DNA of 64,000 nucleotides, taken from Streptomyces paludis. GTDB lineage: Bacteria; Actinomycetota; Actinomycetes; Streptomycetales; Streptomycetaceae. Below the pieces are notes generated by a model. That model was not told the DNA's origin, ran no database searches, and saw only the letters and a program-made list of their open reading frames with translations. The translations under genes were made by a program, and so were the position numbers. The stretch is taken from contig NZ_CP031194.1 of NCBI RefSeq assembly GCF_003344965.1, positions 7,564,001-7,628,000 on the forward strand. Reading direction: 5' to 3'. The stretch's first letter is position 1. Every line of letters starts with the position of its first letter. Of this stretch, positions 1 to 64,000 are shown one piece after another.

Positions 1-1104
1 ATCACCCTGATGGCCGCCGCGACGGAGCACCTCGGTGTCGCCGCCACCGTGTCCACCGGCTACCAGGAGCCGTTCCACGTCGCCCGCGGCATGGCCACCC
101 TGGACCATCTCGTCGGCGGCCGGGCCGGCTGGAACGTGGTCACCAGCTTCCAGGACGCGGAGGCCCAGAACTTCGGCCAGGACAGACTGCCCGACCGGCA
201 GGCCCGCTACGACCGGGCGGAGGAGTTCCTGGAGGTCACCGCCCAGCTCTGGGACAGCTGGGCGGACGACGCGGTCGTGGCCGACAAGGAGAGCGGTGTC
301 TACGGCCGGCCCGAGCGGGTGCGCGCCGTCGAGCACCGGGGCGAACGCTTCGCCGTACGGGGGCCGTTGAGCGTGCCCCGGCCGCCCCAGGGCTATCCGG
401 TGATCATCCAGGCCGGCGCCTCCCCGGCCGGCCGGGACTTCGCTGCCCGCTGGGCGGACGTCGTTTTCTGTAGTCACGAGTCGCTGGAGTCGGCGGTCGC
501 CTTCGCCACCGATCTGAGGGCCCGCGCCGCCGCGCACGGCCGGGACCCCGGTCAGCTCAAGGTGCTCCCCGCCGCGACGCCCGTGGTGGGCACGGATGTG
601 AAGGACGCGCTCGCCAAGCACGAGGCGTTCGCCGAACTCGTCCATCCGGAGGCCGGGTTGTCGCGGCTGGCCTACCACGTCAACGTGGACCTCACCCGCT
701 ACGACCTCGACGGCCCGCTGCCCTCCCTGGCGGAGGTCGGTGTGGAGGGCCACTACCGCGAGGTGGTCGAGTTCGCCGAGCGCGAGAAGCTCAGTGTGCG
801 CGAGATCGGCCGCTGGTACGGCGCCCGTACCGAGGGCGGCATGATCGGCTCGGCCGCGGACATCGCCGACACGATGGAACAGTGGCTGGACGCCGGAGCG
901 GCCGACGGCTTCATGATCCAGGCCACCCATGTGCCCGCGGCCTTCGAGGAGTTCGCCGACCACGTCGTGCCCGAGCTGCGCCGCCGCGGTCTGGTGCGCA
1001 CCGCCTACACCGGCGGCACCCTGCGCGACAACCTGGGGCTCGCCCGTCCCGCCCGGGGCGAGTGGCACCACCGCGCCCGGTCGGCCGCGGGAGACCGTAC
1101 ATGA
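1..1104 (+). CDS. LLM-class flavin monooxygenase, NtaA/SnaA/DszA type (5'-truncated)
   Basis: The frame is open from base 1, so the true start lies upstream; about 367 residues are visible and the family usually has 430-460, so perhaps 70-90 N-terminal residues are missing. Motifs seen near the visible start, LDHLVGGRAGWNVVTS and the following NFGQD segment, are typical of the bacterial-luciferase-like reduced-flavin monooxygenases that act on nitrilotriacetate, sulfonates or thioethers. These enzymes use FMNH2 supplied by a partner reductase, and none is visible here. The stop overlaps the start of the rhodanese gene by 4 bp (ATGA), so the two are translationally coupled, which suggests sulfur-compound use. 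The actual substrate cannot be told from the sequence. Confidence 0.85.
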   Translation: MTLMAAATEHLGVAATVSTGYQEPFHVARGMATLDHLVGGRAGWNVVTSFQDAEAQNFGQDRLPDRQARYDRAEEFLEVTAQLWDSWADDAVVADKESGVYGRPERVRAVEHRGERFAVRGPLSVPRPPQGYPVIIQAGASPAGRDFAARWADVVFCSHESLESAVAFATDLRARAAAHGRDPGQLKVLPAATPVVGTDVKDALAKHEAFAELVHPEAGLSRLAYHVNVDLTRYDLDGPLPSLAEVGVEGHYREVVEFAEREKLSVREIGRWYGARTEGGMIGSAADIADTMEQWLDAGAADGFMIQATHVPAAFEEFADHVVPELRRRGLVRTAYTGGTLRDNLGLARPARGEWHHRARSAAGDRT

Positions 1105-2012
1105 CCGGCCCCGGCGCCGATCCCGGCGCCTCCGCGGATCCCGCGTCCGGCTCCGCCCTCGTCGGTGTGGAGTGGCTGCGCCGGCACCAGGACGATGTCG
1201 TACTCCTCGATGCCAGTGTGGACCGGCGGACCGGCCCAGACGGGACCACCGTCTTCGTCGACGGTCTCGCCGGACATCTGGAACGCCGTATCCCGGGCGC
1301 CCATTTCGCCGACCTGATCGCGGGCTTCTCCGACCCCTCGGCCCCCTTTCCCTTCACCTGCCCGTCCCCCGACCGCGTCGCCGCCTACGCGAGCGAACTG
1401 GGCATCGGCCGCGACTCCACCGTCGTCGTCCACGACCGCCTCACCGGAGCGTGGGCCGCCCGGGTGTGGTGGGTGCTGCGGTCGGCGGGCATCACCCGGG
1501 TGCGGGTCCTCAACGGCGGGCTCACCGCCTGGGAGGCGGCCGGACTGCCGGTCGCCCGGGGGCGCCGGGCGGCGCCCCCGCCCGGTGATGTCGTCGCGCG
1601 CCCGGCCCGTCCGCACTTCACGGACCTCGCCCGGATGCGGCGCGTCGCCGACGGCGGCGACGCCACCCCGGCCGTCTGCGCCCTGCGCCGCACGGAGTAC
1701 GCGGGCGACCCCGCCCGTCCCCGCTCCGGGCACATCCCCCGGACCACCAACCTGCCCTACGCCGACCTCCTCGGTCCCCACCACACGCTCGACCCCGTCC
1801 GCACCGCCCGCCTCGCGCGGGAGCACGGACTGCGGCGGGGCGACGGTACGGTGCTCTACTGCGGCGGAGCGGTCAACGCGGCCGGGCTCGCCCTCGCCCT
1901 GCACGAGATCGGCATCGACGACGTCGTCCTCTACGACGGCTCCCTCAGCGAGTGGCGCGCCCACCCCGAACTGCCCCTGGTGACCGGCCAGGAGGAGGCC
2001 GGACGGCCGTGA
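1101..2012 (+). CDS. Two-domain sulfurtransferase (rhodanese family)
   Basis: This 303-residue protein has the tandem rhodanese fold of thiosulfate/3-mercaptopyruvate sulfurtransferases. The first domain carries GVEWLRRH and the IPGAHF motif and lacks a catalytic cysteine. The second ends with the active-site loop VLYCGGAVNAAG, in which Cys would take the persulfide. The usual thiosulfate-type loop is CGSGVTA, so GGAVNA is a variant and the sulfur donor is uncertain. The ATG at 1101 overlaps the upstream monooxygenase stop; longer in-frame extensions run antiparallel to real coding and are not needed. Pairing with a DszA/NtaA-like monooxygenase suggests handling of sulfite or sulfide released from an organosulfur compound; that is inference. 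Confidence 0.87.
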   Translation: MTGPGADPGASADPASGSALVGVEWLRRHQDDVVLLDASVDRRTGPDGTTVFVDGLAGHLERRIPGAHFADLIAGFSDPSAPFPFTCPSPDRVAAYASELGIGRDSTVVVHDRLTGAWAARVWWVLRSAGITRVRVLNGGLTAWEAAGLPVARGRRAAPPPGDVVARPARPHFTDLARMRRVADGGDATPAVCALRRTEYAGDPARPRSGHIPRTTNLPYADLLGPHHTLDPVRTARLAREHGLRRGDGTVLYCGGAVNAAGLALALHEIGIDDVVLYDGSLSEWRAHPELPLVTGQEEAGRP

Positions 2013-2073
2013 CGCGCCGCCCACGGATCGGGCATGATCGGTCCCGGCCCGCGGACCGACGACGAGGAAGCGG

Positions 2074-2739
2074 ATGAAGAGCACACGGGACACGATCCAC
2101 GACGAACTGAGGAAGCGGCTGACCTCCGGGTACTACCCACCGGACGCCTCGCTCGTACCGCTCGCGCTGAGCGAGGAGTTCGCCGTCTCGCGCACCCCGG
2201 TGCGCGAGGCCCTGGCCCTGCTGGAGCGGGACGGGCTGCTGGTGCCCACCCGGCGCGGGTTCGCGCTGCGCCCGCGGTCGGACGACGAGATGCTCGAACT
2301 CTTCCAGATCCAGGCGGTGCTGGACGCCACGGCCGCCGAGTCGGCGGCGCTGCGCCGGGGCCCGGTCGAGCTGGCCCGGCTGGACGTCCTCCTCGAACAC
2401 GCCGAGTCCCTGGACGATCCCGCGGAGATCCGGCGGAGCCTGAACGACTGGCACGACACCGTACGCCGGGCGGCCCGCAACGGGACCGTCGTCGCCTTTC
2501 TGCACACGCTCGACGCGCAGGTGAAGACCAGCGCGCCCTGGCGCACTCCCGCCGCCCCCGACACCTTCACCGCCGCCTTCGCCGAACACCGCACCGTCAC
2601 GGAGGCGATCCGCGCCCAGGACGCCGAGGCGGCCCGCGTCGCCATGCTCGCCCACCACGGACACGACCGGGACCGGCGGATACGGCAGCGGGTGCGCGCG
2701 GACCGGACGCGACCGCCGGAGCGGGGCACGGACAGCTGA
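2074..2739 (+). CDS. GntR-family transcriptional regulator with FCD domain
   Basis: A 221-residue regulator. The N-terminal winged helix-turn-helix occupies about residues 5-70, with the family signature SRTPVREAL followed by LLVPTRRGFALRP. The rest is an all-helical FCD ligand-binding domain, with the DWHDTVRRAARN stretch and an FAEHRTVTEAI stretch supplying likely metal or ligand contacts. The ATG at 2074 follows GAGGAAG. It lies 61 bp after the rhodanese gene on the same strand, so it probably controls the monooxygenase/rhodanese unit. Family members usually sense a small organic acid; the ligand here is unknown. Confidence 0.88.
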   Translation: MKSTRDTIHDELRKRLTSGYYPPDASLVPLALSEEFAVSRTPVREALALLERDGLLVPTRRGFALRPRSDDEMLELFQIQAVLDATAAESAALRRGPVELARLDVLLEHAESLDDPAEIRRSLNDWHDTVRRAARNGTVVAFLHTLDAQVKTSAPWRTPAAPDTFTAAFAEHRTVTEAIRAQDAEAARVAMLAHHGHDRDRRIRQRVRADRTRPPERGTDS

Positions 2740-2752
2740 CCGGGGACGGGCG

Positions 2753-2781
2753 TTGACAGGTGTGGTTAATGGCGTTAGCTT
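2753..2781 (+). promoter_or_regulatory. Sigma-70-type promoter for the hydrolase/TetR pair
   Basis: A perfect -35 box TTGACA (2753-2758) is followed after 17 bp by TAGCTT (2776-2781), an actinomycete-type -10. A start point near 2788 would give a short leader to the ATG at 2821. The -10 lies inside a set of inverted half-sites, so bound repressor would block polymerase. Confidence 0.65.
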
Positions 2782-2799
2782 TTAGCTAATGAAGTTAGC
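2765..2799 (+). promoter_or_regulatory. Tandem palindromic operator (four half-sites, 10-bp period)
   Basis: Half-sites GTTAA (2765), TTAGC (2775), GCTAA (2785) and TTAGC (2795) alternate in orientation and begin exactly 10 bp apart. They form two or three overlapping inverted repeats with 5-bp spacers: TTAGC-TTTTA-GCTAA and GCTAA-TGAAG-TTAGC are perfect, while GTTAA-TGGCG-TTAGC has one mismatch. The block overlaps the -10 box. The TetR-family gene two positions downstream is the obvious ligand. Confidence 0.65.
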
Positions 2800-2820
2800 C
2801 ACACCTTGAAGGGGGATGCC

Positions 2821-3663
2821 ATGGCCCGGACCGAGTTCCTCGCCGTCGACAACGGCACGATCGCGTACGAGGTCGCGGGGTCCGGCCCGCTGATCGTGCT
2901 CGCGCACGGCATGGGCGACAGCCGGGCCGCGTACCGCGCTCTGATCCCGCCGCTGGTGGCGGCGGGCCACCGGGTCGCCGCGGTCGATCTGCGCGGCTGC
3001 GGCGAGTCCAGCACCGACTGGCCGGCCTGGAGCCGTACCGCCCTCGCCGGCGACCTGCTCGCCGTGATCCGCCACCTGGGCGGCCCGGCCGTGCTCGTCG
3101 GCCACTCCATCTCCGGCGGCGCCGCCACCATCGCCGCGGCCCGGAAACCCTCGCTGGTCACCTCCGTCGTCGAGCTGGCTCCGTTCACCCGCAAGCAGTC
3201 GATACGCCTCGGCGACCTGCGCGTGAAGCGCTTCCGGCGGGCCATGCCGCGGCTGATCGGCGCGGGCGTGCTCGGCAGTGTGCCGCTCTGGCGCTCGTAC
3301 CTCGACGTGGCCTACCCCGGCGCGAAGCCGGCCGACTGGGCCGAGCGGCTCGGCCGCGTCGACGCCCTGCTGCGCGAGCCGGGCCGGATGAAGGCCCTGC
3401 GGGGCATGGGCGGCAGCGCCCCGACCGACGCCGGCGAGCGGCTCGGTGACGTCCGCTGCCCGGTCCTCGTTGTGATGGGCACGCTCGACCCCGACTGGGC
3501 CGACCCGCACGCCGAGGGAACGGCGGTCGTCGAGGCGCTGCCCGCCGGCCTCGGCCGCCTTGAGATGATCGAGGGCGCGGGTCACTACCCGCACGACCAG
3601 TTCCCCGACCAGGTGGTGTCGCTCATGCTCGCTTTCCTCCGGCCGGACACCGCCCGTGCCTAG
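2821..3663 (+). CDS. Alpha/beta hydrolase
   Basis: A 280-residue alpha/beta-hydrolase-fold enzyme, probably cytoplasmic since no signal peptide is seen. HGMGDS near residue 30 forms the oxyanion turn, GHSISGG near residue 98 is the nucleophile elbow with catalytic Ser, the Asp in TLDPDWADP is the likely acid, and GAGHYPHDQ supplies the His. The ATG at 2821 was chosen because AAGGGGG lies directly upstream; a TTG at 2806 is in frame but would include that ribosome site. The gene overlaps the TetR-family gene by 8 bp, so both come from one message. Substrate class (ester, lactone, epoxide or haloalkane) cannot be set from these motifs. Confidence 0.85.
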   Translation: MARTEFLAVDNGTIAYEVAGSGPLIVLAHGMGDSRAAYRALIPPLVAAGHRVAAVDLRGCGESSTDWPAWSRTALAGDLLAVIRHLGGPAVLVGHSISGGAATIAAARKPSLVTSVVELAPFTRKQSIRLGDLRVKRFRRAMPRLIGAGVLGSVPLWRSYLDVAYPGAKPADWAERLGRVDALLREPGRMKALRGMGGSAPTDAGERLGDVRCPVLVVMGTLDPDWADPHAEGTAVVEALPAGLGRLEMIEGAGHYPHDQFPDQVVSLMLAFLRPDTARA

Positions 3664-4243
3664 GGCCGGACTTGCCCCGGCGGCCGTCGTCGCGGCCGGC
3701 GCCGCCCTCGCCGACGAGGTGGGTTTCGACCGTCTGACGATGAGTCTGCTGGCCGAGCGCGTCGGCGTCCGTACCCCGTCCCTCTACAAACACGTCGGCG
3801 GTCAGGAAGACCTCAACCGGCGCATCGCCGCCCTGGCGCTGACCGAGGCAGCCGACGCCGTCGGCGGCGCGGTCCAGGGCTACGCGGGCCGCGACGCCCT
3901 GGCCGCCGCGGCCCGCGCCTTCCGCGCCTTCGTGCTGGCGCACCCCGGCCGGTACGCCGCGACGGTCGGCGTGGAACCGCACGGCCCCGACGACCCGCTG
4001 GCCGCCGCGGGACAGCGGCTGCTCGGCGCGTTCATGGCGGTCCTGCGCGGTTACGAGATCGCGGAGACCGACGTGGACCACGCCCTGCGCATGCTCCGCA
4101 GCCTCTGCCACGGCTTCGCCACCCTTCAGTCGGCCCACGCCTTCCAGTGGAGCACCGACATCGACGCGAGCTTCGAGTGGCTGATCACCTTCGCCGACCG
4201 GGGCCTGCGCGCCATGTCGTCCGCCCCCACCCGGCACCCGTAG
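3656..4243 (+). CDS. TetR-family transcriptional regulator
   Basis: This 195-residue protein has an N-terminal TetR helix-turn-helix: FDRLTMSLLAERVGVRTPSLYKHVGG, residues about 25-50, ends in the classic SLYKHV recognition helix. The C-terminal half, with the LCHGFATLQ stretch, resembles the WHG (TetR_C_33) type. The GTG start at 3656 lies inside the end of the hydrolase gene. It very likely represses its own operon through the four-half-site block at 2765-2799. The inducer is unknown, but may be the hydrolase substrate or product. Confidence 0.87.
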   Translation: MPRAGLAPAAVVAAGAALADEVGFDRLTMSLLAERVGVRTPSLYKHVGGQEDLNRRIAALALTEAADAVGGAVQGYAGRDALAAAARAFRAFVLAHPGRYAATVGVEPHGPDDPLAAAGQRLLGAFMAVLRGYEIAETDVDHALRMLRSLCHGFATLQSAHAFQWSTDIDASFEWLITFADRGLRAMSSAPTRHP

Positions 4244-4342
4244 TCCGACCGGCCCCTTCGTCCGACGGTGGCCCGCGTGCCGGGACCGGAGCCGTACCGG
4301 ACGCGTCGGCGCCGCGTGTGACGGGGATCACGGGATCGCGCA

Positions 4343-4367
4343 AACCCCTGGTCCGGCCCGGACGTCT
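4343..4367 (+). promoter_or_regulatory. Candidate ECF-type promoter for the sigma factor gene
   Basis: AAC (4343-4345, in the context AAACC) is separated by 17 bp from CGTCT (4363-4367), the layout of many ECF promoters. The start point would fall at about 4372-4375, at or next to the GTG, so the message may be leaderless. The same AACC/CGTCT pair with identical spacing occurs before the deacetylase gene (10253-10277). Confidence 0.35.
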
Positions 4368-4374
4368 GGCAGGC

Positions 4375-4938
4375 GTGAGATCACTCAGAAGAGCGCCGCT
4401 GCACGAGCTGGACGAGGAACGCCTCGTCCGGCTCGTGGCCAAGGGCGACCGAGCGGCTTTCGAGGAGCTGTACCGGCGTACGTCGCCGTGGATGGCGGTA
4501 CGGCTGCGCCGCCGCTGTGCCGACGAGCAGATCGTCGCCGAGGTCATGCAGGAGACCTATCTGGCGGTGTGGCGCGCGGCGGGCGCGTTCGGCGGGGCCG
4601 CGGTCGGCGGGACGGCCGTCGGCTGGATATGGACGATCGCGGCGCGCCGCCTGATCGACGCGTTCCGGCGCCGCGCCCACCACGCGAAGCCGCCGCCGGC
4701 CGCCGCCACGCCCGAATCGGCGCCCGCCGCCGAGGAGCTGGCGCTCGCGACGACCGTCGGCGGCGAGGTCGGGGACGCGCTGCGGCGCCTCGCACCGGAG
4801 TTGAGACAGGTACTGCAGGCCATGGTGCTCGACGGACTGTCCGTCCGCGAGACCTCGGTCCTGCTCGGGCTGCCCGAGGGCACGGTCAAGACCCGTGCCC
4901 GCCGGGCCCGGATCATGATGCGGAGTGCGCTGACATGA
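4375..4938 (+). CDS. ECF-family RNA polymerase sigma factor
   Basis: A 187-residue sigma factor with regions 2 and 4 only. Region 2 spans about residues 18-105 (LVAKGDRAAFEELYRR, VMQETYLAVWR, WIWTIAARRLIDAFRRR). Region 4 spans about 135-185 (LRRLAPELRQVLQAM, LSVRETSVLLGLPEGTVKTR). The GTG at 4375 was chosen over an in-frame ATG at 4147, because the extra 76 residues are low-complexity read-through of the TetR gene and region 2 begins normally after 4375. The stop overlaps the anti-sigma gene by 4 bp (ATGA). It probably drives its own operon, holding itself inactive with the downstream zinc-finger protein. Confidence 0.9.
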   Translation: MRSLRRAPLHELDEERLVRLVAKGDRAAFEELYRRTSPWMAVRLRRRCADEQIVAEVMQETYLAVWRAAGAFGGAAVGGTAVGWIWTIAARRLIDAFRRRAHHAKPPPAAATPESAPAAEELALATTVGGEVGDALRRLAPELRQVLQAMVLDGLSVRETSVLLGLPEGTVKTRARRARIMMRSALT

Positions 4939-5780
4939 GTGGGGAACACGCGTCGACGCGGATCATCGAGGGCTACGCGAGCGGTGGCGCGGACCTCGCC
5001 GCCGACGAAGTGTGGGCCGTGGAAGCCCACTTGGTGGAGTGCCGGGTGTGCCGGGACCGGCTGTCCGCCGCGGTCGTCACCGAGGCCCCCGCCGTGGCCT
5101 CGCTGGTCGGCACCGTGTGGTCCGGCCTCGAACCCCGGCTGGCGGACACGGCCACGATGCCGCGCCGCCGCCGGCCGGCGTGGCTGTCGCGGTGGATGAC
5201 GCCCACGATGGTGCCGTGGCTGGCCATGGTCTTCGGCATGACACTGCTGGCCCTGCTGCTCGACCTGGCCGGTACGGGATCCGGCGCGGGCCCCGGCTTC
5301 GGCCTCGGCTCGGGCGAGGTGTCGTGGGTACTGCTCCTCGCACCGGTCCTGCCCGTGCTCGGCGTCGCGGTGTCCTGGTCGCGCGGTCTGGACCCGGCGT
5401 ACGAACTGACCGCCTCGGCGCCCAGGGCCGGGCTCCAGCTGGTGCTGCGGCGCACCGCGTCCGTGCTCGGCGTTGTCGTCCCCGCGCTGTTCGTGGGCGG
5501 ATGGGCCACGGGGATCATGGTGGCGCAGTGGCTGCTGCCCTGCCTGGCCTTCACCGCGGCGACCCTCGCGCTCGGCGGGGTCGTCGGGGTGACCCGCGCC
5601 GCCGCCGCACTGGCCGCGGCGTGGGCCGTCGTGGTCGTCGCGCCGACCCTGGCCACCCGCCACACGTCCGCCGCCCTGGGGACCGACGCACTGCCCGCGT
5701 GGGCCCTGGTCCTCGCGCTCGGCACCGCCGTCGTGATCGCCCGCAAAGGCGCCTACTCCGTGCTGAAGGCCCATCGATGA
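4935..5780 (+). CDS. Zinc-finger (zf-HC2) transmembrane anti-sigma factor
   Basis: This 281-residue protein carries the anti-sigma signature H-x3-C-x2-C at His32, Cys36 and Cys39 (HLVECRVC). It is followed by about six hydrophobic segments from residue 90 onward, making it an integral membrane protein rather than the single-pass type. The ATG overlaps the sigma gene stop and the C-terminus runs up to the ABC ATPase gene. The expected role is to bind and inhibit the sigma factor until an envelope or redox signal arrives. The large membrane portion may also contribute to, or sense, the ABC transporter encoded next. Confidence 0.85.
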   Translation: MSGEHASTRIIEGYASGGADLAADEVWAVEAHLVECRVCRDRLSAAVVTEAPAVASLVGTVWSGLEPRLADTATMPRRRRPAWLSRWMTPTMVPWLAMVFGMTLLALLLDLAGTGSGAGPGFGLGSGEVSWVLLLAPVLPVLGVAVSWSRGLDPAYELTASAPRAGLQLVLRRTASVLGVVVPALFVGGWATGIMVAQWLLPCLAFTAATLALGGVVGVTRAAAALAAAWAVVVVAPTLATRHTSAALGTDALPAWALVLALGTAVVIARKGAYSVLKAHR

Positions 5781-5800
5781 CCCTTGGGAAGGAACCCCAC

Positions 5801-6610
5801 ATGACCTCCGCGGCGAACGCGGCCGACATCGCGCCCACGCCCTACGCCTGGGAGATCCGGGCCACCGGACTGAAGGTCAGGGTCGGGCGGAAACGGATGG
5901 CCGTCAACGGCCTCGATCTGTCGCTGGGCACCGGAGTCCACGGACTCCTCGGCCCCAACGGGGCGGGCAAGACCACCCTCATCCGGACGCTGGCCACCGT
6001 ACTCCGGCCCACCGAAGGCACCCTCGACATACTCGGCGAGACCGTGGGCGGCGCCTCCGAACACCGCGCGCTGCGCCGCCGTATCGGCTACCTGCCCCAG
6101 GAGTTCGGCTACTACAAGCGCTTCACGGTACGCGAGTTCGTCGAGTACATGGCGTGGCTCAAGGAGGTGCCCAAGGCGGACATCCCCGCGGCGGTGCAGC
6201 GCGCCGTCGAGCGGGTCGGGCTGGCGGACCGCGCCGACGAGAGGATGAAGGCCCTCTCGGGCGGCATGGTGCGCCGGGTCGGCATCGCCCAGGCCATCGT
6301 CAACGACCCCACCGTCCTGCTGCTGGACGAGCCGACCGTCGGCCTGGACCCGGCGCAGCGGCTGCGCTTCCGTGAACTGCTCCAGGAAGTCGGCAGGGAC
6401 ACCTGCGTGCTTGTCTCGACCCATCTGGTGGAAGACGTCGCCGCGGCCTGCACCGACGTGGTCCTCTTCGACGAGGGGCGGCTGGTCTTCCAGGGCACCC
6501 CGGACGAACTCGCCGCGGCCGGCACCCCCGAGCACGTGGGCGACAGCCCCCTCGAACGCGGCTACTCGGCGCTGCTGCGGAGCCCCGACCGGGCGGGGGG
6601 CTCCTGGTGA
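5801..6610 (+). CDS. ABC transporter ATP-binding protein
   Basis: A 269-residue nucleotide-binding subunit: Walker A GPNGAGKTT at residues 51-59, Q-loop in YLPQEFGYY, signature LSGGMVRR near 152, Walker B VLLLDEPT near 172 and a switch His in STHLVED. The ATG at 5801 is preceded by GGAAGGA at 7 bp. An in-frame ATG at 5777 overlaps the anti-sigma stop but would place this ribosome site inside the gene. The downstream GTG overlaps the stop by 4 bp. Together with the next two membrane proteins it should form an export-type ABC system whose cargo is unknown. Confidence 0.92.
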   Translation: MTSAANAADIAPTPYAWEIRATGLKVRVGRKRMAVNGLDLSLGTGVHGLLGPNGAGKTTLIRTLATVLRPTEGTLDILGETVGGASEHRALRRRIGYLPQEFGYYKRFTVREFVEYMAWLKEVPKADIPAAVQRAVERVGLADRADERMKALSGGMVRRVGIAQAIVNDPTVLLLDEPTVGLDPAQRLRFRELLQEVGRDTCVLVSTHLVEDVAAACTDVVLFDEGRLVFQGTPDELAAAGTPEHVGDSPLERGYSALLRSPDRAGGSW

Positions 6611-7995
6611 ACCTCCGTGTGCTGCGTACCGAACTGAAGCGCTCCGTCGCCCTGTGGGCCGGCGCCGCGGTCCTGGCCACGGCCCTGGCGTTCCTGTACC
6701 TGCTGGGCGCCGGGACCGGCTGGGGCGTCACCGCCTGGACGGCCCAGTGGACCTCCCTGGCCCTGTGGACCCGCGGCCTGCTGAGCTATCTGTGGCCGCT
6801 GGCCGTCGGCCTCGGGGCGCTCCAGGGGCTGCGCGACCACCGCTCGAAGGTGTCGGAGCTGCTGATGAGCACCCCGCGGCCCGCGTGGCACCGCGCGGCG
6901 GTCTCGGCGGGCACGACGGCGGCGGCGCTGGTCGCGGCCTTCGCGCTCCTCGTCCTCCAGGGCGGGGCGCAGGTGCTCGCCAAGACCGAGTACACCCACC
7001 TCGGCTGGCTGCCGATCTCGCTGGTGGGGGCGCTCGCCCTGGCCGCGGGAGCCGTGCTCGGCATGGGAGCCGGGCGCGCGCTGCCGTCCGTACTCACCCC
7101 GCCCGCACTGGCCATGACCGCCTTCGTGTTCACCACCCTCACCCACATGGCGTCGACCCGTAGGGACCCGCGGACCGGCTTCGAACGTGTGGAGCCCAAC
7201 ACCTTCTCGCTGCTGTCACCGGCCGCACAGGAGGTGCGCGACGTGTTCGTCACGCTCTCCGCCTCCGTACACCTCGGGCAGACGCTCTGGCTGCTCGGCA
7301 TGGCCGCGACCGGCCTCGCGCTGCTGGTCGCCGCGCGCCCGCGCACCCGGCTGCTCGCCCTGACCCCCCTCGTGGCGGGCGCGCTGCTCGCCCTGGTGGT
7401 GCTGCCCACCGACCCGAACCGGATGTACGTCGCCGACAAGGCCGCCGCGGAGCTGGTCTGCGACGGCCCGGTGTGTGTGGCGAGGGCGCATCAGGGGCGG
7501 CTCGCCGACATCGCCGATCCCGGTGAGAAGGCACTGCGCCTGCTGCGCGGCGCCCTCGGCGGCCGGGCGCCGGTCTCCGTCCACGAGGACACCGCCGCCC
7601 CGGACGGCACCACCCCGCGGTGGCCCCGCGAGACCGTACTCTTCGGCTTCGACGACGAGTTGATCACCGGCGCGGGCGGCGAGGAGCTGACCCGGGCCCT
7701 GATCGCCACCAGCATGGTGCCGGGATGTTCCCCCTTCGGCCGCGGTGCCACGGCCGGCTATGACGACATCACGGCGCAGACCGCCGCGGTGGGCTGGGTC
7801 CTCGGGGACCTCAAGCCTCTCGGCGGTTCCCTCTACGCCGAGGTCGACGCGGTCGCGAAGGCCCGCCCGGTGTGGGAGGAGCTGAGGGCGCTGCCGCGGG
7901 CCGAGCAGCTCTCCCGCGTCAACGCGATGCGCGACGCCGCGCACGCCTGCCAGGACACGGTGCTCGACGCGCTGAAGGGCGGTGCGTCCCGGTGA
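6607..7995 (+). CDS. ABC-2-type membrane protein with large C-terminal extracytoplasmic domain
   Basis: A 462-residue protein with about six membrane segments in the first 280 residues, then a roughly 180-residue hydrophilic domain beginning near NRMYVADKAAAELVCDGPVC and containing further Cys residues (VPGCSP, ACQDT). The GTG start overlaps the ATPase stop (GTGA). Position next to a lone ATPase makes it the permease. The tethered outer domain may be a sensor or assembly domain. The family is not recognised beyond this. Confidence 0.75.
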   Translation: MNLRVLRTELKRSVALWAGAAVLATALAFLYLLGAGTGWGVTAWTAQWTSLALWTRGLLSYLWPLAVGLGALQGLRDHRSKVSELLMSTPRPAWHRAAVSAGTTAAALVAAFALLVLQGGAQVLAKTEYTHLGWLPISLVGALALAAGAVLGMGAGRALPSVLTPPALAMTAFVFTTLTHMASTRRDPRTGFERVEPNTFSLLSPAAQEVRDVFVTLSASVHLGQTLWLLGMAATGLALLVAARPRTRLLALTPLVAGALLALVVLPTDPNRMYVADKAAAELVCDGPVCVARAHQGRLADIADPGEKALRLLRGALGGRAPVSVHEDTAAPDGTTPRWPRETVLFGFDDELITGAGGEELTRALIATSMVPGCSPFGRGATAGYDDITAQTAAVGWVLGDLKPLGGSLYAEVDAVAKARPVWEELRALPRAEQLSRVNAMRDAAHACQDTVLDALKGGASR

Positions 7996-8561
7996 GATGG
8001 CTGACGCTGTACGCGCGGTCGCGCCAGGTCCCCGCGTCGCTCGCCGCGGTGCTGATCAGCGCGGTGGCGGTGTGGGCGCTCGCCGGGGACGGGGGCGCGG
8101 GGCCGCAGATGACCGTGCTCGTCCTCGCGATGGGGGCGATGGCCGCCTCGGCCGGGCTCGGCGGGCAGGATCTCGCGCTGGACCGGACGGCCGCGATCCC
8201 CTGGGTGCCCCGCAGAGCGGCGCACGTCCTGCTCGCCGGCGCGGTCGTCGCCGCGGTGCTGCTGGCGGTGCAGGCCCTGGGCGAGCCGCTGGGCACGGCC
8301 GCGTTCATCGTCCGGGACAGCGCGGGCCTGATGGGCCTGGCCGCCCTGGGCGCGGCGCTCGCGGGCGCCCCGTACGCCTGGACACTGCCGTTCGGCTGGC
8401 TCTCGTACACGTTCTTCGCGCCGCCGCCGACGGGTGTGCCGTCGCAGGTGGCGGCCTGGATGCTGCTGCCGCCCGGCACACCGGCGGGCACCTGGACGGC
8501 CCTGACCCTGACGGTCGCCGGCACCGCGGCCTACGCCGTCGCGGGCCCGCGACGGCAGTGA
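7992..8561 (+). CDS. Small integral membrane protein, likely ABC partner
   Basis: A 189-residue, highly hydrophobic protein with about five predicted membrane helices (VPASLAAVLISAVAV, MTVLVLAMGAMAASAGL, AAHVLLAGAVVAAVLLAV, and two more). The GTG at 7992 overlaps the upstream stop by 4 bp, completing a run of coupled genes from the sigma factor. It is probably a second permease-like subunit of the same ABC system. No motif identifies a specific function. Confidence 0.7.
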   Translation: MRWLTLYARSRQVPASLAAVLISAVAVWALAGDGGAGPQMTVLVLAMGAMAASAGLGGQDLALDRTAAIPWVPRRAAHVLLAGAVVAAVLLAVQALGEPLGTAAFIVRDSAGLMGLAALGAALAGAPYAWTLPFGWLSYTFFAPPPTGVPSQVAAWMLLPPGTPAGTWTALTLTVAGTAAYAVAGPRRQ

Positions 8562-8601
8562 ACCCCGCCGGGCGTCAACGTCCGTCCGAACCCGCGCCGT
8601 T

Positions 8602-8628
8602 GGCGGCATCGGCCGGTCCGATGCCGCC
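8602..8628. terminator. Bidirectional hairpin terminator
   Basis: A perfect 11-bp stem (8602-8612 with 8618-8628) around a 5-nt loop lies between the converging ECF/ABC operon and the deacetylase gene, where it can end both messages. Confidence 0.75.
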
Positions 8629-8641
8629 GCTGCGCGGTGAC

Positions 8642-10174
8642 TCAGTTGCGTCCGAACGCGTCCTGGCGCTCGGTGAGCGCCGTACCGGCCTTCGGGCCGT
8701 CGGGTCCGTACAGCTCGGAGACCGTCACGAACTCGTACCCGTCGGCCTTCAGCTTCTCCAGCATGCCCGGCACCGCCGCCACCGAGGTGGCGTGGATGTC
8801 GTGCATCAGGACGATGCCCCCGGGCCTGACCGTGGAGGTCACCGTCGTCGAGACCTTGGCGCTGTCGTGGTACTTCCAGTCCTCGGTGTCGACGGACCAG
8901 AGGATCATCGGAAGCTCGGTCGCCCCGTCGACGGTCGCGTTGTGCGCTCCGTAGGGCGGGCGCATGACGGTGGGGTCGGAGCCGGTGATCTTGTTGATGG
9001 CGGCGTCCGTACGGTCCAGGTCGGCCCGTACCTCACCGGCGGACATCTTGCTGAGGTCACGGTGCTCCCAGCTGTGGCTGCCCAGCTCGTGACCGCCGGC
9101 GACCAGCTCCTTCACCACACCGGGCTGAAGCTCCGCGTTCCGGCCGACCAGGAAGAACGTCGCGCGGGCGTTGTACTCGGCCAGGTGCTTCAGGAGTTCC
9201 TCGGTGTACTGGCCGGGACCGTCGTCGAAGGTCAGGGCCACACACTTGACCGCGAGACAGTCGACGGAGCGCTTCGGCGCGGTGCCGCCCCCGCCCGGCG
9301 CGCCGACCTCCGACCCCTTGGGCGGGCCGCCGTCGAGGGTGAGTTCCTTGCCCGGGTCGAGGATCTGCTCCCACACCCGGCCGCCGAAGTCGGAGAGCAT
9401 CGGCTGTATTTCCCCGGAGGGCACCTCCGCGGTCACCACGCCCGCGGCCGGCGGGCCGACCGTACCGGCGTTGAAGGCGACCTGGAGGTCACCCTCCGGG
9501 GTGAAGGAGAGACTGTCGGGGCCGGAGCCGCCGGACGCGACCAGCGCCTTGGCCAGCAGCTCGGGGGTGACCCCTTCACGGTCCTTGAGCGAGTCCTTGA
9601 CCGCTGCGGCGAACTGGAGCAGATCGGCCTTCTTGCTGCTGATCAGGGCGAGGGCGGGCATGACCTTGCCGGTGCTGCCGTCGAACCACATGGTGGTGTC
9701 GCTGAGCCCGCTGCCCGCGCCGCCGCCCTCGAAGCGGGTGAGCCGCAGGCCGACGACATCGGCCGACGCGGCGAGGAACGAGAAGCTGACGTTCAGCTCA
9801 TGGCCCCCCTCGGCGGCCCCGGAGCCGCCCCCCGACGCGCCGTCGGCACAGGCCGACCCGTCGCCGTCCAGTTCCTTGCGGTTCTCCAGGTAGCTGTCGC
9901 GCTGCTTCTCCACATACGCCTTGAGCGCCGCCGTCAGGGCGTCCGCCCCCGGGATCACCGGGTAACTGGTGGCCCAGCGACAGGAACCGCCCTCGCTGCT
10001 GTCGTTGGCGAGACGCAGGCCGGGTATCCGCGCGGGATCCACCGGGGAGCTGTCGGCTCCGGCCTTCGCGCCGCCGGAGTCCTTGGCGGAGCCGTCCGAC
10101 GTGTCGTCCGCGCTGCACGCGGTGACGGCGAGCAGGGTGGTCAGGGTGATCAGGGCAGCCAGTGGCTGTCGCAT
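8642..10174 (-). CDS. Secreted lipoprotein polysaccharide deacetylase (NodB domain)
   Basis: A 510-residue protein that starts with a lipoprotein signal: MRQPLAALITLTTLLAVTAC, with Cys20 in the lipobox. The ATG at 10174 follows GAGGGGA; an in-frame upstream start at 10246 would bury the signal. Residues about 300-505 are a NodB deacetylase domain: LTFDDGP (metal Asp pair), HSWEHRDL (His metal ligands), RPPYGAHN, WSVDTEDW and LMHDIH. The middle part (about 50-290) resembles an RsiV/DUF3298-type substrate-binding domain. It probably removes acetyl groups from peptidoglycan or another surface glycan. Convergent with the ECF operon and possibly under the same sigma factor. Confidence 0.88.
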   Translation of the reverse strand: MRQPLAALITLTTLLAVTACSADDTSDGSAKDSGGAKAGADSSPVDPARIPGLRLANDSSEGGSCRWATSYPVIPGADALTAALKAYVEKQRDSYLENRKELDGDGSACADGASGGGSGAAEGGHELNVSFSFLAASADVVGLRLTRFEGGGAGSGLSDTTMWFDGSTGKVMPALALISSKKADLLQFAAAVKDSLKDREGVTPELLAKALVASGGSGPDSLSFTPEGDLQVAFNAGTVGPPAAGVVTAEVPSGEIQPMLSDFGGRVWEQILDPGKELTLDGGPPKGSEVGAPGGGGTAPKRSVDCLAVKCVALTFDDGPGQYTEELLKHLAEYNARATFFLVGRNAELQPGVVKELVAGGHELGSHSWEHRDLSKMSAGEVRADLDRTDAAINKITGSDPTVMRPPYGAHNATVDGATELPMILWSVDTEDWKYHDSAKVSTTVTSTVRPGGIVLMHDIHATSVAAVPGMLEKLKADGYEFVTVSELYGPDGPKAGTALTERQDAFGRN

Positions 10175-10252
10175 GGGCAAGGGTCCCCTCGGGGGTTCTG
10201 TCGGGGACATCGCCTGGGCGTCCCACATTTCCGTATCAGTACTCAACTGAAT

Positions 10253-10277
10253 AGACGACGGAAGTCCGGAACTGGTT
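10253..10277 (-). promoter_or_regulatory. Candidate ECF-type promoter for the deacetylase gene
   Basis: On the minus strand AAC (10277-10275, within TTGAACC) is followed after 17 bp by CGTCT (10257-10253). This matches the layout found before the ECF sigma gene at 4343-4367. The leader to the ATG at 10174 would be about 70 nt. Confidence 0.35.
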
Positions 10278-10332
10278 CAAGCCGCCGAAGAGTTGAACGA
10301 TACGGCATCCGGGGCCGCGGGCGGGGGCGAAC

Positions 10333-10378
10333 GCCGGGCCCCCGACCCCGCTGACCAGCGGGGATGCGGAGGCCCGGC
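10333..10378 (-). terminator. Nested hairpin terminator after the GH85 gene
   Basis: Outer arms 10333-10340 and 10371-10378 (8 bp, perfect) enclose inner arms 10346-10352 and 10357-10363 (7 bp, perfect, 4-nt loop). It lies just past the GH85 stop and would end the long glycan-utilisation message. Confidence 0.7.
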
Positions 10379-10401
10379 AGAATGCGGCCGGGTCGCTCCG
10401 G

Positions 10402-13068
10402 CTACCCGCGGAGCACGGTCTCGGCCCTGTTGCCCGCGTAGTCCTCCAAGACGGCCACGACCCGGCCGGCCGGCCGGGACATGGTGACCGTCATCGCCGC
10501 GCGGGTGGTGCGGCCCCGGATGATGTAGGGCTTGTTCCCCGATCCGTAGGTCGTCGCGAACTGCTTCGGTACGCCGTCCTCAAGGACGGTGAGGGTGTGC
10601 CAGTCCGCCAGCTCCGGCCGGGAGAAGGTGAACGTGTTGCCGCTGATCCGTACGGCGGAGGCGGGGTACGGCGTGATCTCCGCGTCGGCGAAGGCGCCGC
10701 GCACGGCGGTCGGTGTGCCGGTGCCCGCCCGCGCGGTGAGGAGGTACGTGCCGCCGTGCACCGGGACGCCGGTCAGGGTGGTGCCGGTGGCGGTGCCCGG
10801 GACGGTGACCGTCCGGGTGTGGGGTGTGGAGGTGTCGACACCGGTCAGCCGCAGGGTGACCGGCTTCCCCGAAGCGGGCGGTGTCCAGGAGACCTTGAGG
10901 GTGCCGTCCCGGCCGGCGACGGTGGTCAGCCTGTCCGGCGCCGTCCCCAGGTCGAACGGTACGGTGGCGGGCGCGCTCCGGCTGCCGTCCGGGCCGACCG
11001 CCACGAGCCTGATGGTTCCCGAGGTGGCGGTGAAGCGCTTGGCGTAGAAGACGTCGTCATAGACGCCGCCCAGATAGGTGTCGTCGAGATAGACGTCGTA
11101 GCGGCGCACGGTGTCGTAGCCGTCGAGCTGCCAGCCTAGGAACAACTCGTCCGTGCCGGCCAGCAGTTGGGTGATCTCCAGCCCCTTCGGGGCGGCCGGG
11201 GTACGGTCCACGCCGTCGCGCAGGGCCAGGGAGCCCAGATTGACCTGGTAGTTCGGGACGGACTGGGGCCCGGCGGCGACGACGAGGCCGAGCGAGGCGA
11301 CGCGCTCGCCGGCGTACGCCGACAGATCGGCCGTCACGGTCTCCCAGCCGTCGGTGCGCCGGCCGGTCCCGGCCAGCGGCACCTGCACGACCTTGTCCGG
11401 GTCGGAGGCGAGCACAAGGGCCAGCCGCAGCTGGGAACCGTCGTCGGCCGACGGCTTGTTGTAGGTGAGGGCGAGGCTGGAGCGGGAGGTCACGGCCAGA
11501 TCGGTCTTGTAGAGGCGCACCGTGTTGTCACTGGCGAGGGTGCCGCTGAGGACGAGGGAGCTGCCGCCGTCGTAGCCGCCGATCTTGCGGTAGGAGAATC
11601 TGCTCGCCGGGGTGTACCGGGGGCCGTAGTCGAAGTCCGCGGCCAGCGGTGTGCGGTCCGCGTCGATCCACCACTGCCAGGAGACAGGGATGTCCTGGAC
11701 GTTGATATTGCCCCACTCGGCGTCGCTGGACAGCCTGCCCTCGCTCCATGTCGACAGTCCGTGACCGGTGTTGAACGAGGTGGCGAACGTGGTGCCCTTG
11801 ATGACGGAGCGCTCGGCGATGTACTTGGAGATGCCCTTCCAGCTCCCCTCGGGGGTGGTGGCCCCCTGCGACGAGCCGGTCCACCAGCGGCGTTCCCGGT
11901 CAAAGACCTGTGCCTGGGCCGCGTCGTCGGTCTTGGCGGCGTAGTCGGAGGAGACGAAGTCGGCGCCGAGGGTGGCGATGGCGTTCATCGGGGTGCCGTC
12001 GGGGCCGAGGTTGTCGTCCAGGTTGTAGGGCTGGTTGAACTGGTACATCCCCGCCTCGACACCCGCGAACACACTGGCCCGGGAGTCCAGGCCCAGCCCC
12101 GCCGCGTACGCCTTCGAGTTGGTGAGTCTGGACTTGTTCCACCAGTAGTTCAGGAAGATGGAGTCGGACACGTCACCGAGCCGGGGGTCGCGCACGAACG
12201 GGCCGTTGACCGCGTTGAACTCGTTCTGGTAGGAGATCGAGCCGGTGGAGTTGTGGATGGAGTCGTACCACTGCACATACATCCCGCCGTCGCGCAGCTG
12301 CTTGAGGAACTGCTTGTACGCGGGGATGTCGGCCGCGGCGACGGCGCTCTCCTGGTTGACGAAGTAGCCGTCGAAGCCGTAGTACTCGGCGACCTCGATG
12401 AGCTTGGCCGCCGCCGGGAAGGCACCGGTGGCGTCACGGACCAGCAGCTCGGAGTAGTCCTGGTCGCCGCGGTCGTTCGGGGAGAAGAAGATACAGGCCA
12501 GCGACCGCACCCCGTTGGCGTGCGCTGCGTTGGTGTAACCGGGGTTGGGCAGGTTCAGCATGCCGAACTCGAACCACTTCTCGCGCCAGTCCAGGTCCGG
12601 ATCGTAGGAGGACACCGGTACGCCCTCGGTGGGCATCCCGTGCCAGGCCGCGTACGCGTCCGTGTACTGCCAGTAGTTGAAGAGATACTGGCTGAACTCG
12701 TTGGTGTACGGGTGGCTTTCGAAGAAGGCGTTGCCGTAGTCGCCCGCCAGGGTGAGGTGCTGGGTCTGCGCGGGCAGCGCCTTGTTGCGCTGGGTCGCGG
12801 AGAGGGGTGCCGTACGGGTCTGGAGGGGCACCTTGGCGCGCAGATACGCCGCGCCGGTGTCGTCCGCGGGGTTCCAGCGCAGCAGGTCGGTGGAGGAGTA
12901 GCCGTGCTGGTAGGGCTGGTTGGCCCCCACCGCGCTGTCCCCCGTCCACGGCAGGGTGTCGCTCGCCTCGGCGTTTCCGGTGCCGAGGGTGAGGGCGAGC
13001 ACCACGGCCAGGGCCCCGGCGCCGGCCCGTAACGTGGACCTTCCTCCGGTTCTGCGATTGCGCGACAT
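10402..13068 (-). CDS. Secreted endo-beta-N-acetylglucosaminidase, GH85
   Basis: An 888-residue exported enzyme. Residues 1-36 form a Sec signal peptide (RSTLRAGAGALAVVLALTLG, cleavage near AEA). The catalytic GH85 barrel spans about 60-420 and includes FGMLNLPNPGYTNAAHANGV, CIFFSPNDRGDQDY and the active-site strand GFDGYFVNQES near residues 231-241, where Asn and Glu are the substrate-assisted catalytic pair. C-terminal beta-sandwich and Fn3-like modules follow. GH85 enzymes cut between the two GlcNAc residues of the N-glycan core and release Man-GlcNAc oligosaccharides. The ATG has GAGGAA 9 bp upstream. It is the last gene of the glycan locus, 39 bp after GH3, behind a hairpin. Confidence 0.85.
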   Translation of the reverse strand: MSRNRRTGGRSTLRAGAGALAVVLALTLGTGNAEASDTLPWTGDSAVGANQPYQHGYSSTDLLRWNPADDTGAAYLRAKVPLQTRTAPLSATQRNKALPAQTQHLTLAGDYGNAFFESHPYTNEFSQYLFNYWQYTDAYAAWHGMPTEGVPVSSYDPDLDWREKWFEFGMLNLPNPGYTNAAHANGVRSLACIFFSPNDRGDQDYSELLVRDATGAFPAAAKLIEVAEYYGFDGYFVNQESAVAAADIPAYKQFLKQLRDGGMYVQWYDSIHNSTGSISYQNEFNAVNGPFVRDPRLGDVSDSIFLNYWWNKSRLTNSKAYAAGLGLDSRASVFAGVEAGMYQFNQPYNLDDNLGPDGTPMNAIATLGADFVSSDYAAKTDDAAQAQVFDRERRWWTGSSQGATTPEGSWKGISKYIAERSVIKGTTFATSFNTGHGLSTWSEGRLSSDAEWGNINVQDIPVSWQWWIDADRTPLAADFDYGPRYTPASRFSYRKIGGYDGGSSLVLSGTLASDNTVRLYKTDLAVTSRSSLALTYNKPSADDGSQLRLALVLASDPDKVVQVPLAGTGRRTDGWETVTADLSAYAGERVASLGLVVAAGPQSVPNYQVNLGSLALRDGVDRTPAAPKGLEITQLLAGTDELFLGWQLDGYDTVRRYDVYLDDTYLGGVYDDVFYAKRFTATSGTIRLVAVGPDGSRSAPATVPFDLGTAPDRLTTVAGRDGTLKVSWTPPASGKPVTLRLTGVDTSTPHTRTVTVPGTATGTTLTGVPVHGGTYLLTARAGTGTPTAVRGAFADAEITPYPASAVRISGNTFTFSRPELADWHTLTVLEDGVPKQFATTYGSGNKPYIIRGRTTRAAMTVTMSRPAGRVVAVLEDYAGNRAETVLRG

Positions 13069-13097
13069 GACATTTCCTCGCTTTCTCCGCAGGGGGA

Positions 13098-13124
13098 CGG
13101 CCGGCCCTCAGGACGGGCCGGCCG
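13098..13124 (-). terminator. Hairpin straddling the GH3 stop codon
   Basis: A perfect 10-bp stem (13098-13107 with 13115-13124) has a 7-nt loop that contains the GH3 stop codon (13108-13110). It sits just before the GH85 ribosome site, so it may attenuate or process the message between the intracellular enzymes and the secreted GH85. Confidence 0.5.
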
Positions 13125-15405
13125 GTGAAGTGCCGTACGGGCGAAGGACGGTGTGCAGATCCTCCACGTACAGATCGGTCCGCGCGTGCCGGGTCGCGCC
13201 CTCGGCCAGACAGCGCGCGGCGGGCAGCTCCCAGGCGATGACGGCGCGCGCCCCCGCCGCCACCGTGACCCGCTCGAACGCGAGCAGTTCGCGCAGCCGG
13301 GGCAGCACGGTCCCGCCGCCGCGTTGGGCGAACAGCGGGACGACCGCCTCGGCTTCGGTGGAGCCCGGGTTGGTCACACCGACACTGACCCGTACGGTCC
13401 GGCCGGTCAGCTCCGCCGTGAGCCCGTCGACGACGACCGGCCGGTAGCGCAGACCGAAGCCGAAGGGGAAGAGCACCGGGTCCGCCGCGTCCCGGTACAC
13501 ACCGTCGGGCGGATGCCGGTCGTTGTACCGCACCGGCACCACGCCGGGATGGCGCGGCAGGGTGAACGGCAGCCGGCCCACCGGTTCGACGGCGCCGAGG
13601 AGCGCGTCGACCACGGCCCCGGCGCCGTGCGGGCCCGGATACCCGGCCCACAGCACGGCGTCCGTGTGCGCGGCCACCGCGGTGAGCACATGCGGCCGGC
13701 CCGCGACGACGACCGCCGCCACGGGACAGTGCGCCGCGGCCCGTACGGCGGTGACCAGCGCGTCCTGGTCCCCGGGCAGGGACACGTCCGCGAGATCGAC
13801 CCCCTCGCCCGCCGTCGCGACGGCCGGGGCCTCGGCCGAGGCGCCGTTGGCGGCGAACCGGTCGGCGTAGGCGCGGTGGCTCGTTCCGCCCAGGGCGAGA
13901 AGCACCAGGGAGGCGTCGCACAGATCGGCCGCCGACGGCACACCGGCCACACACACCACCTCGGTGTGCGGCAGCGCCCGGCGCAGGGCGACCTCCAGGC
14001 TCTCCGCCGACCACGCGGGCAGCGGCGGCACATAGTCCCCCAGCAGCGCGGTGACCTGGCGGGCGTTGGGGCCCGCCAGCACCACCTTGGTCAGGGAGCG
14101 CGGATCCAGGGGCAGCAGCCCGCCGCTGTTCCGCAGCAGCACCAGGGACTGCCGGGCCAGCCGCCGGGAGAGCCGTCGGGTCGTCCGGGCGGCGAGCGTC
14201 AGCCGCTCCCGCGCCGCGGCCCCGTCCCGTACCCCGCCGCCGTCAGCGGCCCCGTCCCGTACCCCGCCGCTCTCCGGGGCGCCGGTGCGGGCCTCGCCGG
14301 GCCCGCCGGCCAGCAGGCCCATCCGGTACTTGAGCGTGAGCACCCGGCGGCAGGCGGTGTCGATGAGCGCGGCCAGGGCCGGATCCCCTTCGGCGGCCGA
14401 GTCCAGCAGGGCGAAGGACTCGTCCCAGAGCGAGAGATCCACCCCCGCCGCCAGCGCCGCCGCCGCGGCGGCCACCGGGCTCCCCGCCATGACGGCGAGC
14501 CGGTCCACGGCCAGACCGTCCGCCATGACGATCCCGTCGAACCCGCACTCGGTGCGCAGAAAACCGGTGAGCAGCTCACGGTTGGCGCAGCACGGCACCC
14601 CGTCGATGTCGTTGTAGGCCGCCATGAAGCCCCGCGCGCCCGCCTCCACCGCCGCCCGTACACACGGCAGATGCAGCTCGCGCAGATCGCGCGCGCCGAT
14701 GACGGCCGACTGGCCGTTGCGCCCCCCGACGGCCTCGCCCTGGGCCGCCAGATGCTTGAGGACGACGGCGACACCGCCCGAGGGGGAACCGAGGCCGGAC
14801 TGCATACCGGTCACCACGGCCCGGGTCAGCTCGGCCGCCAGCAGCGGATCCTCGCCGAAACACTCCTCGGCCCGGCCCCAGCGCGGATCGCGCAGCAGAT
14901 CGAGGGCCGACACCAGCGCGAGATGCACACCACTGGCCGCCAGCTCCGCGCCGACCGACGCCGCCGCCTCCCGAAGGGTGCCGGGGTCCCATCCGGCGGC
15001 GACGGCGAGGTTGGTGGGCAGCAGGGTGCCGCCCAGGGCCTGGTGCCCGTGCGGCGCCTCCTCCGACAGCAGCACCCCGATCCCGTGCCGGCCCGCCCGG
15101 ACCACCTCCTCCTGGACCAGGGCCGCGACCTCGGCCCGCTCCTCGGGCCGGATGCCGTTGTCCCACGTACGGCCCGACCAGGCGTCCGCGCGGAACAGCC
15201 CGTACAGCGCGCCGAGCCCGCCCCACCGGTCCAGCTCCGCCCGCGCCCGGTCCGTCAGCCGGAACCCGCCGCGCGCGGACCGCTCCACGGCCTGCCAGCC
15301 GTAGAGCCGCTGGTTGAGCTGGCCCGCCTTCTCGGCCGGGGACAGCTCGGCGATCAGCCGCTCGACGGCGGGCGGCGCGGGCGCGGCGAGGTCAGCGGCC
15401 GGCAC
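13108..15405 (-). CDS. Glycoside hydrolase family 3 (beta-glucosidase type)
   Basis: A 765-residue enzyme with the GH3 layout: an N-terminal TIM barrel with [16 protein letters not shown] (residues about 170-190), [14 protein letters not shown] and nucleophile strand [16 protein letters not shown] with Asp near residue 296. The alpha/beta sandwich follows, then a C-terminal Fn3-like domain (about 660-760). It lacks the NagZ signature KH(F/I)PG(H/L)G, so it is not an ordinary beta-N-acetylglucosaminidase. No signal peptide, so it acts inside. It overlaps the GH5 gene end by 14 bp. A Ser/Gly/Ala linker near 365-395 contains a short internal repeat ([20 protein letters not shown]). Confidence 0.88.
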
Positions 15406-16693
15406 GGTCGGCGGTCCGCGTCAGTACGGCGTCATCGCTGACGGACGAGTAGAAGGTGCGGCCGGTCGGTGCGGCCGTGACCGTACGGTCGAGGGAGCGG
15501 GCCCCGAGCGCGGCGGGATCGGCGGCGGCGGTCGAGGTGACCAGAGCGGGCCGGCTCCCCGCGCGGGCGAGGTCCATCCACGCCTCGAAGACACCACCGC
15601 CCGGGGAGAGTTCGGCCCGGGAGAGGGGGACGTCCCGGCCGTCGACCGGAATCACGACGGCCTCGCGCCGGGGCGCCGGTCGCGGCCGGTCGCGCAGCTC
15701 CGCGGCCAGCTCGGCGAAGCGCCGCCCGATCGGCTTCACCGCGCCGTCGGCACCGATCAGCCCGAGACTGTGCTCCAGTTCGGGGAAGTCGCCCAGCCGG
15801 CGGTCCACATCGTGCGAACACCACCAGGTGACCCCCCACAGCGCCTCGCTGTCGGCGGCGGCGCGCACCGTTCCCTCGCAGAAGCCGGGCGCCTGCTCCT
15901 CGGTGAGGTGGTTGAGCGGCGCCCCCACCTCCTGCAGCCACACCGGGCGGGCCGGATCGACGGCGAAGGCCCGGGACAGCTCGACGAGATAGGCCGCGTG
16001 GTGGAGGCTCTCGTGCGACATCGGACCGTACCCCTGCGCGGTGCCGTTGAAGATCCAGGAGTGCACCACGCTCATGTCGCCGAACCGGCTGGAGTGCGCC
16101 GGTACGAAGGCGTGCCCGTCCGCGTACCAGACCGCGTCGTACTCCGCGTTGAGCCGGAAGTGGCGCGGGTCGCGCGCCCCGGTCCCGTGCAGGGCGCCCA
16201 GCCAGGACGACACCTGCTCCGGTGTGGCGGACATCGGGGTGGGGTGCACGGCGGAGGTGAACTGGTTGACCTCGTTGCCCAGTGTCAGCCCGAGGAAGTT
16301 GGGCAGATCGCGCAACCGGTCCTCGAACGCCTCGACCAGCCGGGTCTGCGCGTCGACGGCGTCCGGATCGCTGAACATACTGCGCCGGTGCCAGTCCGTC
16401 AGCCAGCTCGGCACGAAGTCGAATCCGGACAGATGCCCCTGGAGGACATCGACGGACGCGTCGAGACCGGCCTCACCGGCGATCTCCACCACCCGGCGGA
16501 CATCGCGCAGCGCGCGGGCCCGGATCAGGGTCCGGTTGGGCTGCACCACGGGCCACAGCGGCAGGACGCGGACATGGTCGAGCCCGAGGGCGGCGAGGGC
16601 CTCCAGATCCCGCCGGACGGACGCCCAGTCCGGATCCAGCCAGGAGTAGAACCAGTCCCGGGAGGGGGTGTAATTGACTCCGAACCTCAGCAT
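15392..16693 (-). CDS. GH5-type beta-glycosidase, probably beta-mannosidase of the GH5_18 kind
   Basis: A 433-residue cytoplasmic (beta/alpha)8 enzyme. [12 protein letters not shown] near residue 138 holds the acid/base Glu after Asn, as in clan GH-A, and [10 protein letters not shown] near residue 252 holds the nucleophile Glu. The N-terminus [15 protein letters not shown] and the [10 protein letters not shown] stretch match beta-mannosidases known from bifidobacterial N-glycan clusters that split Man-beta-1,4-GlcNAc. That subfamily call is inference from motif feel and context. The start lies 1 bp after the permease stop, and its end overlaps GH3, so permease-GH5-GH3 form a coupled block. 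Confidence 0.72.
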
Positions 16694-16694
16694 G

Positions 16695-17570
16695 TCACCC
16701 TTTCAGCCCGCCGGATTCCAGCCCGCGGAAGAAGTAGCGTTGCAGTGCCGCGAAGAACGCGATGATGGGAATCAGGGCGATGACCGTGCCGGCGGCGATC
16801 AGGCGCGGATCGTCGTAGAAGGTGCCGCGCAGCCGGTTCAGACCGACGGTGAGGGTGTAGTTGTCCTCGCTCGACAGGACGATCAGCGGCCACAGGAAGT
16901 CGTTCCACGAGCCCACGAAGGCGAACACCGCCACCACCGTGATCACGCCCTTGACCTGCGGCACGGAGACCCGGATGAACCGCTGCCAGGCGTTGGCGCC
17001 GTCGATGACGGCGGCCTCCTCGAACTCCGGCGGGAGGCTGGCGAAGGCGTTGCGCATCAGCAGGACGTTCAGCGCCGCCACCAGCGTGGGCAGGGCGACC
17101 CCGAGGAGTGTGTCCGCCAGTCCGGCCGCCCTGACGGTCAGGAACTGCGAGATCAGCACGGTCTCCGCCGGGACGAGCAGCGCCGCCACCACGAGCGCGG
17201 TCACCGCCGCCCGGCCCCGGAAGCGCAGCTTGCCCAGCGCGTAGCCGGCGCAGGTGGCCCCCACCACATTGCCGGTCACCGCCATGACCGCCACCAGCAG
17301 GGAGTTGAGCAGATAGTGCGGTACGGGAATCCGGTCCAGCACCGTCCCGAAGTGCTCGAACGTCGGGTGCTCGGGGATCACACTCGGCGGTCGCTCGTAC
17401 AGCGGCTCGCCCGCGCCCTTGAGGGAGAGCGAGAGCTGCCACAGCAGCGGCCCGGCCAGCAGCAGGGCCATCAGTACGAGCACGGCGTAACGGGCCACGG
17501 CGCCGGACGGCACCCGGCGCGGCCCCCGGGCGGCCCCGCGCCCGGCACCGCTTCCGCTGGAACGGGGCAT
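16695..17570 (-). CDS. ABC sugar transporter permease 2 (second importer)
   Basis: A 291-residue permease of the carbohydrate CUT1 class with about six membrane helices and the cytoplasmic EAA loop [21 protein letters not shown], ending in the typical [14 protein letters not shown]. The ATG at 17570 overlaps the stop of the first permease (ATGA). With that protein it forms the channel of the importer served by the binding protein at 18517. No ATPase is encoded in the window, so a shared ATPase of the MsiK kind, known from streptomycetes, is likely used. Confidence 0.9.
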
Positions 17571-18520
17571 CAGGTGTTCCTCTGCTTGCGCTGCGCGGCG
17601 AGCTGCGCCAGGAGCAGACCGCCGAGGATGACGAACATGACGAGGCTGATCGCGCCCGCGTACCCGGTACGCGCCTGGAGTCCGGTGCCCTCGCGCTGGA
17701 TGAGCATGGTCATGGTGAGATCGCCGCCGCCCACCCCGCCGGTGCCGTTGGTGAGGACATAGATCTCGCCGAACACCCGGAAGGCGGCGACCGAGGACAG
17801 CACCGTGACGAGCGCCATGGTCGAACGCACCCCCGGCACGGTGACACTGAGGAAGGCTCGCACCGGGCCGGCCCCGTCCACGGCCGCCGCGTCGTACAGG
17901 CTGCGGTCGATGTTCACCAGCGCCGCCAGATAGATCACCATGTAGTAGCCCAGGCCCATCCACACGGTGACGAACATCGCGCTGAAGAGCAGCAGCCAGC
18001 GGTCACTGAGGAAGGGGAAGGGCGCGGCGGCGATCCCCAGGGTGCCGGCCAGCTCGTTCACCAGCCCCCTCTTGTCCAGCATGTTCGTCCAGATCAGCCC
18101 GACGACCACCGGGGACATGACCACCGGCAGATACATAGTGGTACGGAAGAACCCGGCCAGCCGGTCCGTCGTGCTGATCAGGACGGCCAGCATCAGCGGC
18201 AGCACCACCATCACGGGCACCACACACACGGTGTAGAGGGTGGAGTTCAGCAGCGCCGTCGTGAACCGCTCGTCGGCGAACATCCTGCGGAAGTTGTCCA
18301 CCCCCACGAACTCGCCGGTCCTCAGCAACGTCGAGTCGGTGAAGGCCAGTTGCAGGGTGTTCACAAAGGGCACGAGCACCATGAGCACGATGACGGCGAG
18401 CGCCGGCAGCAGAAACAGCCACGGTGTCGCGTACCAGCGGTGGGTGGCCAGCGGGCTCCGGTGACGGAGCCCGCGCCCCCTCCGCCACCGGGACCCGTCC
18501 CGGGTCGCGGTCGCTGTCAT
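17570..18520 (-). CDS. ABC sugar transporter permease 1 (second importer)
   Basis: A 316-residue CUT1-type permease: a cytoplasmic N-terminus, first helix WLFLLPALAVIVLMVLVPFV, and EAA loop YDAAAVDGAGPVRAFLSVTVPGV near residue 225. The ATG overlaps the binding-protein stop by 4 bp. The frame stays open far upstream across the binding-protein gene, but that part is out of register with real coding and is ignored. Confidence 0.9.
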   Translation of the reverse strand: MTATATRDGSRWRRGRGLRHRSPLATHRWYATPWLFLLPALAVIVLMVLVPFVNTLQLAFTDSTLLRTGEFVGVDNFRRMFADERFTTALLNSTLYTVCVVPVMVVLPLMLAVLISTTDRLAGFFRTTMYLPVVMSPVVVGLIWTNMLDKRGLVNELAGTLGIAAAPFPFLSDRWLLLFSAMFVTVWMGLGYYMVIYLAALVNIDRSLYDAAAVDGAGPVRAFLSVTVPGVRSTMALVTVLSSVAAFRVFGEIYVLTNGTGGVGGGDLTMTMLIQREGTGLQARTGYAGAISLVMFVILGGLLLAQLAAQRKQRNT

Positions 18521-19818
18521 CCGTTGGCTTCCAGCCGGTCGTTGGAGTACGTGACGGACGCGTCCAGCGCCGACTTCACCGACTTCTTGCCGAGCAGGGC
18601 CTGCGCGATCTGCTCCCGCAGTGTCTCGCTGTCCGCCGACCCCGAGAACGCCGGCGGCCACCACACCACCGCCTCGCGCACCTGGGCGGTGCTCTCGATC
18701 CGTACCTTCGTCGCCGGATCGCCGTCGTCCTCGGTGAAGTACGGGTCGTCCAGCGTCCCGGCCGACGACGGGAAGACGGACGCCTTCTGGGCGAAGGCCA
18801 GCTGGTTGGCCGAGTTGGTGACGTACGTGGCGAACGCCTTGGCCAGTCCCGGGTGCTTGGACCGCGCGTTCACCACGAGCGACTCGATGTACATGTTGGG
18901 CGAGCCGTTGCTGATGCGCGGCCCGATGGCCAGGTCCTTGTAGACGTCGGGCGCCGTCTCCTTGAGGTCGTTCAGTGTGTAGGAGCTGCCGGGCAGATAC
19001 GCCAGACGGCCGGCCTTGAACTCCTCGACCTCCTTGGTCTGGAGGTTGTTCAGCGCCTCCTCGTCGAGCCCCTTCTTCGCGTACAGCTCCCGGAACCGCT
19101 CGACCAGCTCCACGCCCTTGGGGTCGTTGTACGTGAACTTCCGGCCGCCCTCGTCCATGAGCGGTACGCCGTACTCGCCGAAGGTCTCGATGGCGGGCAT
19201 CCGGGCGATCATCGCCTCGTCCGGACACTTCTCGGCCATGGTCCCGGCCTGGTCGAACAGCTCGTCGTACGTGGTGGGCAGCTTGCCGGGATCCAGCGCG
19301 CACTTGGCCAGCAGCTTCTTGTTGAAGAACGACGGCCCGGTGTTCAGATACCAGGGATAGCCGTACGTCCCGCCCCCCAGGCCGTCGAACGTCATCGCCT
19401 GCCACGCCTTGTCCAGGTACTTCTTCTCGGCCGCCGGATCCGCCTTGCCCAGGTCCAGCAGCACACCGGCCTGCGCGAGGGTGTAGGCGGCCTCGGGCCC
19501 CATGTCGACCACATCGGGGAGGGAGCCGGCCGCGGCGTCGGCGGACAGCTTGTCCTGATACCCCTCGGCGGGCTGGTCCACCCACTTGATCTCGGTGTCC
19601 GGATTCTCCTTCTCGAAGGCGGCGATGAGGTCGTTGAAGTACGAGGTGAACTTGTCGTTCTTCAGGTTCCAGGTCTGGAACGTGATCGTGCCGGAGACTT
19701 CCGTGTCCGAGCCCTTCGGTGCCGATGTGTTGTCGCCGCCGATGACGCACGAGGACAGCAGCAGCGAGCCGAGGACGGTTCCCGCGACAAGCGCGCGGCG
19801 TTTGCCGGTGGGTGTCAT
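18517..19818 (-). CDS. Solute-binding lipoprotein (second importer)
   Basis: A 433-residue extracellular sugar-binding protein. KRRALVAGTVLGSLLLSSC is a lipoprotein signal with Cys near residue 24. The mature part has the family-1 features FQTWNLKNDKF, AAFEKENPDTEIKWV and the LPDVVDMG segment. The ATG at 19818 follows GAGGAGA; longer in-frame starts lack a ribosome site. Its gene comes 61 bp after GH38 and leads the permease pair, so it is likely to capture a mannose-rich oligosaccharide, though ligand identity is inference. Confidence 0.9.
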   Translation of the reverse strand: MTPTGKRRALVAGTVLGSLLLSSCVIGGDNTSAPKGSDTEVSGTITFQTWNLKNDKFTSYFNDLIAAFEKENPDTEIKWVDQPAEGYQDKLSADAAAGSLPDVVDMGPEAAYTLAQAGVLLDLGKADPAAEKKYLDKAWQAMTFDGLGGGTYGYPWYLNTGPSFFNKKLLAKCALDPGKLPTTYDELFDQAGTMAEKCPDEAMIARMPAIETFGEYGVPLMDEGGRKFTYNDPKGVELVERFRELYAKKGLDEEALNNLQTKEVEEFKAGRLAYLPGSSYTLNDLKETAPDVYKDLAIGPRISNGSPNMYIESLVVNARSKHPGLAKAFATYVTNSANQLAFAQKASVFPSSAGTLDDPYFTEDDGDPATKVRIESTAQVREAVVWWPPAFSGSADSETLREQIAQALLGKKSVKSALDASVTYSNDRLEANG

Positions 19819-19866
19819 ATGGCTTCTCCTCAACGGTGGTGCGAGACGGATGGTGGTGTGTTCCGG

Positions 19867-19888
19867 GATCAGGCGGTGATCAGGCGGT
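19867..19888. repeat. 11-bp tandem duplication over the GH38 stop
   Basis: GATCAGGCGGT occurs twice in a row (19867-19877 and 19878-19888) and covers the GH38 stop codon. It looks like a slippage duplication that left the reading frame end intact. Confidence 0.6.
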
Positions 19889-22800
19889 GTGCCGCGGCCG
19901 GGCGGTGGCGATACGCAAAGTCGCCACCTGGAAGGGACCGAGTTCCAGGACCGCCCCGTCGGCGCGGGCGGGCGCACCGGGCGGGAGGGCCGGCGGCAGT
20001 CCCTCCTCCGGGCTGAAGGGGCGTTCGAGCAGATCCGTCTCGTGGACGACGGCGTCCCTGCCGAGGGCCGGCGAGGGACGCAGCACGGCCCGGGCCCGCG
20101 CGCCCTGGGTCTCGTAGATCCGTACGACGAGATCCCGCGAGCCGTCGTCCGCGAGCTTCACCCAGTCGATCACCGCGTGGCCGCTCGCCGCTTCGAGCGC
20201 CACGAGAGGGCGCAGCCCCTCCGGGACGGCGACCTCGGGCGTGTTGAACCGGTACGCGGCCTCGACCGTGCCGGGCACGTCCGCGCCCGGCAGCAGGGCC
20301 CAGCGGAACACATGCCGGCCCACATCGGCCTCCGGATCGGGGAACCGGCTGCCGCGCAGCAGCGACAGCCGTACGACGGTGGCGTCGCCCCGGGCCCGGG
20401 CATCCGCGCCGTACATCGTGTCGTTGACGATCCCGACGCCGTAACTCCCGTCGGCCACATGGATGTACCGGTGCATCCCGGCCTCGAACATCGCGTCGTC
20501 GGCCGCCGTGTTCACCAGCAACGGGCGCTCCACATATCCGTACTGCGTCTCGAACCGCGCCGTCCGCGCCATGACATGGACCGGCAGCGCGACCTTGAGC
20601 AGCTGCTCGCGCTCCCGCCAGTCGACGGCACACTCCGTCTCCAGCCGGCCGGTGCCCGCCCTGAGCCACGCCGTCACGGTGAACACCGACGTACCGAACC
20701 GGCGGACGGTCTCGACACCGGCGTCGGCCCCCTCGCGCACCACCCGGCGGCCGGTGACCTCGCCGACCGTCCGGGGATGGCGCAACGTGTGCCGGTCCAC
20801 GTCCCAGGCGTCCCAGCGCACGGGCTCGTCACGGAAGATCTGCAACTCATTGGCGCGCGCACCGGGCGGGACGGTCTCCCGGCCGGTGCCCAGATCGACG
20901 AGCGAGACGAGATGGCCCTCGGCGTCGATCACGGCCCGGAGCAGCCCGTCGTCCAGCACCGTCGCCCCGTCCTCCCCTTCCACGGCCTCGACGGTGGCGC
21001 GGGGCTCCTCTGCGGGGGCGGGGGCCGCGAGGAACGGCGGGAGTACGGCGGCGGCCCCGCCGCTCTCCGCGTCCGCACCGCCCAGCACCTTCGTGGCCCG
21101 GTCCGCCAGGGCGCCCAGCCGCGCCAGGGCCGTCCGGTAGAAGTCCCTGGCCTCACGGTGCACCCAGCTGATGGAGGTGCCGGGCAGGATGTCGTGGAAC
21201 TGGTGCAGCAGCACCCCGCGCCAGATCTCGTCCAGCTCCTCCCGCGGAGCGGGCGCGTCGCGCAGCAGGGTGGCCGCGGCACAGAGGTACTCCACGGCCC
21301 GCAGCAGCGACTCGCAGCCCCGGTTGTACCGCTTCATGGCCACCTGGGAGGTCAGGGTGCCCCGGTGCAGCTCCAGATACAGCTCCCCCCGGTGTACGGG
21401 CGCGAGCGCCGGTGACGCCGCGGTGATCCCGGCCAGTTCGGTCTCGGCGTCGTGGAAGAACTCCGCCGGGGTACGGGAGACGACCCGGGGCGCGCCCTCC
21501 AGATCGGCGAAACGGCGCAGCCGCTCCGCCATCTCCGCGGTGGGACCGCCGCCGCCGTCGCCGTAGCCGTAGGGCAGCAGGGAGTGGGAGGCGATGGCCT
21601 TGTCCTTGAAGTTGCCCACCGCGTGGCGCAGTTCGCGCGCGGTGACCTCGGCGGCATAGGTCTCCACCGGCGGGAAGTGGGTGAAGACCCGGCTGCCGTC
21701 GATCCCCTCCCACCAGAAGGAGTGGTGCGGGAAGACGGTGGTGTCGTTCCACGAGATCTTCTGTGTCAGGAACCAGCGGGCACCGGCCCGGCGCGCGAGC
21801 TGCGGCAGCGCGCCCGAGTACCCGAAGGAGTCGGGCAGCCACACCTCGCGCGTCTCGATACCGAACCGGTCGAGGAAGTACCTTTTGCCGTAGGTCAGTT
21901 GCCGCACCATGGATTCGCCGGTGGGGATCACGCCGTCCGGCTCCACCCACATCCCGCCGACCGGGACGAAGCGGCCCTCCGCCACATAGCGGCGCACCCG
22001 GGCGAAGAGCTGGGGGTGGTGCTCCTCCAGCCAGGCGAAGTGCTGTGCGGCGGACATGGTGTAGACGAGGTCCGGGTGGGTGTCCAGCAGCGCGAGGACG
22101 TTGGAGACCGTACGGCCCACCTTGCGCACGGTCTCGCGCAGCGGCCAGAGCCACGCCGAGTCCATGTGCGCGTGCCCCACGGCGGTCATCCGGTGGGCGC
22201 TGTGGTGGGCGGGCGCGGCCAGCAGCGGCGCCAGCACCGCGCGGGCGTCCCGGGCGGTGGCCGCGGCGTCGCTCTCGTCGTAGCGGTCGAGGGCCTCCTC
22301 GATGCCGCGCAGCAGCCGCCAGCGGCGCGGTTCGTCCTCGCCGAGTTCGGCGGCCAGACCGCCCAGCACATCGAGATCGCAGAGGAACCCGTGCACGTCG
22401 GGGGAGAACACCGCGGTCTCCGCCCGGCGCAGCCGGAACTCCTCGAACTCCTCCCGCGCGCCCTTCTCCCCGTGCTCGGTGACGACGAAGGGCGGCAGCC
22501 CGAGCAGCAGCGGGTTGGCGGCGGCCTCGACATGCAGGACGAAGTGTCCCCCGGCGTCGAGCAGCGCGGAGGCGCTCTCCCCGTCGTGCAGCCGGACGCT
22601 GCTCTGCCGGGGATGGAGGCCCTTGACCACCCTGCCGTCCCGGTCGAAGACCAGGCCCTCGCAGTGGCCGCCCACCGAGTGGTCGAACCACCCCAGATCC
22701 AGGACGAGTTCGACCGGACCCGGCGGGGCGGGATCGAGGTCCACCGTGCCGGTGACCCGGAACCAGGTCGTCGACCAGGCCGGCCCCCAGGCGGAGCCCG

Positions 22801-23008
22801 GGGCGAAGGGACGGTAGTCGGGGCGGGCGCGGCCGGGGTCGGTGGTCAGCCCGAGCGCGTGGCCGGGGCTCACCGGCTCGCCGCCGCCGTCCTCCACCGA
22901 CCAGGACTCGACCCGTACGCCGGCGAGCCGGGTACGGACCCGGGGCAGGACGCGGTCGCGCCGTACACGGTCGAGCCGGTCGAGCGTCGAAGAGAAGTGG
23001 GGGTGCAC
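19880..23008 (-). CDS. Alpha-mannosidase, GH38
   Basis: A 1042-residue enzyme at the usual GH38 length. GHAHMDSAWLWPLRET near residue 278 gives the zinc-binding His and Asp, WLPDSFGYSGALPQL near 388 holds the nucleophile Asp, and HQFHDILPGTSISWVHREA near 605 supplies further zinc ligands. The C-terminal half is the beta-sandwich mannosidase domain. No signal peptide, so it trims imported oligomannose in the cytoplasm. The GTG at 23008 has GGGAGAGGA 7 bp upstream. A 13-bp stem hairpin sits between it and the preceding beta-helix gene. Confidence 0.92.
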   Translation of the reverse strand: MHPHFSSTLDRLDRVRRDRVLPRVRTRLAGVRVESWSVEDGGGEPVSPGHALGLTTDPGRARPDYRPFAPGSAWGPAWSTTWFRVTGTVDLDPAPPGPVELVLDLGWFDHSVGGHCEGLVFDRDGRVVKGLHPRQSSVRLHDGESASALLDAGGHFVLHVEAAANPLLLGLPPFVVTEHGEKGAREEFEEFRLRRAETAVFSPDVHGFLCDLDVLGGLAAELGEDEPRRWRLLRGIEEALDRYDESDAAATARDARAVLAPLLAAPAHHSAHRMTAVGHAHMDSAWLWPLRETVRKVGRTVSNVLALLDTHPDLVYTMSAAQHFAWLEEHHPQLFARVRRYVAEGRFVPVGGMWVEPDGVIPTGESMVRQLTYGKRYFLDRFGIETREVWLPDSFGYSGALPQLARRAGARWFLTQKISWNDTTVFPHHSFWWEGIDGSRVFTHFPPVETYAAEVTARELRHAVGNFKDKAIASHSLLPYGYGDGGGGPTAEMAERLRRFADLEGAPRVVSRTPAEFFHDAETELAGITAASPALAPVHRGELYLELHRGTLTSQVAMKRYNRGCESLLRAVEYLCAAATLLRDAPAPREELDEIWRGVLLHQFHDILPGTSISWVHREARDFYRTALARLGALADRATKVLGGADAESGGAAAVLPPFLAAPAPAEEPRATVEAVEGEDGATVLDDGLLRAVIDAEGHLVSLVDLGTGRETVPPGARANELQIFRDEPVRWDAWDVDRHTLRHPRTVGEVTGRRVVREGADAGVETVRRFGTSVFTVTAWLRAGTGRLETECAVDWREREQLLKVALPVHVMARTARFETQYGYVERPLLVNTAADDAMFEAGMHRYIHVADGSYGVGIVNDTMYGADARARGDATVVRLSLLRGSRFPDPEADVGRHVFRWALLPGADVPGTVEAAYRFNTPEVAVPEGLRPLVALEAASGHAVIDWVKLADDGSRDLVVRIYETQGARARAVLRPSPALGRDAVVHETDLLERPFSPEEGLPPALPPGAPARADGAVLELGPFQVATLRIATARPRHTA

Positions 23009-23034
23009 CTGGAGTCCTCTCCCTGCGAGAAGTG

Positions 23035-23072
23035 GCCGAGGGGCCGGCAGCGCTGGTCACCGGCCCCTCGGC
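23035..23072 (-). terminator. Strong intra-locus hairpin before GH38
   Basis: A perfect 13-bp stem (23035-23047 with 23060-23072) and 12-nt loop lies between the beta-helix stop and the GH38 ribosome site. On the minus strand it could end the first transport/glycosidase message or attenuate read-through to GH38. Confidence 0.65.
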
Positions 23073-23077
23073 GGTGT

Positions 23078-25468
23078 CTACCGGCCGGTGCGGTAGACCG
23101 CGATCCCGGTCATCGTCGGTGTGTAGCGCTCCGTCGCGATCTTCCCGGTGAGCGCCACCCGGAGACGGGTGGTCGTCACACTGCCGAAGCCGGTCACGGT
23201 GAGGTCGTGCCCGATACCGGTGTCACGGCTCGCGAAGGTCACCCAGCGGCCGGTTCCGGTGTCCCACCGCTGGAGTTCGAAGGTACGCACGCGCGGGTTG
23301 GTGCCCGAGTCGGTGTACTCGTCGAGATAGACCTCGTCGAAGGTGGTGCTCGCGCCGAAGTCGATGTCGAGGGTGATCGGGTAGACCGCGTCGTCGGCCG
23401 CGGCCCAGCGGGTCGCGGGGTTGCCGTCGGTCAGCTTCTCCGCGCCGAGTGTTCCGTTCGCCCCGGGGTGGGTCGAGCTGGCGGTGACGGGTCTGCCGCG
23501 CGCGAGGTCGACCCGGCTGTCCGTCTCCTCCTCGACCGGGTCGGTGTCGACCGGGTCGCTGACACGCGGACCGATCCGCGCCTCGGAGATGCCGATGTCC
23601 GGCGCCCTGCCGTAGTAGAGCGGGGTGCCGAGGAAGTCCTCGGTGCCCAGGTGCGGGTTGTACCGGCCGGCGTCGATGAGCGGCGAGTCCGGGCGCAGCG
23701 CGAAGTGCGCCGCCGCGTCGCGGATCCGGTCCACGCCCGCCCCGGTGACATACGCGGCGGGGTCCCCGACGAACCGCGGATCGGTGCGCAGCCCCCTCGC
23801 GTCGGCCGGTTCCTGGGGGGAGTGGACACCGCCGGCCTCGTAGAAGTCGTTGTTGGAGAACACGGCCTGCCGCAGGGCGCCGGTCCGCCGGTACCAGGGG
23901 GTGGGGGTGGTCGTCGAGGTGTTGTAGAAGATGTTGTTGAGGAAGTAGACGCGGCTCAGGAATGTCTCGTCGTGGACGGTGTCGAGTTCCGCGCCGTCGT
24001 AGACGAAGGTGTTGTTCGTGAAGTAGGTCGGTGAGTAGTTGGTCGACAGCATGTTCTTCACGAGCACGCCGTTGTCGTTGACGCTCAGGTTGTAGCGGGC
24101 CACCGAGTTGTGGCTGTTGCCCATGTAGGCCATCCAGCCGGCCGCGTTGTCGTGCGAGTAGTTGAACTGGTACGTGACGTTGAAGTTCGTGTACTCCAGG
24201 TCCCAGGGGGTGCCGTCGTACTCGTCGCTCGGGCCGCCGTACACCTCGTTGTACTGCATGACCGAGTCGGCTCCGGCCCACAGGTACAGCGCGCACGACA
24301 CCCCGTCGTAGCGCTCCAGGAAGCCGTTCACCTCGTTGTACTCGACCGTCATGTTCTTGGTGTTGGCGAGCTGGATCGCGCCCTGGCCGGTGCTCTTGGC
24401 GTAGTTGTGACCGATGTAGACATCACGGCTGTACAGGTCGCGGGTGCGTACCCACAGCTGTTCCCAGCCCTCGTGGAACTTGCCGCTCTCGTCGTACTGT
24501 CCCGCGCTGGTCCCATCGGCGCCGAACCAGTTGAACGCGAACTGGACGGCGTGGAGTTCGACGTTGTCGAAGGTGTTGTTCTCGATCCGGACGTCCTTGA
24601 AGTAGTACCCGCCCGTCCCGTACTCCTTGTAGCTCCGGCTGCCGAAGACCTGGAAGTTGACGCCTCCGTAGTGGATGCGCTGCCAGCGGCTCGGGCCGTC
24701 GATGTGGTGGACGTACACCTCCGAGATACGGAAGTGGTCCATGATGCTGTCCTCGCCGTCCTTGAGGAGGTCGGCGTTGACCGAGACCGCGATGCCGTCG
24801 CGGACGACGGACCCGGTGGTGATGTCGGTCGCGAAGTCGTCGTCGTTGGACAGCTCGACATTGTTGATGTGCCAGTACTGCTGGTTGCGCAGCACGATGG
24901 CGCCGGTCAGCCCGACGGTGGCGGGGTTCTTCGTGCCGTTCGCCAGGAACGGGCTGGGCACCTTGCCGTTCGTCGCGATGTACGGCCGCCGGGCGCCCGG
25001 GTCGCCGTACGCCGAGATGGTGACCGGCCGGCCCGCGCTGCCCGAACCCTTCGGCCACAGCTGCTCGTCCTGCCACTGCTCACCGGCCTTGAGCAGGATC
25101 CGGTCACCGGGCCCGAACGTGGTCGCGCTCGCCTTGGCCAGGGTGCGCCAGGCGGCACCCGGCGAGGTCCCGACAGCGTTGTCACGGCCCAGGGTGGCGT
25201 CGATGAAGTAGTCCGTGCCCCCGGTCGTGTTCGGTGTGTCGCCCGGCCAGGGCGCGGGCGCGGCGGCCGGCGCCGGTACGGGAGCGCGCTCACCGGACCC
25301 GGCGGCGTGCGCGACGGGCACCAGCGGTCCGGCGAGCAGCGCGGCGAGCAGGGCGCTGAACAGGGGGGTGAGGCCCGCGCGGAGTGCGCGCGCCGGGAAC
25401 CGGCGGCGCTTCGGCGCTTCCCCGCCGGCGGCGCCGGCGGCGGGCGGTGGGGTGTCGGCAGGTCTCAT
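23078..25468 (-). CDS. Secreted right-handed beta-helix protein with C-terminal discoidin (CBM32/F5-8C) domain
   Basis: A 796-residue exported protein. Residues about 23-58 are a signal peptide (RALRAGLTPLFSALLAALLA, cleavage near AHAA). GTDYFIDATLGRDNAVGTSP then opens a parallel beta-helix spanning about 90-620, rich in Asn and Val/Ile rungs (MTVEYNEVNGF, NVTYQFNYSHDNA). A discoidin-like carbohydrate-binding module covers about 655-795 (RGRPVTASSTHPGANGTLGAEKL). It is probably an extracellular glycan lyase or hydrolase; GH141-type alpha-L-fucosidase is one possibility, but no catalytic residue is assigned. It overlaps the foldase gene by 4 bp (ATGA), suggesting a paired role. Confidence 0.82.
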   Translation of the reverse strand: MRPADTPPPAAGAAGGEAPKRRRFPARALRAGLTPLFSALLAALLAGPLVPVAHAAGSGERAPVPAPAAAPAPWPGDTPNTTGGTDYFIDATLGRDNAVGTSPGAAWRTLAKASATTFGPGDRILLKAGEQWQDEQLWPKGSGSAGRPVTISAYGDPGARRPYIATNGKVPSPFLANGTKNPATVGLTGAIVLRNQQYWHINNVELSNDDDFATDITTGSVVRDGIAVSVNADLLKDGEDSIMDHFRISEVYVHHIDGPSRWQRIHYGGVNFQVFGSRSYKEYGTGGYYFKDVRIENNTFDNVELHAVQFAFNWFGADGTSAGQYDESGKFHEGWEQLWVRTRDLYSRDVYIGHNYAKSTGQGAIQLANTKNMTVEYNEVNGFLERYDGVSCALYLWAGADSVMQYNEVYGGPSDEYDGTPWDLEYTNFNVTYQFNYSHDNAAGWMAYMGNSHNSVARYNLSVNDNGVLVKNMLSTNYSPTYFTNNTFVYDGAELDTVHDETFLSRVYFLNNIFYNTSTTTPTPWYRRTGALRQAVFSNNDFYEAGGVHSPQEPADARGLRTDPRFVGDPAAYVTGAGVDRIRDAAAHFALRPDSPLIDAGRYNPHLGTEDFLGTPLYYGRAPDIGISEARIGPRVSDPVDTDPVEEETDSRVDLARGRPVTASSTHPGANGTLGAEKLTDGNPATRWAAADDAVYPITLDIDFGASTTFDEVYLDEYTDSGTNPRVRTFELQRWDTGTGRWVTFASRDTGIGHDLTVTGFGSVTTTRLRVALTGKIATERYTPTMTGIAVYRTGR

Positions 25469-26583
25469 CGCTGCACATCCTCTGCGTTGATGGCGTCCAC
25501 CGCCGCGGTGTCGACGTCGGTCGTGCTCGCGTCGACCCGGCGCTGGAGGTACTGGGCGAACTTCTTCTCGACGAGGGACTGCCGGATCCGCCGGGAGTAG
25601 TCGGCGAACGCCTTCTCCTCGTCGACGTCCTTGCCGTCGAGTTCGTAGTAGGTGACATGGCCGGTGCCCGTGACGGGCTCCGAGATCCGGCCCGGCGCCA
25701 GGGTGCCGAGCACCGCCATCAGGTCCTGGTCGTGCGCGTTCAGCCCGGTGGTGGCACCGCCGTCGTACGTGCCGGTCGTCAGCTCGGCCCCGGGCACCCC
25801 GGTGACGGCGCTGAGCCGCCCGGCGGCGGTGACCCGGCGCTGCACCCGGGCCGTGTCACCGGCGGAGGCACCGTCGGGCACGGGCACCACGAGCCGGGTG
25901 TAGCGGTACGTGGTCGCGTTGGCGCTCCAGGAGCCGCGGTCGCTGTCGAAGGCGCGCCGGACCTCGGCGTCGGTGACCCGCAGCGGGCCGTCCGCGTCCG
26001 CGCCCAGCCGCTTCCTGAGGCCCGTGGCCAGCTCGGTGAGCCGGTGCGTGTAGAACTCCTCGGCGGTGAACTCCGTGACACCGTAGACCGTCCGGCCCGC
26101 GGCGATCGCCTCGGCACGGGACGCGTTCTCCCGCGCCAGCGCGGCGAGGAAGTCCGCGTGCCCGACGGAGCCGATGAGCCCCTGCTCCTTCGCGAGGACA
26201 AGGGTGGCCCGGTCCCGCCGGATCTCGTCGAGGGCACGGGACGTGAGCCGCTGGAGCGCGGTCCGGTCGCCCGCCCGCGCGTTCCAGTCGGTCACGTCCT
26301 TGAGCCGGTACGTGGCGCGCAGCTCGTTCTGCACGGCCGGCGCGAGCCGCCGCATCTGGAAGAGCAGTTCGTCCCGGGTGACCGGCTCCCCGTCGAGCGA
26401 GGCGACCTTCTCCCCGTCGCGGTGGCCGGTGACCACCACCGCGGTGATCACCACGGCGGCGACCGCCAGGAACACACCGGCGAGCAGCGCGACCGCCCGG
26501 CCCGACGGCCGACGCGCGACGCTCGCCCGACGGGCGGCGGCCGTGGTCCGTACGGTGCCCGGCCGGGGCAGGGTGCCCTTCAC
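25465..26583 (-). CDS. Membrane-anchored SurA/parvulin-like foldase
   Basis: A 372-residue protein. Following a basic N-terminus, one membrane helix (GRAVALLAGVFLAVAAVVITAVVV, residues about 29-52) anchors a large extracytoplasmic part. SLDGEPVTRDELLFQMRRLA resembles the SurA N-terminal chaperone region, and residues about 275-345 (LGTLAPGRISEPVTGTGHV, then DYSRRIRQSLVEKKFAQYL) match the end of a parvulin prolyl-isomerase domain and its helical tail. The GTG at 26583 overlaps the fucosidase stop and the stop overlaps the beta-helix start. A private foldase in a sugar operon is unusual; it may help fold the exported beta-helix protein. Confidence 0.72.
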   Translation of the reverse strand: MKGTLPRPGTVRTTAAARRASVARRPSGRAVALLAGVFLAVAAVVITAVVVTGHRDGEKVASLDGEPVTRDELLFQMRRLAPAVQNELRATYRLKDVTDWNARAGDRTALQRLTSRALDEIRRDRATLVLAKEQGLIGSVGHADFLAALARENASRAEAIAAGRTVYGVTEFTAEEFYTHRLTELATGLRKRLGADADGPLRVTDAEVRRAFDSDRGSWSANATTYRYTRLVVPVPDGASAGDTARVQRRVTAAGRLSAVTGVPGAELTTGTYDGGATTGLNAHDQDLMAVLGTLAPGRISEPVTGTGHVTYYELDGKDVDEEKAFADYSRRIRQSLVEKKFAQYLQRRVDASTTDVDTAAVDAINAEDVQR

Positions 26584-28025
26584 GAGGCCGCCCCGATCGC
26601 GGCCACCCGGGCGAGGACGGGCGTGTCCCGGGCCGCCGTCACCTCGGCCCGTACGGCGTCGGCCTCGACCGGTGGGAAGGTCAGGATCCGCTGGTGGCCC
26701 ACCGCGTTCGCCTCGGCGAGCGTCGTCCACCGGCCGTCCCGGCGGGCCTTGACGACGATGTGCTCGACACGCTGTCCGTAGGCGATGTCCTCGCCCAGGA
26801 CGACCGCCTCGACCCGGCGGGGCCCCGCGAACGCGAGGGTCACCGAGGGCAGCGCGTCCGCCCCGTCCGGCCGCCACGGTGTGTGCCCCGGGCCGGGCCA
26901 CGCGGTCGCGGCATCGCCCGCGTCACCGGAGGAGACCGTCGCCGTCGCCCCGATCCGCCGCGCCCGGAAGTCCCCGACGCGCCGCCCGAGTTCCTCCAGC
27001 ACCGCCGCGTCGGCGTCCCGGACACGGCCGTCCGCGGCCGGCGGGACATTGAGCAGGAAGCACGAGTTGCCGCCGACGGACCGCAGATAGACCGCGAACA
27101 GCTCCTCCGCGGAGCGCACCGCGCCGTCCTCGGCCGGGTGGTGGAACCAGCCGGGCCGCAGGGAGGTGTTGACCTCGGCCGGATACCAGACCGGCGCGCT
27201 CGCGTGCCCGGCCAGCGCCGCGCGGCTGCCGAGATCGCGGTCGTCGCTGCGTACCAGCCGGGCGAACGCGCCGTCGTCCGCCCGCTGCGAGCGGTCCGCG
27301 GTCCGCTCGGCGTCCCGCAGCGTGCCCGGCACCACACTCCACTCGTCGGGGCGGGTCTCCCCGGCCTCGTTCCCGCACCAGCGGACATCGGGCCCGCACA
27401 CGGAGATCACCGCGTCCGGTTGCAGCGCCCGGATCACCGCGTAGTACCGCTCCCAGTCGTAGACCTGGCGCCTGCCGTCGGGCCCCTCGCCGTTCGCGCC
27501 GTCCAGCCACACGCAGAACAGCGGCCCGTAGCGGGTCAGGACCTCGGTGAGCTGGGCGACGTAGAAGTCGTCGTAGGCGGTCCCGGAACCGTACGACGCC
27601 TCGGTCCGGTCCCACGGGGAGAGATAGACCCCGAACCGCAGGCCGTGCCGCCGCGCCGCGTCGGCGACCTCCGCGACCACATCGCCCCGGCCGCCCCGCC
27701 ACGGCGACGCGGCGACCGAGTAGGCGGTGGCGTCGCTGGGCCACAGACAGAACCCGTCGTGGTGCTTGCAGGTGAGGATCACACCGGTCATGCCGGCGGC
27801 CTTCAGCGCCAGGACCCACTGGTCGGCGTCGAGGGCGGCCGGGTCGAAGAGGGCCGGGTCGTCGTGGCCCTCGCCCCACTCCCGGTCCGTCATCGTGTTC
27901 ATACCGAAGTGGATGAAGCCGTAGAACTCCATCTGCTGCCAGGCGAGTTGACGCCCGCTCGGCCGGACCGCCGCCAGCTCCCGCCCGTACGCCCCTGCCT
28001 CGGACGTGGCTGCGGGCGCTGTCAC
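26580..28025 (-). CDS. Alpha-L-fucosidase, GH29
   Basis: A 481-residue enzyme whose N-terminus carries the GH29 strand EFYGFIHFGMNTMTDREWG. It continues with LTCKHHDGFCLWPS (substrate His pair), GVYLSPWDR, and FCVWLDGANGEG near residue 171, in which Asp is the nucleophile. No signal peptide, so it acts on imported sugars. The GTG at 28025 overlaps the stop of the 59-residue membrane protein gene (GTGA); the frame runs further upstream but only as out-of-phase sequence. Fucose is found on the core or antennae of N-glycans, consistent with the neighbours. A C-terminal beta-sandwich completes the fold. Confidence 0.88.
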   Translation of the reverse strand: MTAPAATSEAGAYGRELAAVRPSGRQLAWQQMEFYGFIHFGMNTMTDREWGEGHDDPALFDPAALDADQWVLALKAAGMTGVILTCKHHDGFCLWPSDATAYSVAASPWRGGRGDVVAEVADAARRHGLRFGVYLSPWDRTEASYGSGTAYDDFYVAQLTEVLTRYGPLFCVWLDGANGEGPDGRRQVYDWERYYAVIRALQPDAVISVCGPDVRWCGNEAGETRPDEWSVVPGTLRDAERTADRSQRADDGAFARLVRSDDRDLGSRAALAGHASAPVWYPAEVNTSLRPGWFHHPAEDGAVRSAEELFAVYLRSVGGNSCFLLNVPPAADGRVRDADAAVLEELGRRVGDFRARRIGATATVSSGDAGDAATAWPGPGHTPWRPDGADALPSVTLAFAGPRRVEAVVLGEDIAYGQRVEHIVVKARRDGRWTTLAEANAVGHQRILTFPPVEADAVRAEVTAARDTPVLARVAAIGAAS

Positions 28026-28201
28026 CGGAACCTCCGGTTGTACGTGGCGAGCAGGGCCAGCAGCCCGCCCAGCCCGGCGACCATGACCAGCAGGTTTCCC
28101 CACCCGACCGTCGTGCGCGCCATGACGACGAGCGCGAGGCAGCCCGCCGCGAGGAGCGTCCGCGCGGCGACGAGCGACGCGGTACGTGTCGGTTCCTTCA
28201 T
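28022..28201 (-). CDS. 59-residue two-helix membrane protein
   Basis: A short gene reading MKEPTRTASLVAARTLLAAG at the start and ending LATYNRRFR. Two hydrophobic stretches (about residues 9-30 and 34-53) with a short turn between and a positive C-terminus make it a small membrane protein. The ATG is 37 bp after the permease stop, and its TGA overlaps the fucosidase GTG, which supports it as a real gene. Similar small proteins (DUF6903-like) are reported next to sugar ABC permeases, but that match is not verified. It may be an accessory of the first importer. Confidence 0.65.
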   Translation of the reverse strand: MKEPTRTASLVAARTLLAAGCLALVVMARTTVGWGNLLVMVAGLGGLLALLATYNRRFR

Positions 28202-28238
28202 GTCGGTGTCCTTCCACTACTGGTGGAGCGGCGGCCGG

Positions 28239-29132
28239 TCAGCCCTTCACACCGCCGGACGCCATGCCCTCGATGAGCCGGCGCTGGATGACGGCGTAGA
28301 CGATCAGAACGGGAACGATGACGATGACCATGCCGGCGTACAGCCGCCCGTAGTCGGCCGCCGCCTTCTGCGCGGTGAACAGGTTGAGGAGACCGACTTG
28401 CAGCGTCTTGCCCTCGCCCGGGAGCAGGGTGAGCGAGATGATGAAGTCGTTCCAGTAGGCGAGGAAGTTGAAGAGGATCACGGTGGTGACCGCCGGCCGC
28501 GCCATCGGAAGCATGATGGTGACCATGATCCGGAAGCGGGAGGCCCCGTCCACCGCGGCGGCCTCCTCGTACTCGACCGGGATCGACCGGAAGTACGCGG
28601 TGAGGAGATAGATGGTGAACGGGATCGACGTGGCCGCGTAGACGAGGGAGAGGACCGCGGGGTTGTCGATGAAGAACCCGCCCGGAAACACATCGAGGAG
28701 CGACCGGTCCCAGTCGACGAGCATCAGGAAGATCGGGACGACGATGTAGTTCACATTGACGAAGAGCCCGCCCAGGAGCGCGATCTCCACGGCGCGCCGG
28801 CCGCGGAACTCGTAGCGGGCGATGACATACGCCGCCGGCACGGAGACCGCCAGGACGAACACCAGCCCGAGCGCCGTGACCAGCACTGACGTCAGGAAGT
28901 ACTGCCCCAGGTGCGCCGAGACGAACGCGTCGGCGTAGTTGCTGAAGTGGAGGCCCTTCGGCAGCGTCCAGGGGCTCCCGAAGAACTCGCCGCGCTGCTT
29001 GAGCGAGGCGAGCAGCACCCAGCCGACCGGCACCACGACGGCCAGCGCGAGGGCGGTGACCAGGGTGTAGGTCAGCGCCCGGGCGAGGCCCGGCCGGGCG
29101 GCGGGCGAGCGGGACGAACGGGTCAGGGTCAT
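28239..29132 (-). CDS. ABC sugar transporter permease 2 (first importer)
   Basis: A 297-residue CUT1-type permease with six membrane helices and EAA loop YEEAAAVDGASRFRIMVTIMLP near residue 185, ending in RRLIEGMASGGVKG. The ATG follows GAGGACGG and lies 11 bp after the other permease, so they are coupled. With the partner at 29144 and the lipoprotein at 30178 it forms the importer at the head of the LacI-controlled unit. Confidence 0.92.
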   Translation of the reverse strand: MTLTRSSRSPAARPGLARALTYTLVTALALAVVVPVGWVLLASLKQRGEFFGSPWTLPKGLHFSNYADAFVSAHLGQYFLTSVLVTALGLVFVLAVSVPAAYVIARYEFRGRRAVEIALLGGLFVNVNYIVVPIFLMLVDWDRSLLDVFPGGFFIDNPAVLSLVYAATSIPFTIYLLTAYFRSIPVEYEEAAAVDGASRFRIMVTIMLPMARPAVTTVILFNFLAYWNDFIISLTLLPGEGKTLQVGLLNLFTAQKAAADYGRLYAGMVIVIVPVLIVYAVIQRRLIEGMASGGVKG

Positions 29133-29143
29133 GGTGTCCGTCC

Positions 29144-30127
29144 TCAGAACTGGAGGGGCTCGCGCCGTGTCGCCCGGCTCACCAGCAGCGACACGAGGAA
29201 CGAGAACGCGAAGATGACGACACCGATGGCCATCCCGTAGCCGTACGACGAGTTCGTGTACGCCTGCTTGTACATGTAGCTCAGCAGCACCTCGGAGGAG
29301 CCGTCGGGACCGCCGCCCGTCATCGCGCGGACGAGGACGAAGCTGAGGTTGACGGCGCTCATGATGAAGAACGTCAGGGTGGTGCGCAGGCTCTGCCAGA
29401 TGAGCGGCAGGGTGAGGGCGAAGAACTGCCGGGTGGGGGAGGCGCCGTCGAGCGCGCTCGCCTCGTACAGCTCCTCCGGGATGCTCGACATGCTCGACAT
29501 GTAGAGGACCATGTAGTAGCCGAGCGACTGCCAGACCATCGCGATCGCGACGGAGTAGAGCACGATTTTCTGGTCGCCGAGCCAGACCCGCTGGAGTCCG
29601 TCGAGCGACAGCAGCCGCAGTGTGCCGTTGAGCAGACCGTTCTCCTGGTCGTACACGGCGGAGAAGACCGCCGCGATCACGACCACCGAGAGGACGTTGG
29701 GGATGTAGAGGATGAACCGGTACAGATTCCGCCCGCGCAGCCCCTGCCGGGTCATCACCGCGGCGAGGAACAGGCCCATGCCCATGGTCACCACCGTCAC
29801 CACGACCAGGAGCGCGACCGTGTTCTGGAACGCGCGCACGAACTGCTGGTCGTCCAGGAGCCGGGTGAAGTTGCCGAGCCCCACGAACCGCATGTCCGGC
29901 GAGAACCCGCTCCAGGTGTAGAGGGACATCCGGAACACGTTCACGGTCGGCACGACCATGAACACCGTGAAGAGCAGCAGCGCGGGAAGCAGGCAGGCGA
30001 GCACGAAGCGGCCGCTGCCGCGCCGCCGGGCCGGGGTCCGGGCGCCGCTTCGGGAACGTCCGCCGGCCGGCGGGGCTTCGGTGGGTTGGTCCGTCGAGCC
30101 TGGGGGTGTGGCGGAGAGCGTCGTCAC
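29144..30127 (-). CDS. ABC sugar transporter permease 1 (first importer)
   Basis: A 327-residue permease with a Pro/Arg-rich cytoplasmic N-terminus, first helix FVLACLLPALLLFTVFMVVP, and EAA loop YEASALDGASPTRQFFALTLP near residue 225. The GTG at 30127 follows AAGGA by 9 bp; the frame is open upstream for another 1.4 kb only because it shadows the binding-protein gene. Confidence 0.9.
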   Translation of the reverse strand: MTTLSATPPGSTDQPTEAPPAGGRSRSGARTPARRRGSGRFVLACLLPALLLFTVFMVVPTVNVFRMSLYTWSGFSPDMRFVGLGNFTRLLDDQQFVRAFQNTVALLVVVTVVTMGMGLFLAAVMTRQGLRGRNLYRFILYIPNVLSVVVIAAVFSAVYDQENGLLNGTLRLLSLDGLQRVWLGDQKIVLYSVAIAMVWQSLGYYMVLYMSSMSSIPEELYEASALDGASPTRQFFALTLPLIWQSLRTTLTFFIMSAVNLSFVLVRAMTGGGPDGSSEVLLSYMYKQAYTNSSYGYGMAIGVVIFAFSFLVSLLVSRATRREPLQF

Positions 30128-30177
30128 CGTACCGGTCCTTGGGTCGTACGAAGCGGTCCTGGAGGAGCGGAGGGTGG

Positions 30178-31500
30178 TCAGCCGCCCGACTGCCGCAGTT
30201 TCTCGCTGGCGTCGTGCAGTGCGGCCTGCCATTTGTCCTCGGTGGTGTCGCCGCTGATGATGCTGTTGGCGGTGTCGAAGAGTGTGGCCTTGATGTCGAC
30301 GCCCTCGACGGGCGGGGTGCCCGCGAATCCGCCGACGAGCGCGGAGACCGACGGGTCCTCGTACACCCGGTAGAACTCGGCGTTCTCGGCGGACAGGGCG
30401 CTCGTGGCGGACTCGACCGGCTGGATCGCGTTCGACCCGGCGAAGATCTTCGCCGCCTCGTCGGAGTACAGATAGGCGATGAAGTCCTTGGCCGCGTCCT
30501 TCTGCTGAGCCGCGCTCGGAATCCAGACCGACTCGACGGACGTCGTGATGTAGCGCTCGCCGCCCGCAGCGACCGCCGGGAGCGGGGTGAGGCCCCACGC
30601 GAAGCCGTCCGCGCGCGGCGCCTCGGCCATCTCCCCGACGATCCAGGTGCCGTTCGGCATGAACAGCGCCTTGTTGTCGAGGATCAGCTGCTGGTTCTTG
30701 GTGAAGTCCTGCTCGTTGGCGTAGCCGACGGTGGCGGGCGCGGCGTAGCTCAGCAGCCGGGTGGTGAGATCGAGGGCCTGGCGGGCCTTCGGCGACTTCC
30801 AGATGTCCTGCTTGTACGTCATGACATCGGTGTGGAACTCCTCCCCGCCGATACCGGCGAGGAGCGCGAAGAAGTACGAGTCGAGGTACCCGGCGGTCGG
30901 GTAGGTGAACAGCGCGATGCCCTCCCGCTTGGCCTTGTCGCCCAGCGCGAACATCTCGTCCCAGGTGGCCGGGGTCGCCCAGCCCTTCTCCTTGAACAGG
31001 CCCTTGTTGTAGAAGAGCCCGGTCGGCGCGTAGTACATCGGCATCAGATACGTCCGGTCCGTGCCGTACGGGTTGGTGTTGAGATTGCCGACGATGCCCT
31101 TGGTGAGCTTGTCGCCCACGGTCCCGTCCTCGCCGGGGATCTTCGCCTTCAGGACCGGGGTGAGGTCCTCCAGCGCCTTGTCCTTGACGAGGGTCTCGGT
31201 GAGAGCGGCCTTGCGGCCCTGGCCGAGCACGACGACATCCGGATACCGGCCCGCCTTCATGTTCGGCGAGATCTCGTCCTCGATGCTCTTCGAGATCTGC
31301 AACCGCACCTCGACATCGGGGTTCGCCGCCTCGTACGCCTTGATGACCTGGGCGTACATGTCCCGGCCGTAACCGCCTTCGAGGGCGGCGACCTTGAGCG
31401 TCGTCCGGCCCGAGTCCGAGGTGCCTTCGCCGGCCGAACAGCCGACGAGCACTCCCAGAACCGTGACCGCGGCGCCCGCGAGGGCGAGCGATCTCCTCAT
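30178..31500 (-). CDS. Solute-binding lipoprotein (first importer)
   Basis: A 440-residue extracellular sugar-binding protein beginning with the lipoprotein signal MRRSLALAGAAVTVLGVLVG and lipid-modified Cys21. Family-1 features include LKVAALEGGYGRDMYAQVIK, YEAANPDVEVRLQ and PDVVVLGQG. The ATG at 31500 has GAAGGA upstream. It is the first gene after the LacI operators, so it should be the most strongly regulated product of the locus. Confidence 0.92.
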   Translation of the reverse strand: MRRSLALAGAAVTVLGVLVGCSAGEGTSDSGRTTLKVAALEGGYGRDMYAQVIKAYEAANPDVEVRLQISKSIEDEISPNMKAGRYPDVVVLGQGRKAALTETLVKDKALEDLTPVLKAKIPGEDGTVGDKLTKGIVGNLNTNPYGTDRTYLMPMYYAPTGLFYNKGLFKEKGWATPATWDEMFALGDKAKREGIALFTYPTAGYLDSYFFALLAGIGGEEFHTDVMTYKQDIWKSPKARQALDLTTRLLSYAAPATVGYANEQDFTKNQQLILDNKALFMPNGTWIVGEMAEAPRADGFAWGLTPLPAVAAGGERYITTSVESVWIPSAAQQKDAAKDFIAYLYSDEAAKIFAGSNAIQPVESATSALSAENAEFYRVYEDPSVSALVGGFAGTPPVEGVDIKATLFDTANSIISGDTTEDKWQAALHDASEKLRQSGG

Positions 31501-31536
31501 GGCGAAGTCCTTCCCGTGGACAGCGAGTTGTTACGA

Positions 31537-31577
31537 TGGCATCGATAACATGCGCGCTTACGATGGCATCGAACCCC
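31537..31577 (-). promoter_or_regulatory. LacI-type operators before the first importer
   Basis: The 14-mer TGGCATCGATAACA (31537-31550) is an imperfect palindrome around a central CG, TGnnATCGATnnCA, typical of LacI-family sites. A second, half-conserved copy TGGCATCGAACCCC (31564-31577) lies 27 bp away; the shared block TTACGATGGCATCGA occurs at 31531-31545 and 31558-31572. A weak TTCGAT-N17-TGTTAT promoter on the minus strand would lie between and across them. Confidence 0.65.
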
Positions 31578-31640
31578 ACGGGGCGCAAGAGTCCCGGGAA
31601 GGGTCTTTCGGCGCACGGCCGGCGCCGGGCCCCGCGCGGC

Positions 31641-32660
31641 TCAGCGGGAGCGCGGCGGCGCCGTGGAGGCGCGCACCGACAGCGACGGAGCGGCGTCCGG
31701 CCCGTCGGCCCCGATGTCGTAGCCCCGCAGCAGCAGGGCCACGGCCGCCGCGCCGTAGCGGTAGAAGTCCTGCCGTACGGTCGTCAGCGGCGGCGAGCAG
31801 TAGGCCGCCAGCGCGATGTCGTCGACGCTCACGATGGACAGGTCCCCGGGCACCGACCGGCCGCGCTCGCGCAGCGCGCGGATCACCCCGAAGGCCATCT
31901 CGTCACCGGCCACGAAGACCGCGGTCACCTCCGGGATCATCGCGAGGATCTGCCCCTGCCGGTAGCCCGAGTCGGGCGACCAGTCGCCCTCCAGCGGCGG
32001 CGGCGCCTCGATCCCGGCCTCGGCCAGGCACTCCTGCCAGCCCTGCCGCCGCCGGCGCGCCTCGATCCACTCGTCGGGACCGGAGATGTGCCAGACCTGA
32101 CGGTGCCCCAGATCGAGCAGATGCCGGGTGGCGAGCCGGCCCGCCTCCCGCTGGTCGATGCCGAGCACCCGGGCGCCCGCCGTCCGCGACCCGTCCAGGG
32201 TGACGGTCGGGATGTCGCGGGTGATGTCCTCCATCTTCCGGGTCACCGAGATGAGCGGCACGGCGATCACGAAGCCGTCCACGCCCTGGTCGGCGAGGCG
32301 CGACAGGGACTGCTCCATCAGACCGACGTCCAGCGCGGCGATGGCGGAGATGCTGACCGCGTACCCGGCCGCGCCGGCCGCCGCCTCCACACCGGCGGTC
32401 ACCGCCGCCCGCGAGTAGTACCCGCCGGACGCCAGCAGGACGAGTCCGATGGTGCGGCTGCGCCCCGAGGCGAGCGTCCTGGCCGCGCTGTTGAACCGGT
32501 AGCCGACCTGCTCCACGGCGGCCAGCACCCGCCGCCGGGTCTCCGGGTCGACGTTCGGCGACGCGCGCAGCGCCCGCGAGACGGTCTGTGCCGACACCCC
32601 GGCCGCCCGGGCCACATCGGCCATGCTCGGCTGCCTCGGCTTCGCGGTGCCCTCGGTCAT
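31641..32660 (-). CDS. LacI-family transcriptional repressor
   Basis: A 339-residue regulator. The LacI headpiece is at residues about 11-60 (SMADVARAAGVSAQTVSRAL, then the VLAAVEQVGYRFN hinge), followed by a periplasmic-binding-type effector domain starting RTIGLVLLASGGYYS. The ATG at 32660 is preceded by GGAGAGGAG at about 8 bp; an in-frame start at 32678 would lie upstream of that ribosome site. It lies between the importer operon and the divergent GH35 gene, and matching operators are found at both. It should repress both until a sugar inducer binds. Confidence 0.9.
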   Translation of the reverse strand: MTEGTAKPRQPSMADVARAAGVSAQTVSRALRASPNVDPETRRRVLAAVEQVGYRFNSAARTLASGRSRTIGLVLLASGGYYSRAAVTAGVEAAAGAAGYAVSISAIAALDVGLMEQSLSRLADQGVDGFVIAVPLISVTRKMEDITRDIPTVTLDGSRTAGARVLGIDQREAGRLATRHLLDLGHRQVWHISGPDEWIEARRRRQGWQECLAEAGIEAPPPLEGDWSPDSGYRQGQILAMIPEVTAVFVAGDEMAFGVIRALRERGRSVPGDLSIVSVDDIALAAYCSPPLTTVRQDFYRYGAAAVALLLRGYDIGADGPDAAPSLSVRASTAPPRSR

Positions 32661-32715
32661 GGCGCGCTCCTCTCCCACGGCCGCGCCGCGGCGTCCTCCG
32701 CCCGATCACGCGACC

Positions 32716-32745
32716 TTGTTACGTATGGCATCGATAACATACGCT
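32716..32745 (+). promoter_or_regulatory. GH35 promoter with embedded LacI operator
   Basis: TTGTTA (32716-32721), an 18-bp spacer and TACGCT (32740-32745) form a plausible promoter. The spacer holds the exact operator TGGCATCGATAACA (32726-32739), identical to the one at 31537. The predicted start point falls at about 32752, the GTG of GH35, so this message may be leaderless. Confidence 0.5.
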
Positions 32746-32751
32746 CGCCGC

Positions 32752-34614
32752 GTGACTGAGTCGCCCACGACACACATCCCTCCGGCACACACCACGACCG
32801 ACGGGGCCATCGGAGCCGTCGGAGCCGCCGCCACCGGCGCGCTCACCTGGCGCGACGGGCGGGTGTACCGGCACGGCGCCCCCCATCGCGTCCTGTCCGG
32901 GGCACTGCACTACTTCCGTGTCCACCCCGACCTCTGGCGGGACCGGATCCGCCGCGTCGCCGACCTGGGGCTCAACACGGTCGACACGTACGTGCCGTGG
33001 AACTTCCACCAGCCCCGCGAGGACACCGCGCCGCGCTTCGACGGCTGGCGGGACATCGAACGGTTCATCCGCACAGTGGGGGAGGAGGGCCTCGACGTCA
33101 TCGTCCGGCCCGGACCCTACATCTGCGCGGAGTGGTCCAACGGCGGCCTGCCGAGCTGGCTCACCGCCCGGGACATCGCGCTGCGCAGCTCGGACCCGGC
33201 GTTCACCTCGGCCGTCGGCCGCTGGTTCGACGAGCTGATCCCGCGTATCGCCGCGCTCCAGACCACCGAGGGCGGTCCGGTCGTGGCGGTCCAGGTGGAG
33301 AACGAGTTCGGCAGCTTCGGCGACGACCACGCCTATCTGCGCCGGCTCCGCCACGCCCTGACCGTACGGGGGATCCGGGAGCTGCTGTTCACCGCCGACG
33401 GACCCACCGACCTGATGCTCGACGGCGGCACCCTGCCCGGCACCCTGACGGCCGTCACCCTGGGCTCCAAGCCCGCCGCCGCCCGGCGGCTCCTCGCGGC
33501 CCGGCGGCCCGGTGAACCCTTCGTGGTCGCCGAGTTCTGGAACGGCTGGTTCGACCACTGGGGCGAGCCGCACCATGTCCGGGGCGTCGACAGCGCGGTC
33601 GGCACCCTGCGCGGCATCGTCGCCGACGGCGGCAGTGTGAGCATCTACATGGCCCACGGCGGCACCAACTTCGGCCTGTGGGCCGGCGCCAACGAGGGCG
33701 ACGGCGGGCATCAGCCCGTCGTCACCAGCTACGACTCCGACGCGCCGATAGCCGAGGACGGCAGCCTCACCGCCAAGTTCTTCGCCGTACGCGAGGCCCT
33801 CGGCGCCCAGGGCCCGCCGCGCTCGTCCGCGCGGCCGGTGACGCTCCCGCCCACCCGCGTCCCGCTCGTCCACCGCGCCGGCCTGCTCGCCGGGCTGCGC
33901 GCCGTACCCGCCCCGACCGTGACCGCCGCGCGCCCCGCCACGTTCGAACAGCTGGGCCTCGACGCGGGAATGGTCCTGCACACCGCGCACCCCCGTATCC
34001 CGGCGGGCGAGCACCGGCTCGTGCTCACCGACGTACGCGACCGGGCGCTGGTCTTCGTCGACGGCACCCTCCTCGGCGTGGCCGAACCGGGCTCCCCGGA
34101 ACTCGCCGTACGGGGCACCGGCGATGCCGTACGGCTGGAAGTGCTGGCCGAGAACCTCGGCCGGGTGAACTACGGGCCGGGCATCGGACGGCACAAGGGC
34201 CTGCTCGGCCCCGTCCTCGTCGACCGGCGCACCGTACAGGGCTGGCGGAGCACACCGCTCGCGCTCCAGGAGTGGTCCGACGCCGAGCTGACCACCGCGC
34301 TCGCCGCCGGTCCCACGACCACCCCCACCACCCCCACCGGCTTCGCCGTCGCGACCCTGAGCGTCGACACCCCCGCGGACACCTTCCTCGCGCTGCCGGG
34401 ATCGGGCCGCGGCCTCGTCTGGGTCAACGGGTTCCTCCTCGGCCGCCACTGGGAGATCGGCCCGCAGCTCACGCTCTACTGCCCGGCACCCCTGCTGCGC
34501 GCCGGCGAGAACACCGTGACCGTCCTGGAACTGGAACGGCTCGGCACGACACTGGAGTTGCGGGACCGCCCCGAGCTGGGACCACCGGAGGAGTACATCG
34601 AGGAGTTCGGCTGA
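32752..34614 (+). CDS. Beta-galactosidase, GH35
   Basis: A 620-residue enzyme with the GH35 signatures RPGPYICAEWSNGGLPSWL, VQVENEFGSFG near residue 182 (acid/base Glu) and VVAEFWNGWFDHWG near 260 (nucleophile Glu). These are followed by the C-terminal beta domains with WVNGFLLGRHWEIGPQ. No signal peptide. No ribosome site is seen before GTG 32752; an ATG at 32725 is in frame but sits in the operator. It probably removes terminal beta-galactose from imported glycans. Divergent from LacI and carrying the same operator. Confidence 0.88.
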   Translation: MTESPTTHIPPAHTTTDGAIGAVGAAATGALTWRDGRVYRHGAPHRVLSGALHYFRVHPDLWRDRIRRVADLGLNTVDTYVPWNFHQPREDTAPRFDGWRDIERFIRTVGEEGLDVIVRPGPYICAEWSNGGLPSWLTARDIALRSSDPAFTSAVGRWFDELIPRIAALQTTEGGPVVAVQVENEFGSFGDDHAYLRRLRHALTVRGIRELLFTADGPTDLMLDGGTLPGTLTAVTLGSKPAAARRLLAARRPGEPFVVAEFWNGWFDHWGEPHHVRGVDSAVGTLRGIVADGGSVSIYMAHGGTNFGLWAGANEGDGGHQPVVTSYDSDAPIAEDGSLTAKFFAVREALGAQGPPRSSARPVTLPPTRVPLVHRAGLLAGLRAVPAPTVTAARPATFEQLGLDAGMVLHTAHPRIPAGEHRLVLTDVRDRALVFVDGTLLGVAEPGSPELAVRGTGDAVRLEVLAENLGRVNYGPGIGRHKGLLGPVLVDRRTVQGWRSTPLALQEWSDAELTTALAAGPTTTPTTPTGFAVATLSVDTPADTFLALPGSGRGLVWVNGFLLGRHWEIGPQLTLYCPAPLLRAGENTVTVLELERLGTTLELRDRPELGPPEEYIEEFG

Positions 34615-34666
34615 GCCCGCCGCCCGCGCACCCCGTGCCGGAGGCCCCCGGGCCCGTGGACGGCGG

Positions 34667-35584
34667 TCAGACGCGGTCCGCCGCGATCAGGACGTACTGG
34701 AAGGATCCGTCCTTGTACGAGTTGATGAACGCCTCCTCGATCCCGGTGACCAGCGACGACGTCGCTCGCAGCTCCCAGTAGGGCAGCGTCTCGGGGGTGA
34801 GGTCGATGACCGCCTGCGGTACGAGGCGGTTGTTGGCCATGGCGCGCAGATACTCCCGGCGGGAGTGGATGTTGCACTCGAAGTGCGCGTTGATCTGGGA
34901 GACCCACTTCGAGGGCTGGCCGTACCGAGGGTTCCAGCAGCCGGTGATGGTCACATAGCGGCCGCCGACCTTCAGAATGCGGGAGTGCTCGGCGAAGAGG
35001 TCGTCCAGATCGACGTACATGCTCGACTCGTTGTTCCACGAGGCGGTGGTCCGGCCGGTCTCGAACGGGGTGCCGAGCATGTTGCAGACGCGGGCCCGGA
35101 CATGGTCGTCGATGCCGAGTTCACGGGCCCGCCCATTGGCGAACTCGGCCTGCTTGGCCGAGAGCGTGACGCCCTTTACCCCGCAGCCGAAGCGCTGGTG
35201 GGCCATGACCATCGAGCCGCCCCGGCCGCAGCCGGCGTCGACGAGGGTGTCGCCCCGCTCGACGGGGCCGAGGTGGTCCAGCAGGAGATCCGCCTGCGCC
35301 GACTCCAGCCGGTGCAACTCGGCGATCAGCCGCTTCTCGTAGGCGCTGTCCGAGGAGTCGCCGAGGGCGGCGCGGTCGATGTCGCCGATGCCGTAGTGGT
35401 GGTGGTACAGGCCGTCGACATCGCCGAGGCGCAGGTTCACCGGCCGCGCCTCGCTGTCCCAGTAGCGGCTGATGTCCCCCTGGTACGGCGTCGCGGGGGA
35501 GGGGATGAACGGGGAGCCACCCGCGGATGCGGGCGAGGGTGCGGTGAGTTCGGTGTTGGTCATGTGGGTCACGGACGAATCCAT
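34667..35584 (-). CDS. mtf: Geranyl diphosphate 2-C-methyltransferase
   Basis: A 305-residue SAM-dependent methyltransferase. LVDAGCGRGGSMVMAHQRFG near residue 113 is the SAM-binding loop, and YHHHYGIGD plus WNNESSMYVDLDDL are features of the enzyme that methylates geranyl diphosphate at C2. This is the first step of 2-methylisoborneol synthesis. It lies 5 bp after the terpene cyclase gene, in the order shell protein-cyclase-methyltransferase known from streptomycetes. A later in-frame ATG (35563) is possible, but has no better ribosome site. Confidence 0.92.
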   Translation of the reverse strand: MDSSVTHMTNTELTAPSPASAGGSPFIPSPATPYQGDISRYWDSEARPVNLRLGDVDGLYHHHYGIGDIDRAALGDSSDSAYEKRLIAELHRLESAQADLLLDHLGPVERGDTLVDAGCGRGGSMVMAHQRFGCGVKGVTLSAKQAEFANGRARELGIDDHVRARVCNMLGTPFETGRTTASWNNESSMYVDLDDLFAEHSRILKVGGRYVTITGCWNPRYGQPSKWVSQINAHFECNIHSRREYLRAMANNRLVPQAVIDLTPETLPYWELRATSSLVTGIEEAFINSYKDGSFQYVLIAADRV

Positions 35585-35589
35585 TCTTC

Positions 35590-36936
35590 TTACCAGTAGT
35601 TGGGCAGGTGATAGCGGTAGGTGTTGGTCTGATGCCAGTGGTGGTTGCCGTCGACCCAGGCGGCCACCCCGCGCAGAAAGCGCTGTACGGAGGGGAGGGG
35701 ACAGGCGGTGGCCAGGGCGGCCGCTTCGGACTCGAAGTCACGCATGAGGTCGTTGTGGACCTCGATCGCCTTCAGATAGGCATCGCGGTCCGAGAGCTTC
35801 TCGCGCTCGGCGATCACCACCGGCAGATTGAGATGGCGGCCGGGACCGGCGAGTTCCTTGGTGTACGAGTACAGGTCGTTCACGATGGTGGTGGCGTTCC
35901 CGGCGAGGGCGATGACCCGCTGCATGGCGGGCTGCGCGTGCAGGTCCGCCGGGAGTTCGTAACCGCCGACCGTGTCGGTGATGGTGGGGCAGGGGCGGAA
36001 GTTGTTGAACTGGCGCATCGCCAGGTACTCCCACACCTCCGGGACATGGTCGGTCTGGGCCCAGGCCGCCTCGGCGAGATATCCCAGATGCAGCCGGGCC
36101 ATGTCGTGCCGGAACCGGTCGGCCTGCGAGGGGCCGGCCGCCTCGCGGAAGTACTCCATGGCGGAGCGGTAGGCGCGGCGGGGCGCGTCCGCGTGGAGCG
36201 ACTCCGCCCACAGCGGCTGGTACTCCGCCGTCGTGTGCAGGGGGTCGAGCGCGGTGTGCGCCAGCAGAAGGCGTCCGCCCAGCCCGATGGGCGAGCCCCC
36301 GTGGTCCTCGCAGTAGCAGTCGTCCACCGCGTTCTCGGCGACCATCAGCCGGGTGGCCAGCATCAGATGGTCGACCGAGGGCGCGTCGGGATGGCAGACG
36401 GCCATATAGCGCCCTACGGAGAAGCCGTCGAACTCCTCCTCCCAGTCGTCGGGGTAGAGATCGACCTCGTCCACGGCCCATGCCTTGATCCGGCGGCTGA
36501 CCTCCGCCACCCGTACGGGGTCGGGCTCCGGCACCGGGTGGAAGTAGAGACCGGGGACCGGGATCGCCTCGACGGGCGCCGGCTCGGGCACTTCCGGCGC
36601 TTCCGCGCGCCGCGCCGGATACAGGCCCGCCGTACCCAGACCGCTGGGACCTCGCAGCACCCGCTTCAGACAGCCGGCGGAGGCCGGGACCTCGACGGCC
36701 GGTACGGCAGGTTCGGGCGGTACGGCCGCTACGGGCGGGGCGGGCGCCGGGGGAGCCGCGGGCGGCCTGCCGGTGGCCAGTGTGATGTCACGGGCGCGGG
36801 CGGCGGCCTCGGCGAGGACATACGCGCCGAAACGGGCGGCGGCCTCGGGCAGGCTCGACTGTTCGGGGGAGAGATCGGGGTCGGGCATCCGCGGCTCCTG
36901 GCGGGTTTGCGGTCGTGGTCGGACTTCGGCGGTCAT
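35590..36936 (-). CDS. tpc: 2-Methylisoborneol synthase (terpene cyclase)
   Basis: A 448-residue class I terpene cyclase. The catalytic domain (about 140-448) has the Asp-rich motif DDCYCE at 205-210 and the NSE-type motif NDLYSYTKE near 353 for magnesium binding. The first 140 residues are Pro/Ala-rich and probably disordered, with a short conserved-looking block [10 protein letters not shown] at 96-105; such extensions serve as cargo tags for family 2B encapsulins. The ATG overlaps the shell gene stop (ATGA); a second ATG at 36888 is possible. It cyclises 2-methyl-GPP to 2-methylisoborneol. Confidence 0.92.
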
Positions 36937-38348
36937 CGCGCGCCCCCGCGGGCGATCTGCACGTTCTCCAGCACCCCGAGCGCATCGGGCACGAGGACGG
37001 CGGCGGAGTAGTAGGTGGAGACGAGATAGGAGATGAGGGACCTCTCGTCGATGCCCATGAACCGTACGGACAGACCCGGTTCGTACTCCTCGGGCAGCCC
37101 GGTCTGGCGCAGACCGATGACGCCCTGGTCCTCCTCGCCGGCGCGCATCACCAGGATCGAGGTGGTCTTCTCCTCGGTGATGGGGATCTTGCCGCAGGGC
37201 AGGATCGGGACGCCGCGCCACGCCGGGACCCGCTGACCACCGAGGTCGACATGGGTCGGGTAGATGCCACGCCGGTTGAACTCCCGCCCGAGCGCCGCGA
37301 TGGCCTTGGGGTGGGCGAAGAAGAAGTGGGATCCGCGGCGGCGGGAGAGCAGTTCGTCCAGGTCGTCCGGGGTGGGCGGACCGGAGCGGGGCTGGATGCG
37401 CTGCTTGAAGTCGGCGTTGTGGAGCAGCCCGAACTCCCGGTTGTTGACGAGTTCGTACTCCTGGCGCTCGCGCAGCGCGTGAATGGTGAGCCTGAGCTGC
37501 TCCTCCGTCTGGTCCATCGGCCCGTTGTAGAGGTCGGCGACCCGGGTGCGGACCCGCAGGATGGTCTGGGCGACGGAGAGTTCGTACTCACGCGGTGCGA
37601 GTTCGTAGTCGACGAACGTGCCGGGCAGCCGGGGCTCGCCGGTGTGGCCCGCGGACAGGGCGATCTCGGCCTCGCCGTGACGGTTCTGCCGCTGCTGGGC
37701 CAGCGAGCCGAAGCTCCGGACATGGGCCTGGAGCCCCGGGGCCGAGGCCAGCACGGCGGCGAAGTCGGCGCGGGACAGGGTGAGCAGGGTGCCGGCGGTG
37801 AGCGCGGTGGCGGTGGCCTCCCACCGGGCGTCCGCGTCGAGCAGGGCCTCCTCGCCGTACCGGTCGCCGTCGGCGAGTACGTCGACGGCGATCTCGTCAC
37901 CGTACTTGCCGACGGAGGTACGGCTGATCCGGCCGTGGGCGATCAGATGGATCCGCGCGGCGGGAGCGCCGCGCTCGGCCAGCGTCTCGCCGGCCCGGAA
38001 GTCGCGCTGCTCGCACCGGTCGGCGATGGCCGTGAGCACCTCCATGTCCTCGTAGCCGCTCAGCAGGGCCAGTTCACCCAGTTCGCGCGGGATCACCCGG
38101 ACCCGGGTGCCTTCCTGCACGAACTCCACCCGCCCGTCACCGACGGTGTAGCTCAGCCGCCGGTTCACCCGGTAGGTGCCGCCCTTGGTCTCCACCCAGG
38201 GGAGCTTCCGCAGCAGCCAGCGGGAGGAGATCTCCCGCATCTGCGGGACGGACTTGGTCGTGGTGGCGAGGTTACGGGCGGCGGCCGTGCTCAGACTGGA
38301 CTGCCGGGGCGGCTCCAGCAGCTCTTCCCGGCCGGTATCAACGGTCAT
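36933..38348 (-). CDS. eshA: Family 2B encapsulin shell protein with cyclic-nucleotide-binding domain (EshA)
   Basis: A 471-residue protein matching EshA in size. The N-arm ([19 protein letters not shown]) precedes the HK97-like shell fold, into which a CRP-type nucleotide-binding domain is inserted (about 120-240, with [20 protein letters not shown] and the phosphate cassette [12 protein letters not shown]). The cassette has Trp after Arg where CRP-type domains usually have Ala, so nucleotide affinity is uncertain. The C-terminal part ([20 protein letters not shown] onward) completes the shell. The ATG at 38348 follows AAGGAG; longer frames add only low-complexity sequence. It should encapsulate the cyclase encoded next. 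Confidence 0.9.
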
Positions 38349-38660
38349 CGGACGCGCTCTCCTTCGTAAGGGCGTTGGCCGACGTGCGTGCGCGGCACCG
38401 TGAAACGCGGAGATGGGGCAGTGGCAGGACAGGAAGAGGCGGAAAGCCGAATAAACAGCCGGTAATCCGTCCAGATCCGAGACGACGGTATCGGCCGCCG
38501 CATCCGGGGGACCCCGAGAAGCCGTAGACATTAACTCGATACGATGATCTTGCCCGGTGGGGGGTTTACCGGGCCGAACCGCGCTTCTACGATGGCCGGC
38601 CGGATGATCGGCGCGAACGGTACGGAGAGCGATCCCACGGAGGCGATCCCGAGGAAGCGG
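38349..38660. other. 312-bp gap between the megasynthase and encapsulin genes
   Basis: No convincing gene. It holds a 7-bp hairpin (38552-38574) close to the megasynthase stop and, nearer the shell gene, a locally AT-richer patch (about 38440-38460, minus-strand GTTTATTCGGC) that may include the encapsulin promoter. No clean -35/-10 pair could be fixed. Confidence 0.5.
38552..38574 (-). terminator. Possible terminator after the KS-CLF-AT-DH gene
   Basis: GCCCGGT (38552-38558) pairs perfectly with ACCGGGC (38568-38574) across a 9-nt loop, about 90 nt past the megasynthase stop on the minus strand. It would separate the lipid and encapsulin messages. Confidence 0.45.
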
Positions 38661-41600
38661 TCACCCGGGCCCGGGAGCGGCGTCGGAGACCACCCGCATC
38701 CCCAGGCCGCGCACCCGGTAGATGCACGTGTCGTCACCCCACAGCGTCGCGTCCCCGATCGCGTACGGGCCGCGCGCGTCCGTACCGGACTCGACGATGT
38801 CCATGTCCACCCGGATTAGCCGGTTGGCCGGGGTGATCTGGCCGCGGTACGTCCAGGATGTCTCGCGCCCGGGCAGCACCGGTTCGAAGCGGGGGTGCGG
38901 GACACCGTCGGCGGCGCCGCGTTCGAGCAGGTGGTACTGGAGCAGCTGGCACATCGCCTCCAGACCCAACGACCCCGGCTGCACCGGGTCCTGGAAGAAG
39001 TGGGCCCGGAAGAACCACTCGCCCGGCACCACGTCCTTCTCCGACCGCAGCCGGCCGAGCCCCGCCCGGCCCCCGTCCGGCCAGCAGCCGGTGATCCGGT
39101 CGAGCATCAGCAGCATCGGCCCCGGCAGCCGGGGCCGCCCGGCGCAGTACCGGGCGGGGCGCGCGGTCAGATCCACCGGCGGCCCGCACGGCTTGTCGAG
39201 CCGCGCCCGGTCCTCGGCCGGCACCGCGAGGCCCGGCTGCCGGTCGAAGGCGGACGGCGGGAAGTAGCCGAAGACCGTGGACAGTTCGAAGAGCGGCGCG
39301 CCGTCGGCCGTGCACCGCACCCGGAAGGACTCCACGATCATGTCCCCGCTGCGGGAGATCCGGGTCAGCACGGCATGGGTGCGGACCGTGCCCGTCGCCG
39401 GGGTGACCTCACCGCTGACCGTCCCCGTCCCGTCGAGGTTGCGGAACAGCAGATCCGTGCCGGTGGTCAGCGCGCTGCCCACGTACGACGCCAGCCAGCC
39501 GCAGGGTTGCAGCGCGATCTCCATGAGCACGGCGAACGGCATCGTACGGCCGCCGCTCTGCTCGAAGTACCAGGCCCGCGCGGGCACGTCGTACTCCGCG
39601 ACGGCCTCGGAGCCCTCCCGCATCCCGCCCTGCGGTCCGTCGACCGAGACGATCCGGCTCATGAAGTGGTACGGGGGCCCGGGCAGCCGCGCCACCCGGC
39701 GCGTACCGTCGAAGGGCTCGTACGCGGCGCCGAACGCCTCGCTCGGCCGGCCCCAGGCACACGCCAGCAACGAGGGGTAGCCGAAGGGGAGTCCGTCGGC
39801 CGCCGTCGCCACGGGCTTCTCCTCCCGGTGCCCCGCCAGCCCGCCGAGCAGCGCAAGCGGTACGGGCGTACCGTCGGCCCGTACGGTGGGCGGGCCCGAG
39901 CCCCGCCAGTGCGACAGCGGCCAGTCCGGTACGAGCCGCAGCGCCACGTCCCGGCCCAGGAACGCCTTCGCCCCGTCCACCGACCCCAGCACATCGGCGT
40001 GGAGCGTGGGCACCGGGCCGGCCGACACACCGCGGACGAACACCTCGTAGACGACCCGCCGTCCTGACGGAGTGGCCTGGCCCCGGCACATCGTGCGGCA
40101 GGGGTGGCCGTCGACCGGCTCGAAGCGCCAGCCGTCCCGGTCGACGGTGAAGCCCATGGCCGTCAGATAGAACGCCATCGCCTGGAGACCGCCCTGAAGC
40201 ATCAGGGTGCCCGGCATACAGGGGTCGTTCTTGAAGTGCCCCGAGAAGAACCAGTCGTCGGGGGAGAGCGGGGTCTCGGCCCGCAGATAGCCGCGGCCCC
40301 ACGGTCCGCCCGCCGGGTCGAACGCGGTCACCTCGTGGATCAGCCGCAGCCGGCCGCCGTCGAGCCCCGGCGAACGGACATGGGCCGCCGTCGCCTCCCA
40401 GCCGGGCCCGAAGCAGTCCGCCGGCCGGCCGTCGACCAGGGCCGACACCCGCTCCGCGCCGAAGCGCGTCAACGCGCAGCGTACGGCGGGCGGGTCGAGC
40501 GGCAGCTCAGCACCGGGCGGACGCTCGGCGGGATCCCACCGCACACCGCCACCGCCGGCCAGCTCACGCGGGGTGAAGAACCCGGCCTGGCCCTCGCGGA
40601 CGCTCAGCCGCAGCACACCGTCCACGAAGCAGTCGTAGTGGAAGAAGGCCAGCCGGACACCGTCGTGCTCCGCGTGGCCGTCGATATGGATCTCGTAGCG
40701 CAGGACGTCCCCCGCCCCCGGCGGTCCACCGTGGTACGTCACCTCGCAGCCGAGCAGCCGGTACGCGCGCTCGCCCCGGTTGAGGAGATCGGCGCCCAGC
40801 CAGCTGAGCAGGAGCAGATCCGCCTGGCCCGCCTCGATCAGCACCCCGGCCGGCACCCGGCCGGTGGCGTCCAGATACCAGCTGCCGGGCAGGACATCGG
40901 TCTCGGTCCAGATCGTCCCGTCGGTGCGTACGGACCCGGGAGCCGCGAGCGCGGCCGGTACGGCGTCGATACCGGTGATCCGGTCCGCGAACAGCATGGG
41001 CGGCTCCGGCATCCGGGTCTGCACCGCGTAGCCGTCCTGCTCGGCGAAGCGGGGACCGAACAGCGCGGAGATCTTCCCGGAGGCGAGGTATTCCAGCTGG
41101 GCGCGGTCGAACTTCGGCCCGGGTTTGGTGGGTTGATCGGGCACGGGTGCGGGCGTGGATGGGGTCGTGGATGCGGTCGTGGCCGTGCCGGGAGCCGTCA
41201 GCGCGGTGACGGCGAGGGCCGAGATCCGCAGGAACCGCTGGTGGGCCTCGGTGTGTACGGCCATGATCTCCCGGTGCAGCGCCGCGACCCGCAGCCCCTG
41301 CCGGACGATCACGCCACGGACCCCCGCCGCGGGCGCGGCGACGGCGGCCGGGGCGACAGCGGCCGGGGCGACGGCAGCCGGTGTGACGGCGGCCGGGGCC
41401 TCGGGGCGGCCGGTCCGAGGCCGCCACTCCGGCACCGGCGCCAGTTCGGGGGCCCGGGGCAGGGTGGTCACCACGTGCGGACCCACGGGCGGACCCATGT
41501 GCGGACCCATGTGCGGCTTCACCACCGGCTCCACCGCCGGTTCCACGGGGGACAGGCACGGCGTTGTGGGTACGGCGACGGTGACGGTGGGCCCCGGGCG

Positions 41601-44600
41601 CGGCACTTCGGTGGCGGCGTCCGCGAGCCGGGCGAACAGTTCGTCGGCGTGTACCGGCACCCCGGCGACGACGAGTTCGGCGACCGCGAGGCACAGCTGC
41701 CGCAGCCCGGTGTCGCCCGGGGCGTCCAGGGCGACGGCCACATGCTCCCGGTCCCCGAGCACCCGCTTGATCCAGCCGGTGCAGAGCTTGCGCGGCCCGT
41801 GCTCGACGAAGACCCGCACCCCGTCGGCCCAGGCCCGCTCGACGGTGGCCGCGAAGTCGATGGTGTTGAGGCCCTGCGCGGTGAGCGCCTCGGCGGCCCG
41901 TTCGGCCGTCGGCCGGTACGACTGGCCGGTGGCCCCGCTGTAGAACCGTACCCCCGGGACATCGACGGTGGGACGGTGGTGTGCCGTCCGCCAGGCCGCC
42001 TCGACCTCGGTCACTTCCGGTGCGTGGGCGGCGAGTTCGTAGTCCAGCTCGATCGCGCGGTCCGCGCCGATCCGGGCCACGGCGGCGGCGCACGCCCGGG
42101 ACTCGCCGCCGATGACGCAGACCCCGGGCGCGTTCACCGCCATCAGATGGACCGCGACCTCCCCCGCCAGCTCCGAACGGACCTCTTCCAGCGGCGCGTT
42201 GACGAGATAGGTGGCCCAGCGGGAGCCCTGGACACCCAGCCGCGCCCAGTGGCGCCTGACCGCCCGCAGTTCACCGGTGAGCTGCGTGGTGAACAGGCCG
42301 CTGTCCAGGGTCGCGTCATACAGTCCCGAGGCGTCCGGCCAGGCCCCCAGGGCGACCAGCGCGGCCGACTCGCCCGAGGAGTAGCCGATGGCGGCGTCCG
42401 GCCGCAGCCCGAGCACCTCCCGGGTGAACACGGTGTGGAACACGGCGAGTTCGGCGGCGTCCCAGATCTGACCCAGCACGCCCCGCTCCGTACTGGAGCG
42501 CAGCCGGGTGCCGATCGCCCTGTGCCCGGCCCGGACGGCCTCCCCGAGGGACGGCAGCGCGAGCATCAGCTCATGGCCCATGCCCGGGTACGCGGCCGAG
42601 CCGTTGGTGTAGACGAACGCGGTCTGACCCGTGACGGGCGTGTCCCGGTACAGCACATCCGCCGGACGGATCCCGCCGTCGGCCAGCCAGCGGCGGGCGG
42701 CCTCCTTGCGGCCCGGCAACGCGGCGTCGTCGTCGACCACGAGCGCCAGCCGGGCCGGCCCGGGACAGGAGCCGGCACCGGACCCCTGCCGCGTACCGGA
42801 CTGCGACTCCAGCGCCGCCAGTACCTCCGCGCGGTCGGCGCCGGAGAAGACATACAGGCGCGGAGCCCGTCCGCGCAGCCACGGCCGGGCGTCCCCCGCG
42901 CGCAGGAGGACGCTCGCGACGGGCCCCTCCATCGGTGTCACCGAGGCCCGCGCGGTGTGCGCGACGGCCCCGGCGTCCGCCGGTCCGCCCGTACGCGGCA
43001 CCGCGCGGTGCTGGAGCGCGAGCGCGGCGACCGCGACGGAGACCAGCCCGTACGCGGCGTGCGCGCGGCCGAAGGCCGACGCCGGGTCGAACACCGCGTC
43101 GGGACCGTCCCCGATGACCATGTCGGGCACGGCAGCGGTGGCGGTGGTTCCGGTGGTGCCGGTGGCGGTGGGTTCGTCGTCGAGAAGCGCGATGACGGTG
43201 TCACCGTCCCGGCGGGCGGTGTCGAGGGGCTTGAGGACCAGGACGACGGCGGCGTCCCCCGGTGCGCTCGTGTGCCCCAACTCCCGCAGCGCGGCCCGGT
43301 GGACCACCTCGTGCGACAGATCGGCGGCGCCGACGAGCGCGGCGTCCGCCTCTCCCGCCCGGACGGCCCGCGCCGCGATCTCCAGCGCCACCGGACCGGA
43401 CGCCTCCTCCGCCGACACCGCGAAGCTCGCGCCCGCCAGGTCGAGTTGGGTGCTGATCCGGTTCGCCGCCAGATTCGGCAGGCTGCCCACCACCCCCTCC
43501 GCGGTCATGGGCCCCACGAACGCGTCCCGGGCGGTGGCGGCGTCCGGCAGCCCGGCCGCGGGTCCGGCCTGCGCCAGCCAGTACGGCACCCGCCAGCGCG
43601 CCCCCGCCCTGGCCACCTCCGGGTCCACCCCCATCCCGATGACCACCATGGTCCGCTCCCGGGGCAGGGACACCGTCCGTACGGCCTCCCGGGCCGCCTC
43701 CAGCACCAGCAGCTGATGGCGTACGGTCCGCTCCAGGGCCAGCGGCGGAAAACACAGCTCCGGCAGCTCCACGGCGATCTCCCGGGCCCCGCCGCGCCGT
43801 TCACCGCCCAGCACCGCCCGGCGGAAGTCCTCGGTGCCGGTCCCGTCGCCGACCCGGGCGCCCAGGGCGACGATCGCCACCGGGGTACGGCCGCCCGGCA
43901 CACGGCCGCCCGGCACACGGCCGCCCGGCACACTCCGCACCGGGGCGGGGGAGCGCGGGGCCGACACCGGGCGCGCCGGGGAACGTACGCCGGACACCAC
44001 GGGGCCGTCGTCCGGCAGGTCCACGATCAGATGGGCGTTGGTCCCGCCGAATCCGAAGGCGCTCACCGCCGCCCTGCGCGGCCCCGGCCCCGCCCACGGC
44101 TCCGGTGCCGTCAGCACCCGTAACGGTGTGCCCGCCAGCGCGTCCAGCGGACGTTCGGCGCCGAGCGTCGCCGGGCGGATTCCCGTACGCAGCGCGCCGA
44201 GCACCTTCAGCAGCCCCGCCACCCCCGCCGAGGCCAGCAGATGCCCGACGTTCGACTTCGCCGAACCGATGGGCACATCGGCACTGGCCCCGAAGACCCG
44301 GGCCATGGCCCGCGCCTCCACCGCGTCCCCGACCGGTGTCCCCGTCGCATGGCACTCGACGAGCGACACACTCCCGGGCGCGACGCCCGCCGCGTCGTAC
44401 GCCAGCCGCATGGCCCGCACCTGGCCCTCCTCCGCCGGGCTGATCAGCCCGGCGCCGCGCCCGTCGTTGGACAGCCCGACACCGCGGATCACACCGAGCA
44501 CGGGCAGCCCGGCGGCCCGCGCCTCGGACAGCCGCGTCAGGGCGACGAACCCGGCGCCCTCGCCGTGCACCAGCCCGTCCGCGTCCCGGTGGAAGGGCCG

Positions 44601-45332
44601 GCTGCGTCCCGTACGGCTCGTCGCGGAGAGCCCGCAGAATCCCACGTGCAGATAGAGGGGATCGGCCCGGCTCACCGCTCCGGCCACCATCAGGTCCGCC
44701 GTGCCGTCGTGCAGCCGGTCGCACGCCAGCTTGACCGCGTACAGCGAGGAGGCACAGGCGGCGTCGAGGGACCACGCGCCCGCGCCGAGCCCGAGCGCCC
44801 GGGCCGCGAGCTGGGCGGGCAGTCCGGACGAGAAGCGGTTACGGGCGTCGGGCCGCACCTGGCGCTCGCCGGTCAGCAGGGCGTCCCGGACCGGCCGCCG
44901 CTGCGCGGAGAGCCAGACATGCTCGGCGAAGGAAGTCCCCAGAGGCGTGGGGTAGGACAGATTTCCCAGCACCAGCCCCGCGCGCGGCAGCGGCCCCTCG
45001 CGGCCCGCCTCCGCGAGGGCCTGGCGGACGCCGTACATGACCCAGTGGAAGAGCGGGTCCAGCGACAGGATCCGTTCCGGGGCGATCCGGAAGCCGCTCG
45101 GGTCGAAGACGGACGCGAAATCCCTTACGTAGCCGCCGATATCGGAGTAGGTACGGTCGAGGTGGTCGTCGACCGGGCCCATGGCCCACGAGCGCGGCAG
45201 CCGCCACCGGCCCTCGGGGACGGCCGACAGACTGCCGCGGCCCGCCGCGATGTTCTGCCAGAACGTGTCCGGATCGAGGGCGCCGGGCAGCACACAGCCC
45301 CGGCCGACGACGGCGATCGGTTCGTATTCCAT
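38661..45332 (-). CDS. PUFA-synthase-like multienzyme: KS-CLF-AT-DH-DH (PfaC/PfaB-like fusion)
   Basis: A 2223-residue protein. Residues about 5-435 are a ketosynthase (WSLDAACASSLYAVKL with the Cys, VECHATGTP and NVGHLLASAG for the two His). About 480-790 is a chain-length-factor-like domain, where SFAVSAEEASG has Glu in place of Cys. About 905-1245 is an acyltransferase with GYSSGE near 983, like the PfaB type. Four hotdog segments from about 1385 to 2210 follow, with FabA-like active sites GHFKNDPCMPG near 1697 and AHFFQDPVQPG near 2110. No carrier domain. It works with the next subunit, which has the ACP. Products of related streptomycete loci are mostly unproven. Confidence 0.88.
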   Translation of the reverse strand: MEYEPIAVVGRGCVLPGALDPDTFWQNIAAGRGSLSAVPEGRWRLPRSWAMGPVDDHLDRTYSDIGGYVRDFASVFDPSGFRIAPERILSLDPLFHWVMYGVRQALAEAGREGPLPRAGLVLGNLSYPTPLGTSFAEHVWLSAQRRPVRDALLTGERQVRPDARNRFSSGLPAQLAARALGLGAGAWSLDAACASSLYAVKLACDRLHDGTADLMVAGAVSRADPLYLHVGFCGLSATSRTGRSRPFHRDADGLVHGEGAGFVALTRLSEARAAGLPVLGVIRGVGLSNDGRGAGLISPAEEGQVRAMRLAYDAAGVAPGSVSLVECHATGTPVGDAVEARAMARVFGASADVPIGSAKSNVGHLLASAGVAGLLKVLGALRTGIRPATLGAERPLDALAGTPLRVLTAPEPWAGPGPRRAAVSAFGFGGTNAHLIVDLPDDGPVVSGVRSPARPVSAPRSPAPVRSVPGGRVPGGRVPGGRTPVAIVALGARVGDGTGTEDFRRAVLGGERRGGAREIAVELPELCFPPLALERTVRHQLLVLEAAREAVRTVSLPRERTMVVIGMGVDPEVARAGARWRVPYWLAQAGPAAGLPDAATARDAFVGPMTAEGVVGSLPNLAANRISTQLDLAGASFAVSAEEASGPVALEIAARAVRAGEADAALVGAADLSHEVVHRAALRELGHTSAPGDAAVVLVLKPLDTARRDGDTVIALLDDEPTATGTTGTTATAAVPDMVIGDGPDAVFDPASAFGRAHAAYGLVSVAVAALALQHRAVPRTGGPADAGAVAHTARASVTPMEGPVASVLLRAGDARPWLRGRAPRLYVFSGADRAEVLAALESQSGTRQGSGAGSCPGPARLALVVDDDAALPGRKEAARRWLADGGIRPADVLYRDTPVTGQTAFVYTNGSAAYPGMGHELMLALPSLGEAVRAGHRAIGTRLRSSTERGVLGQIWDAAELAVFHTVFTREVLGLRPDAAIGYSSGESAALVALGAWPDASGLYDATLDSGLFTTQLTGELRAVRRHWARLGVQGSRWATYLVNAPLEEVRSELAGEVAVHLMAVNAPGVCVIGGESRACAAAVARIGADRAIELDYELAAHAPEVTEVEAAWRTAHHRPTVDVPGVRFYSGATGQSYRPTAERAAEALTAQGLNTIDFAATVERAWADGVRVFVEHGPRKLCTGWIKRVLGDREHVAVALDAPGDTGLRQLCLAVAELVVAGVPVHADELFARLADAATEVPRPGPTVTVAVPTTPCLSPVEPAVEPVVKPHMGPHMGPPVGPHVVTTLPRAPELAPVPEWRPRTGRPEAPAAVTPAAVAPAAVAPAAVAAPAAGVRGVIVRQGLRVAALHREIMAVHTEAHQRFLRISALAVTALTAPGTATTASTTPSTPAPVPDQPTKPGPKFDRAQLEYLASGKISALFGPRFAEQDGYAVQTRMPEPPMLFADRITGIDAVPAALAAPGSVRTDGTIWTETDVLPGSWYLDATGRVPAGVLIEAGQADLLLLSWLGADLLNRGERAYRLLGCEVTYHGGPPGAGDVLRYEIHIDGHAEHDGVRLAFFHYDCFVDGVLRLSVREGQAGFFTPRELAGGGGVRWDPAERPPGAELPLDPPAVRCALTRFGAERVSALVDGRPADCFGPGWEATAAHVRSPGLDGGRLRLIHEVTAFDPAGGPWGRGYLRAETPLSPDDWFFSGHFKNDPCMPGTLMLQGGLQAMAFYLTAMGFTVDRDGWRFEPVDGHPCRTMCRGQATPSGRRVVYEVFVRGVSAGPVPTLHADVLGSVDGAKAFLGRDVALRLVPDWPLSHWRGSGPPTVRADGTPVPLALLGGLAGHREEKPVATAADGLPFGYPSLLACAWGRPSEAFGAAYEPFDGTRRVARLPGPPYHFMSRIVSVDGPQGGMREGSEAVAEYDVPARAWYFEQSGGRTMPFAVLMEIALQPCGWLASYVGSALTTGTDLLFRNLDGTGTVSGEVTPATGTVRTHAVLTRISRSGDMIVESFRVRCTADGAPLFELSTVFGYFPPSAFDRQPGLAVPAEDRARLDKPCGPPVDLTARPARYCAGRPRLPGPMLLMLDRITGCWPDGGRAGLGRLRSEKDVVPGEWFFRAHFFQDPVQPGSLGLEAMCQLLQYHLLERGAADGVPHPRFEPVLPGRETSWTYRGQITPANRLIRVDMDIVESGTDARGPYAIGDATLWGDDTCIYRVRGLGMRVVSDAAPGPG

Positions 45333-45350
45333 ACGTGTGGTCTCACTTGT

Positions 45351-48300
45351 CTAGGAGGGACGGCTGACGAGTTCCACGCCGAGCAGCTCCAGCCGGACCG
45401 CCCCGTCGGCGTCGATGAGCGCCGCGTCGCAGCGCGCTCCCGTGCTGTGTGTCTTCCGGCCCCGCACCACACACCGCACCGTGCCGTCCACCGGGCCGCG
45501 CCGGTGCACCCTGCACTCCGCGACGGCCATAGGTAGTGTCGCCGTACCGGCGGCGTTCCGCGCCCAGAGCAGGGCGAGTTGGAGCGCGCCGTCCACGGCG
45601 GCCGGGTCCAGCGGCCAGTGGTCCCCCGGCCAGCCCAGGGCACGCAGGCCCGCGACGGTGGCCTCGGCGCCGTGCGCGGAGAGCGCGTGCAGGGTGCGGA
45701 CGGCCTGGAACCGGGGTCCGTGGAAGAGGAGTTCGCCGTCGTAGATTCCGGCGCGGTCCAGCGGTTCTTCGCTGTCCGGGCCACCCGTACGGTACGGGCC
45801 GCCTGCACTGCCCGCGCCGTCCGTACCGTACGGGCCGTGCCAGGCGGCCGGATCGGGCGCCGTGCTTCCGGTGCCCAGGACGGCCCGGAAGTACGCCACA
45901 CCGTCCGCGCCCCGCAGCTCCGTCTCGATTTCGGCCTCCGGACCGGCCGCGCCCCGGCTGCCGTGCACCGTCAACCGGTGGCCCGCTCCGGTCAGTTCCG
46001 GCAGGGCGAACTTCTTGTACACCCGCAGATCGCGCAGCACGAGCGGTCCGGTACCGGCCCGCCAGGCGGTGGCCGCCCCGGCGAACCAGTTCAGGACCAT
46101 CGCCACGGGCAGTACGGGAACCCCGGCGAGCGTGTGGTCGGACAGATACGGCAGTGTGTCCGCCCGGACCAGGAGCTGCGCCGGGGGAGGATCACTGGCC
46201 GGGGACAGCGCCGCCGGATCGTCTCCCACCGCCAGGATGGCCCGCGCCTCGCCGGCCGCGCCGTCCAGTTCGGCGGTGAAGGCGGCGGCGCCCCGGTCCA
46301 GGGGGATGAGCGGCACTCCGGACCGGCCGAAGTGCGTGGCCAGGGCGGGTGTGACCATGCCGCCCCGCCACGGGCCCCAGGCGACACACCGCACCAGACA
46401 GCCGGGGCGGGCGGCCTGCTCGGCGGAGGCCACCTGGCCCAGGATCTCGTTGGCCATGGCGTAGTCGCTCTGGCCGGTGTTGCCGTACACGGCGGCCACC
46501 GAGGAGAACAGGCAGATCACGTCCAGCGGATCGTCCGCCGTCGCGGCCAGCAGCGCGCGCAGACCGTCCACCTTGGTGGACATCACCCGCTCGACCTGCG
46601 CGTCGGTCTTGTCGGCGATCAGCTTGTCGGCCAGGACGCCCGCACCGTGCACGATGCCGGTGACCGGGCCCCACGTCGCGCGCACCTCACGGAGGGCGGC
46701 CCCGAGGGCCTCGCCGTCACGTGCGTCGGCCCGGATGTACCGGACGAGGGAGCCGGCCGCCTCCAGAGCCGCCAGTGTGGCCCGTACCTCACGTGCTGCC
46801 AGGATCTCCCGGGCCCGAGCGGTGATCCGGGCGGCGATCGGGGCGGGCGAGGAGGCCGTCGAGTCTGTGGCGGATTTCTCGGCGGATTCGTTGGCCGATT
46901 CCTCGGCGGCGCGCTCCGCGAGCAGCCGGACGAGCGCCGGTTCGTCGGCGGCCGACGCCAACCCGTCGGGCTCGGGGACCAGCGCCGTCCTGCCGAGCAG
47001 TACGATCCGCGGACGGTGTGTCCTGGCCAGGTCCAGCAGCGCGGCGGCGGTGACCCCGCGAGCCCCTCCGGTGGCCACGATGACCGACGCGGAGGTGATC
47101 CGCCGCCTGGTGCCGGGCGTCACCGGCGCGGGCACCGCCCCGTGGACGACACGGGTGCCGTCCGCGCGGAGACCGGCCTCCGTGGCGGGGCCGCCCTCCA
47201 GCAGTTCCCCTACGATCGCCTCGGCGACCGCCTCGTCGTCCCGGCCGCCCCGCTCGCAGTCGACGGCCTTGACCGAGGCGCCCGGCCACTCCTTCGCCGC
47301 CGTCCTGACCAGACCGGCGACACCGCCCAGCCACGTGCGGCCGGCCGCGCGCCCGCCGAGCCCGAAGTCGCCCCCGGTGTCCTGCACGGTTACGAACAGC
47401 CCTTTTTTCCCGTGCACTTGGCCAGCCACCGAACGCGCCGCGCGGAACACCGACCGGTGCACCTCCCGCGCCCCGTCCGGCGTACCGTCCCCGGTCAACG
47501 CGCCGAGGTGGATGACACCACGAGCGCCCTCGGGCACCTCGGCGACGGCGGTGGCGTCCACACCGCGCTCCGCCAGCTTCCGGGCGACAAGGCCGGTGAG
47601 CCCACCGCCGTCGGGCCCCTCGCCGGTCACCAGGACCGGCCCGTCCAGCAGCCCGGCCATCGCGAGACCCACCGCCGGTGCCTCCACAGCGCGCGGCACC
47701 AGCCTGGTCAGCGCCGGGGCGTCGGTGACCTGTGGGGTCTTGGACGCCTCGGGCGGCTCGGGGACCTCGGTGGCGCTCCCTGTGTCGGGCACCTCCGGAT
47801 TGCTGCCCGTGGTGAGCGCCTCGACGATTTCGCGCAGTGTGCGGAGCTTGCCCAGCCGGCTGACATCCCCCGCCGCGACATCGCCCACCTGCCGCCGTAC
47901 GGCCGACAGGATCTCGACGCGCTTGATGGAGTCGACCCCGAGATCCGCCTCCAGCTCCATGTCCACACCCAGCATCTCGGTGGGATAGCCGGTGAGCCGG
48001 GCCACCACCGAGAGCAGCAGCTCCTCCAGCTCCGACGCCGACACGGGTGCGGCGGCAGCCGGTTCGGGCGCGGGTACGGGAACCTCCACGGCGGCCGGTG
48101 TCACGGGCGCCGGTGCCCGACGCGGTGCCGGAGGGCGGGGCAGTGTCAGCGGTGCCGTAGCGGCCGGGGGAGCCGTGACAGGGGCGGCCGGTACCGGCGC
48201 GGCCTCGATCACCCGGTCGGTGCCGCCCTGATCCGTGATGCCGTGCAGTCCCTGCGGTGCGGGTGTTTCCTGCCCTCCGCGCACCCCGAGCATCGCGGTC

Positions 48301-51300
48301 AGGGTCGTCTCGGTCATCCGCAGAAAGGCGATATGACTGTCCGTCAGCATGCGCTGACAGGCGGCATGGGCTTCCGCCGTCTGCCGCTGAACGCTCTCGA
48401 CCGCGGTGTACCAGTCGGCGTCGTGGACGGGTTCCGGGGCGTCGGCGGCTGCCGTCTCGTACATCGGGGGCTCCGGTGGTGTGTGGTGGGTAGTGGGGAG
48501 GGGGACGGGCGGTGTGGGTACGGGCGCGGCCACGGGTACGGGAACAGCCGCGGGAACGGCCGCGGGTGTTCCGGTGGCTCCGGCGAGGGGCGGGTACGGC
48601 TGGCCGTAGTTGGCTCCGCTGATCGCCACCGTCATCCGGGGCCCGCGCTCCTTCGCCTGCGCGGACTCAGCCTCCGGCGCCGTCCCGGGCGACGCGTACG
48701 GTGCCCACAGGGGGTCGAGATCGAGGGGCACACCGCGTACGGCGAGTTCACCGAGGGCGGTGTGGAGTGTGCTGATCCCGGACCGGCCCGGCCGGTCCAG
48801 CGGGACGGCCGCGTGCTCGCGGTCGCCGAGGATCTGCCCGACCAGGCCGGACAGCGCCGCGCCCGGGCCGACCTCGACAAAGGTCCGCACCCCCGCCGCG
48901 TACATCGCCTCGATCTGGTCCTGGAAGAGCACGGGCGAGACGAGGTGGCCGGCGATCCGGCGGCGTACCTCGTCCGGCGAGGAGGGGTACGGGGCCGCGT
49001 CCGCGTTGCCGTAGACCTCGATCCGTGGCTCCGTGAACGGGACCGTGCGCAGGAACGCGGCGAGCGGCTCGCAGGCCGGGGCGACCAGCGGACTGTGGAA
49101 GGCGGTCGAGGTGGTCAGCCGGTGGGTGGCGACCCGCTCCGCCGCGAACACCCTCTCGGCCCGCTCGACCGCCTCCGTCGTCCCTGAAAGCACCGTCTGA
49201 AGAGGGGAGTTGTGGTTGGCCGTCCAGAGTCCGCCGGCTCCGGGGCCGGGGCCGCCGGGTCCGTCGAGTTCACCGGGTCTGCCGCGCTCCCCGAGTCCGC
49301 CACCTGCCAGGACCGCCGCCACCCGCGCGCGGTCCGTCGCCACGGCGAGCATCGCGCCCGGCGCGGCGGCGGCGTCCCGCATCAGCTCACCGCGTCTGCG
49401 GGCCAGGGCGACCAGCGACCCGGCGTCCAGGGCGCCCGCGCAGTGCAGTGCCACCAGCTCACCGAAGCTGTGGCCCGCCACACAGTCCGGCCGCAGCCCC
49501 AGGGACCGTACGACCTCCAGCAGCGCGAGCGCGTGCACCGCGAGCGCGGGCTGCGCCCACTCGGTCGCGGCCAGGGACGTCTGCCGGTCCGCGCGCTCCT
49601 CGTCGGTGAATGAGGGCGGCGGGAACACCACCCGGTGCAGCGGCAGCCCGTCGAAGCCGGTGCCGCCCAGCTCGTCCCACACACTCTGGGCGGCCGGTGA
49701 CAGCATCGCGAGACCGGCGCCCATCCCGACGTACTGGGATCCCTGGCCCGGGAAGAGGAAGCCGATACGGCCGGGCGCGGGCGCCCCGGAGGCGTACCGG
49801 ATCCCCGTCGGTACGGAGAACGCCGCGTCGGGTCTCCGCCGGATCAGCGCGAGCGCCCGCGTGTGTTTCTCCCGCAGCTCCTCGATGTCGGTGGCGACGA
49901 TCGCCAGCCGTACCGGGGCGGTGGCGGCGAACGCGCGCTGGCTCTCCCGTGCGAGCGCGGCCAGCGAACGGCCGTCGCCGGTGTCCGGTGTCACCAGATC
50001 GGCCGGCGAGGCCCCGCTGAACAGGACCAGTTCGCTCGGCGCGCAGCGATGACGCGCCGCCACCCGGCCCAGCGCTCCCCGGGCCGACGCGTCCCGGCCT
50101 GACGGCCCCGCGGGTACGTACTCCTCCAGTGTGACGTGGAAGTTGCTGCCCCCGAAGCCGAAGCTCGACACCGACGCCCGGCGCGGGTGACCGGCGGGCC
50201 GCACCCAGGGCCGGGCCTCGGTGTTGACGTAGAAGGGACCGTCGGGTGAGGCCGCCGCCGGGTTGGGCCGGCCGACCTTGATGGTCGGCGGCAGCACCTT
50301 GTGGTGCAGTGCCATGACCGCCTTGAGCAGCCCCGCCGCGCCCGCCGCGCACTTGGTGTGGCCGATCTGCGACTTGACCGAGCCGATCGCGCACCACTGC
50401 CCGTCCGTACGCCCCGACGCCCCGAACACCTCGTTCAGCGCGGCGAGTTCGGCGGTGTCCCCGGCCGGGGTGCCGGTGCCGTGCGCCTCGACCAGCTCCA
50501 CGGTCTCGGGACCGTACCCCGCCTCCTCGTAGGCGCGCCGCAGCGCCCGCGCCTGGCCGTCGGGCAGCGGCGCGTAGATCCCTGGACTCCGGCCGTCCGA
50601 CGAGGAGCCGATGCCCCGGATCACCGCGTGGACCCGGTCGCCGTCCCGCTCCGCGTCGGACAGCCGCTTCAGCGCGTACATGACGACCGCCTCGCCGAGC
50701 ATCGTGCCGTCCGCCGCGTCCGACAGCGGCCGGCAGTCACCACTGCGGGACAGCGCCGGGGTCTTGGAGAAGGACAGGAACATACCGATGCCGTTGCCGG
50801 TGTCCACCCCGCCACTGAGTACCAGATCGGCCCGGCCGAGGGCCAGTTCACCGACCGCCGTGGACAGCGCGGCCAGGGAGCTGGCGCAGGCGGCGTCGGT
50901 GGTGTGATTCGTACCGTGCAGATCGAAGCGGTGGGCGATCCGGCCCGCCACCACATTGCTGAGAAGCCCGGGAAACGTCGACTCCCGCCACGGTGTGTAG
51001 TGCGCCGCGATACGGTCGCACACGGCCCGCGCCTCCGCCTCGCCGATCCCGCTCTCCCGCAACGCCTTGAGCCACACGGGCCGTTCGGTGCGCCCGTACA
51101 TGTGCGGAAGCAGCTCCAGCGCGGACACCCCGAGGACGACGCCGATCCGGTCCCGGTCCATGCCCGGCAGACCACCGGCGTCGGTCAGCACCTGGTCGGC
51201 CACCATCAGCGCGAGCAGTTGCGCGGTGTCGGTGGAGGGCAGGCTGGTGGGCGGCACACCGTACGCCATCGGGTCGAAGCCGACGTCCGGCAGGAACGCG

Positions 51301-51539
51301 CCCCGGCGGGCGTATGTCTTGTCGGGGGCGGCCGGGTCCGGATCGTAGTGGTCCGCCACCAGCCAGCGGGAGGCCGGCACCTCGGTCATCATGTCCCGGC
51401 CGCCCGTCACGATCCGCCAGTAACCGGCCGCGTCCGTCGCGCCGGGCACAAGGGCGCCGACGCCGACCACGGCGACGGGCACCTGACGGGAGGCGGGAGC
51501 GGCGGGAGCGGCTGAAGCGGGAGCGGCGGGGGCGGTCAC
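45351..51539 (-). CDS. PUFA-synthase-like multienzyme: KS-AT-ACP-KR-DH (PfaA-like)
   Basis: A 2062-residue protein. The ketosynthase is at about 17-440 (DAACASSLAAL near 217, VEAHGTGTPAGD, KSQIGHTKCAAG). A malonyl-type acyltransferase with FPGQGSQYVGMG and GHSFGE near 690 follows. There is one carrier domain with LGVDSIKRVE near 1201, then a ketoreductase with VIVATGGARGVTA near 1486 and a C-terminal polyketide-type dehydratase (LSDHTLAGVPVLP near 1803, VDGALQLA). Typical PfaA has four to nine tandem carriers; only one is seen here. The GTG at 51539 has GAGGAGAG 5 bp upstream. Stop is 18 bp from the next subunit. Confidence 0.9.
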   Translation of the reverse strand: MTAPAAPASAAPAAPASRQVPVAVVGVGALVPGATDAAGYWRIVTGGRDMMTEVPASRWLVADHYDPDPAAPDKTYARRGAFLPDVGFDPMAYGVPPTSLPSTDTAQLLALMVADQVLTDAGGLPGMDRDRIGVVLGVSALELLPHMYGRTERPVWLKALRESGIGEAEARAVCDRIAAHYTPWRESTFPGLLSNVVAGRIAHRFDLHGTNHTTDAACASSLAALSTAVGELALGRADLVLSGGVDTGNGIGMFLSFSKTPALSRSGDCRPLSDAADGTMLGEAVVMYALKRLSDAERDGDRVHAVIRGIGSSSDGRSPGIYAPLPDGQARALRRAYEEAGYGPETVELVEAHGTGTPAGDTAELAALNEVFGASGRTDGQWCAIGSVKSQIGHTKCAAGAAGLLKAVMALHHKVLPPTIKVGRPNPAAASPDGPFYVNTEARPWVRPAGHPRRASVSSFGFGGSNFHVTLEEYVPAGPSGRDASARGALGRVAARHRCAPSELVLFSGASPADLVTPDTGDGRSLAALARESQRAFAATAPVRLAIVATDIEELREKHTRALALIRRRPDAAFSVPTGIRYASGAPAPGRIGFLFPGQGSQYVGMGAGLAMLSPAAQSVWDELGGTGFDGLPLHRVVFPPPSFTDEERADRQTSLAATEWAQPALAVHALALLEVVRSLGLRPDCVAGHSFGELVALHCAGALDAGSLVALARRRGELMRDAAAAPGAMLAVATDRARVAAVLAGGGLGERGRPGELDGPGGPGPGAGGLWTANHNSPLQTVLSGTTEAVERAERVFAAERVATHRLTTSTAFHSPLVAPACEPLAAFLRTVPFTEPRIEVYGNADAAPYPSSPDEVRRRIAGHLVSPVLFQDQIEAMYAAGVRTFVEVGPGAALSGLVGQILGDREHAAVPLDRPGRSGISTLHTALGELAVRGVPLDLDPLWAPYASPGTAPEAESAQAKERGPRMTVAISGANYGQPYPPLAGATGTPAAVPAAVPVPVAAPVPTPPVPLPTTHHTPPEPPMYETAAADAPEPVHDADWYTAVESVQRQTAEAHAACQRMLTDSHIAFLRMTETTLTAMLGVRGGQETPAPQGLHGITDQGGTDRVIEAAPVPAAPVTAPPAATAPLTLPRPPAPRRAPAPVTPAAVEVPVPAPEPAAAAPVSASELEELLLSVVARLTGYPTEMLGVDMELEADLGVDSIKRVEILSAVRRQVGDVAAGDVSRLGKLRTLREIVEALTTGSNPEVPDTGSATEVPEPPEASKTPQVTDAPALTRLVPRAVEAPAVGLAMAGLLDGPVLVTGEGPDGGGLTGLVARKLAERGVDATAVAEVPEGARGVIHLGALTGDGTPDGAREVHRSVFRAARSVAGQVHGKKGLFVTVQDTGGDFGLGGRAAGRTWLGGVAGLVRTAAKEWPGASVKAVDCERGGRDDEAVAEAIVGELLEGGPATEAGLRADGTRVVHGAVPAPVTPGTRRRITSASVIVATGGARGVTAAALLDLARTHRPRIVLLGRTALVPEPDGLASAADEPALVRLLAERAAEESANESAEKSATDSTASSPAPIAARITARAREILAAREVRATLAALEAAGSLVRYIRADARDGEALGAALREVRATWGPVTGIVHGAGVLADKLIADKTDAQVERVMSTKVDGLRALLAATADDPLDVICLFSSVAAVYGNTGQSDYAMANEILGQVASAEQAARPGCLVRCVAWGPWRGGMVTPALATHFGRSGVPLIPLDRGAAAFTAELDGAAGEARAILAVGDDPAALSPASDPPPAQLLVRADTLPYLSDHTLAGVPVLPVAMVLNWFAGAATAWRAGTGPLVLRDLRVYKKFALPELTGAGHRLTVHGSRGAAGPEAEIETELRGADGVAYFRAVLGTGSTAPDPAAWHGPYGTDGAGSAGGPYRTGGPDSEEPLDRAGIYDGELLFHGPRFQAVRTLHALSAHGAEATVAGLRALGWPGDHWPLDPAAVDGALQLALLWARNAAGTATLPMAVAECRVHRRGPVDGTVRCVVRGRKTHSTGARCDAALIDADGAVRLELLGVELVSRPS

Positions 51540-51597
51540 GGTCTCTCCTCGGGGTCGGACGGCGGGCACCGCGGCGTCTCCGGGCCACCGGCGCCGC

Positions 51598-53268
51598 TCA
51601 TGCCAGCGCGCACGGGGTGCAGGCGAACGATTCGGGCGGCAACGGCACTCCATAGGTGCGCAGTTGATGGGCGCGGGTGAGCACCGCCGCGCCTTCGAGC
51701 AGGTTGAGCGCGATCTGTACCACGGACCGGTTCGCGGGCTCGGCCAGGAAGGTGCCCGCGGTCCACCGGTTGAACGCGCCCATCGCGGGACCGCACCAGA
51801 TCTGGTAGTCGGTACGCCGATCCGCTTCGCCGGTGATCGCCCACCGGCTCGAACTGCCCAGATACCAACGGAAGACCAGCGCCATCCGGTGCTTGGGATC
51901 GGACGCGGCCCGCGCGATCTCGGTGGGATCGCGCCCCTCCCAGAACGCGACCGTGCGCCGCCATACCTCGTCGAACGGGGCGCGCAGCACCTCCCGTTCG
52001 ATCGGGGCGCGCACGGCGGGCGGGATCTCCTCCAGCGAGCCGTACGCCCGGTACGCCGCGAGGAGCCGGCCGGCCCGTCGCGCGAACATCGTCCCCCTGG
52101 ACAGCACTTGCAGCTGGACGCCCAGCTCGAACATGTCCGCCGCCGGCGCCATGGCCACATCGGCGATGTCCGCCTCGCAGAGCATCGCCTTGGCCTCGTC
52201 GGACAGCCCCGCCTCGGTGGCCGTCTGGTTCACCGACCCGACGACCACGTAGGACGCGCCGAGGGCGAAGGCGGCGGCCACCGCGTCCGGTGTGCCCAGT
52301 CCGCCCGCCGCGCCGACCCCGACCGCCCCGTCGTAGCCGTACCGCCGGCACAGTGTGTCGCGCAGCGCGGCGATGGCGGGCAGCAGCACTGACAGCGGGC
52401 GGTTGTCGGTGTGCCCTCCGCTGTCGGCCTCGACGGTGAGATCCTCGGCCACCGGCACCCGGGCCGCGAGTTCCGCCTCCTCGCGCGTCAACTCCCCCTG
52501 CGCGACAAGCCGGTCCAGCAGCGCGGCCGGCGCGGGGGAGAGAAACCGCGCGGCCACCTCCGGCCGGGAGACCTTGGCGAGGATCCGGGTCCGCCGTACG
52601 ATCCCGCCGTCCGCGCCCCGGCGCAGCCCCCGGGCCGCGCACAGCACCACCGCCGGGGTCAGCTCCATGAACGCCGACGCCGAGATCCGGGGCACCTCGC
52701 GGCCCACCAGCAGCTGGGCGACGCGGAACTCCAGCTCGGGTTCGGCCGGTGAATGGATCAGGTTCACCCCCCAGTTCGTGTGGGAGCGCAGCTCGTCGGC
52801 GAGTGTGTGCACGGCTCGCTCCACCTCGGCGTACGCCAGACCACCGGCGCCGAAGAACCCGAGCATCTCGGCGCGCGCCATCGCGGACACCATCCGGGTG
52901 GTCGCGATGCCGTTCGCCATCTCGCCCGCGACATAGGGGAATCGAACTCCGTGCGCCTCGCAGAAGGTGCGCCCGCCGAGCCACTCCGGGTACAGCGGCG
53001 GCAGCGTACCGAGCACCGGGCCGCCCGGCACGGGGCCGGTCGCGAGCCCCAGCTCACGGCCGTCGGGGCCGCTGACGACATGGACGGCTTCCCGGACGAT
53101 CCGGGCGCGGGCGGCGATCCCCTCGGGATCGAAGACCGGCGGGGACACGGCGGGTGGGCCGGGAGCGGCGAGCACGGACACGGAGGGCTCCAGCGGAAGA
53201 GGCGGTGCCGGGAGAGGCGGTCTCACGGCCACTCGCCCGGATTGTCTGACAGATAACTGATGGACCAT
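51598..53268 (-). CDS. PfaD-like FMN enoyl reductase
   Basis: A 556-residue protein with the nitronate-monooxygenase-like TIM barrel of trans-acting enoyl reductases: GVGAAGGLGTPDAVAAAFALGA (FMN phosphate site, near residue 320), VVVGSVNQTATEAGLS, and the C-terminal PfaD-specific part WYLGSSSRWAITGEADRRTDYQIWCGPAMGAFN. It reduces selected double bonds during chain extension. The ATG shares its first base with the stop of the upstream reductase gene (TGATG), so it relies on translational coupling; no separate ribosome site is visible. A TTG three bases earlier is not preferred. Confidence 0.9.
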   Translation of the reverse strand: MVHQLSVRQSGRVAVRPPLPAPPLPLEPSVSVLAAPGPPAVSPPVFDPEGIAARARIVREAVHVVSGPDGRELGLATGPVPGGPVLGTLPPLYPEWLGGRTFCEAHGVRFPYVAGEMANGIATTRMVSAMARAEMLGFFGAGGLAYAEVERAVHTLADELRSHTNWGVNLIHSPAEPELEFRVAQLLVGREVPRISASAFMELTPAVVLCAARGLRRGADGGIVRRTRILAKVSRPEVAARFLSPAPAALLDRLVAQGELTREEAELAARVPVAEDLTVEADSGGHTDNRPLSVLLPAIAALRDTLCRRYGYDGAVGVGAAGGLGTPDAVAAAFALGASYVVVGSVNQTATEAGLSDEAKAMLCEADIADVAMAPAADMFELGVQLQVLSRGTMFARRAGRLLAAYRAYGSLEEIPPAVRAPIEREVLRAPFDEVWRRTVAFWEGRDPTEIARAASDPKHRMALVFRWYLGSSSRWAITGEADRRTDYQIWCGPAMGAFNRWTAGTFLAEPANRSVVQIALNLLEGAAVLTRAHQLRTYGVPLPPESFACTPCALA

Positions 53269-54419
53269 CAAGATTGCTGTTTAGAGATGGAGTTGACCGC
53301 CGGTGAGATCGAGGAACCGGCCGGTACGGGGTCCCCCACCGCCAGTCCGGAGCACAGATAGCCGAGGTCCACCCGGTCGGAGGCCGCCGAAGGCCCGAGC
53401 AGGGTTCTGACCCGGGTGTCGTCGAAGCGCCGCCGGTGGGCGAGATAGGCCGTCAGCCCCGGATAGAAATCCAGCAGGGATTCCAGCGCCGACGGGTCGT
53501 CCGGCTCCGCCGCGACCAGCTCGATGGAGACCGGCACCAGCCGTTCCAGCAGGGTCACGACCGTCGGCACGGGCACATCGCGGTCATGGACGACGTGGTA
53601 CGTGTCGACCCCGCCCGAGGGCGTCCGCCCGGCGAGGCGCACCATGACCTCGGCCGCGTGCTCCACCTGTACCAGGTTCAGCCGGCCGTGCCGGTGCCCC
53701 ACCAGCCGGACCCGGGGGCGGCCCTCTGCGCCGGGGCCCCCGGCCGCCCGGGCGGTGTGCCGCGCGTCGCGCATGATCCGCTCGACGACCTGGAGCGGAT
53801 GCGGGGGCAGCTCCGGGTGCGGCGGCAGATCCGTGACCAGGATGCTCGGCCGCAGCACCACGACCGGCCGGGCGTGCTCCCGGGACCAGTCGTGGATCAG
53901 CTTCTCCGCCTCGTACTTGGAGTGTTCGTACGCGTTCTCGAAGCCGTACGCGTCGTCCAACTCGTCCTCGTACGCCACACCCTCACGCCGCCCACCGGCC
54001 ACGAAGGCCGTACTCACATGGTGGACCAAGGGCCGCCCCCGCCCGGCGGCGGCCAACTCCAGTACGTGCCGGGTCCCTTCCACGTTGGTCCGGCGCAACT
54101 CGGGCAGGTCTCCCTCCAGGTTGATACTGCCCGCGCTGTGCCAGATGGCGTCCAGACCGTCGGCCAGCTCCTGGAAGGCGCGCCCCGGCAGCCCCAGCCG
54201 GGGCCGCTCCAGCTCGGTCTCCACCACCCGCAGCCGGTCGGCGAGCGGAGCGGTGAACGCCTCGGGCGCGCCGGTCAGTTCGAAGTACCGGGTGATGCGG
54301 CGCAGCGCGTCCCCCGAGCCCGCGTGGACCAGGACCGTCACCGACCGGTGCGTGGCGAGCAGACGACGTAACAGGCGCAGCCCGAGGAATCCGGTGGCGC
54401 CGGTGAGCGCGACATGCAC
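53268..54419 (-). CDS. Free-standing thioester-reductase-like SDR protein
   Basis: A 383-residue extended short-chain dehydrogenase. GATGFLG at the N-terminus binds NADPH, YEHSK near residue 158 is the YxxxK catalytic pair, and TNVEGTRHVLELA plus DAIWHSAGSINLEG are usual in thioester reductase domains that release carrier-bound acyl chains as aldehyde or alcohol. The GTG at 54419 is chosen since GGAGG lies 7 bp before it; the ATG two codons earlier is only 1 bp from that site. First gene of the synthase operon, divergent from the wax-ester synthase. Confidence 0.8.
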   Translation of the reverse strand: MHVALTGATGFLGLRLLRRLLATHRSVTVLVHAGSGDALRRITRYFELTGAPEAFTAPLADRLRVVETELERPRLGLPGRAFQELADGLDAIWHSAGSINLEGDLPELRRTNVEGTRHVLELAAAGRGRPLVHHVSTAFVAGGRREGVAYEDELDDAYGFENAYEHSKYEAEKLIHDWSREHARPVVVLRPSILVTDLPPHPELPPHPLQVVERIMRDARHTARAAGGPGAEGRPRVRLVGHRHGRLNLVQVEHAAEVMVRLAGRTPSGGVDTYHVVHDRDVPVPTVVTLLERLVPVSIELVAAEPDDPSALESLLDFYPGLTAYLAHRRRFDDTRVRTLLGPSAASDRVDLGYLCSGLAVGDPVPAGSSISPAVNSISKQQS

Positions 54420-54971
54420 GACCATGCCTCCAAGAACGTCGGAAGGGACGGGATCCGCGACCGCGTGGTTGACGAGGCCGGATCGTCGTCGGTGCGGAGC
54501 TGCCGGGGCATCGCGGCAACGCGGGACGCGGGCGGCGCCGGTGGTGTGTGCGGCCGGCCCGCGGAGGTCACTCAAGAAGCTCTCAGGACCTCCCCCGGGG
54601 CCGGTGACCGCTGACGCACGGCACACAGTGTCAGAAGGCGGGCGGCGGCGGGGCTCCGAATCCACCCACTCACCTGAACGGAGTACCCGCACCGCGGATC
54701 CGGCGCGTGCCGGACGGCCCTGACGGAGCCTCCGTCGCAGGTCAGACGGGTCGCCGGTACGGACGGGACGCACGTGGCCCCTGGGGTACGGGCCGCCCGG
54801 CCGTGTCCCCCTTTCGGGTGGTTCCCCGGGCACCGCCCGGTGCCGGGACCCGGGGGGAGCGACCCTGGTCCCACCGCCCGCCACCGGCCCGCCCGTTCGG
54901 CCGTCCGCCTTTCCGCACGCCTTTCCGCACGCCCATCCGTCCGTCCGTCGGCACGAACCTGGAGATCCCTG
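54420..54971. other. 552-bp divergent control region (reductase / wax-ester synthase)
   Basis: No gene is supported. It must carry promoters for both directions. The only repeats noticed are a 12-bp tandem GCCTTTCCGCAC (54907-54930) followed by short CCGT iterations just before the wax-ester synthase ribosome site. No clear promoter boxes were found by eye. Confidence 0.5.
54427..54431 (-). promoter_or_regulatory. Ribosome binding site that fixes the reductase start
   Basis: GGAGG on the minus strand is 7 nt from the GTG at 54419 but only 1 nt from the in-frame ATG at 54425, so the GTG is preferred. Confidence 0.6.
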
Positions 54972-56315
54972 TTGCCCGAGTCCGTTCCGCCCGTTCCCCC
55001 GCCCCGGCACCCCGCCCACGCGCTCGACCGCGCGTTCCTCGGCATGGAACGCCGCCACCCCGACGCCCGCTGGGACGCCGGCGGCGTCGCGTATCTGAGC
55101 GGTCCGCCCCCGAGCCTGCCGGACCTCCGTGCGTATGTGGCGTTCCGGCTGCCCCAACTGCCCTTGCAGACGAGCCGGATCGAGGGCGGCCCGCGACGGC
55201 CCTGGTGGCGGCCGGACGCGGACTTCGCCGTCGACCGGCATGTGCACGAGGTGGTCGCGGCCGGACCGGGGGAGGGGGAGTGGGACACGGCCCTGCACAC
55301 CGCGCTCAACGCGCCGTTCCCGTCCGGCACTTATTGGGGCGTCTGGCTGCTTCACGGCCACGCGCCCGACCGGTACGCGGTGTGTTACCGCTTCCACCAC
55401 GCCTGCCAGGACGGTGCCGCCGCCGCGATGACGTTCCGGGCGATGCTGGGAGGCGGAGAGCCCTCGGCCCGCCCGGTGCCGGGGAAGGGCCGGCTGACCG
55501 GTCTGCCCCGGCGGGTGGGCACGGCAGTCGGACTGGCCGCGCGGTTCGCGTCCGGCACCTTCGTCGCCCGTGGCGCGCGTCCGGCCGTTCCCTTCGTTCC
55601 CACGGGCGAGAGACGGCTGTGGCGCGGCCGGGTACCGGCGGCGGACCTCCGACGGATCGGTTCGGCCCACGGCGGTTCGGCCCACGATGTCCATCTGGCG
55701 GCGCTGGCCGGGGCGTTGGCGGCCTGGTCGGCGCGGTCCGGCGTACCGCTGCCCCGTGTGACGGCGCTCGTACCCGTCGACGCGCGGCGTTCCGACGAGG
55801 ATCAGACCTGGGGCAACCGCTGCTTTGCCCTCCCGGTGGAGCTGCCCGTACGGACGGACCCGAAGGGCACGGACGCGTCCCGGAACGCGCGGGGCGCGCG
55901 AGGCGGTCAGGGCGGCGAAGCAGCCCCTTGGCGGCTGGACCGTGTCATGGCGCGGACCCGGAAGCTACGGGGCGAGACCTGGCGGCAGGCTCTACAGGAC
56001 CTGGTGCGGTTCATGCCCGGCCGCCCGACCGAGTGGTATCTGCGCCGGGTGCTCTCCCCGCGCGTCGCCGATGTCATGGCCACCTCCATGCCTCTCGCGG
56101 AGAAGGGCGGCCTGGGGGAGAGCCGGGTGACGGGGACCGCTCTGCTCCCCCTGCTCGTGCCCGGACACCTCTTCGGGGTGGGCCTCTCCTTTTTCGACAC
56201 CTGGGCCGAGGTCTCCTTCGTGGCCGACCGCGCCCTTCCCCTCGGGGAGTCGCTGCCGGAGCTGTGGGAGCGTGCCGTGGCCGAACTGGAGGAGTCCGCC
56301 GCGCCGCCCGAGTGA
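54972..56315 (+). CDS. Wax-ester synthase / diacylglycerol acyltransferase (WS/DGAT)
   Basis: A 447-residue acyltransferase of the bacterial WS/DGAT family. FHHACQDGAAAAM near residue 143 holds the HHxxxDG catalytic motif, LDRAFLGMERRHPDA sits at the N-terminus, and GNRCFALPVELP near 280 and FGVGLSFFDTWAEVSFV near the C-terminus are usual positions of conserved segments. The TTG at 54972 is preceded by GGAGA at 6 bp; the longer frame from 54774 is Arg/Pro-rich and not typical. It would join an acyl-CoA to the alcohol made by the divergent synthase/reductase set, giving a wax-like ester; triacylglycerol formation is the alternative. Confidence 0.82.
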   Translation: MPESVPPVPPPRHPAHALDRAFLGMERRHPDARWDAGGVAYLSGPPPSLPDLRAYVAFRLPQLPLQTSRIEGGPRRPWWRPDADFAVDRHVHEVVAAGPGEGEWDTALHTALNAPFPSGTYWGVWLLHGHAPDRYAVCYRFHHACQDGAAAAMTFRAMLGGGEPSARPVPGKGRLTGLPRRVGTAVGLAARFASGTFVARGARPAVPFVPTGERRLWRGRVPAADLRRIGSAHGGSAHDVHLAALAGALAAWSARSGVPLPRVTALVPVDARRSDEDQTWGNRCFALPVELPVRTDPKGTDASRNARGARGGQGGEAAPWRLDRVMARTRKLRGETWRQALQDLVRFMPGRPTEWYLRRVLSPRVADVMATSMPLAEKGGLGESRVTGTALLPLLVPGHLFGVGLSFFDTWAEVSFVADRALPLGESLPELWERAVAELEESAAPPE

Positions 56316-56336
56316 GGGGCGTACTCCCACCGGCAC

Positions 56337-56379
56337 GGCGCCGAGGATGACACGGCCGCGCCGCACCCTCCTCGGCGCC
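56337..56379. terminator. Bidirectional hairpin terminator
   Basis: A perfect 11-bp stem (56337-56347 with 56369-56379) and 21-nt loop lies between the converging WS/DGAT and NPP1-like genes. Confidence 0.65.
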
Positions 56380-56386
56380 CCCCCCG

Positions 56387-57142
56387 TCAGGCGTTGGGGT
56401 CGAAGGCGATACCGGCGGGCTTGGCCTTGGTGAGGTGGGCCGCGAAGTTGGCGTCCTTCAGGCCGAAGTTCGCGCTGCCGAAGTCGTACGCGCTCAACTT
56501 GTCGCGCAGCCCGGCCGGGTAGCCGTTCCAGCCGACCAGGGCCGGATACTGCCAGGTGCGGTAGTGGTTCTCCGGCGGCTCGTCGTTCGCGTTCGCGAGC
56601 CGGAAGGTGTGGGTGCTCAGACCGTCCTTGTGGTAGACGATCTTCGGGTGGTCGCCGTCCCAGCGGACGTTACTGGCGGCGTGGACGGAGAAGCCGCCGT
56701 GGGCCGAGGTGGAGACGTACTTCGCCTGGTCGTTCTGGACCCAGACCGCGACGTGCTCCCAGTCGTGCCGGTGGCCGCCGATCGTCGCCTGGTCCTTCTC
56801 GAAGTAGAGGGCGTAGAGAATCACACACCAGCCGTTGTTGCACTTCTCCCGGGAGTAGCCGTTGGTGTTGTCGAGGTCCGAGGCGTCGTGGCATTCGCCG
56901 CTCAGTGAACCGGACGGCTTGAGACCGCCGTTGACGGTACCGTCGGGACCGATGGCCGGCGTGGGGTAGCAGCCGTCGGTGTCGTAGTCGTACGCCGGCT
57001 GCCACTTCCGCTCCAGCGCGGTCGCGTTCGCGGGCAGCGACGCGGGCGGGGCGGCCAGGGCGCTGCCGGGGAGAGCGACGACCAGCGCGACCGAGCTGAC
57101 GAGGACGAACGGGGCCCGGCGTATGCGCGTACTTCTCTGCAC
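56387..57142 (-). CDS. Secreted NPP1-type necrosis-inducing protein (NLP)
   Basis: A 251-residue protein with a Sec signal (RRAPFVLVSSVALVVALPGS, cleavage near ALA) and the diagnostic heptapeptide GHRHDWE near residue 122. That motif coordinates metal and is needed for membrane toxicity in plant-active NLPs. Four Cys (in DGCYP, GECHD, EKCNN, GWCVI) place it nearer the type 2 group. The GTG at 57142 follows CAGGAGGA. In known cases such proteins bind sphingolipid head groups of plant membranes; activity of this one is not known. It stands alone between two hairpin-bounded units. Confidence 0.9.
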   Translation of the reverse strand: MQRSTRIRRAPFVLVSSVALVVALPGSALAAPPASLPANATALERKWQPAYDYDTDGCYPTPAIGPDGTVNGGLKPSGSLSGECHDASDLDNTNGYSREKCNNGWCVILYALYFEKDQATIGGHRHDWEHVAVWVQNDQAKYVSTSAHGGFSVHAASNVRWDGDHPKIVYHKDGLSTHTFRLANANDEPPENHYRTWQYPALVGWNGYPAGLRDKLSAYDFGSANFGLKDANFAAHLTKAKPAGIAFDPNA

Positions 57143-57310
57143 AGAGTCCTCCTGAAGGACCGCGAGGGGGGAGAGGGAGCGGCTGCTTCACGTGCAGAGC
57201 CCACTCTCACCCGACTCGTCGAGTAACTCAACCGTGTGCGGTGTCGCAGGAGTGAAAAGTCAACAAACAGGCCCGTGGGGCGAGTTGCGTACGCGCGGGG
57301 ATCGGGCCGG

Positions 57311-58870
57311 CTACCGCTCCCGCGACAGGATCAGGTCGGCGGCCCGCTCCGCGAGCACCATCACCGTCACCACGGGGTTGGTCGCGGTGAGTGCCGGGAA
57401 GGCGGAGGCGTCGGCGACGCGCAGCCCTTCCACCCCGCGTACCCGAAGCTCGGGGTCGAGGACGGCCAGCGGGTCGTCGTCGGAGCCCATCCGGCAGGTA
57501 CCGCTGACGTGGTAGACGGTCTGGTGCGTGGCGCGGGCGATCCGCGACAGCTCTTCGTCGGACCGTACGTCCGGGCCGGGGAACACCTCACGCACCAGCC
57601 AGGAGCGCATGGGCTCCTCCTCGGCGATCCTCCGCGCGGCGCGCACCCCCGCGAGCAGGACCTTCTCGTCATGGCCGGCCGGGTCGGTGAAGTAGCGGTA
57701 GTCGATCTTCGGCGGCTGCTCGATGTCGGCCGTCTCGATCCACACCCGGCCGCGGCTCGCGGGCTTGGCCACGTTCGGGGCGATCGCCACGATGTTCTCG
57801 GGGAACGTGAAACCCTGCGCCAGGGGATGGTCGACGACAGGCTCGACCGGGAAGTGCATCAGGACGTCGGGCGCGTCCGTACGGCCGGTCAGCGAGAACA
57901 TCGCGCCCGCGTCCCAGCCGCTCGCGCTCGTGGCCGGGGGCGGCCCGGTGGACTCCCAGACGACCAGCCCCTCCGCGTGGTCCTGAAGGTTCTCCCCGAC
58001 GCCCGGCGCGTCCACGAGCACCTCGACTCCGGCCGCGTCGAGGACGTCGGACGGTCCGATGCCGGAGAGCTGCAACAGCTTGACGGTGTCGATCGCGCCG
58101 GCGCTGATGATCGTCTCGCGCCGGCCCGCGAAGAATCCGCCGTCGTCGAGTTCGACACCGGTCGCCCGCGGGGTACCTCCCGTACGGGGCTCCAGGACGA
58201 CCCGCCGGGCGCGGGCCCCGGTCAGGACATGGAGGTTGGGCCGGGAGCCGGCGAGCGCGTGGAGGTAGTGGATGGAGGTGGAGGACCGCAGGTTGGACTC
58301 CGGGGTGTAACCCACCTCGAAGAAGCCGGCGCCCCGGGCGTCGGTGTCGAGCCGGCCGTCGTTCCACTCGTCCCGCAGGGGAACCCCGAGGGCCTTGGCC
58401 GCGGCGGCGACCACATCGGCGACGAAGGGGTTGCGGTCCTCCGGCGCGACGGGACAGATGGGCGTCAGCAGCCGGTCGTAGTACGGCAGCACGGACTCCG
58501 GGGTCCAGCCGGTGGCGCCGAGCGCCACCCACTCCCGGAGATCGGAGGCGAGCGGGCGCCACGCGATCATCGTGTTGGTGGTGGAGCAGCCACCGAGGAT
58601 ACGCATCCGGGTCTGTCTGATCCCGGAGTTGCCGCGCTCCTGCGGGACGCTGCGGTAGTCGAGGTCGTACTCGCTCTCGACCATCTCCGCCCACCGGCGG
58701 ATCGCACGGGCCCGCTCCTCGTGCAGGTCGCTCGGCCCCCACTCCAGGAGCGCGACATGGACCGAGGGGTCCTCGGAGAGCCGGGAGGCGAGGACGCATC
58801 CCGCGGTACCCCCGCCCACGACCACGTAGTCGTACTCGCGGACGGCGGGATCGGGCGATGGTGTCGTCAT
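57311..58870 (-). CDS. GMC-family FAD oxidoreductase (choline-dehydrogenase-like)
   Basis: A 519-residue flavoprotein. VVVGGGTAGCVLASRLSED near residue 15 is the FAD dinucleotide fold, GGCSTTNTMIAWR the GMC signature 1 region, SAGAIDTVKLLQLSGIGP signature 2, and VYHVSGTCRMG with DASAFPALTATNP at the C-terminus holds the catalytic His and Asn. The ATG at 58870 follows AGGAGG. It oxidises an alcohol to an aldehyde or further; substrate unknown. It lies 114 bp after the NCS1 permease gene on the same strand, with paired hairpins between. Confidence 0.88.
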   Translation of the reverse strand: MTTPSPDPAVREYDYVVVGGGTAGCVLASRLSEDPSVHVALLEWGPSDLHEERARAIRRWAEMVESEYDLDYRSVPQERGNSGIRQTRMRILGGCSTTNTMIAWRPLASDLREWVALGATGWTPESVLPYYDRLLTPICPVAPEDRNPFVADVVAAAAKALGVPLRDEWNDGRLDTDARGAGFFEVGYTPESNLRSSTSIHYLHALAGSRPNLHVLTGARARRVVLEPRTGGTPRATGVELDDGGFFAGRRETIISAGAIDTVKLLQLSGIGPSDVLDAAGVEVLVDAPGVGENLQDHAEGLVVWESTGPPPATSASGWDAGAMFSLTGRTDAPDVLMHFPVEPVVDHPLAQGFTFPENIVAIAPNVAKPASRGRVWIETADIEQPPKIDYRYFTDPAGHDEKVLLAGVRAARRIAEEEPMRSWLVREVFPGPDVRSDEELSRIARATHQTVYHVSGTCRMGSDDDPLAVLDPELRVRGVEGLRVADASAFPALTATNPVVTVMVLAERAADLILSRER

Positions 58871-58895
58871 GACCGGGTGACCTCCTGTGCGGCGT

Positions 58896-58934
58896 ACCTG
58901 TGCTGCGGTGTACAGGTGCAGAGTGTGCTGCACC
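58896..58934 (-). other. Overlapping alternative hairpins between permease and GMC genes
   Basis: ACCTGT (58896-58901) can pair with ACAGGT (58912-58917), and GGTGCAG (58915-58921) with CTGCACC (58928-58934). The two helices share bases, so they exclude one another, an arrangement seen in attenuators. Both are short, so the evidence is weak. Confidence 0.3.
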
Positions 58935-58984
58935 GGGCTGATCCGGACGAACGGCGCGGCGCCGTGGTCGGGTCGTCTCCGTGC

Positions 58985-60415
58985 TCAGCCCGTCTCCGCC
59001 GTCGCGGCGAGCGCGTCCGGGCGCGCCGCCGGCGGCCGGGCGTCCCTGCCCTGTGCGCGGCGCATGAGGACGAGATACAGCGGACAGATGACCACGAGGC
59101 CCACGATCCAGGAGACGTCGACACCGCCGAGCGCCGTCGCCACCGGTCCCTCGTACATGGTGGTGCTCAGGAACGGCAGCTGGACGACGACGCCGAGGAC
59201 GTAACAGACGATGGCGTTGACATTGAACCTGCCGTAGCGGCCGCCGTCACGCTCGAAGAGCGCGTCGATGTCGTACTCGCCGTGGCGCAGCGCGTAGTAG
59301 TCGATCAGATTGACCGCGGTCCACGGGATCAGGACACAGAGCAGCAGTGTCATGAAGTTGGTGAAGTTCACCAGGAAGTCCGCCCGGCCCAGGACCGCCA
59401 TGGCCTGCGCGGCGAGGAAGAGGACACAGCACACCGCGCCGCGGCCGACGGCCCGGGGCATCCAGCGCGGGAACAGGGTCTGGCCGATGGTGATGGTGGA
59501 CAGGGCGCCGCAGTAGAGGTTCATGGCGTTGGTGCCCGCGATGGCGAGGCCGAACACCGCGATGACGAGCCCGCCGATGCCGTGGGTGAACTGGCTCAGC
59601 CCCTCGACGGTGTCGTCCTTGGGATACGCGGCACCGGCGAGCACACCGAGGATCATCGGGAAGAGCGAGCCGAGCACGGCCCCGCTGTAGGTGGCCCAGA
59701 AGGCGGGGCGGACCCCGGTGTCCCGGGGCATGTAGCGCGTGTAGTCGGAGACGTACGGTGCGTAGGCGATCTGCCACAGCGCGGCCAGCGACACGGTGCC
59801 CATGAACCCGGCGGCCGTGAAGCTGCCCGAGGTCCAGGTGTGCGCGGGCGCGCCGTTGACACCCAGTCCCCACACGAAGGCGAGGACGAGCACCAGGCCC
59901 GCCACGATGCTGAGGGCGCCGCTGATGGCGTGGATCAGCCGGTAGCCGACGATGGCACCGAGCACACTGACCAGACCGATGAGTGTGATCGCCGCGTTCT
60001 GGCCGATGTGCAGGAGCGAGGCGATGGCCTGGCCGCCCAGCACCAGATTGGAGGCGAAGAAGCCCACGTACATGATCACGACGATGACGACTACGAGCAG
60101 ACTGCCGAAGGAGCCGAACTGTGCGCGGGTCTGGAGCATCTGGGGCACCCCCATCTGCGGACCCTGCGCGGCGTGCAGCGCCATGACGACACCGCCGACG
60201 ATGTTTCCCACCGCCACGGCGAGGATCGCCGCCCAGACCGGCAGCCCGTAGACGACGGTGGCCACGGCCCCCGTCGCCACGGTCAGGAGCATGATGTTGG
60301 ATCCGAACCAGATGGTGAACAGGTTACGGGCACTGCCGTGACGCTCGGTGACCGGAATGTGGTCGATCGTGCGGACCTCGACGGCGGAACCCCGCGATGC
60401 GACGGCGTCAGTCAT
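58985..60415 (-). CDS. NCS1-family nucleobase/cation permease
   Basis: A 476-residue transporter with about 12 membrane helices. IPVTERHGSARNLFTIWFGSN at the N-terminus is the NCS1 entry motif, and GNIVGGVVMALHAAQGPQMGVPQ follows in helix 3; WQIAYAPYVSDYTRYMP is the other conserved site. NCS1 proteins import cytosine, purines, hydantoins, thiamine or related ring compounds with sodium or protons. The ATG at 60415 has AGAAGG upstream. Divergent from a LysR gene whose predicted box lies in the shared region. Confidence 0.9.
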   Translation of the reverse strand: MTDAVASRGSAVEVRTIDHIPVTERHGSARNLFTIWFGSNIMLLTVATGAVATVVYGLPVWAAILAVAVGNIVGGVVMALHAAQGPQMGVPQMLQTRAQFGSFGSLLVVVIVVIMYVGFFASNLVLGGQAIASLLHIGQNAAITLIGLVSVLGAIVGYRLIHAISGALSIVAGLVLVLAFVWGLGVNGAPAHTWTSGSFTAAGFMGTVSLAALWQIAYAPYVSDYTRYMPRDTGVRPAFWATYSGAVLGSLFPMILGVLAGAAYPKDDTVEGLSQFTHGIGGLVIAVFGLAIAGTNAMNLYCGALSTITIGQTLFPRWMPRAVGRGAVCCVLFLAAQAMAVLGRADFLVNFTNFMTLLLCVLIPWTAVNLIDYYALRHGEYDIDALFERDGGRYGRFNVNAIVCYVLGVVVQLPFLSTTMYEGPVATALGGVDVSWIVGLVVICPLYLVLMRRAQGRDARPPAARPDALAATAETG

Positions 60416-60504
60416 ACGGCACCTTCTCGGATGGGAGGGGCGAATGCGAACCGGAAACGACCCCGGAGCGAATGCTTGGGGAGTATGCTCCGCCGACGAC
60501 ATGG

Positions 60505-60552
60505 CATCAGACAAACAAGAATTGGAGAAGCATTGCATCAGTTTTACTGAGG
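60505..60552. promoter_or_regulatory. LysR-type binding region between permease and regulator
   Basis: CATCAGTTTTACTGAGG (60536-60552) is a palindrome with T-N11-A (60538 and 60550), the LysR box layout. A half-match CATCAGACAAACAAGAA begins 31 bp earlier at 60505, on the same helix face, like the recognition/activation pair of LysR promoters. The patch is unusually AT-rich for this genome. Confidence 0.6.
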
Positions 60553-60613
60553 AAGCAGAGGGGCAATCCGTTCGGAACTCCGGCGTAGCGCGACGGAAAC
60601 GGGACGCGCGGGG

Positions 60614-60683
60614 AAACAGCTCCGTACGGCGAAACGGCTCCGTGCGAGGAAACGGCTCCGTACGAGGGCGGCTCCGTACGAGG
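60614..60683 (+). repeat. Four imperfect tandem repeats before the LysR gene
   Basis: Units of 18 bp with the core CGGCTCCGTACGAGG begin at 60614, 60632 and 60650, and a fourth, shorter by 2 bp, follows at about 60668. They fall in the LysR leader, close to its ribosome site. Confidence 0.6.
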
Positions 60684-60708
60684 GACATACAAAGCGAGGG
60701 AGAACGAG

Positions 60709-61665
60709 TTGAGCAAGCGCCCCGAGGTAACCCTCGTGCAGTTGCACTATTTCGTCGCGGCGGCCGAGCGGCTCAGCATGACCGCGGCGGCGCAGGACTT
60801 CTTCGTCGCCCAGTCGGCCGTCTCGGCGGCCATCGGCCAGCTGGAGCAGCAGGTGGGGGTGCAGCTGTTCATCCGGCAGCGCTCGAAGGGCCTGATCCTC
60901 ACGGCCGCCGGCCTCCAGTTCCTCGGGGACGTCCGGGCGCTGCTGCTCACGCTCGACGGCGCGCTCGACGCCGCGCGCGGCTTCGACAACCAGGTCCGCG
61001 GCACCCTGCGCATCGCGTGTTTCGTCACCCTCGCGCCGTTCATGCTGCCCCGGCTGATCGCCCGGTGCCGCGCGGTGCACCCGTATCTGGACATCGCGGT
61101 GGAGGAGGTCGACGCCGAGGGCGGCAGGGAGGCGCTGCGCACCGGCCGGGCCGAACTGCTGCTGGGGTACGACTTCGCGCTCGGGGAGGATGTCGCGCGC
61201 GAGACCGTGGTGCAGGCGCCACCGCATGTGATCCTGCCCCCGGACCATCCCCTCGCCGGCGGCGAGCAGGTCTTCCTGCGGGAACTGGCGAAGGAGCGGT
61301 TCATCCTCCTCGACCTGCCCTACAGCCGGGACTACTTCCTGCGCGTGCTGTCGTCGGCCGGTCTGGAACCGGACATCCGGCACCGCTCGGTGAGCTACGA
61401 GACGGTCCGCTCCCTGGTCGCCCACGGACACGGGTTCTCCCTGCTCAACCAGCGGCCCGCGCACGACCTCACCTACGACGGCTACCCGGTGACCGCGCTG
61501 CCGATCGCGGACGACGTGCCCTCCCTGGCCGTCGTCGTCGCCTCCCTGCGCGGTGTACGGCAGAGCGCGCGGGCCCGCGCGGTGGCCACCGTGATCCGCG
61601 AGGTGGCGCTCCGTACGGCGAGCATGCCGCGCCCCGGGGCCGGTCCCGGCCGGAGCGCGCCCTGA
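60709..61665 (+). CDS. LysR-family transcriptional regulator
   Basis: A 318-residue regulator. The helix-turn-helix spans residues about 5-63 (QLHYFVAAAERLSMTAAAQDF, SQSAVSAAIGQLE-type core AVSAAIGQLEQQ). The effector domain starts near 92 (GTLRIACFVTLAPFMLP). The TTG start is preceded by GAGGGAGA. It is placed between the permease unit and the monooxygenase unit, and similar 17-bp boxes lie before both. Confidence 0.9.
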   Translation: MSKRPEVTLVQLHYFVAAAERLSMTAAAQDFFVAQSAVSAAIGQLEQQVGVQLFIRQRSKGLILTAAGLQFLGDVRALLLTLDGALDAARGFDNQVRGTLRIACFVTLAPFMLPRLIARCRAVHPYLDIAVEEVDAEGGREALRTGRAELLLGYDFALGEDVARETVVQAPPHVILPPDHPLAGGEQVFLRELAKERFILLDLPYSRDYFLRVLSSAGLEPDIRHRSVSYETVRSLVAHGHGFSLLNQRPAHDLTYDGYPVTALPIADDVPSLAVVVASLRGVRQSARARAVATVIREVALRTASMPRPGAGPGRSAP

Positions 61666-61786
61666 GCCGTCCCGAGCGGCACGTTTCCGTCGTGTTGCGA
61701 AAAGAAAACGCCGGATCCCGTCCGATCCGCGAGACGAACACGGCGCGGTCCATTCGCTTGGCCCGATTCCCGTGCCGCGCTTTCCA

Positions 61787-61803
61787 CATCTGTCGATCAG
61801 ATG
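61787..61803. promoter_or_regulatory. Perfect LysR-type box before the monooxygenase operon
   Basis: CATCTGTCGATCAGATG is a perfect 6-bp inverted repeat with 5-bp spacer and T-N11-A (61789 and 61801). It fits the same pattern CATC-W-G-N5-C-W-GA-K-G as the site at 60536. The remainder of the 249-bp gap holds a 6-bp palindrome (61712-61729) and no gene. Confidence 0.65.
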
Positions 61804-61914
61804 CTCCATAGCTGAAACATCTATTGGACAGGGTTTTCCGTGCGTCCAAGGATGTCTCCCAGCGGCCGTCCGTCAGCACCACGCACGGGCGGAGCCGCCT
61901 GAGCGGAGGTTGAT

Positions 61915-63255
61915 ATGCCGGTGGAAGAAACCGAGGTGGTCGTCGTCGGGGCGGGCCAGGCGGGCGTGGCGATGAGTGAGCATCTGGGCGCCGCGGGTAT
62001 TCCGCACATCGTCCTGGAGCGCCACCGGGTCGCCGAGCGCTGGCGCTCCGAGCGGTGGGACTCCCTGGTCGCGAACGGGCCCGCGTGGCACGACCGGTTC
62101 CCCGGACTGGAGTTCTCCGCCGTCGCCCCCGACGGCTTCGCGTCGAAGGAGCAGGTCGCCGACTACTTCGTCGCCTACGCCGAGAAGATCGGCGCCCCGG
62201 TCCGCTGCGGGGTCGAGGTGACCTCGGTCCGCAGACACACCGGCCGCCCCGGTTTCCGGATCGAGACATCGGACGGTGTCATCGACGCGCGCTTCGTCGT
62301 CGCCGCGACCGGGCCGTTCCAGCGGCCGGTGATCCCGCCCCTCGTCCCGGACGGCGCCGTGGCCGCGCAGATCCACTCCAGCGCGTACCGGAACCCGGAG
62401 CAACTGCCCGACGGCGCCGTCCTCGTCGTCGGCGCCGGCTCCTCGGGCGTGCAGATCGCCGACGAGCTGCGCCGTTCGGGACGCCGTGTCTTCCTCTCCG
62501 TCGGCCCGCACGACCGTCCGCCCCGCCAGTACCGCGGGCGGGACTTCTGCTGGTGGCTGGGCGTACTGGGACGCTGGGACGCGGAGACGCCCCCGCAGGG
62601 CGCCGAGCACGTCACCATCGCGGTCAGCGGCGCGCGCGGCGGTCACACCGTCGACTTCCGCGCGCTCGCGGCGGACGGGATCCGGCTCGTCGGGCTGACC
62701 GAGTCCTACGCGGACGGGACTTTGCGCTTCGCCCCGGACCTCGCCACGAACATCGCCGAGGGCGACGCCAAGTACCTCGAACTCCTCCGCGCGGCCGACG
62801 CGTACGTCGAGCGCGACGGGCTCGATCTGCCCGAGGAGCCGGAAGCCCATGTCCTCGGTCCCGACCCGGAGTGTGTGACCGCTCCGCTCCTGGAACTCGA
62901 CCTCGCCGAGGCCGGGGTGACGTCGATCGTCTGGGCGACGGGCTTCGCCGCCGACTACGGCTGGCTGGAGGTCGACACGTTCGACGGGAAGGGCCGTCCG
63001 GACCAGCGGCGCGGGGTGGCCCGCGAGCCCGGTCTGTACTTCCTGGGCCTGCCGTGGCTGTCCCGGCGCGGATCGAGCTTCATCTGGGGGGTCTGGCACG
63101 ACGCCCGGCATGTCGCCGACCACATCACGACCCGGCGGAGCTATCTCACGTACGCGGGCGCTGACAGCCGGCCCGGCACCGGCGAAGGGCCCGGCACCGG
63201 CGAGAGGCCCGCCCTCGCAGGTCCGCCCCGTACAACGCCCACGACCCGGAAGTGA
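61915..63255 (+). CDS. FAD/NADPH-dependent monooxygenase (CzcO/flavin-containing type)
   Basis: A 446-residue flavoprotein with two dinucleotide folds: VVVVGAGQAGVAMSEHL at residues about 8-24 for FAD and VLVVGAGSSGVQIADEL near 172 for NADPH. The fold motifs and the VWATGF segment near 340 (SIVWATGFAADYGW) are those of class B flavin monooxygenases, though the full FxGxxxHxxx(W/F) fingerprint is not clear. The ATG has GGAGG 7 bp upstream. It heads a three-gene coupled operon with a RidA-like and a DUF1028 protein; the substrate is probably an amine or N-heterocycle. Confidence 0.85.
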   Translation: MPVEETEVVVVGAGQAGVAMSEHLGAAGIPHIVLERHRVAERWRSERWDSLVANGPAWHDRFPGLEFSAVAPDGFASKEQVADYFVAYAEKIGAPVRCGVEVTSVRRHTGRPGFRIETSDGVIDARFVVAATGPFQRPVIPPLVPDGAVAAQIHSSAYRNPEQLPDGAVLVVGAGSSGVQIADELRRSGRRVFLSVGPHDRPPRQYRGRDFCWWLGVLGRWDAETPPQGAEHVTIAVSGARGGHTVDFRALAADGIRLVGLTESYADGTLRFAPDLATNIAEGDAKYLELLRAADAYVERDGLDLPEEPEAHVLGPDPECVTAPLLELDLAEAGVTSIVWATGFAADYGWLEVDTFDGKGRPDQRRGVAREPGLYFLGLPWLSRRGSSFIWGVWHDARHVADHITTRRSYLTYAGADSRPGTGEGPGTGERPALAGPPRTTPTTRK

Positions 63256-63269
63256 CCGAGGAGCAGACG

Positions 63270-63779
63270 ATGACCTCCCAGCCCTCCCCGACCTCGCGGA
63301 CCACACCGGCCTCCTCCCCGGACGGGGGCCGCCCCGTGCGCGCCCCGATCACCGTCGGCGGACACACCCGCATCCGCCCGTTCAACACCCGGGACACCTA
63401 TCCCGAGCAGAGCCTCGACAACGACCTCTGCCAGGCCGTCGTCGCCGGAAACACCGTCTACGTCCGCGGACAGATCGGGCAGGATCTCCGTACCAGCGAG
63501 TCCGTGGGCCTCGGTGACGCCGGGGCCCAGGCCGAGCAGGCCATGGCGAACATCAAGACGCTCCTCGAAGAGGCCGGCGGCCGGATGGAACATCTGGTGA
63601 AACTGACGATCTACCTCATCGATCCCCGGTACCGGGAGGCGGTGTACCGCGCGGTGGGCCGCTGGACCGAGGGGGTGCACCCGATCTCCACCGGACTGGT
63701 GGTCTCCGCCCTGGCCCGGCCCGAGTGGCTGTGCGAGATCGACGCGATCGCGGTGCTCCCCGAGGGGCGGCGGACATGA
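63270..63779 (+). CDS. RidA/YjgF-family protein
   Basis: A 169-residue protein with a Ser/Pro-rich N-terminus and a RidA fold from about residue 40: NTVYVRGQIGQDLRT, GAQAEQAMANIKTLLEEAGG and HLVKLTIYLIDPRYREAVY. Family members hydrolyse reactive enamines and imines, or act as specialised amidohydrolases in catabolic operons. GAGGAG at 6 bp before ATG 63270 fixes the start; the GTG at 63252 overlapping the monooxygenase stop is less likely. The stop overlaps the next gene (ATGA). Confidence 0.88.
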   Translation: MTSQPSPTSRTTPASSPDGGRPVRAPITVGGHTRIRPFNTRDTYPEQSLDNDLCQAVVAGNTVYVRGQIGQDLRTSESVGLGDAGAQAEQAMANIKTLLEEAGGRMEHLVKLTIYLIDPRYREAVYRAVGRWTEGVHPISTGLVVSALARPEWLCEIDAIAVLPEGRRT

Positions 63780-64000
63780 CCTTCTCGCTCCTGGTCCGGG
63801 ACGGCGGCCGGTTCGGCGTCGCGGTCAGCTCGTCGAGCCCGGCTGTCGCCGCGCGCTGCGCACACCTGCGGCCCGGCGTCGGCGCCGCCGCCTCGCAGAA
63901 CATCACCGACCCCACCCTCGGCACCGGTCTGCTCGACCGGCTGGCCGAACACAACGACGCGCGGCGCGCGCTGTCCGAGGTCACCGGCGCGGACGGCAAC
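63776..64000 (+). CDS. DUF1028 Ntn-hydrolase-like protein (3'-truncated)
   Basis: Only the first 75 residues are in the window. MTFSLLVRDG and the following FGVAVSSSSPAVAARC plus GVGAAASQNITDPTLG match the start of DUF1028 proteins, which have an Ntn-hydrolase-like fold, often lie beside RidA and peptidase/amidase genes, and have no settled reaction. The ATG overlaps the RidA stop. Confidence 0.82.
   Translation, partial: MTFSLLVRDGGRFGVAVSSSSPAVAARCAHLRPGVGAAASQNITDPTLGTGLLDRLAEHNDARRALSEVTGADGN

What the first reader, a model, noticed from the sequence alone, without database searches (positions are those of the whole stretch)
38661..56315. PUFA-like synthase, free thioester reductase and wax-ester synthase as one lipid pathway
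Seen: KS-CLF-AT-DHn, KS-AT-ACP-KR-DH and PfaD-like enoyl reductase genes are coupled on one strand behind a stand-alone thioester-reductase-like SDR, with WS/DGAT divergent across a shared control region. Known: PUFA and heterocyst-glycolipid synthases make long chains iteratively, thioester reductases release alcohols or aldehydes, WS/DGAT makes wax esters. Inference: the products are esters of a polyunsaturated or hydroxylated long-chain alcohol, a class I do not know to be described from streptomycetes. Related streptomycete PUFA-type loci are annotated but mostly orphan.
Basis: partly seen in the sequence, partly recalled or inferred. Interest (0 to 1): 0.8.

Follow-up and report, generated by a model that had tools for sequence, protein, structure and literature searches.

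The report
Streptomyces PUFA-type synthase with wax-ester enzymes
This Streptomyces gene block joins a polyunsaturated-fatty-acid-like lipid synthase to what look like its own product-releasing reductase and ester-forming enzyme, which suggests that a type of gene cluster long labelled as making a fish-oil-type fatty acid may instead make a wax-like ester.

Summary
The genes are there. On the minus strand an SDR overlaps a PfaD reductase, followed by KS-AT-ACP-KR-DH and KS-CLF-AT-DH-DH proteins; a WS/DGAT-like gene diverges across 558 bp. The synthase resembles the orphan type L of Shulse and Allen 2011, called an 'EPA' cluster in S. coelicolor. Linkage holds within its clade: of 246 congeneric genomes, 11 carry this PfaD (>=73% identity); exactly those 11 carry the WS orthologue (>=58%; other listed matches at most 41%), and all 11 have the SDR upstream. 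The five-gene block is complete in 10 of 10 genomes read. Two loci pair SDR and synthase with a different WS/DGAT. By profile and fold the SDR is thioester-reductase-like rather than epimerase-like (though under the curated cut-off) and the WS nearest wax synthases. Outside the clade the link is limited: most other PfaD loci sampled lack the SDR, and Frankia-type loci have SDR without WS. Nearest WS paralogues often lie beside similar SDRs or ketosynthases (17 of 20 regions; 0 of 20 controls). Reductive release followed by ester formation is my best reading; no chemistry is shown.

The parts
54984..56315 (+). WS/DGAT-like O-acyltransferase (about 443 aa; start uncertain); the only PF03007 match found in the genome
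54426..54983 (.). 558-bp divergent region; best-conserved blocks near 54802-54821, 54667-54686 and 54625-54644
   Evidence: 19 aligned loci, two of them the same genome; no shuffled control; coordinates converted by hand
53268..54425 (-). stand-alone thioester-reductase-like SDR (385 aa), TGATGFLG cofactor motif, T139-Y166-K170
51598..53268 (-). PfaD-type enoyl reductase (556 aa), ATG overlapping the SDR stop
45351..51539 (-). PfaA-like KS-AT-ACP(single)-KR-DH (about 2062 aa; GTG start inferred)
38661..45332 (-). PfaBC-like KS-CLF-AT(PfaB type)-FabA-like DH-DH (2223 aa)

Best explanation
An iterative PUFA-type synthase (PfaA-, PfaBC- and PfaD-like proteins) builds a long, probably partly unsaturated acyl chain on its single ACP. 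The stand-alone thioester-reductase-like SDR releases it as aldehyde or alcohol. The dedicated WS/DGAT esterifies that alcohol, either with an ordinary acyl-CoA or with a second chain off-loaded by the PfaB-type AT, giving a neutral wax-like ester. In 8 of 10 loci read a gene for a small, apparently secreted protein, and in 7 a presumed exporter membrane protein, lies near the WS, so the ester may go to the surface; published S. coelicolor transcription of the 'EPA' cluster peaks at sporulation, so a spore or aerial-hypha lipid is plausible. Shown: gene content, conserved unit, joint inheritance, fold families, catalytic residues. Inferred: substrates, alcohol rather than aldehyde, ester product, export, role, and that the S. 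coelicolor cluster is orthologous.
Confidence: 0.55

Rival explanations
1. The WS/DGAT puts the synthase's acyl chain onto diacylglycerol (PUFA-type triacylglycerol); the SDR makes a separate minor aldehyde/alcohol or a signal.
For: WS/DGATs of actinomycetes are often bifunctional (recalled); this is the only PF03007 match in the genome, so any WS/DGAT-dependent TAG here would need it.
Against: In the genomes searched the WS orthologue occurs only with this cluster, which carries a reductase; several paralogues lie beside SDRs or polyprenyl-type genes.
Confidence: 0.18
2. The cluster makes a free or phospholipid-bound PUFA (the 'EPA' label) released by the PfaB-type AT; the SDR is a tailoring enzyme and the WS a bystander.
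For: PfaA and PfaD models hit above cut-off; PfaB acts as terminal acyltransferase in marine PUFA synthases (PMC12895367, abstract and passages); AT Ser and His present.
Against: One ACP (tandem ACPs in PUFA synthases are recalled, and PfaD loci without SDR can also have one); PMC3098273 states that PUFA production had not been demonstrated in S. coelicolor; WS orthologue found only with this cluster.
Confidence: 0.12
3. The SDR yields an aldehyde or alcohol, but the acyltransferase acts as a PapA5/condensation-type enzyme that esterifies a polar or aromatic partner, giving a lipid conjugate rather than a wax.
Against: Best matches are wax synthases by sequence and fold; no polar-partner gene is part of the conserved five-gene block.
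Confidence: 0.13

Closest known systems
Type L secondary lipid synthase (Shulse and Allen 2011; S. coelicolor 'EPA' cluster SCO0124-0129)
   Same: fused pfaBC, pfaD at the 5' end, pfaA present; streptomycete members; product unknown
   Different: 'wax' has 0 hits in the paper's main text and its one 'thioester' hit concerns ACP; SDR and WS as part of the unit are added here; it prints the order KS-CLF-DH2-AT, here KS-CLF-AT-DH-DH. The S. coelicolor cluster itself was not fetched.
Heterocyst glycolipid (hgl) islands of cyanobacteria
   Same: PUFA-related synthase genes with a thioester reductase (TER) and ABC transporter named in the island legend (PMC11804610, passages); envelope lipid of a specialised cell
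   Different: glycosyltransferase in place of WS/DGAT; the comparison was made from the paper's passages, not by sequence
Myxobacterial pfa1-pfa2-pfa3 PUFA synthases (recalled)
   Same: gene order ER, KS-AT-ACP-KR-DH, KS-CLF-AT-DH-DH
   Different: those end in an AGPAT domain and carry tandem ACPs (recalled); here no AGPAT family was hit, one ACP, with SDR and WS instead
Terminal R domains (MxaA, Streptomyces PKS thioreductase, CAR) and WS/DGATs of Marinobacter and Acinetobacter
   Same: fold and catalytic residues
   Different: the SDR is a separate gene in a clade of its own (100/98 support); the WS is 28-31% identical to the 20 weak-hit WS/DGATs used as controls

Membership tests
pfa-type secondary lipid synthase (type L) | PfaA and PfaD family members | tested here: met
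   TIGR02813 1142 vs 1010 bits; TIGR02814 666 vs 449
pfa-type secondary lipid synthase (type L) | fused pfaBC with KS, CLF, AT, two DH | tested here: met
   domain order differs from the printed one
pfa-type secondary lipid synthase (type L) | pfaD at the 5' end of the synthase genes | tested here: met
   gene order
pfa-type secondary lipid synthase (type L) | KS phylogeny with type L | not tested
   no tree with the paper's type L sequences was made
canonical EPA/DHA PUFA synthase | tandem ACPs in PfaA (recalled) | tested here: not met
   one ACP motif in the window and in each of the 12 SDR-bearing Streptomyces loci
canonical EPA/DHA PUFA synthase | makes EPA/DHA | not testable with these tools
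   needs lipid analysis
thioester reductase (R domain) | NAD_binding_4 domain with T-Y-K catalytic residues | tested here: met
thioester reductase (R domain) | curated TIGR01746 cut-off | tested here: not met
   139-142 vs 213 bits; filed as thioester-reductase-like only
thioester reductase (R domain) | groups with R domains rather than epimerases | tested here: inconclusive
   97/95 support for SDRs with R domains in a 21-row tree, but the 26-row tree leaves it open and the AU test does not reject SDRs with epimerases (p 0.298)
WS/DGAT | WS_DGAT_cat above Pfam cut-off, catalytic His and Asp-Gly | tested here: met
   41.9 vs 23.6 bits; invariant His, Asp, Gly
WS/DGAT | NCBIfam acyl_WS_DGAT cut-off | tested here: not met
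   117 vs 310 bits
WS/DGAT | full HHxxxDG motif across orthologues | tested here: not met
   present in the window, first His replaced in many orthologues
WS/DGAT | wax ester or TAG synthesis | not testable with these tools
   needs assay

The most novel reading that the evidence does not exclude
Streptomycetes own a modular 'lipid-alcohol ester' system: a branch of WS/DGATs, often with an ABC exporter and a secreted partner protein, plugs into different alcohol-forming machines (PUFA-type synthase with stand-alone thioester reductase; KS-ACP with the same reductase type; polyprenyl or squalene-type synthases), making surface waxes of polyunsaturated or isoprenoid alcohols tied to sporulation, and the 'EPA' cluster of S. 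coelicolor is one of these.
Probability: 0.3. Interest if true: 0.78.

Novelty: new variant of a known kind. Interest (0 to 1): 0.62.

Why it matters
A cluster of this type in the model S. coelicolor carries an 'eicosapentaenoic acid' label that later papers repeat (seen in passages of PMC5932044, PMC6414726, PMC7324645 and PMC2374992) although PMC3098273 notes that PUFA production was not demonstrated. The conserved reductase and ester synthase give a concrete, testable product class and a possible way for the chain to leave the synthase. If right, sporulating streptomycetes make a neutral lipid that I found no description of in the searches listed, and PUFA-type synthases gain another kind of end-processing beside phospholipid transfer, glycosylation and peptide-polyketide conjugation.

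Tried and rejected
Sugar epimerase reading of the SDR: profile scores (thioester reductase 139, HpnA 52, GalE 22 bits) and structure order speak against it; the tree test alone does not settle it.

MIB operon as part of the pathway: the methyltransferase, terpene cyclase and encapsulin genes 130 bp downstream were found in none of the nine other genomes' regions (for eight, clusters for G593), so rejected. L016, outside the SDR-bearing clade, also has an MIB-type operon nearby, unexplained.

NPP1, GMC and NCS1 genes: not found beside the block elsewhere. A LacI-type regulator paralogue (30-35%) recurs further out in G053 and G195.

Exporter/secreted protein as core members: F5 (173 aa, signal-like N-terminus by eye, no family match) is in 13 of 246 genomes, 10 of them among the 11 cluster genomes, not the window's own; F6 (presumed permease, no family match) is in 59 of 246, mostly without the cluster. 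Kept as accessory. In G195 F5 is about 130 kb from the block. The FMO label of the fourth flanking family rests on L001 and a blast match in G116. L028 and G593 have a second WS/DGAT beside the orthologue.

WS paralogue neighbourhoods: 26 of the 31 non-orthologous WS hits with E<1e-20 were read, in 25 regions; five hits (G001, the second of G245, G033, G133, G014) were left out. The five regions L159-L163 were chosen because F6 lay there, and they supplied the polyprenyl queries, so their polyprenyl hits are not a count. In the other 20 regions: SDR-like in 12 (ten look like one orthologous operon, domains read in one of them), KS in 6, either in 17, polyprenyl in 0, nothing in L175, L183 (a 5-kb contig) and L189. 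In 20 control regions with weak WS hits, picked by me: 0, 0, 0. The polyprenyl/WS/exporter theme rests on these few loci.

The PfaD tree mixes loci found by PfaD with others added because they have the SDR, and holds four pairs of rows that are identical or nearly so (three with SDR), so 28 against 58 is not a frequency.

Literature: answered searches (open PMC papers only) listed no paper that I recognised as assigning SDR and WS to this cluster; SCO0123 gave no hit. Subscription papers (such as the S. coelicolor DGAT study, recalled only) are not covered. That SCO0123-0127 are WS, SDR, PfaD, PfaA and PfaBC is inference; an S. lividans SDR homologue at 74% is.

Full report
1. What is in the sequence. 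The window lies at 7,564,001-7,628,000 of a single-contig 8.45-Mb genome, taken as Streptomyces because the close named homologues are Streptomyces. On the minus strand four genes follow each other tightly: SDR 54425-53268, PfaD-type enoyl reductase (ATG overlapping the SDR stop) to 51598, KS-AT-ACP-KR-DH about 51539-45351, KS-CLF-AT-DH-DH 45332-38661. A WS/DGAT-like gene, about 54984-56315, diverges. Family scans put the PfaA-like and PfaD-like proteins above the curated cut-offs; the KS-CLF part best matches a solved protein named ORF10 (6riw, residues 4-686).

2. Is the linkage real? In 246 congeneric genomes searched with PfaD, 63 have a match at E<=1e-30, but only 11 carry the close form (73-100% identity; next 66%). 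All 11 PfaD loci have the SDR directly upstream. The whole block WS|SDR-PfaD-PfaA-PfaBC was read in 10 genomes (nine of the 11, plus G593 found in a class-wide search) and is complete in 10 of 10; in G116 and G147 fragmented assemblies put WS and PfaD on different contigs. The window's own neighbours (MIB, NPP1, GMC, NCS1 genes) were not found in the other nine, apart from a distant LacI-type paralogue. Distances between the proteins correlate at r 0.965-0.985 (seven of ten pairs); no housekeeping gene was used as a yardstick, so this shows joint inheritance, not function.

3. How far does it extend? A PfaD tree of 96 rows, 28 with SDR, 58 without, 10 not judged, needs three changes (sample partly chosen for SDR, with duplicate rows): the SDR is in a Streptomyces clade, a Frankia-type clade, and the unresolved G133 and Actinophytocola rows. 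Other Streptomyces PfaD loci lack it: G060 and G227 have neither SDR nor WS in 40 kb. Frankia-type loci and G133 show no WS in the regions read. Two loci are telling: Streptomyces sp. NRRL WC-3549 (L011) has a different WS/DGAT (27%) upstream of the SDR on the same strand, and Actinophytocola (L044) has SDR, a 29%-identical WS/DGAT and PfaD in a row. A different WS in the same place argues for function over mere inheritance.

6. A wider pattern. Of the 10 loci, 8 have a 173-aa, apparently secreted protein gene near the WS, 7 a presumed ABC membrane protein, 6 an ABC ATPase, and 5 a gene that in L001 is a flavin monooxygenase; the window has none of these. The same membrane-protein/ATPase pair lies beside distant WS/DGATs in five regions that also hold polyprenyl, squalene/phytoene or undecaprenyl-type synthases; these were picked for having the pair. 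Of 20 further regions around the nearest WS paralogues, 12 hold an SDR-like gene and 6 a KS, 17 one or the other; of 20 control regions, none. L173 holds an aromatic amino acid lyase, KS, ACP, SDR (43%), WS and an MMPL transporter. These suggest that this WS branch esterifies special lipid alcohols. The regions were chosen, not random, and ten of the 12 SDR cases look like one operon type.

7. Known background. Shulse and Allen (PMC3098273; section 7 and passages seen) define type L with S. coelicolor among its members, product unknown, and state that PUFA production had not been demonstrated in that strain. PMC2374992 (passages) reports that transcription of the EPA cluster SCO0124-29 peaks at 60 h with sporulation in the parent and not in the relA mutant. 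PMC11804610 (passages) names TER and ABC genes in heterocyst glycolipid islands, the best functional analogue. PMC12895367 (abstract and passages) reports PfaB as terminal acyltransferase, which leaves a second release route open. PMC13291983 (abstract and the first part of section 7) shows other fates of such chains, in peptide-polyketide hybrids.

8. Verdict. A conserved five-gene unit within its clade, very likely one pathway; reductive release followed by ester formation is the best reading at about 0.55. It is a new variant of a known synthase kind. The chemical identity, including 'polyunsaturated', remains to be shown.

Noticed in passing
34667-38531 (-): 2-methylisoborneol-type operon: geranyl diphosphate 2-C-methyltransferase, encapsulin-cargo terpene cyclase and family 2B encapsulin shell, 130 bp downstream of the synthase on the same strand.
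   Followed up: partly
56387-57142 (-): NPP1-family protein with a signal-like N-terminus (Pfam PF05630, 211 bits) next to the WS gene; not found beside the block elsewhere.
   Followed up: no
G000 C1:7377094-7378527: A second PfaD-type gene (54% identical) in a 1138-aa open frame about 240 kb from the first in the same genome.
   Followed up: no
L006:3323-3844 (-): 173-aa apparently secreted protein without a Pfam or NCBIfam match that co-occurs with the cluster: 10 of 11 cluster genomes, 3 of 235 others.
   Followed up: partly
L159-L163: Regions pairing a WS/DGAT paralogue and a presumed ABC exporter with polyprenyl, squalene/phytoene or undecaprenyl-type synthases.
   Followed up: partly
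L174, L178, L181, L182, L184-L188, L191: Recurring operon with an SDR of the NAD_binding_4 type, class-III aminotransferase, polyketide cyclase, flavin reductase, FAD oxidoreductase and a WS/DGAT (domains read in L186 only).
   Followed up: no
L016:2283-6080: An MIB-type operon lies within 10 kb of a synthase outside the SDR clade, as in the window; coincidence or not is open.
   Followed up: no
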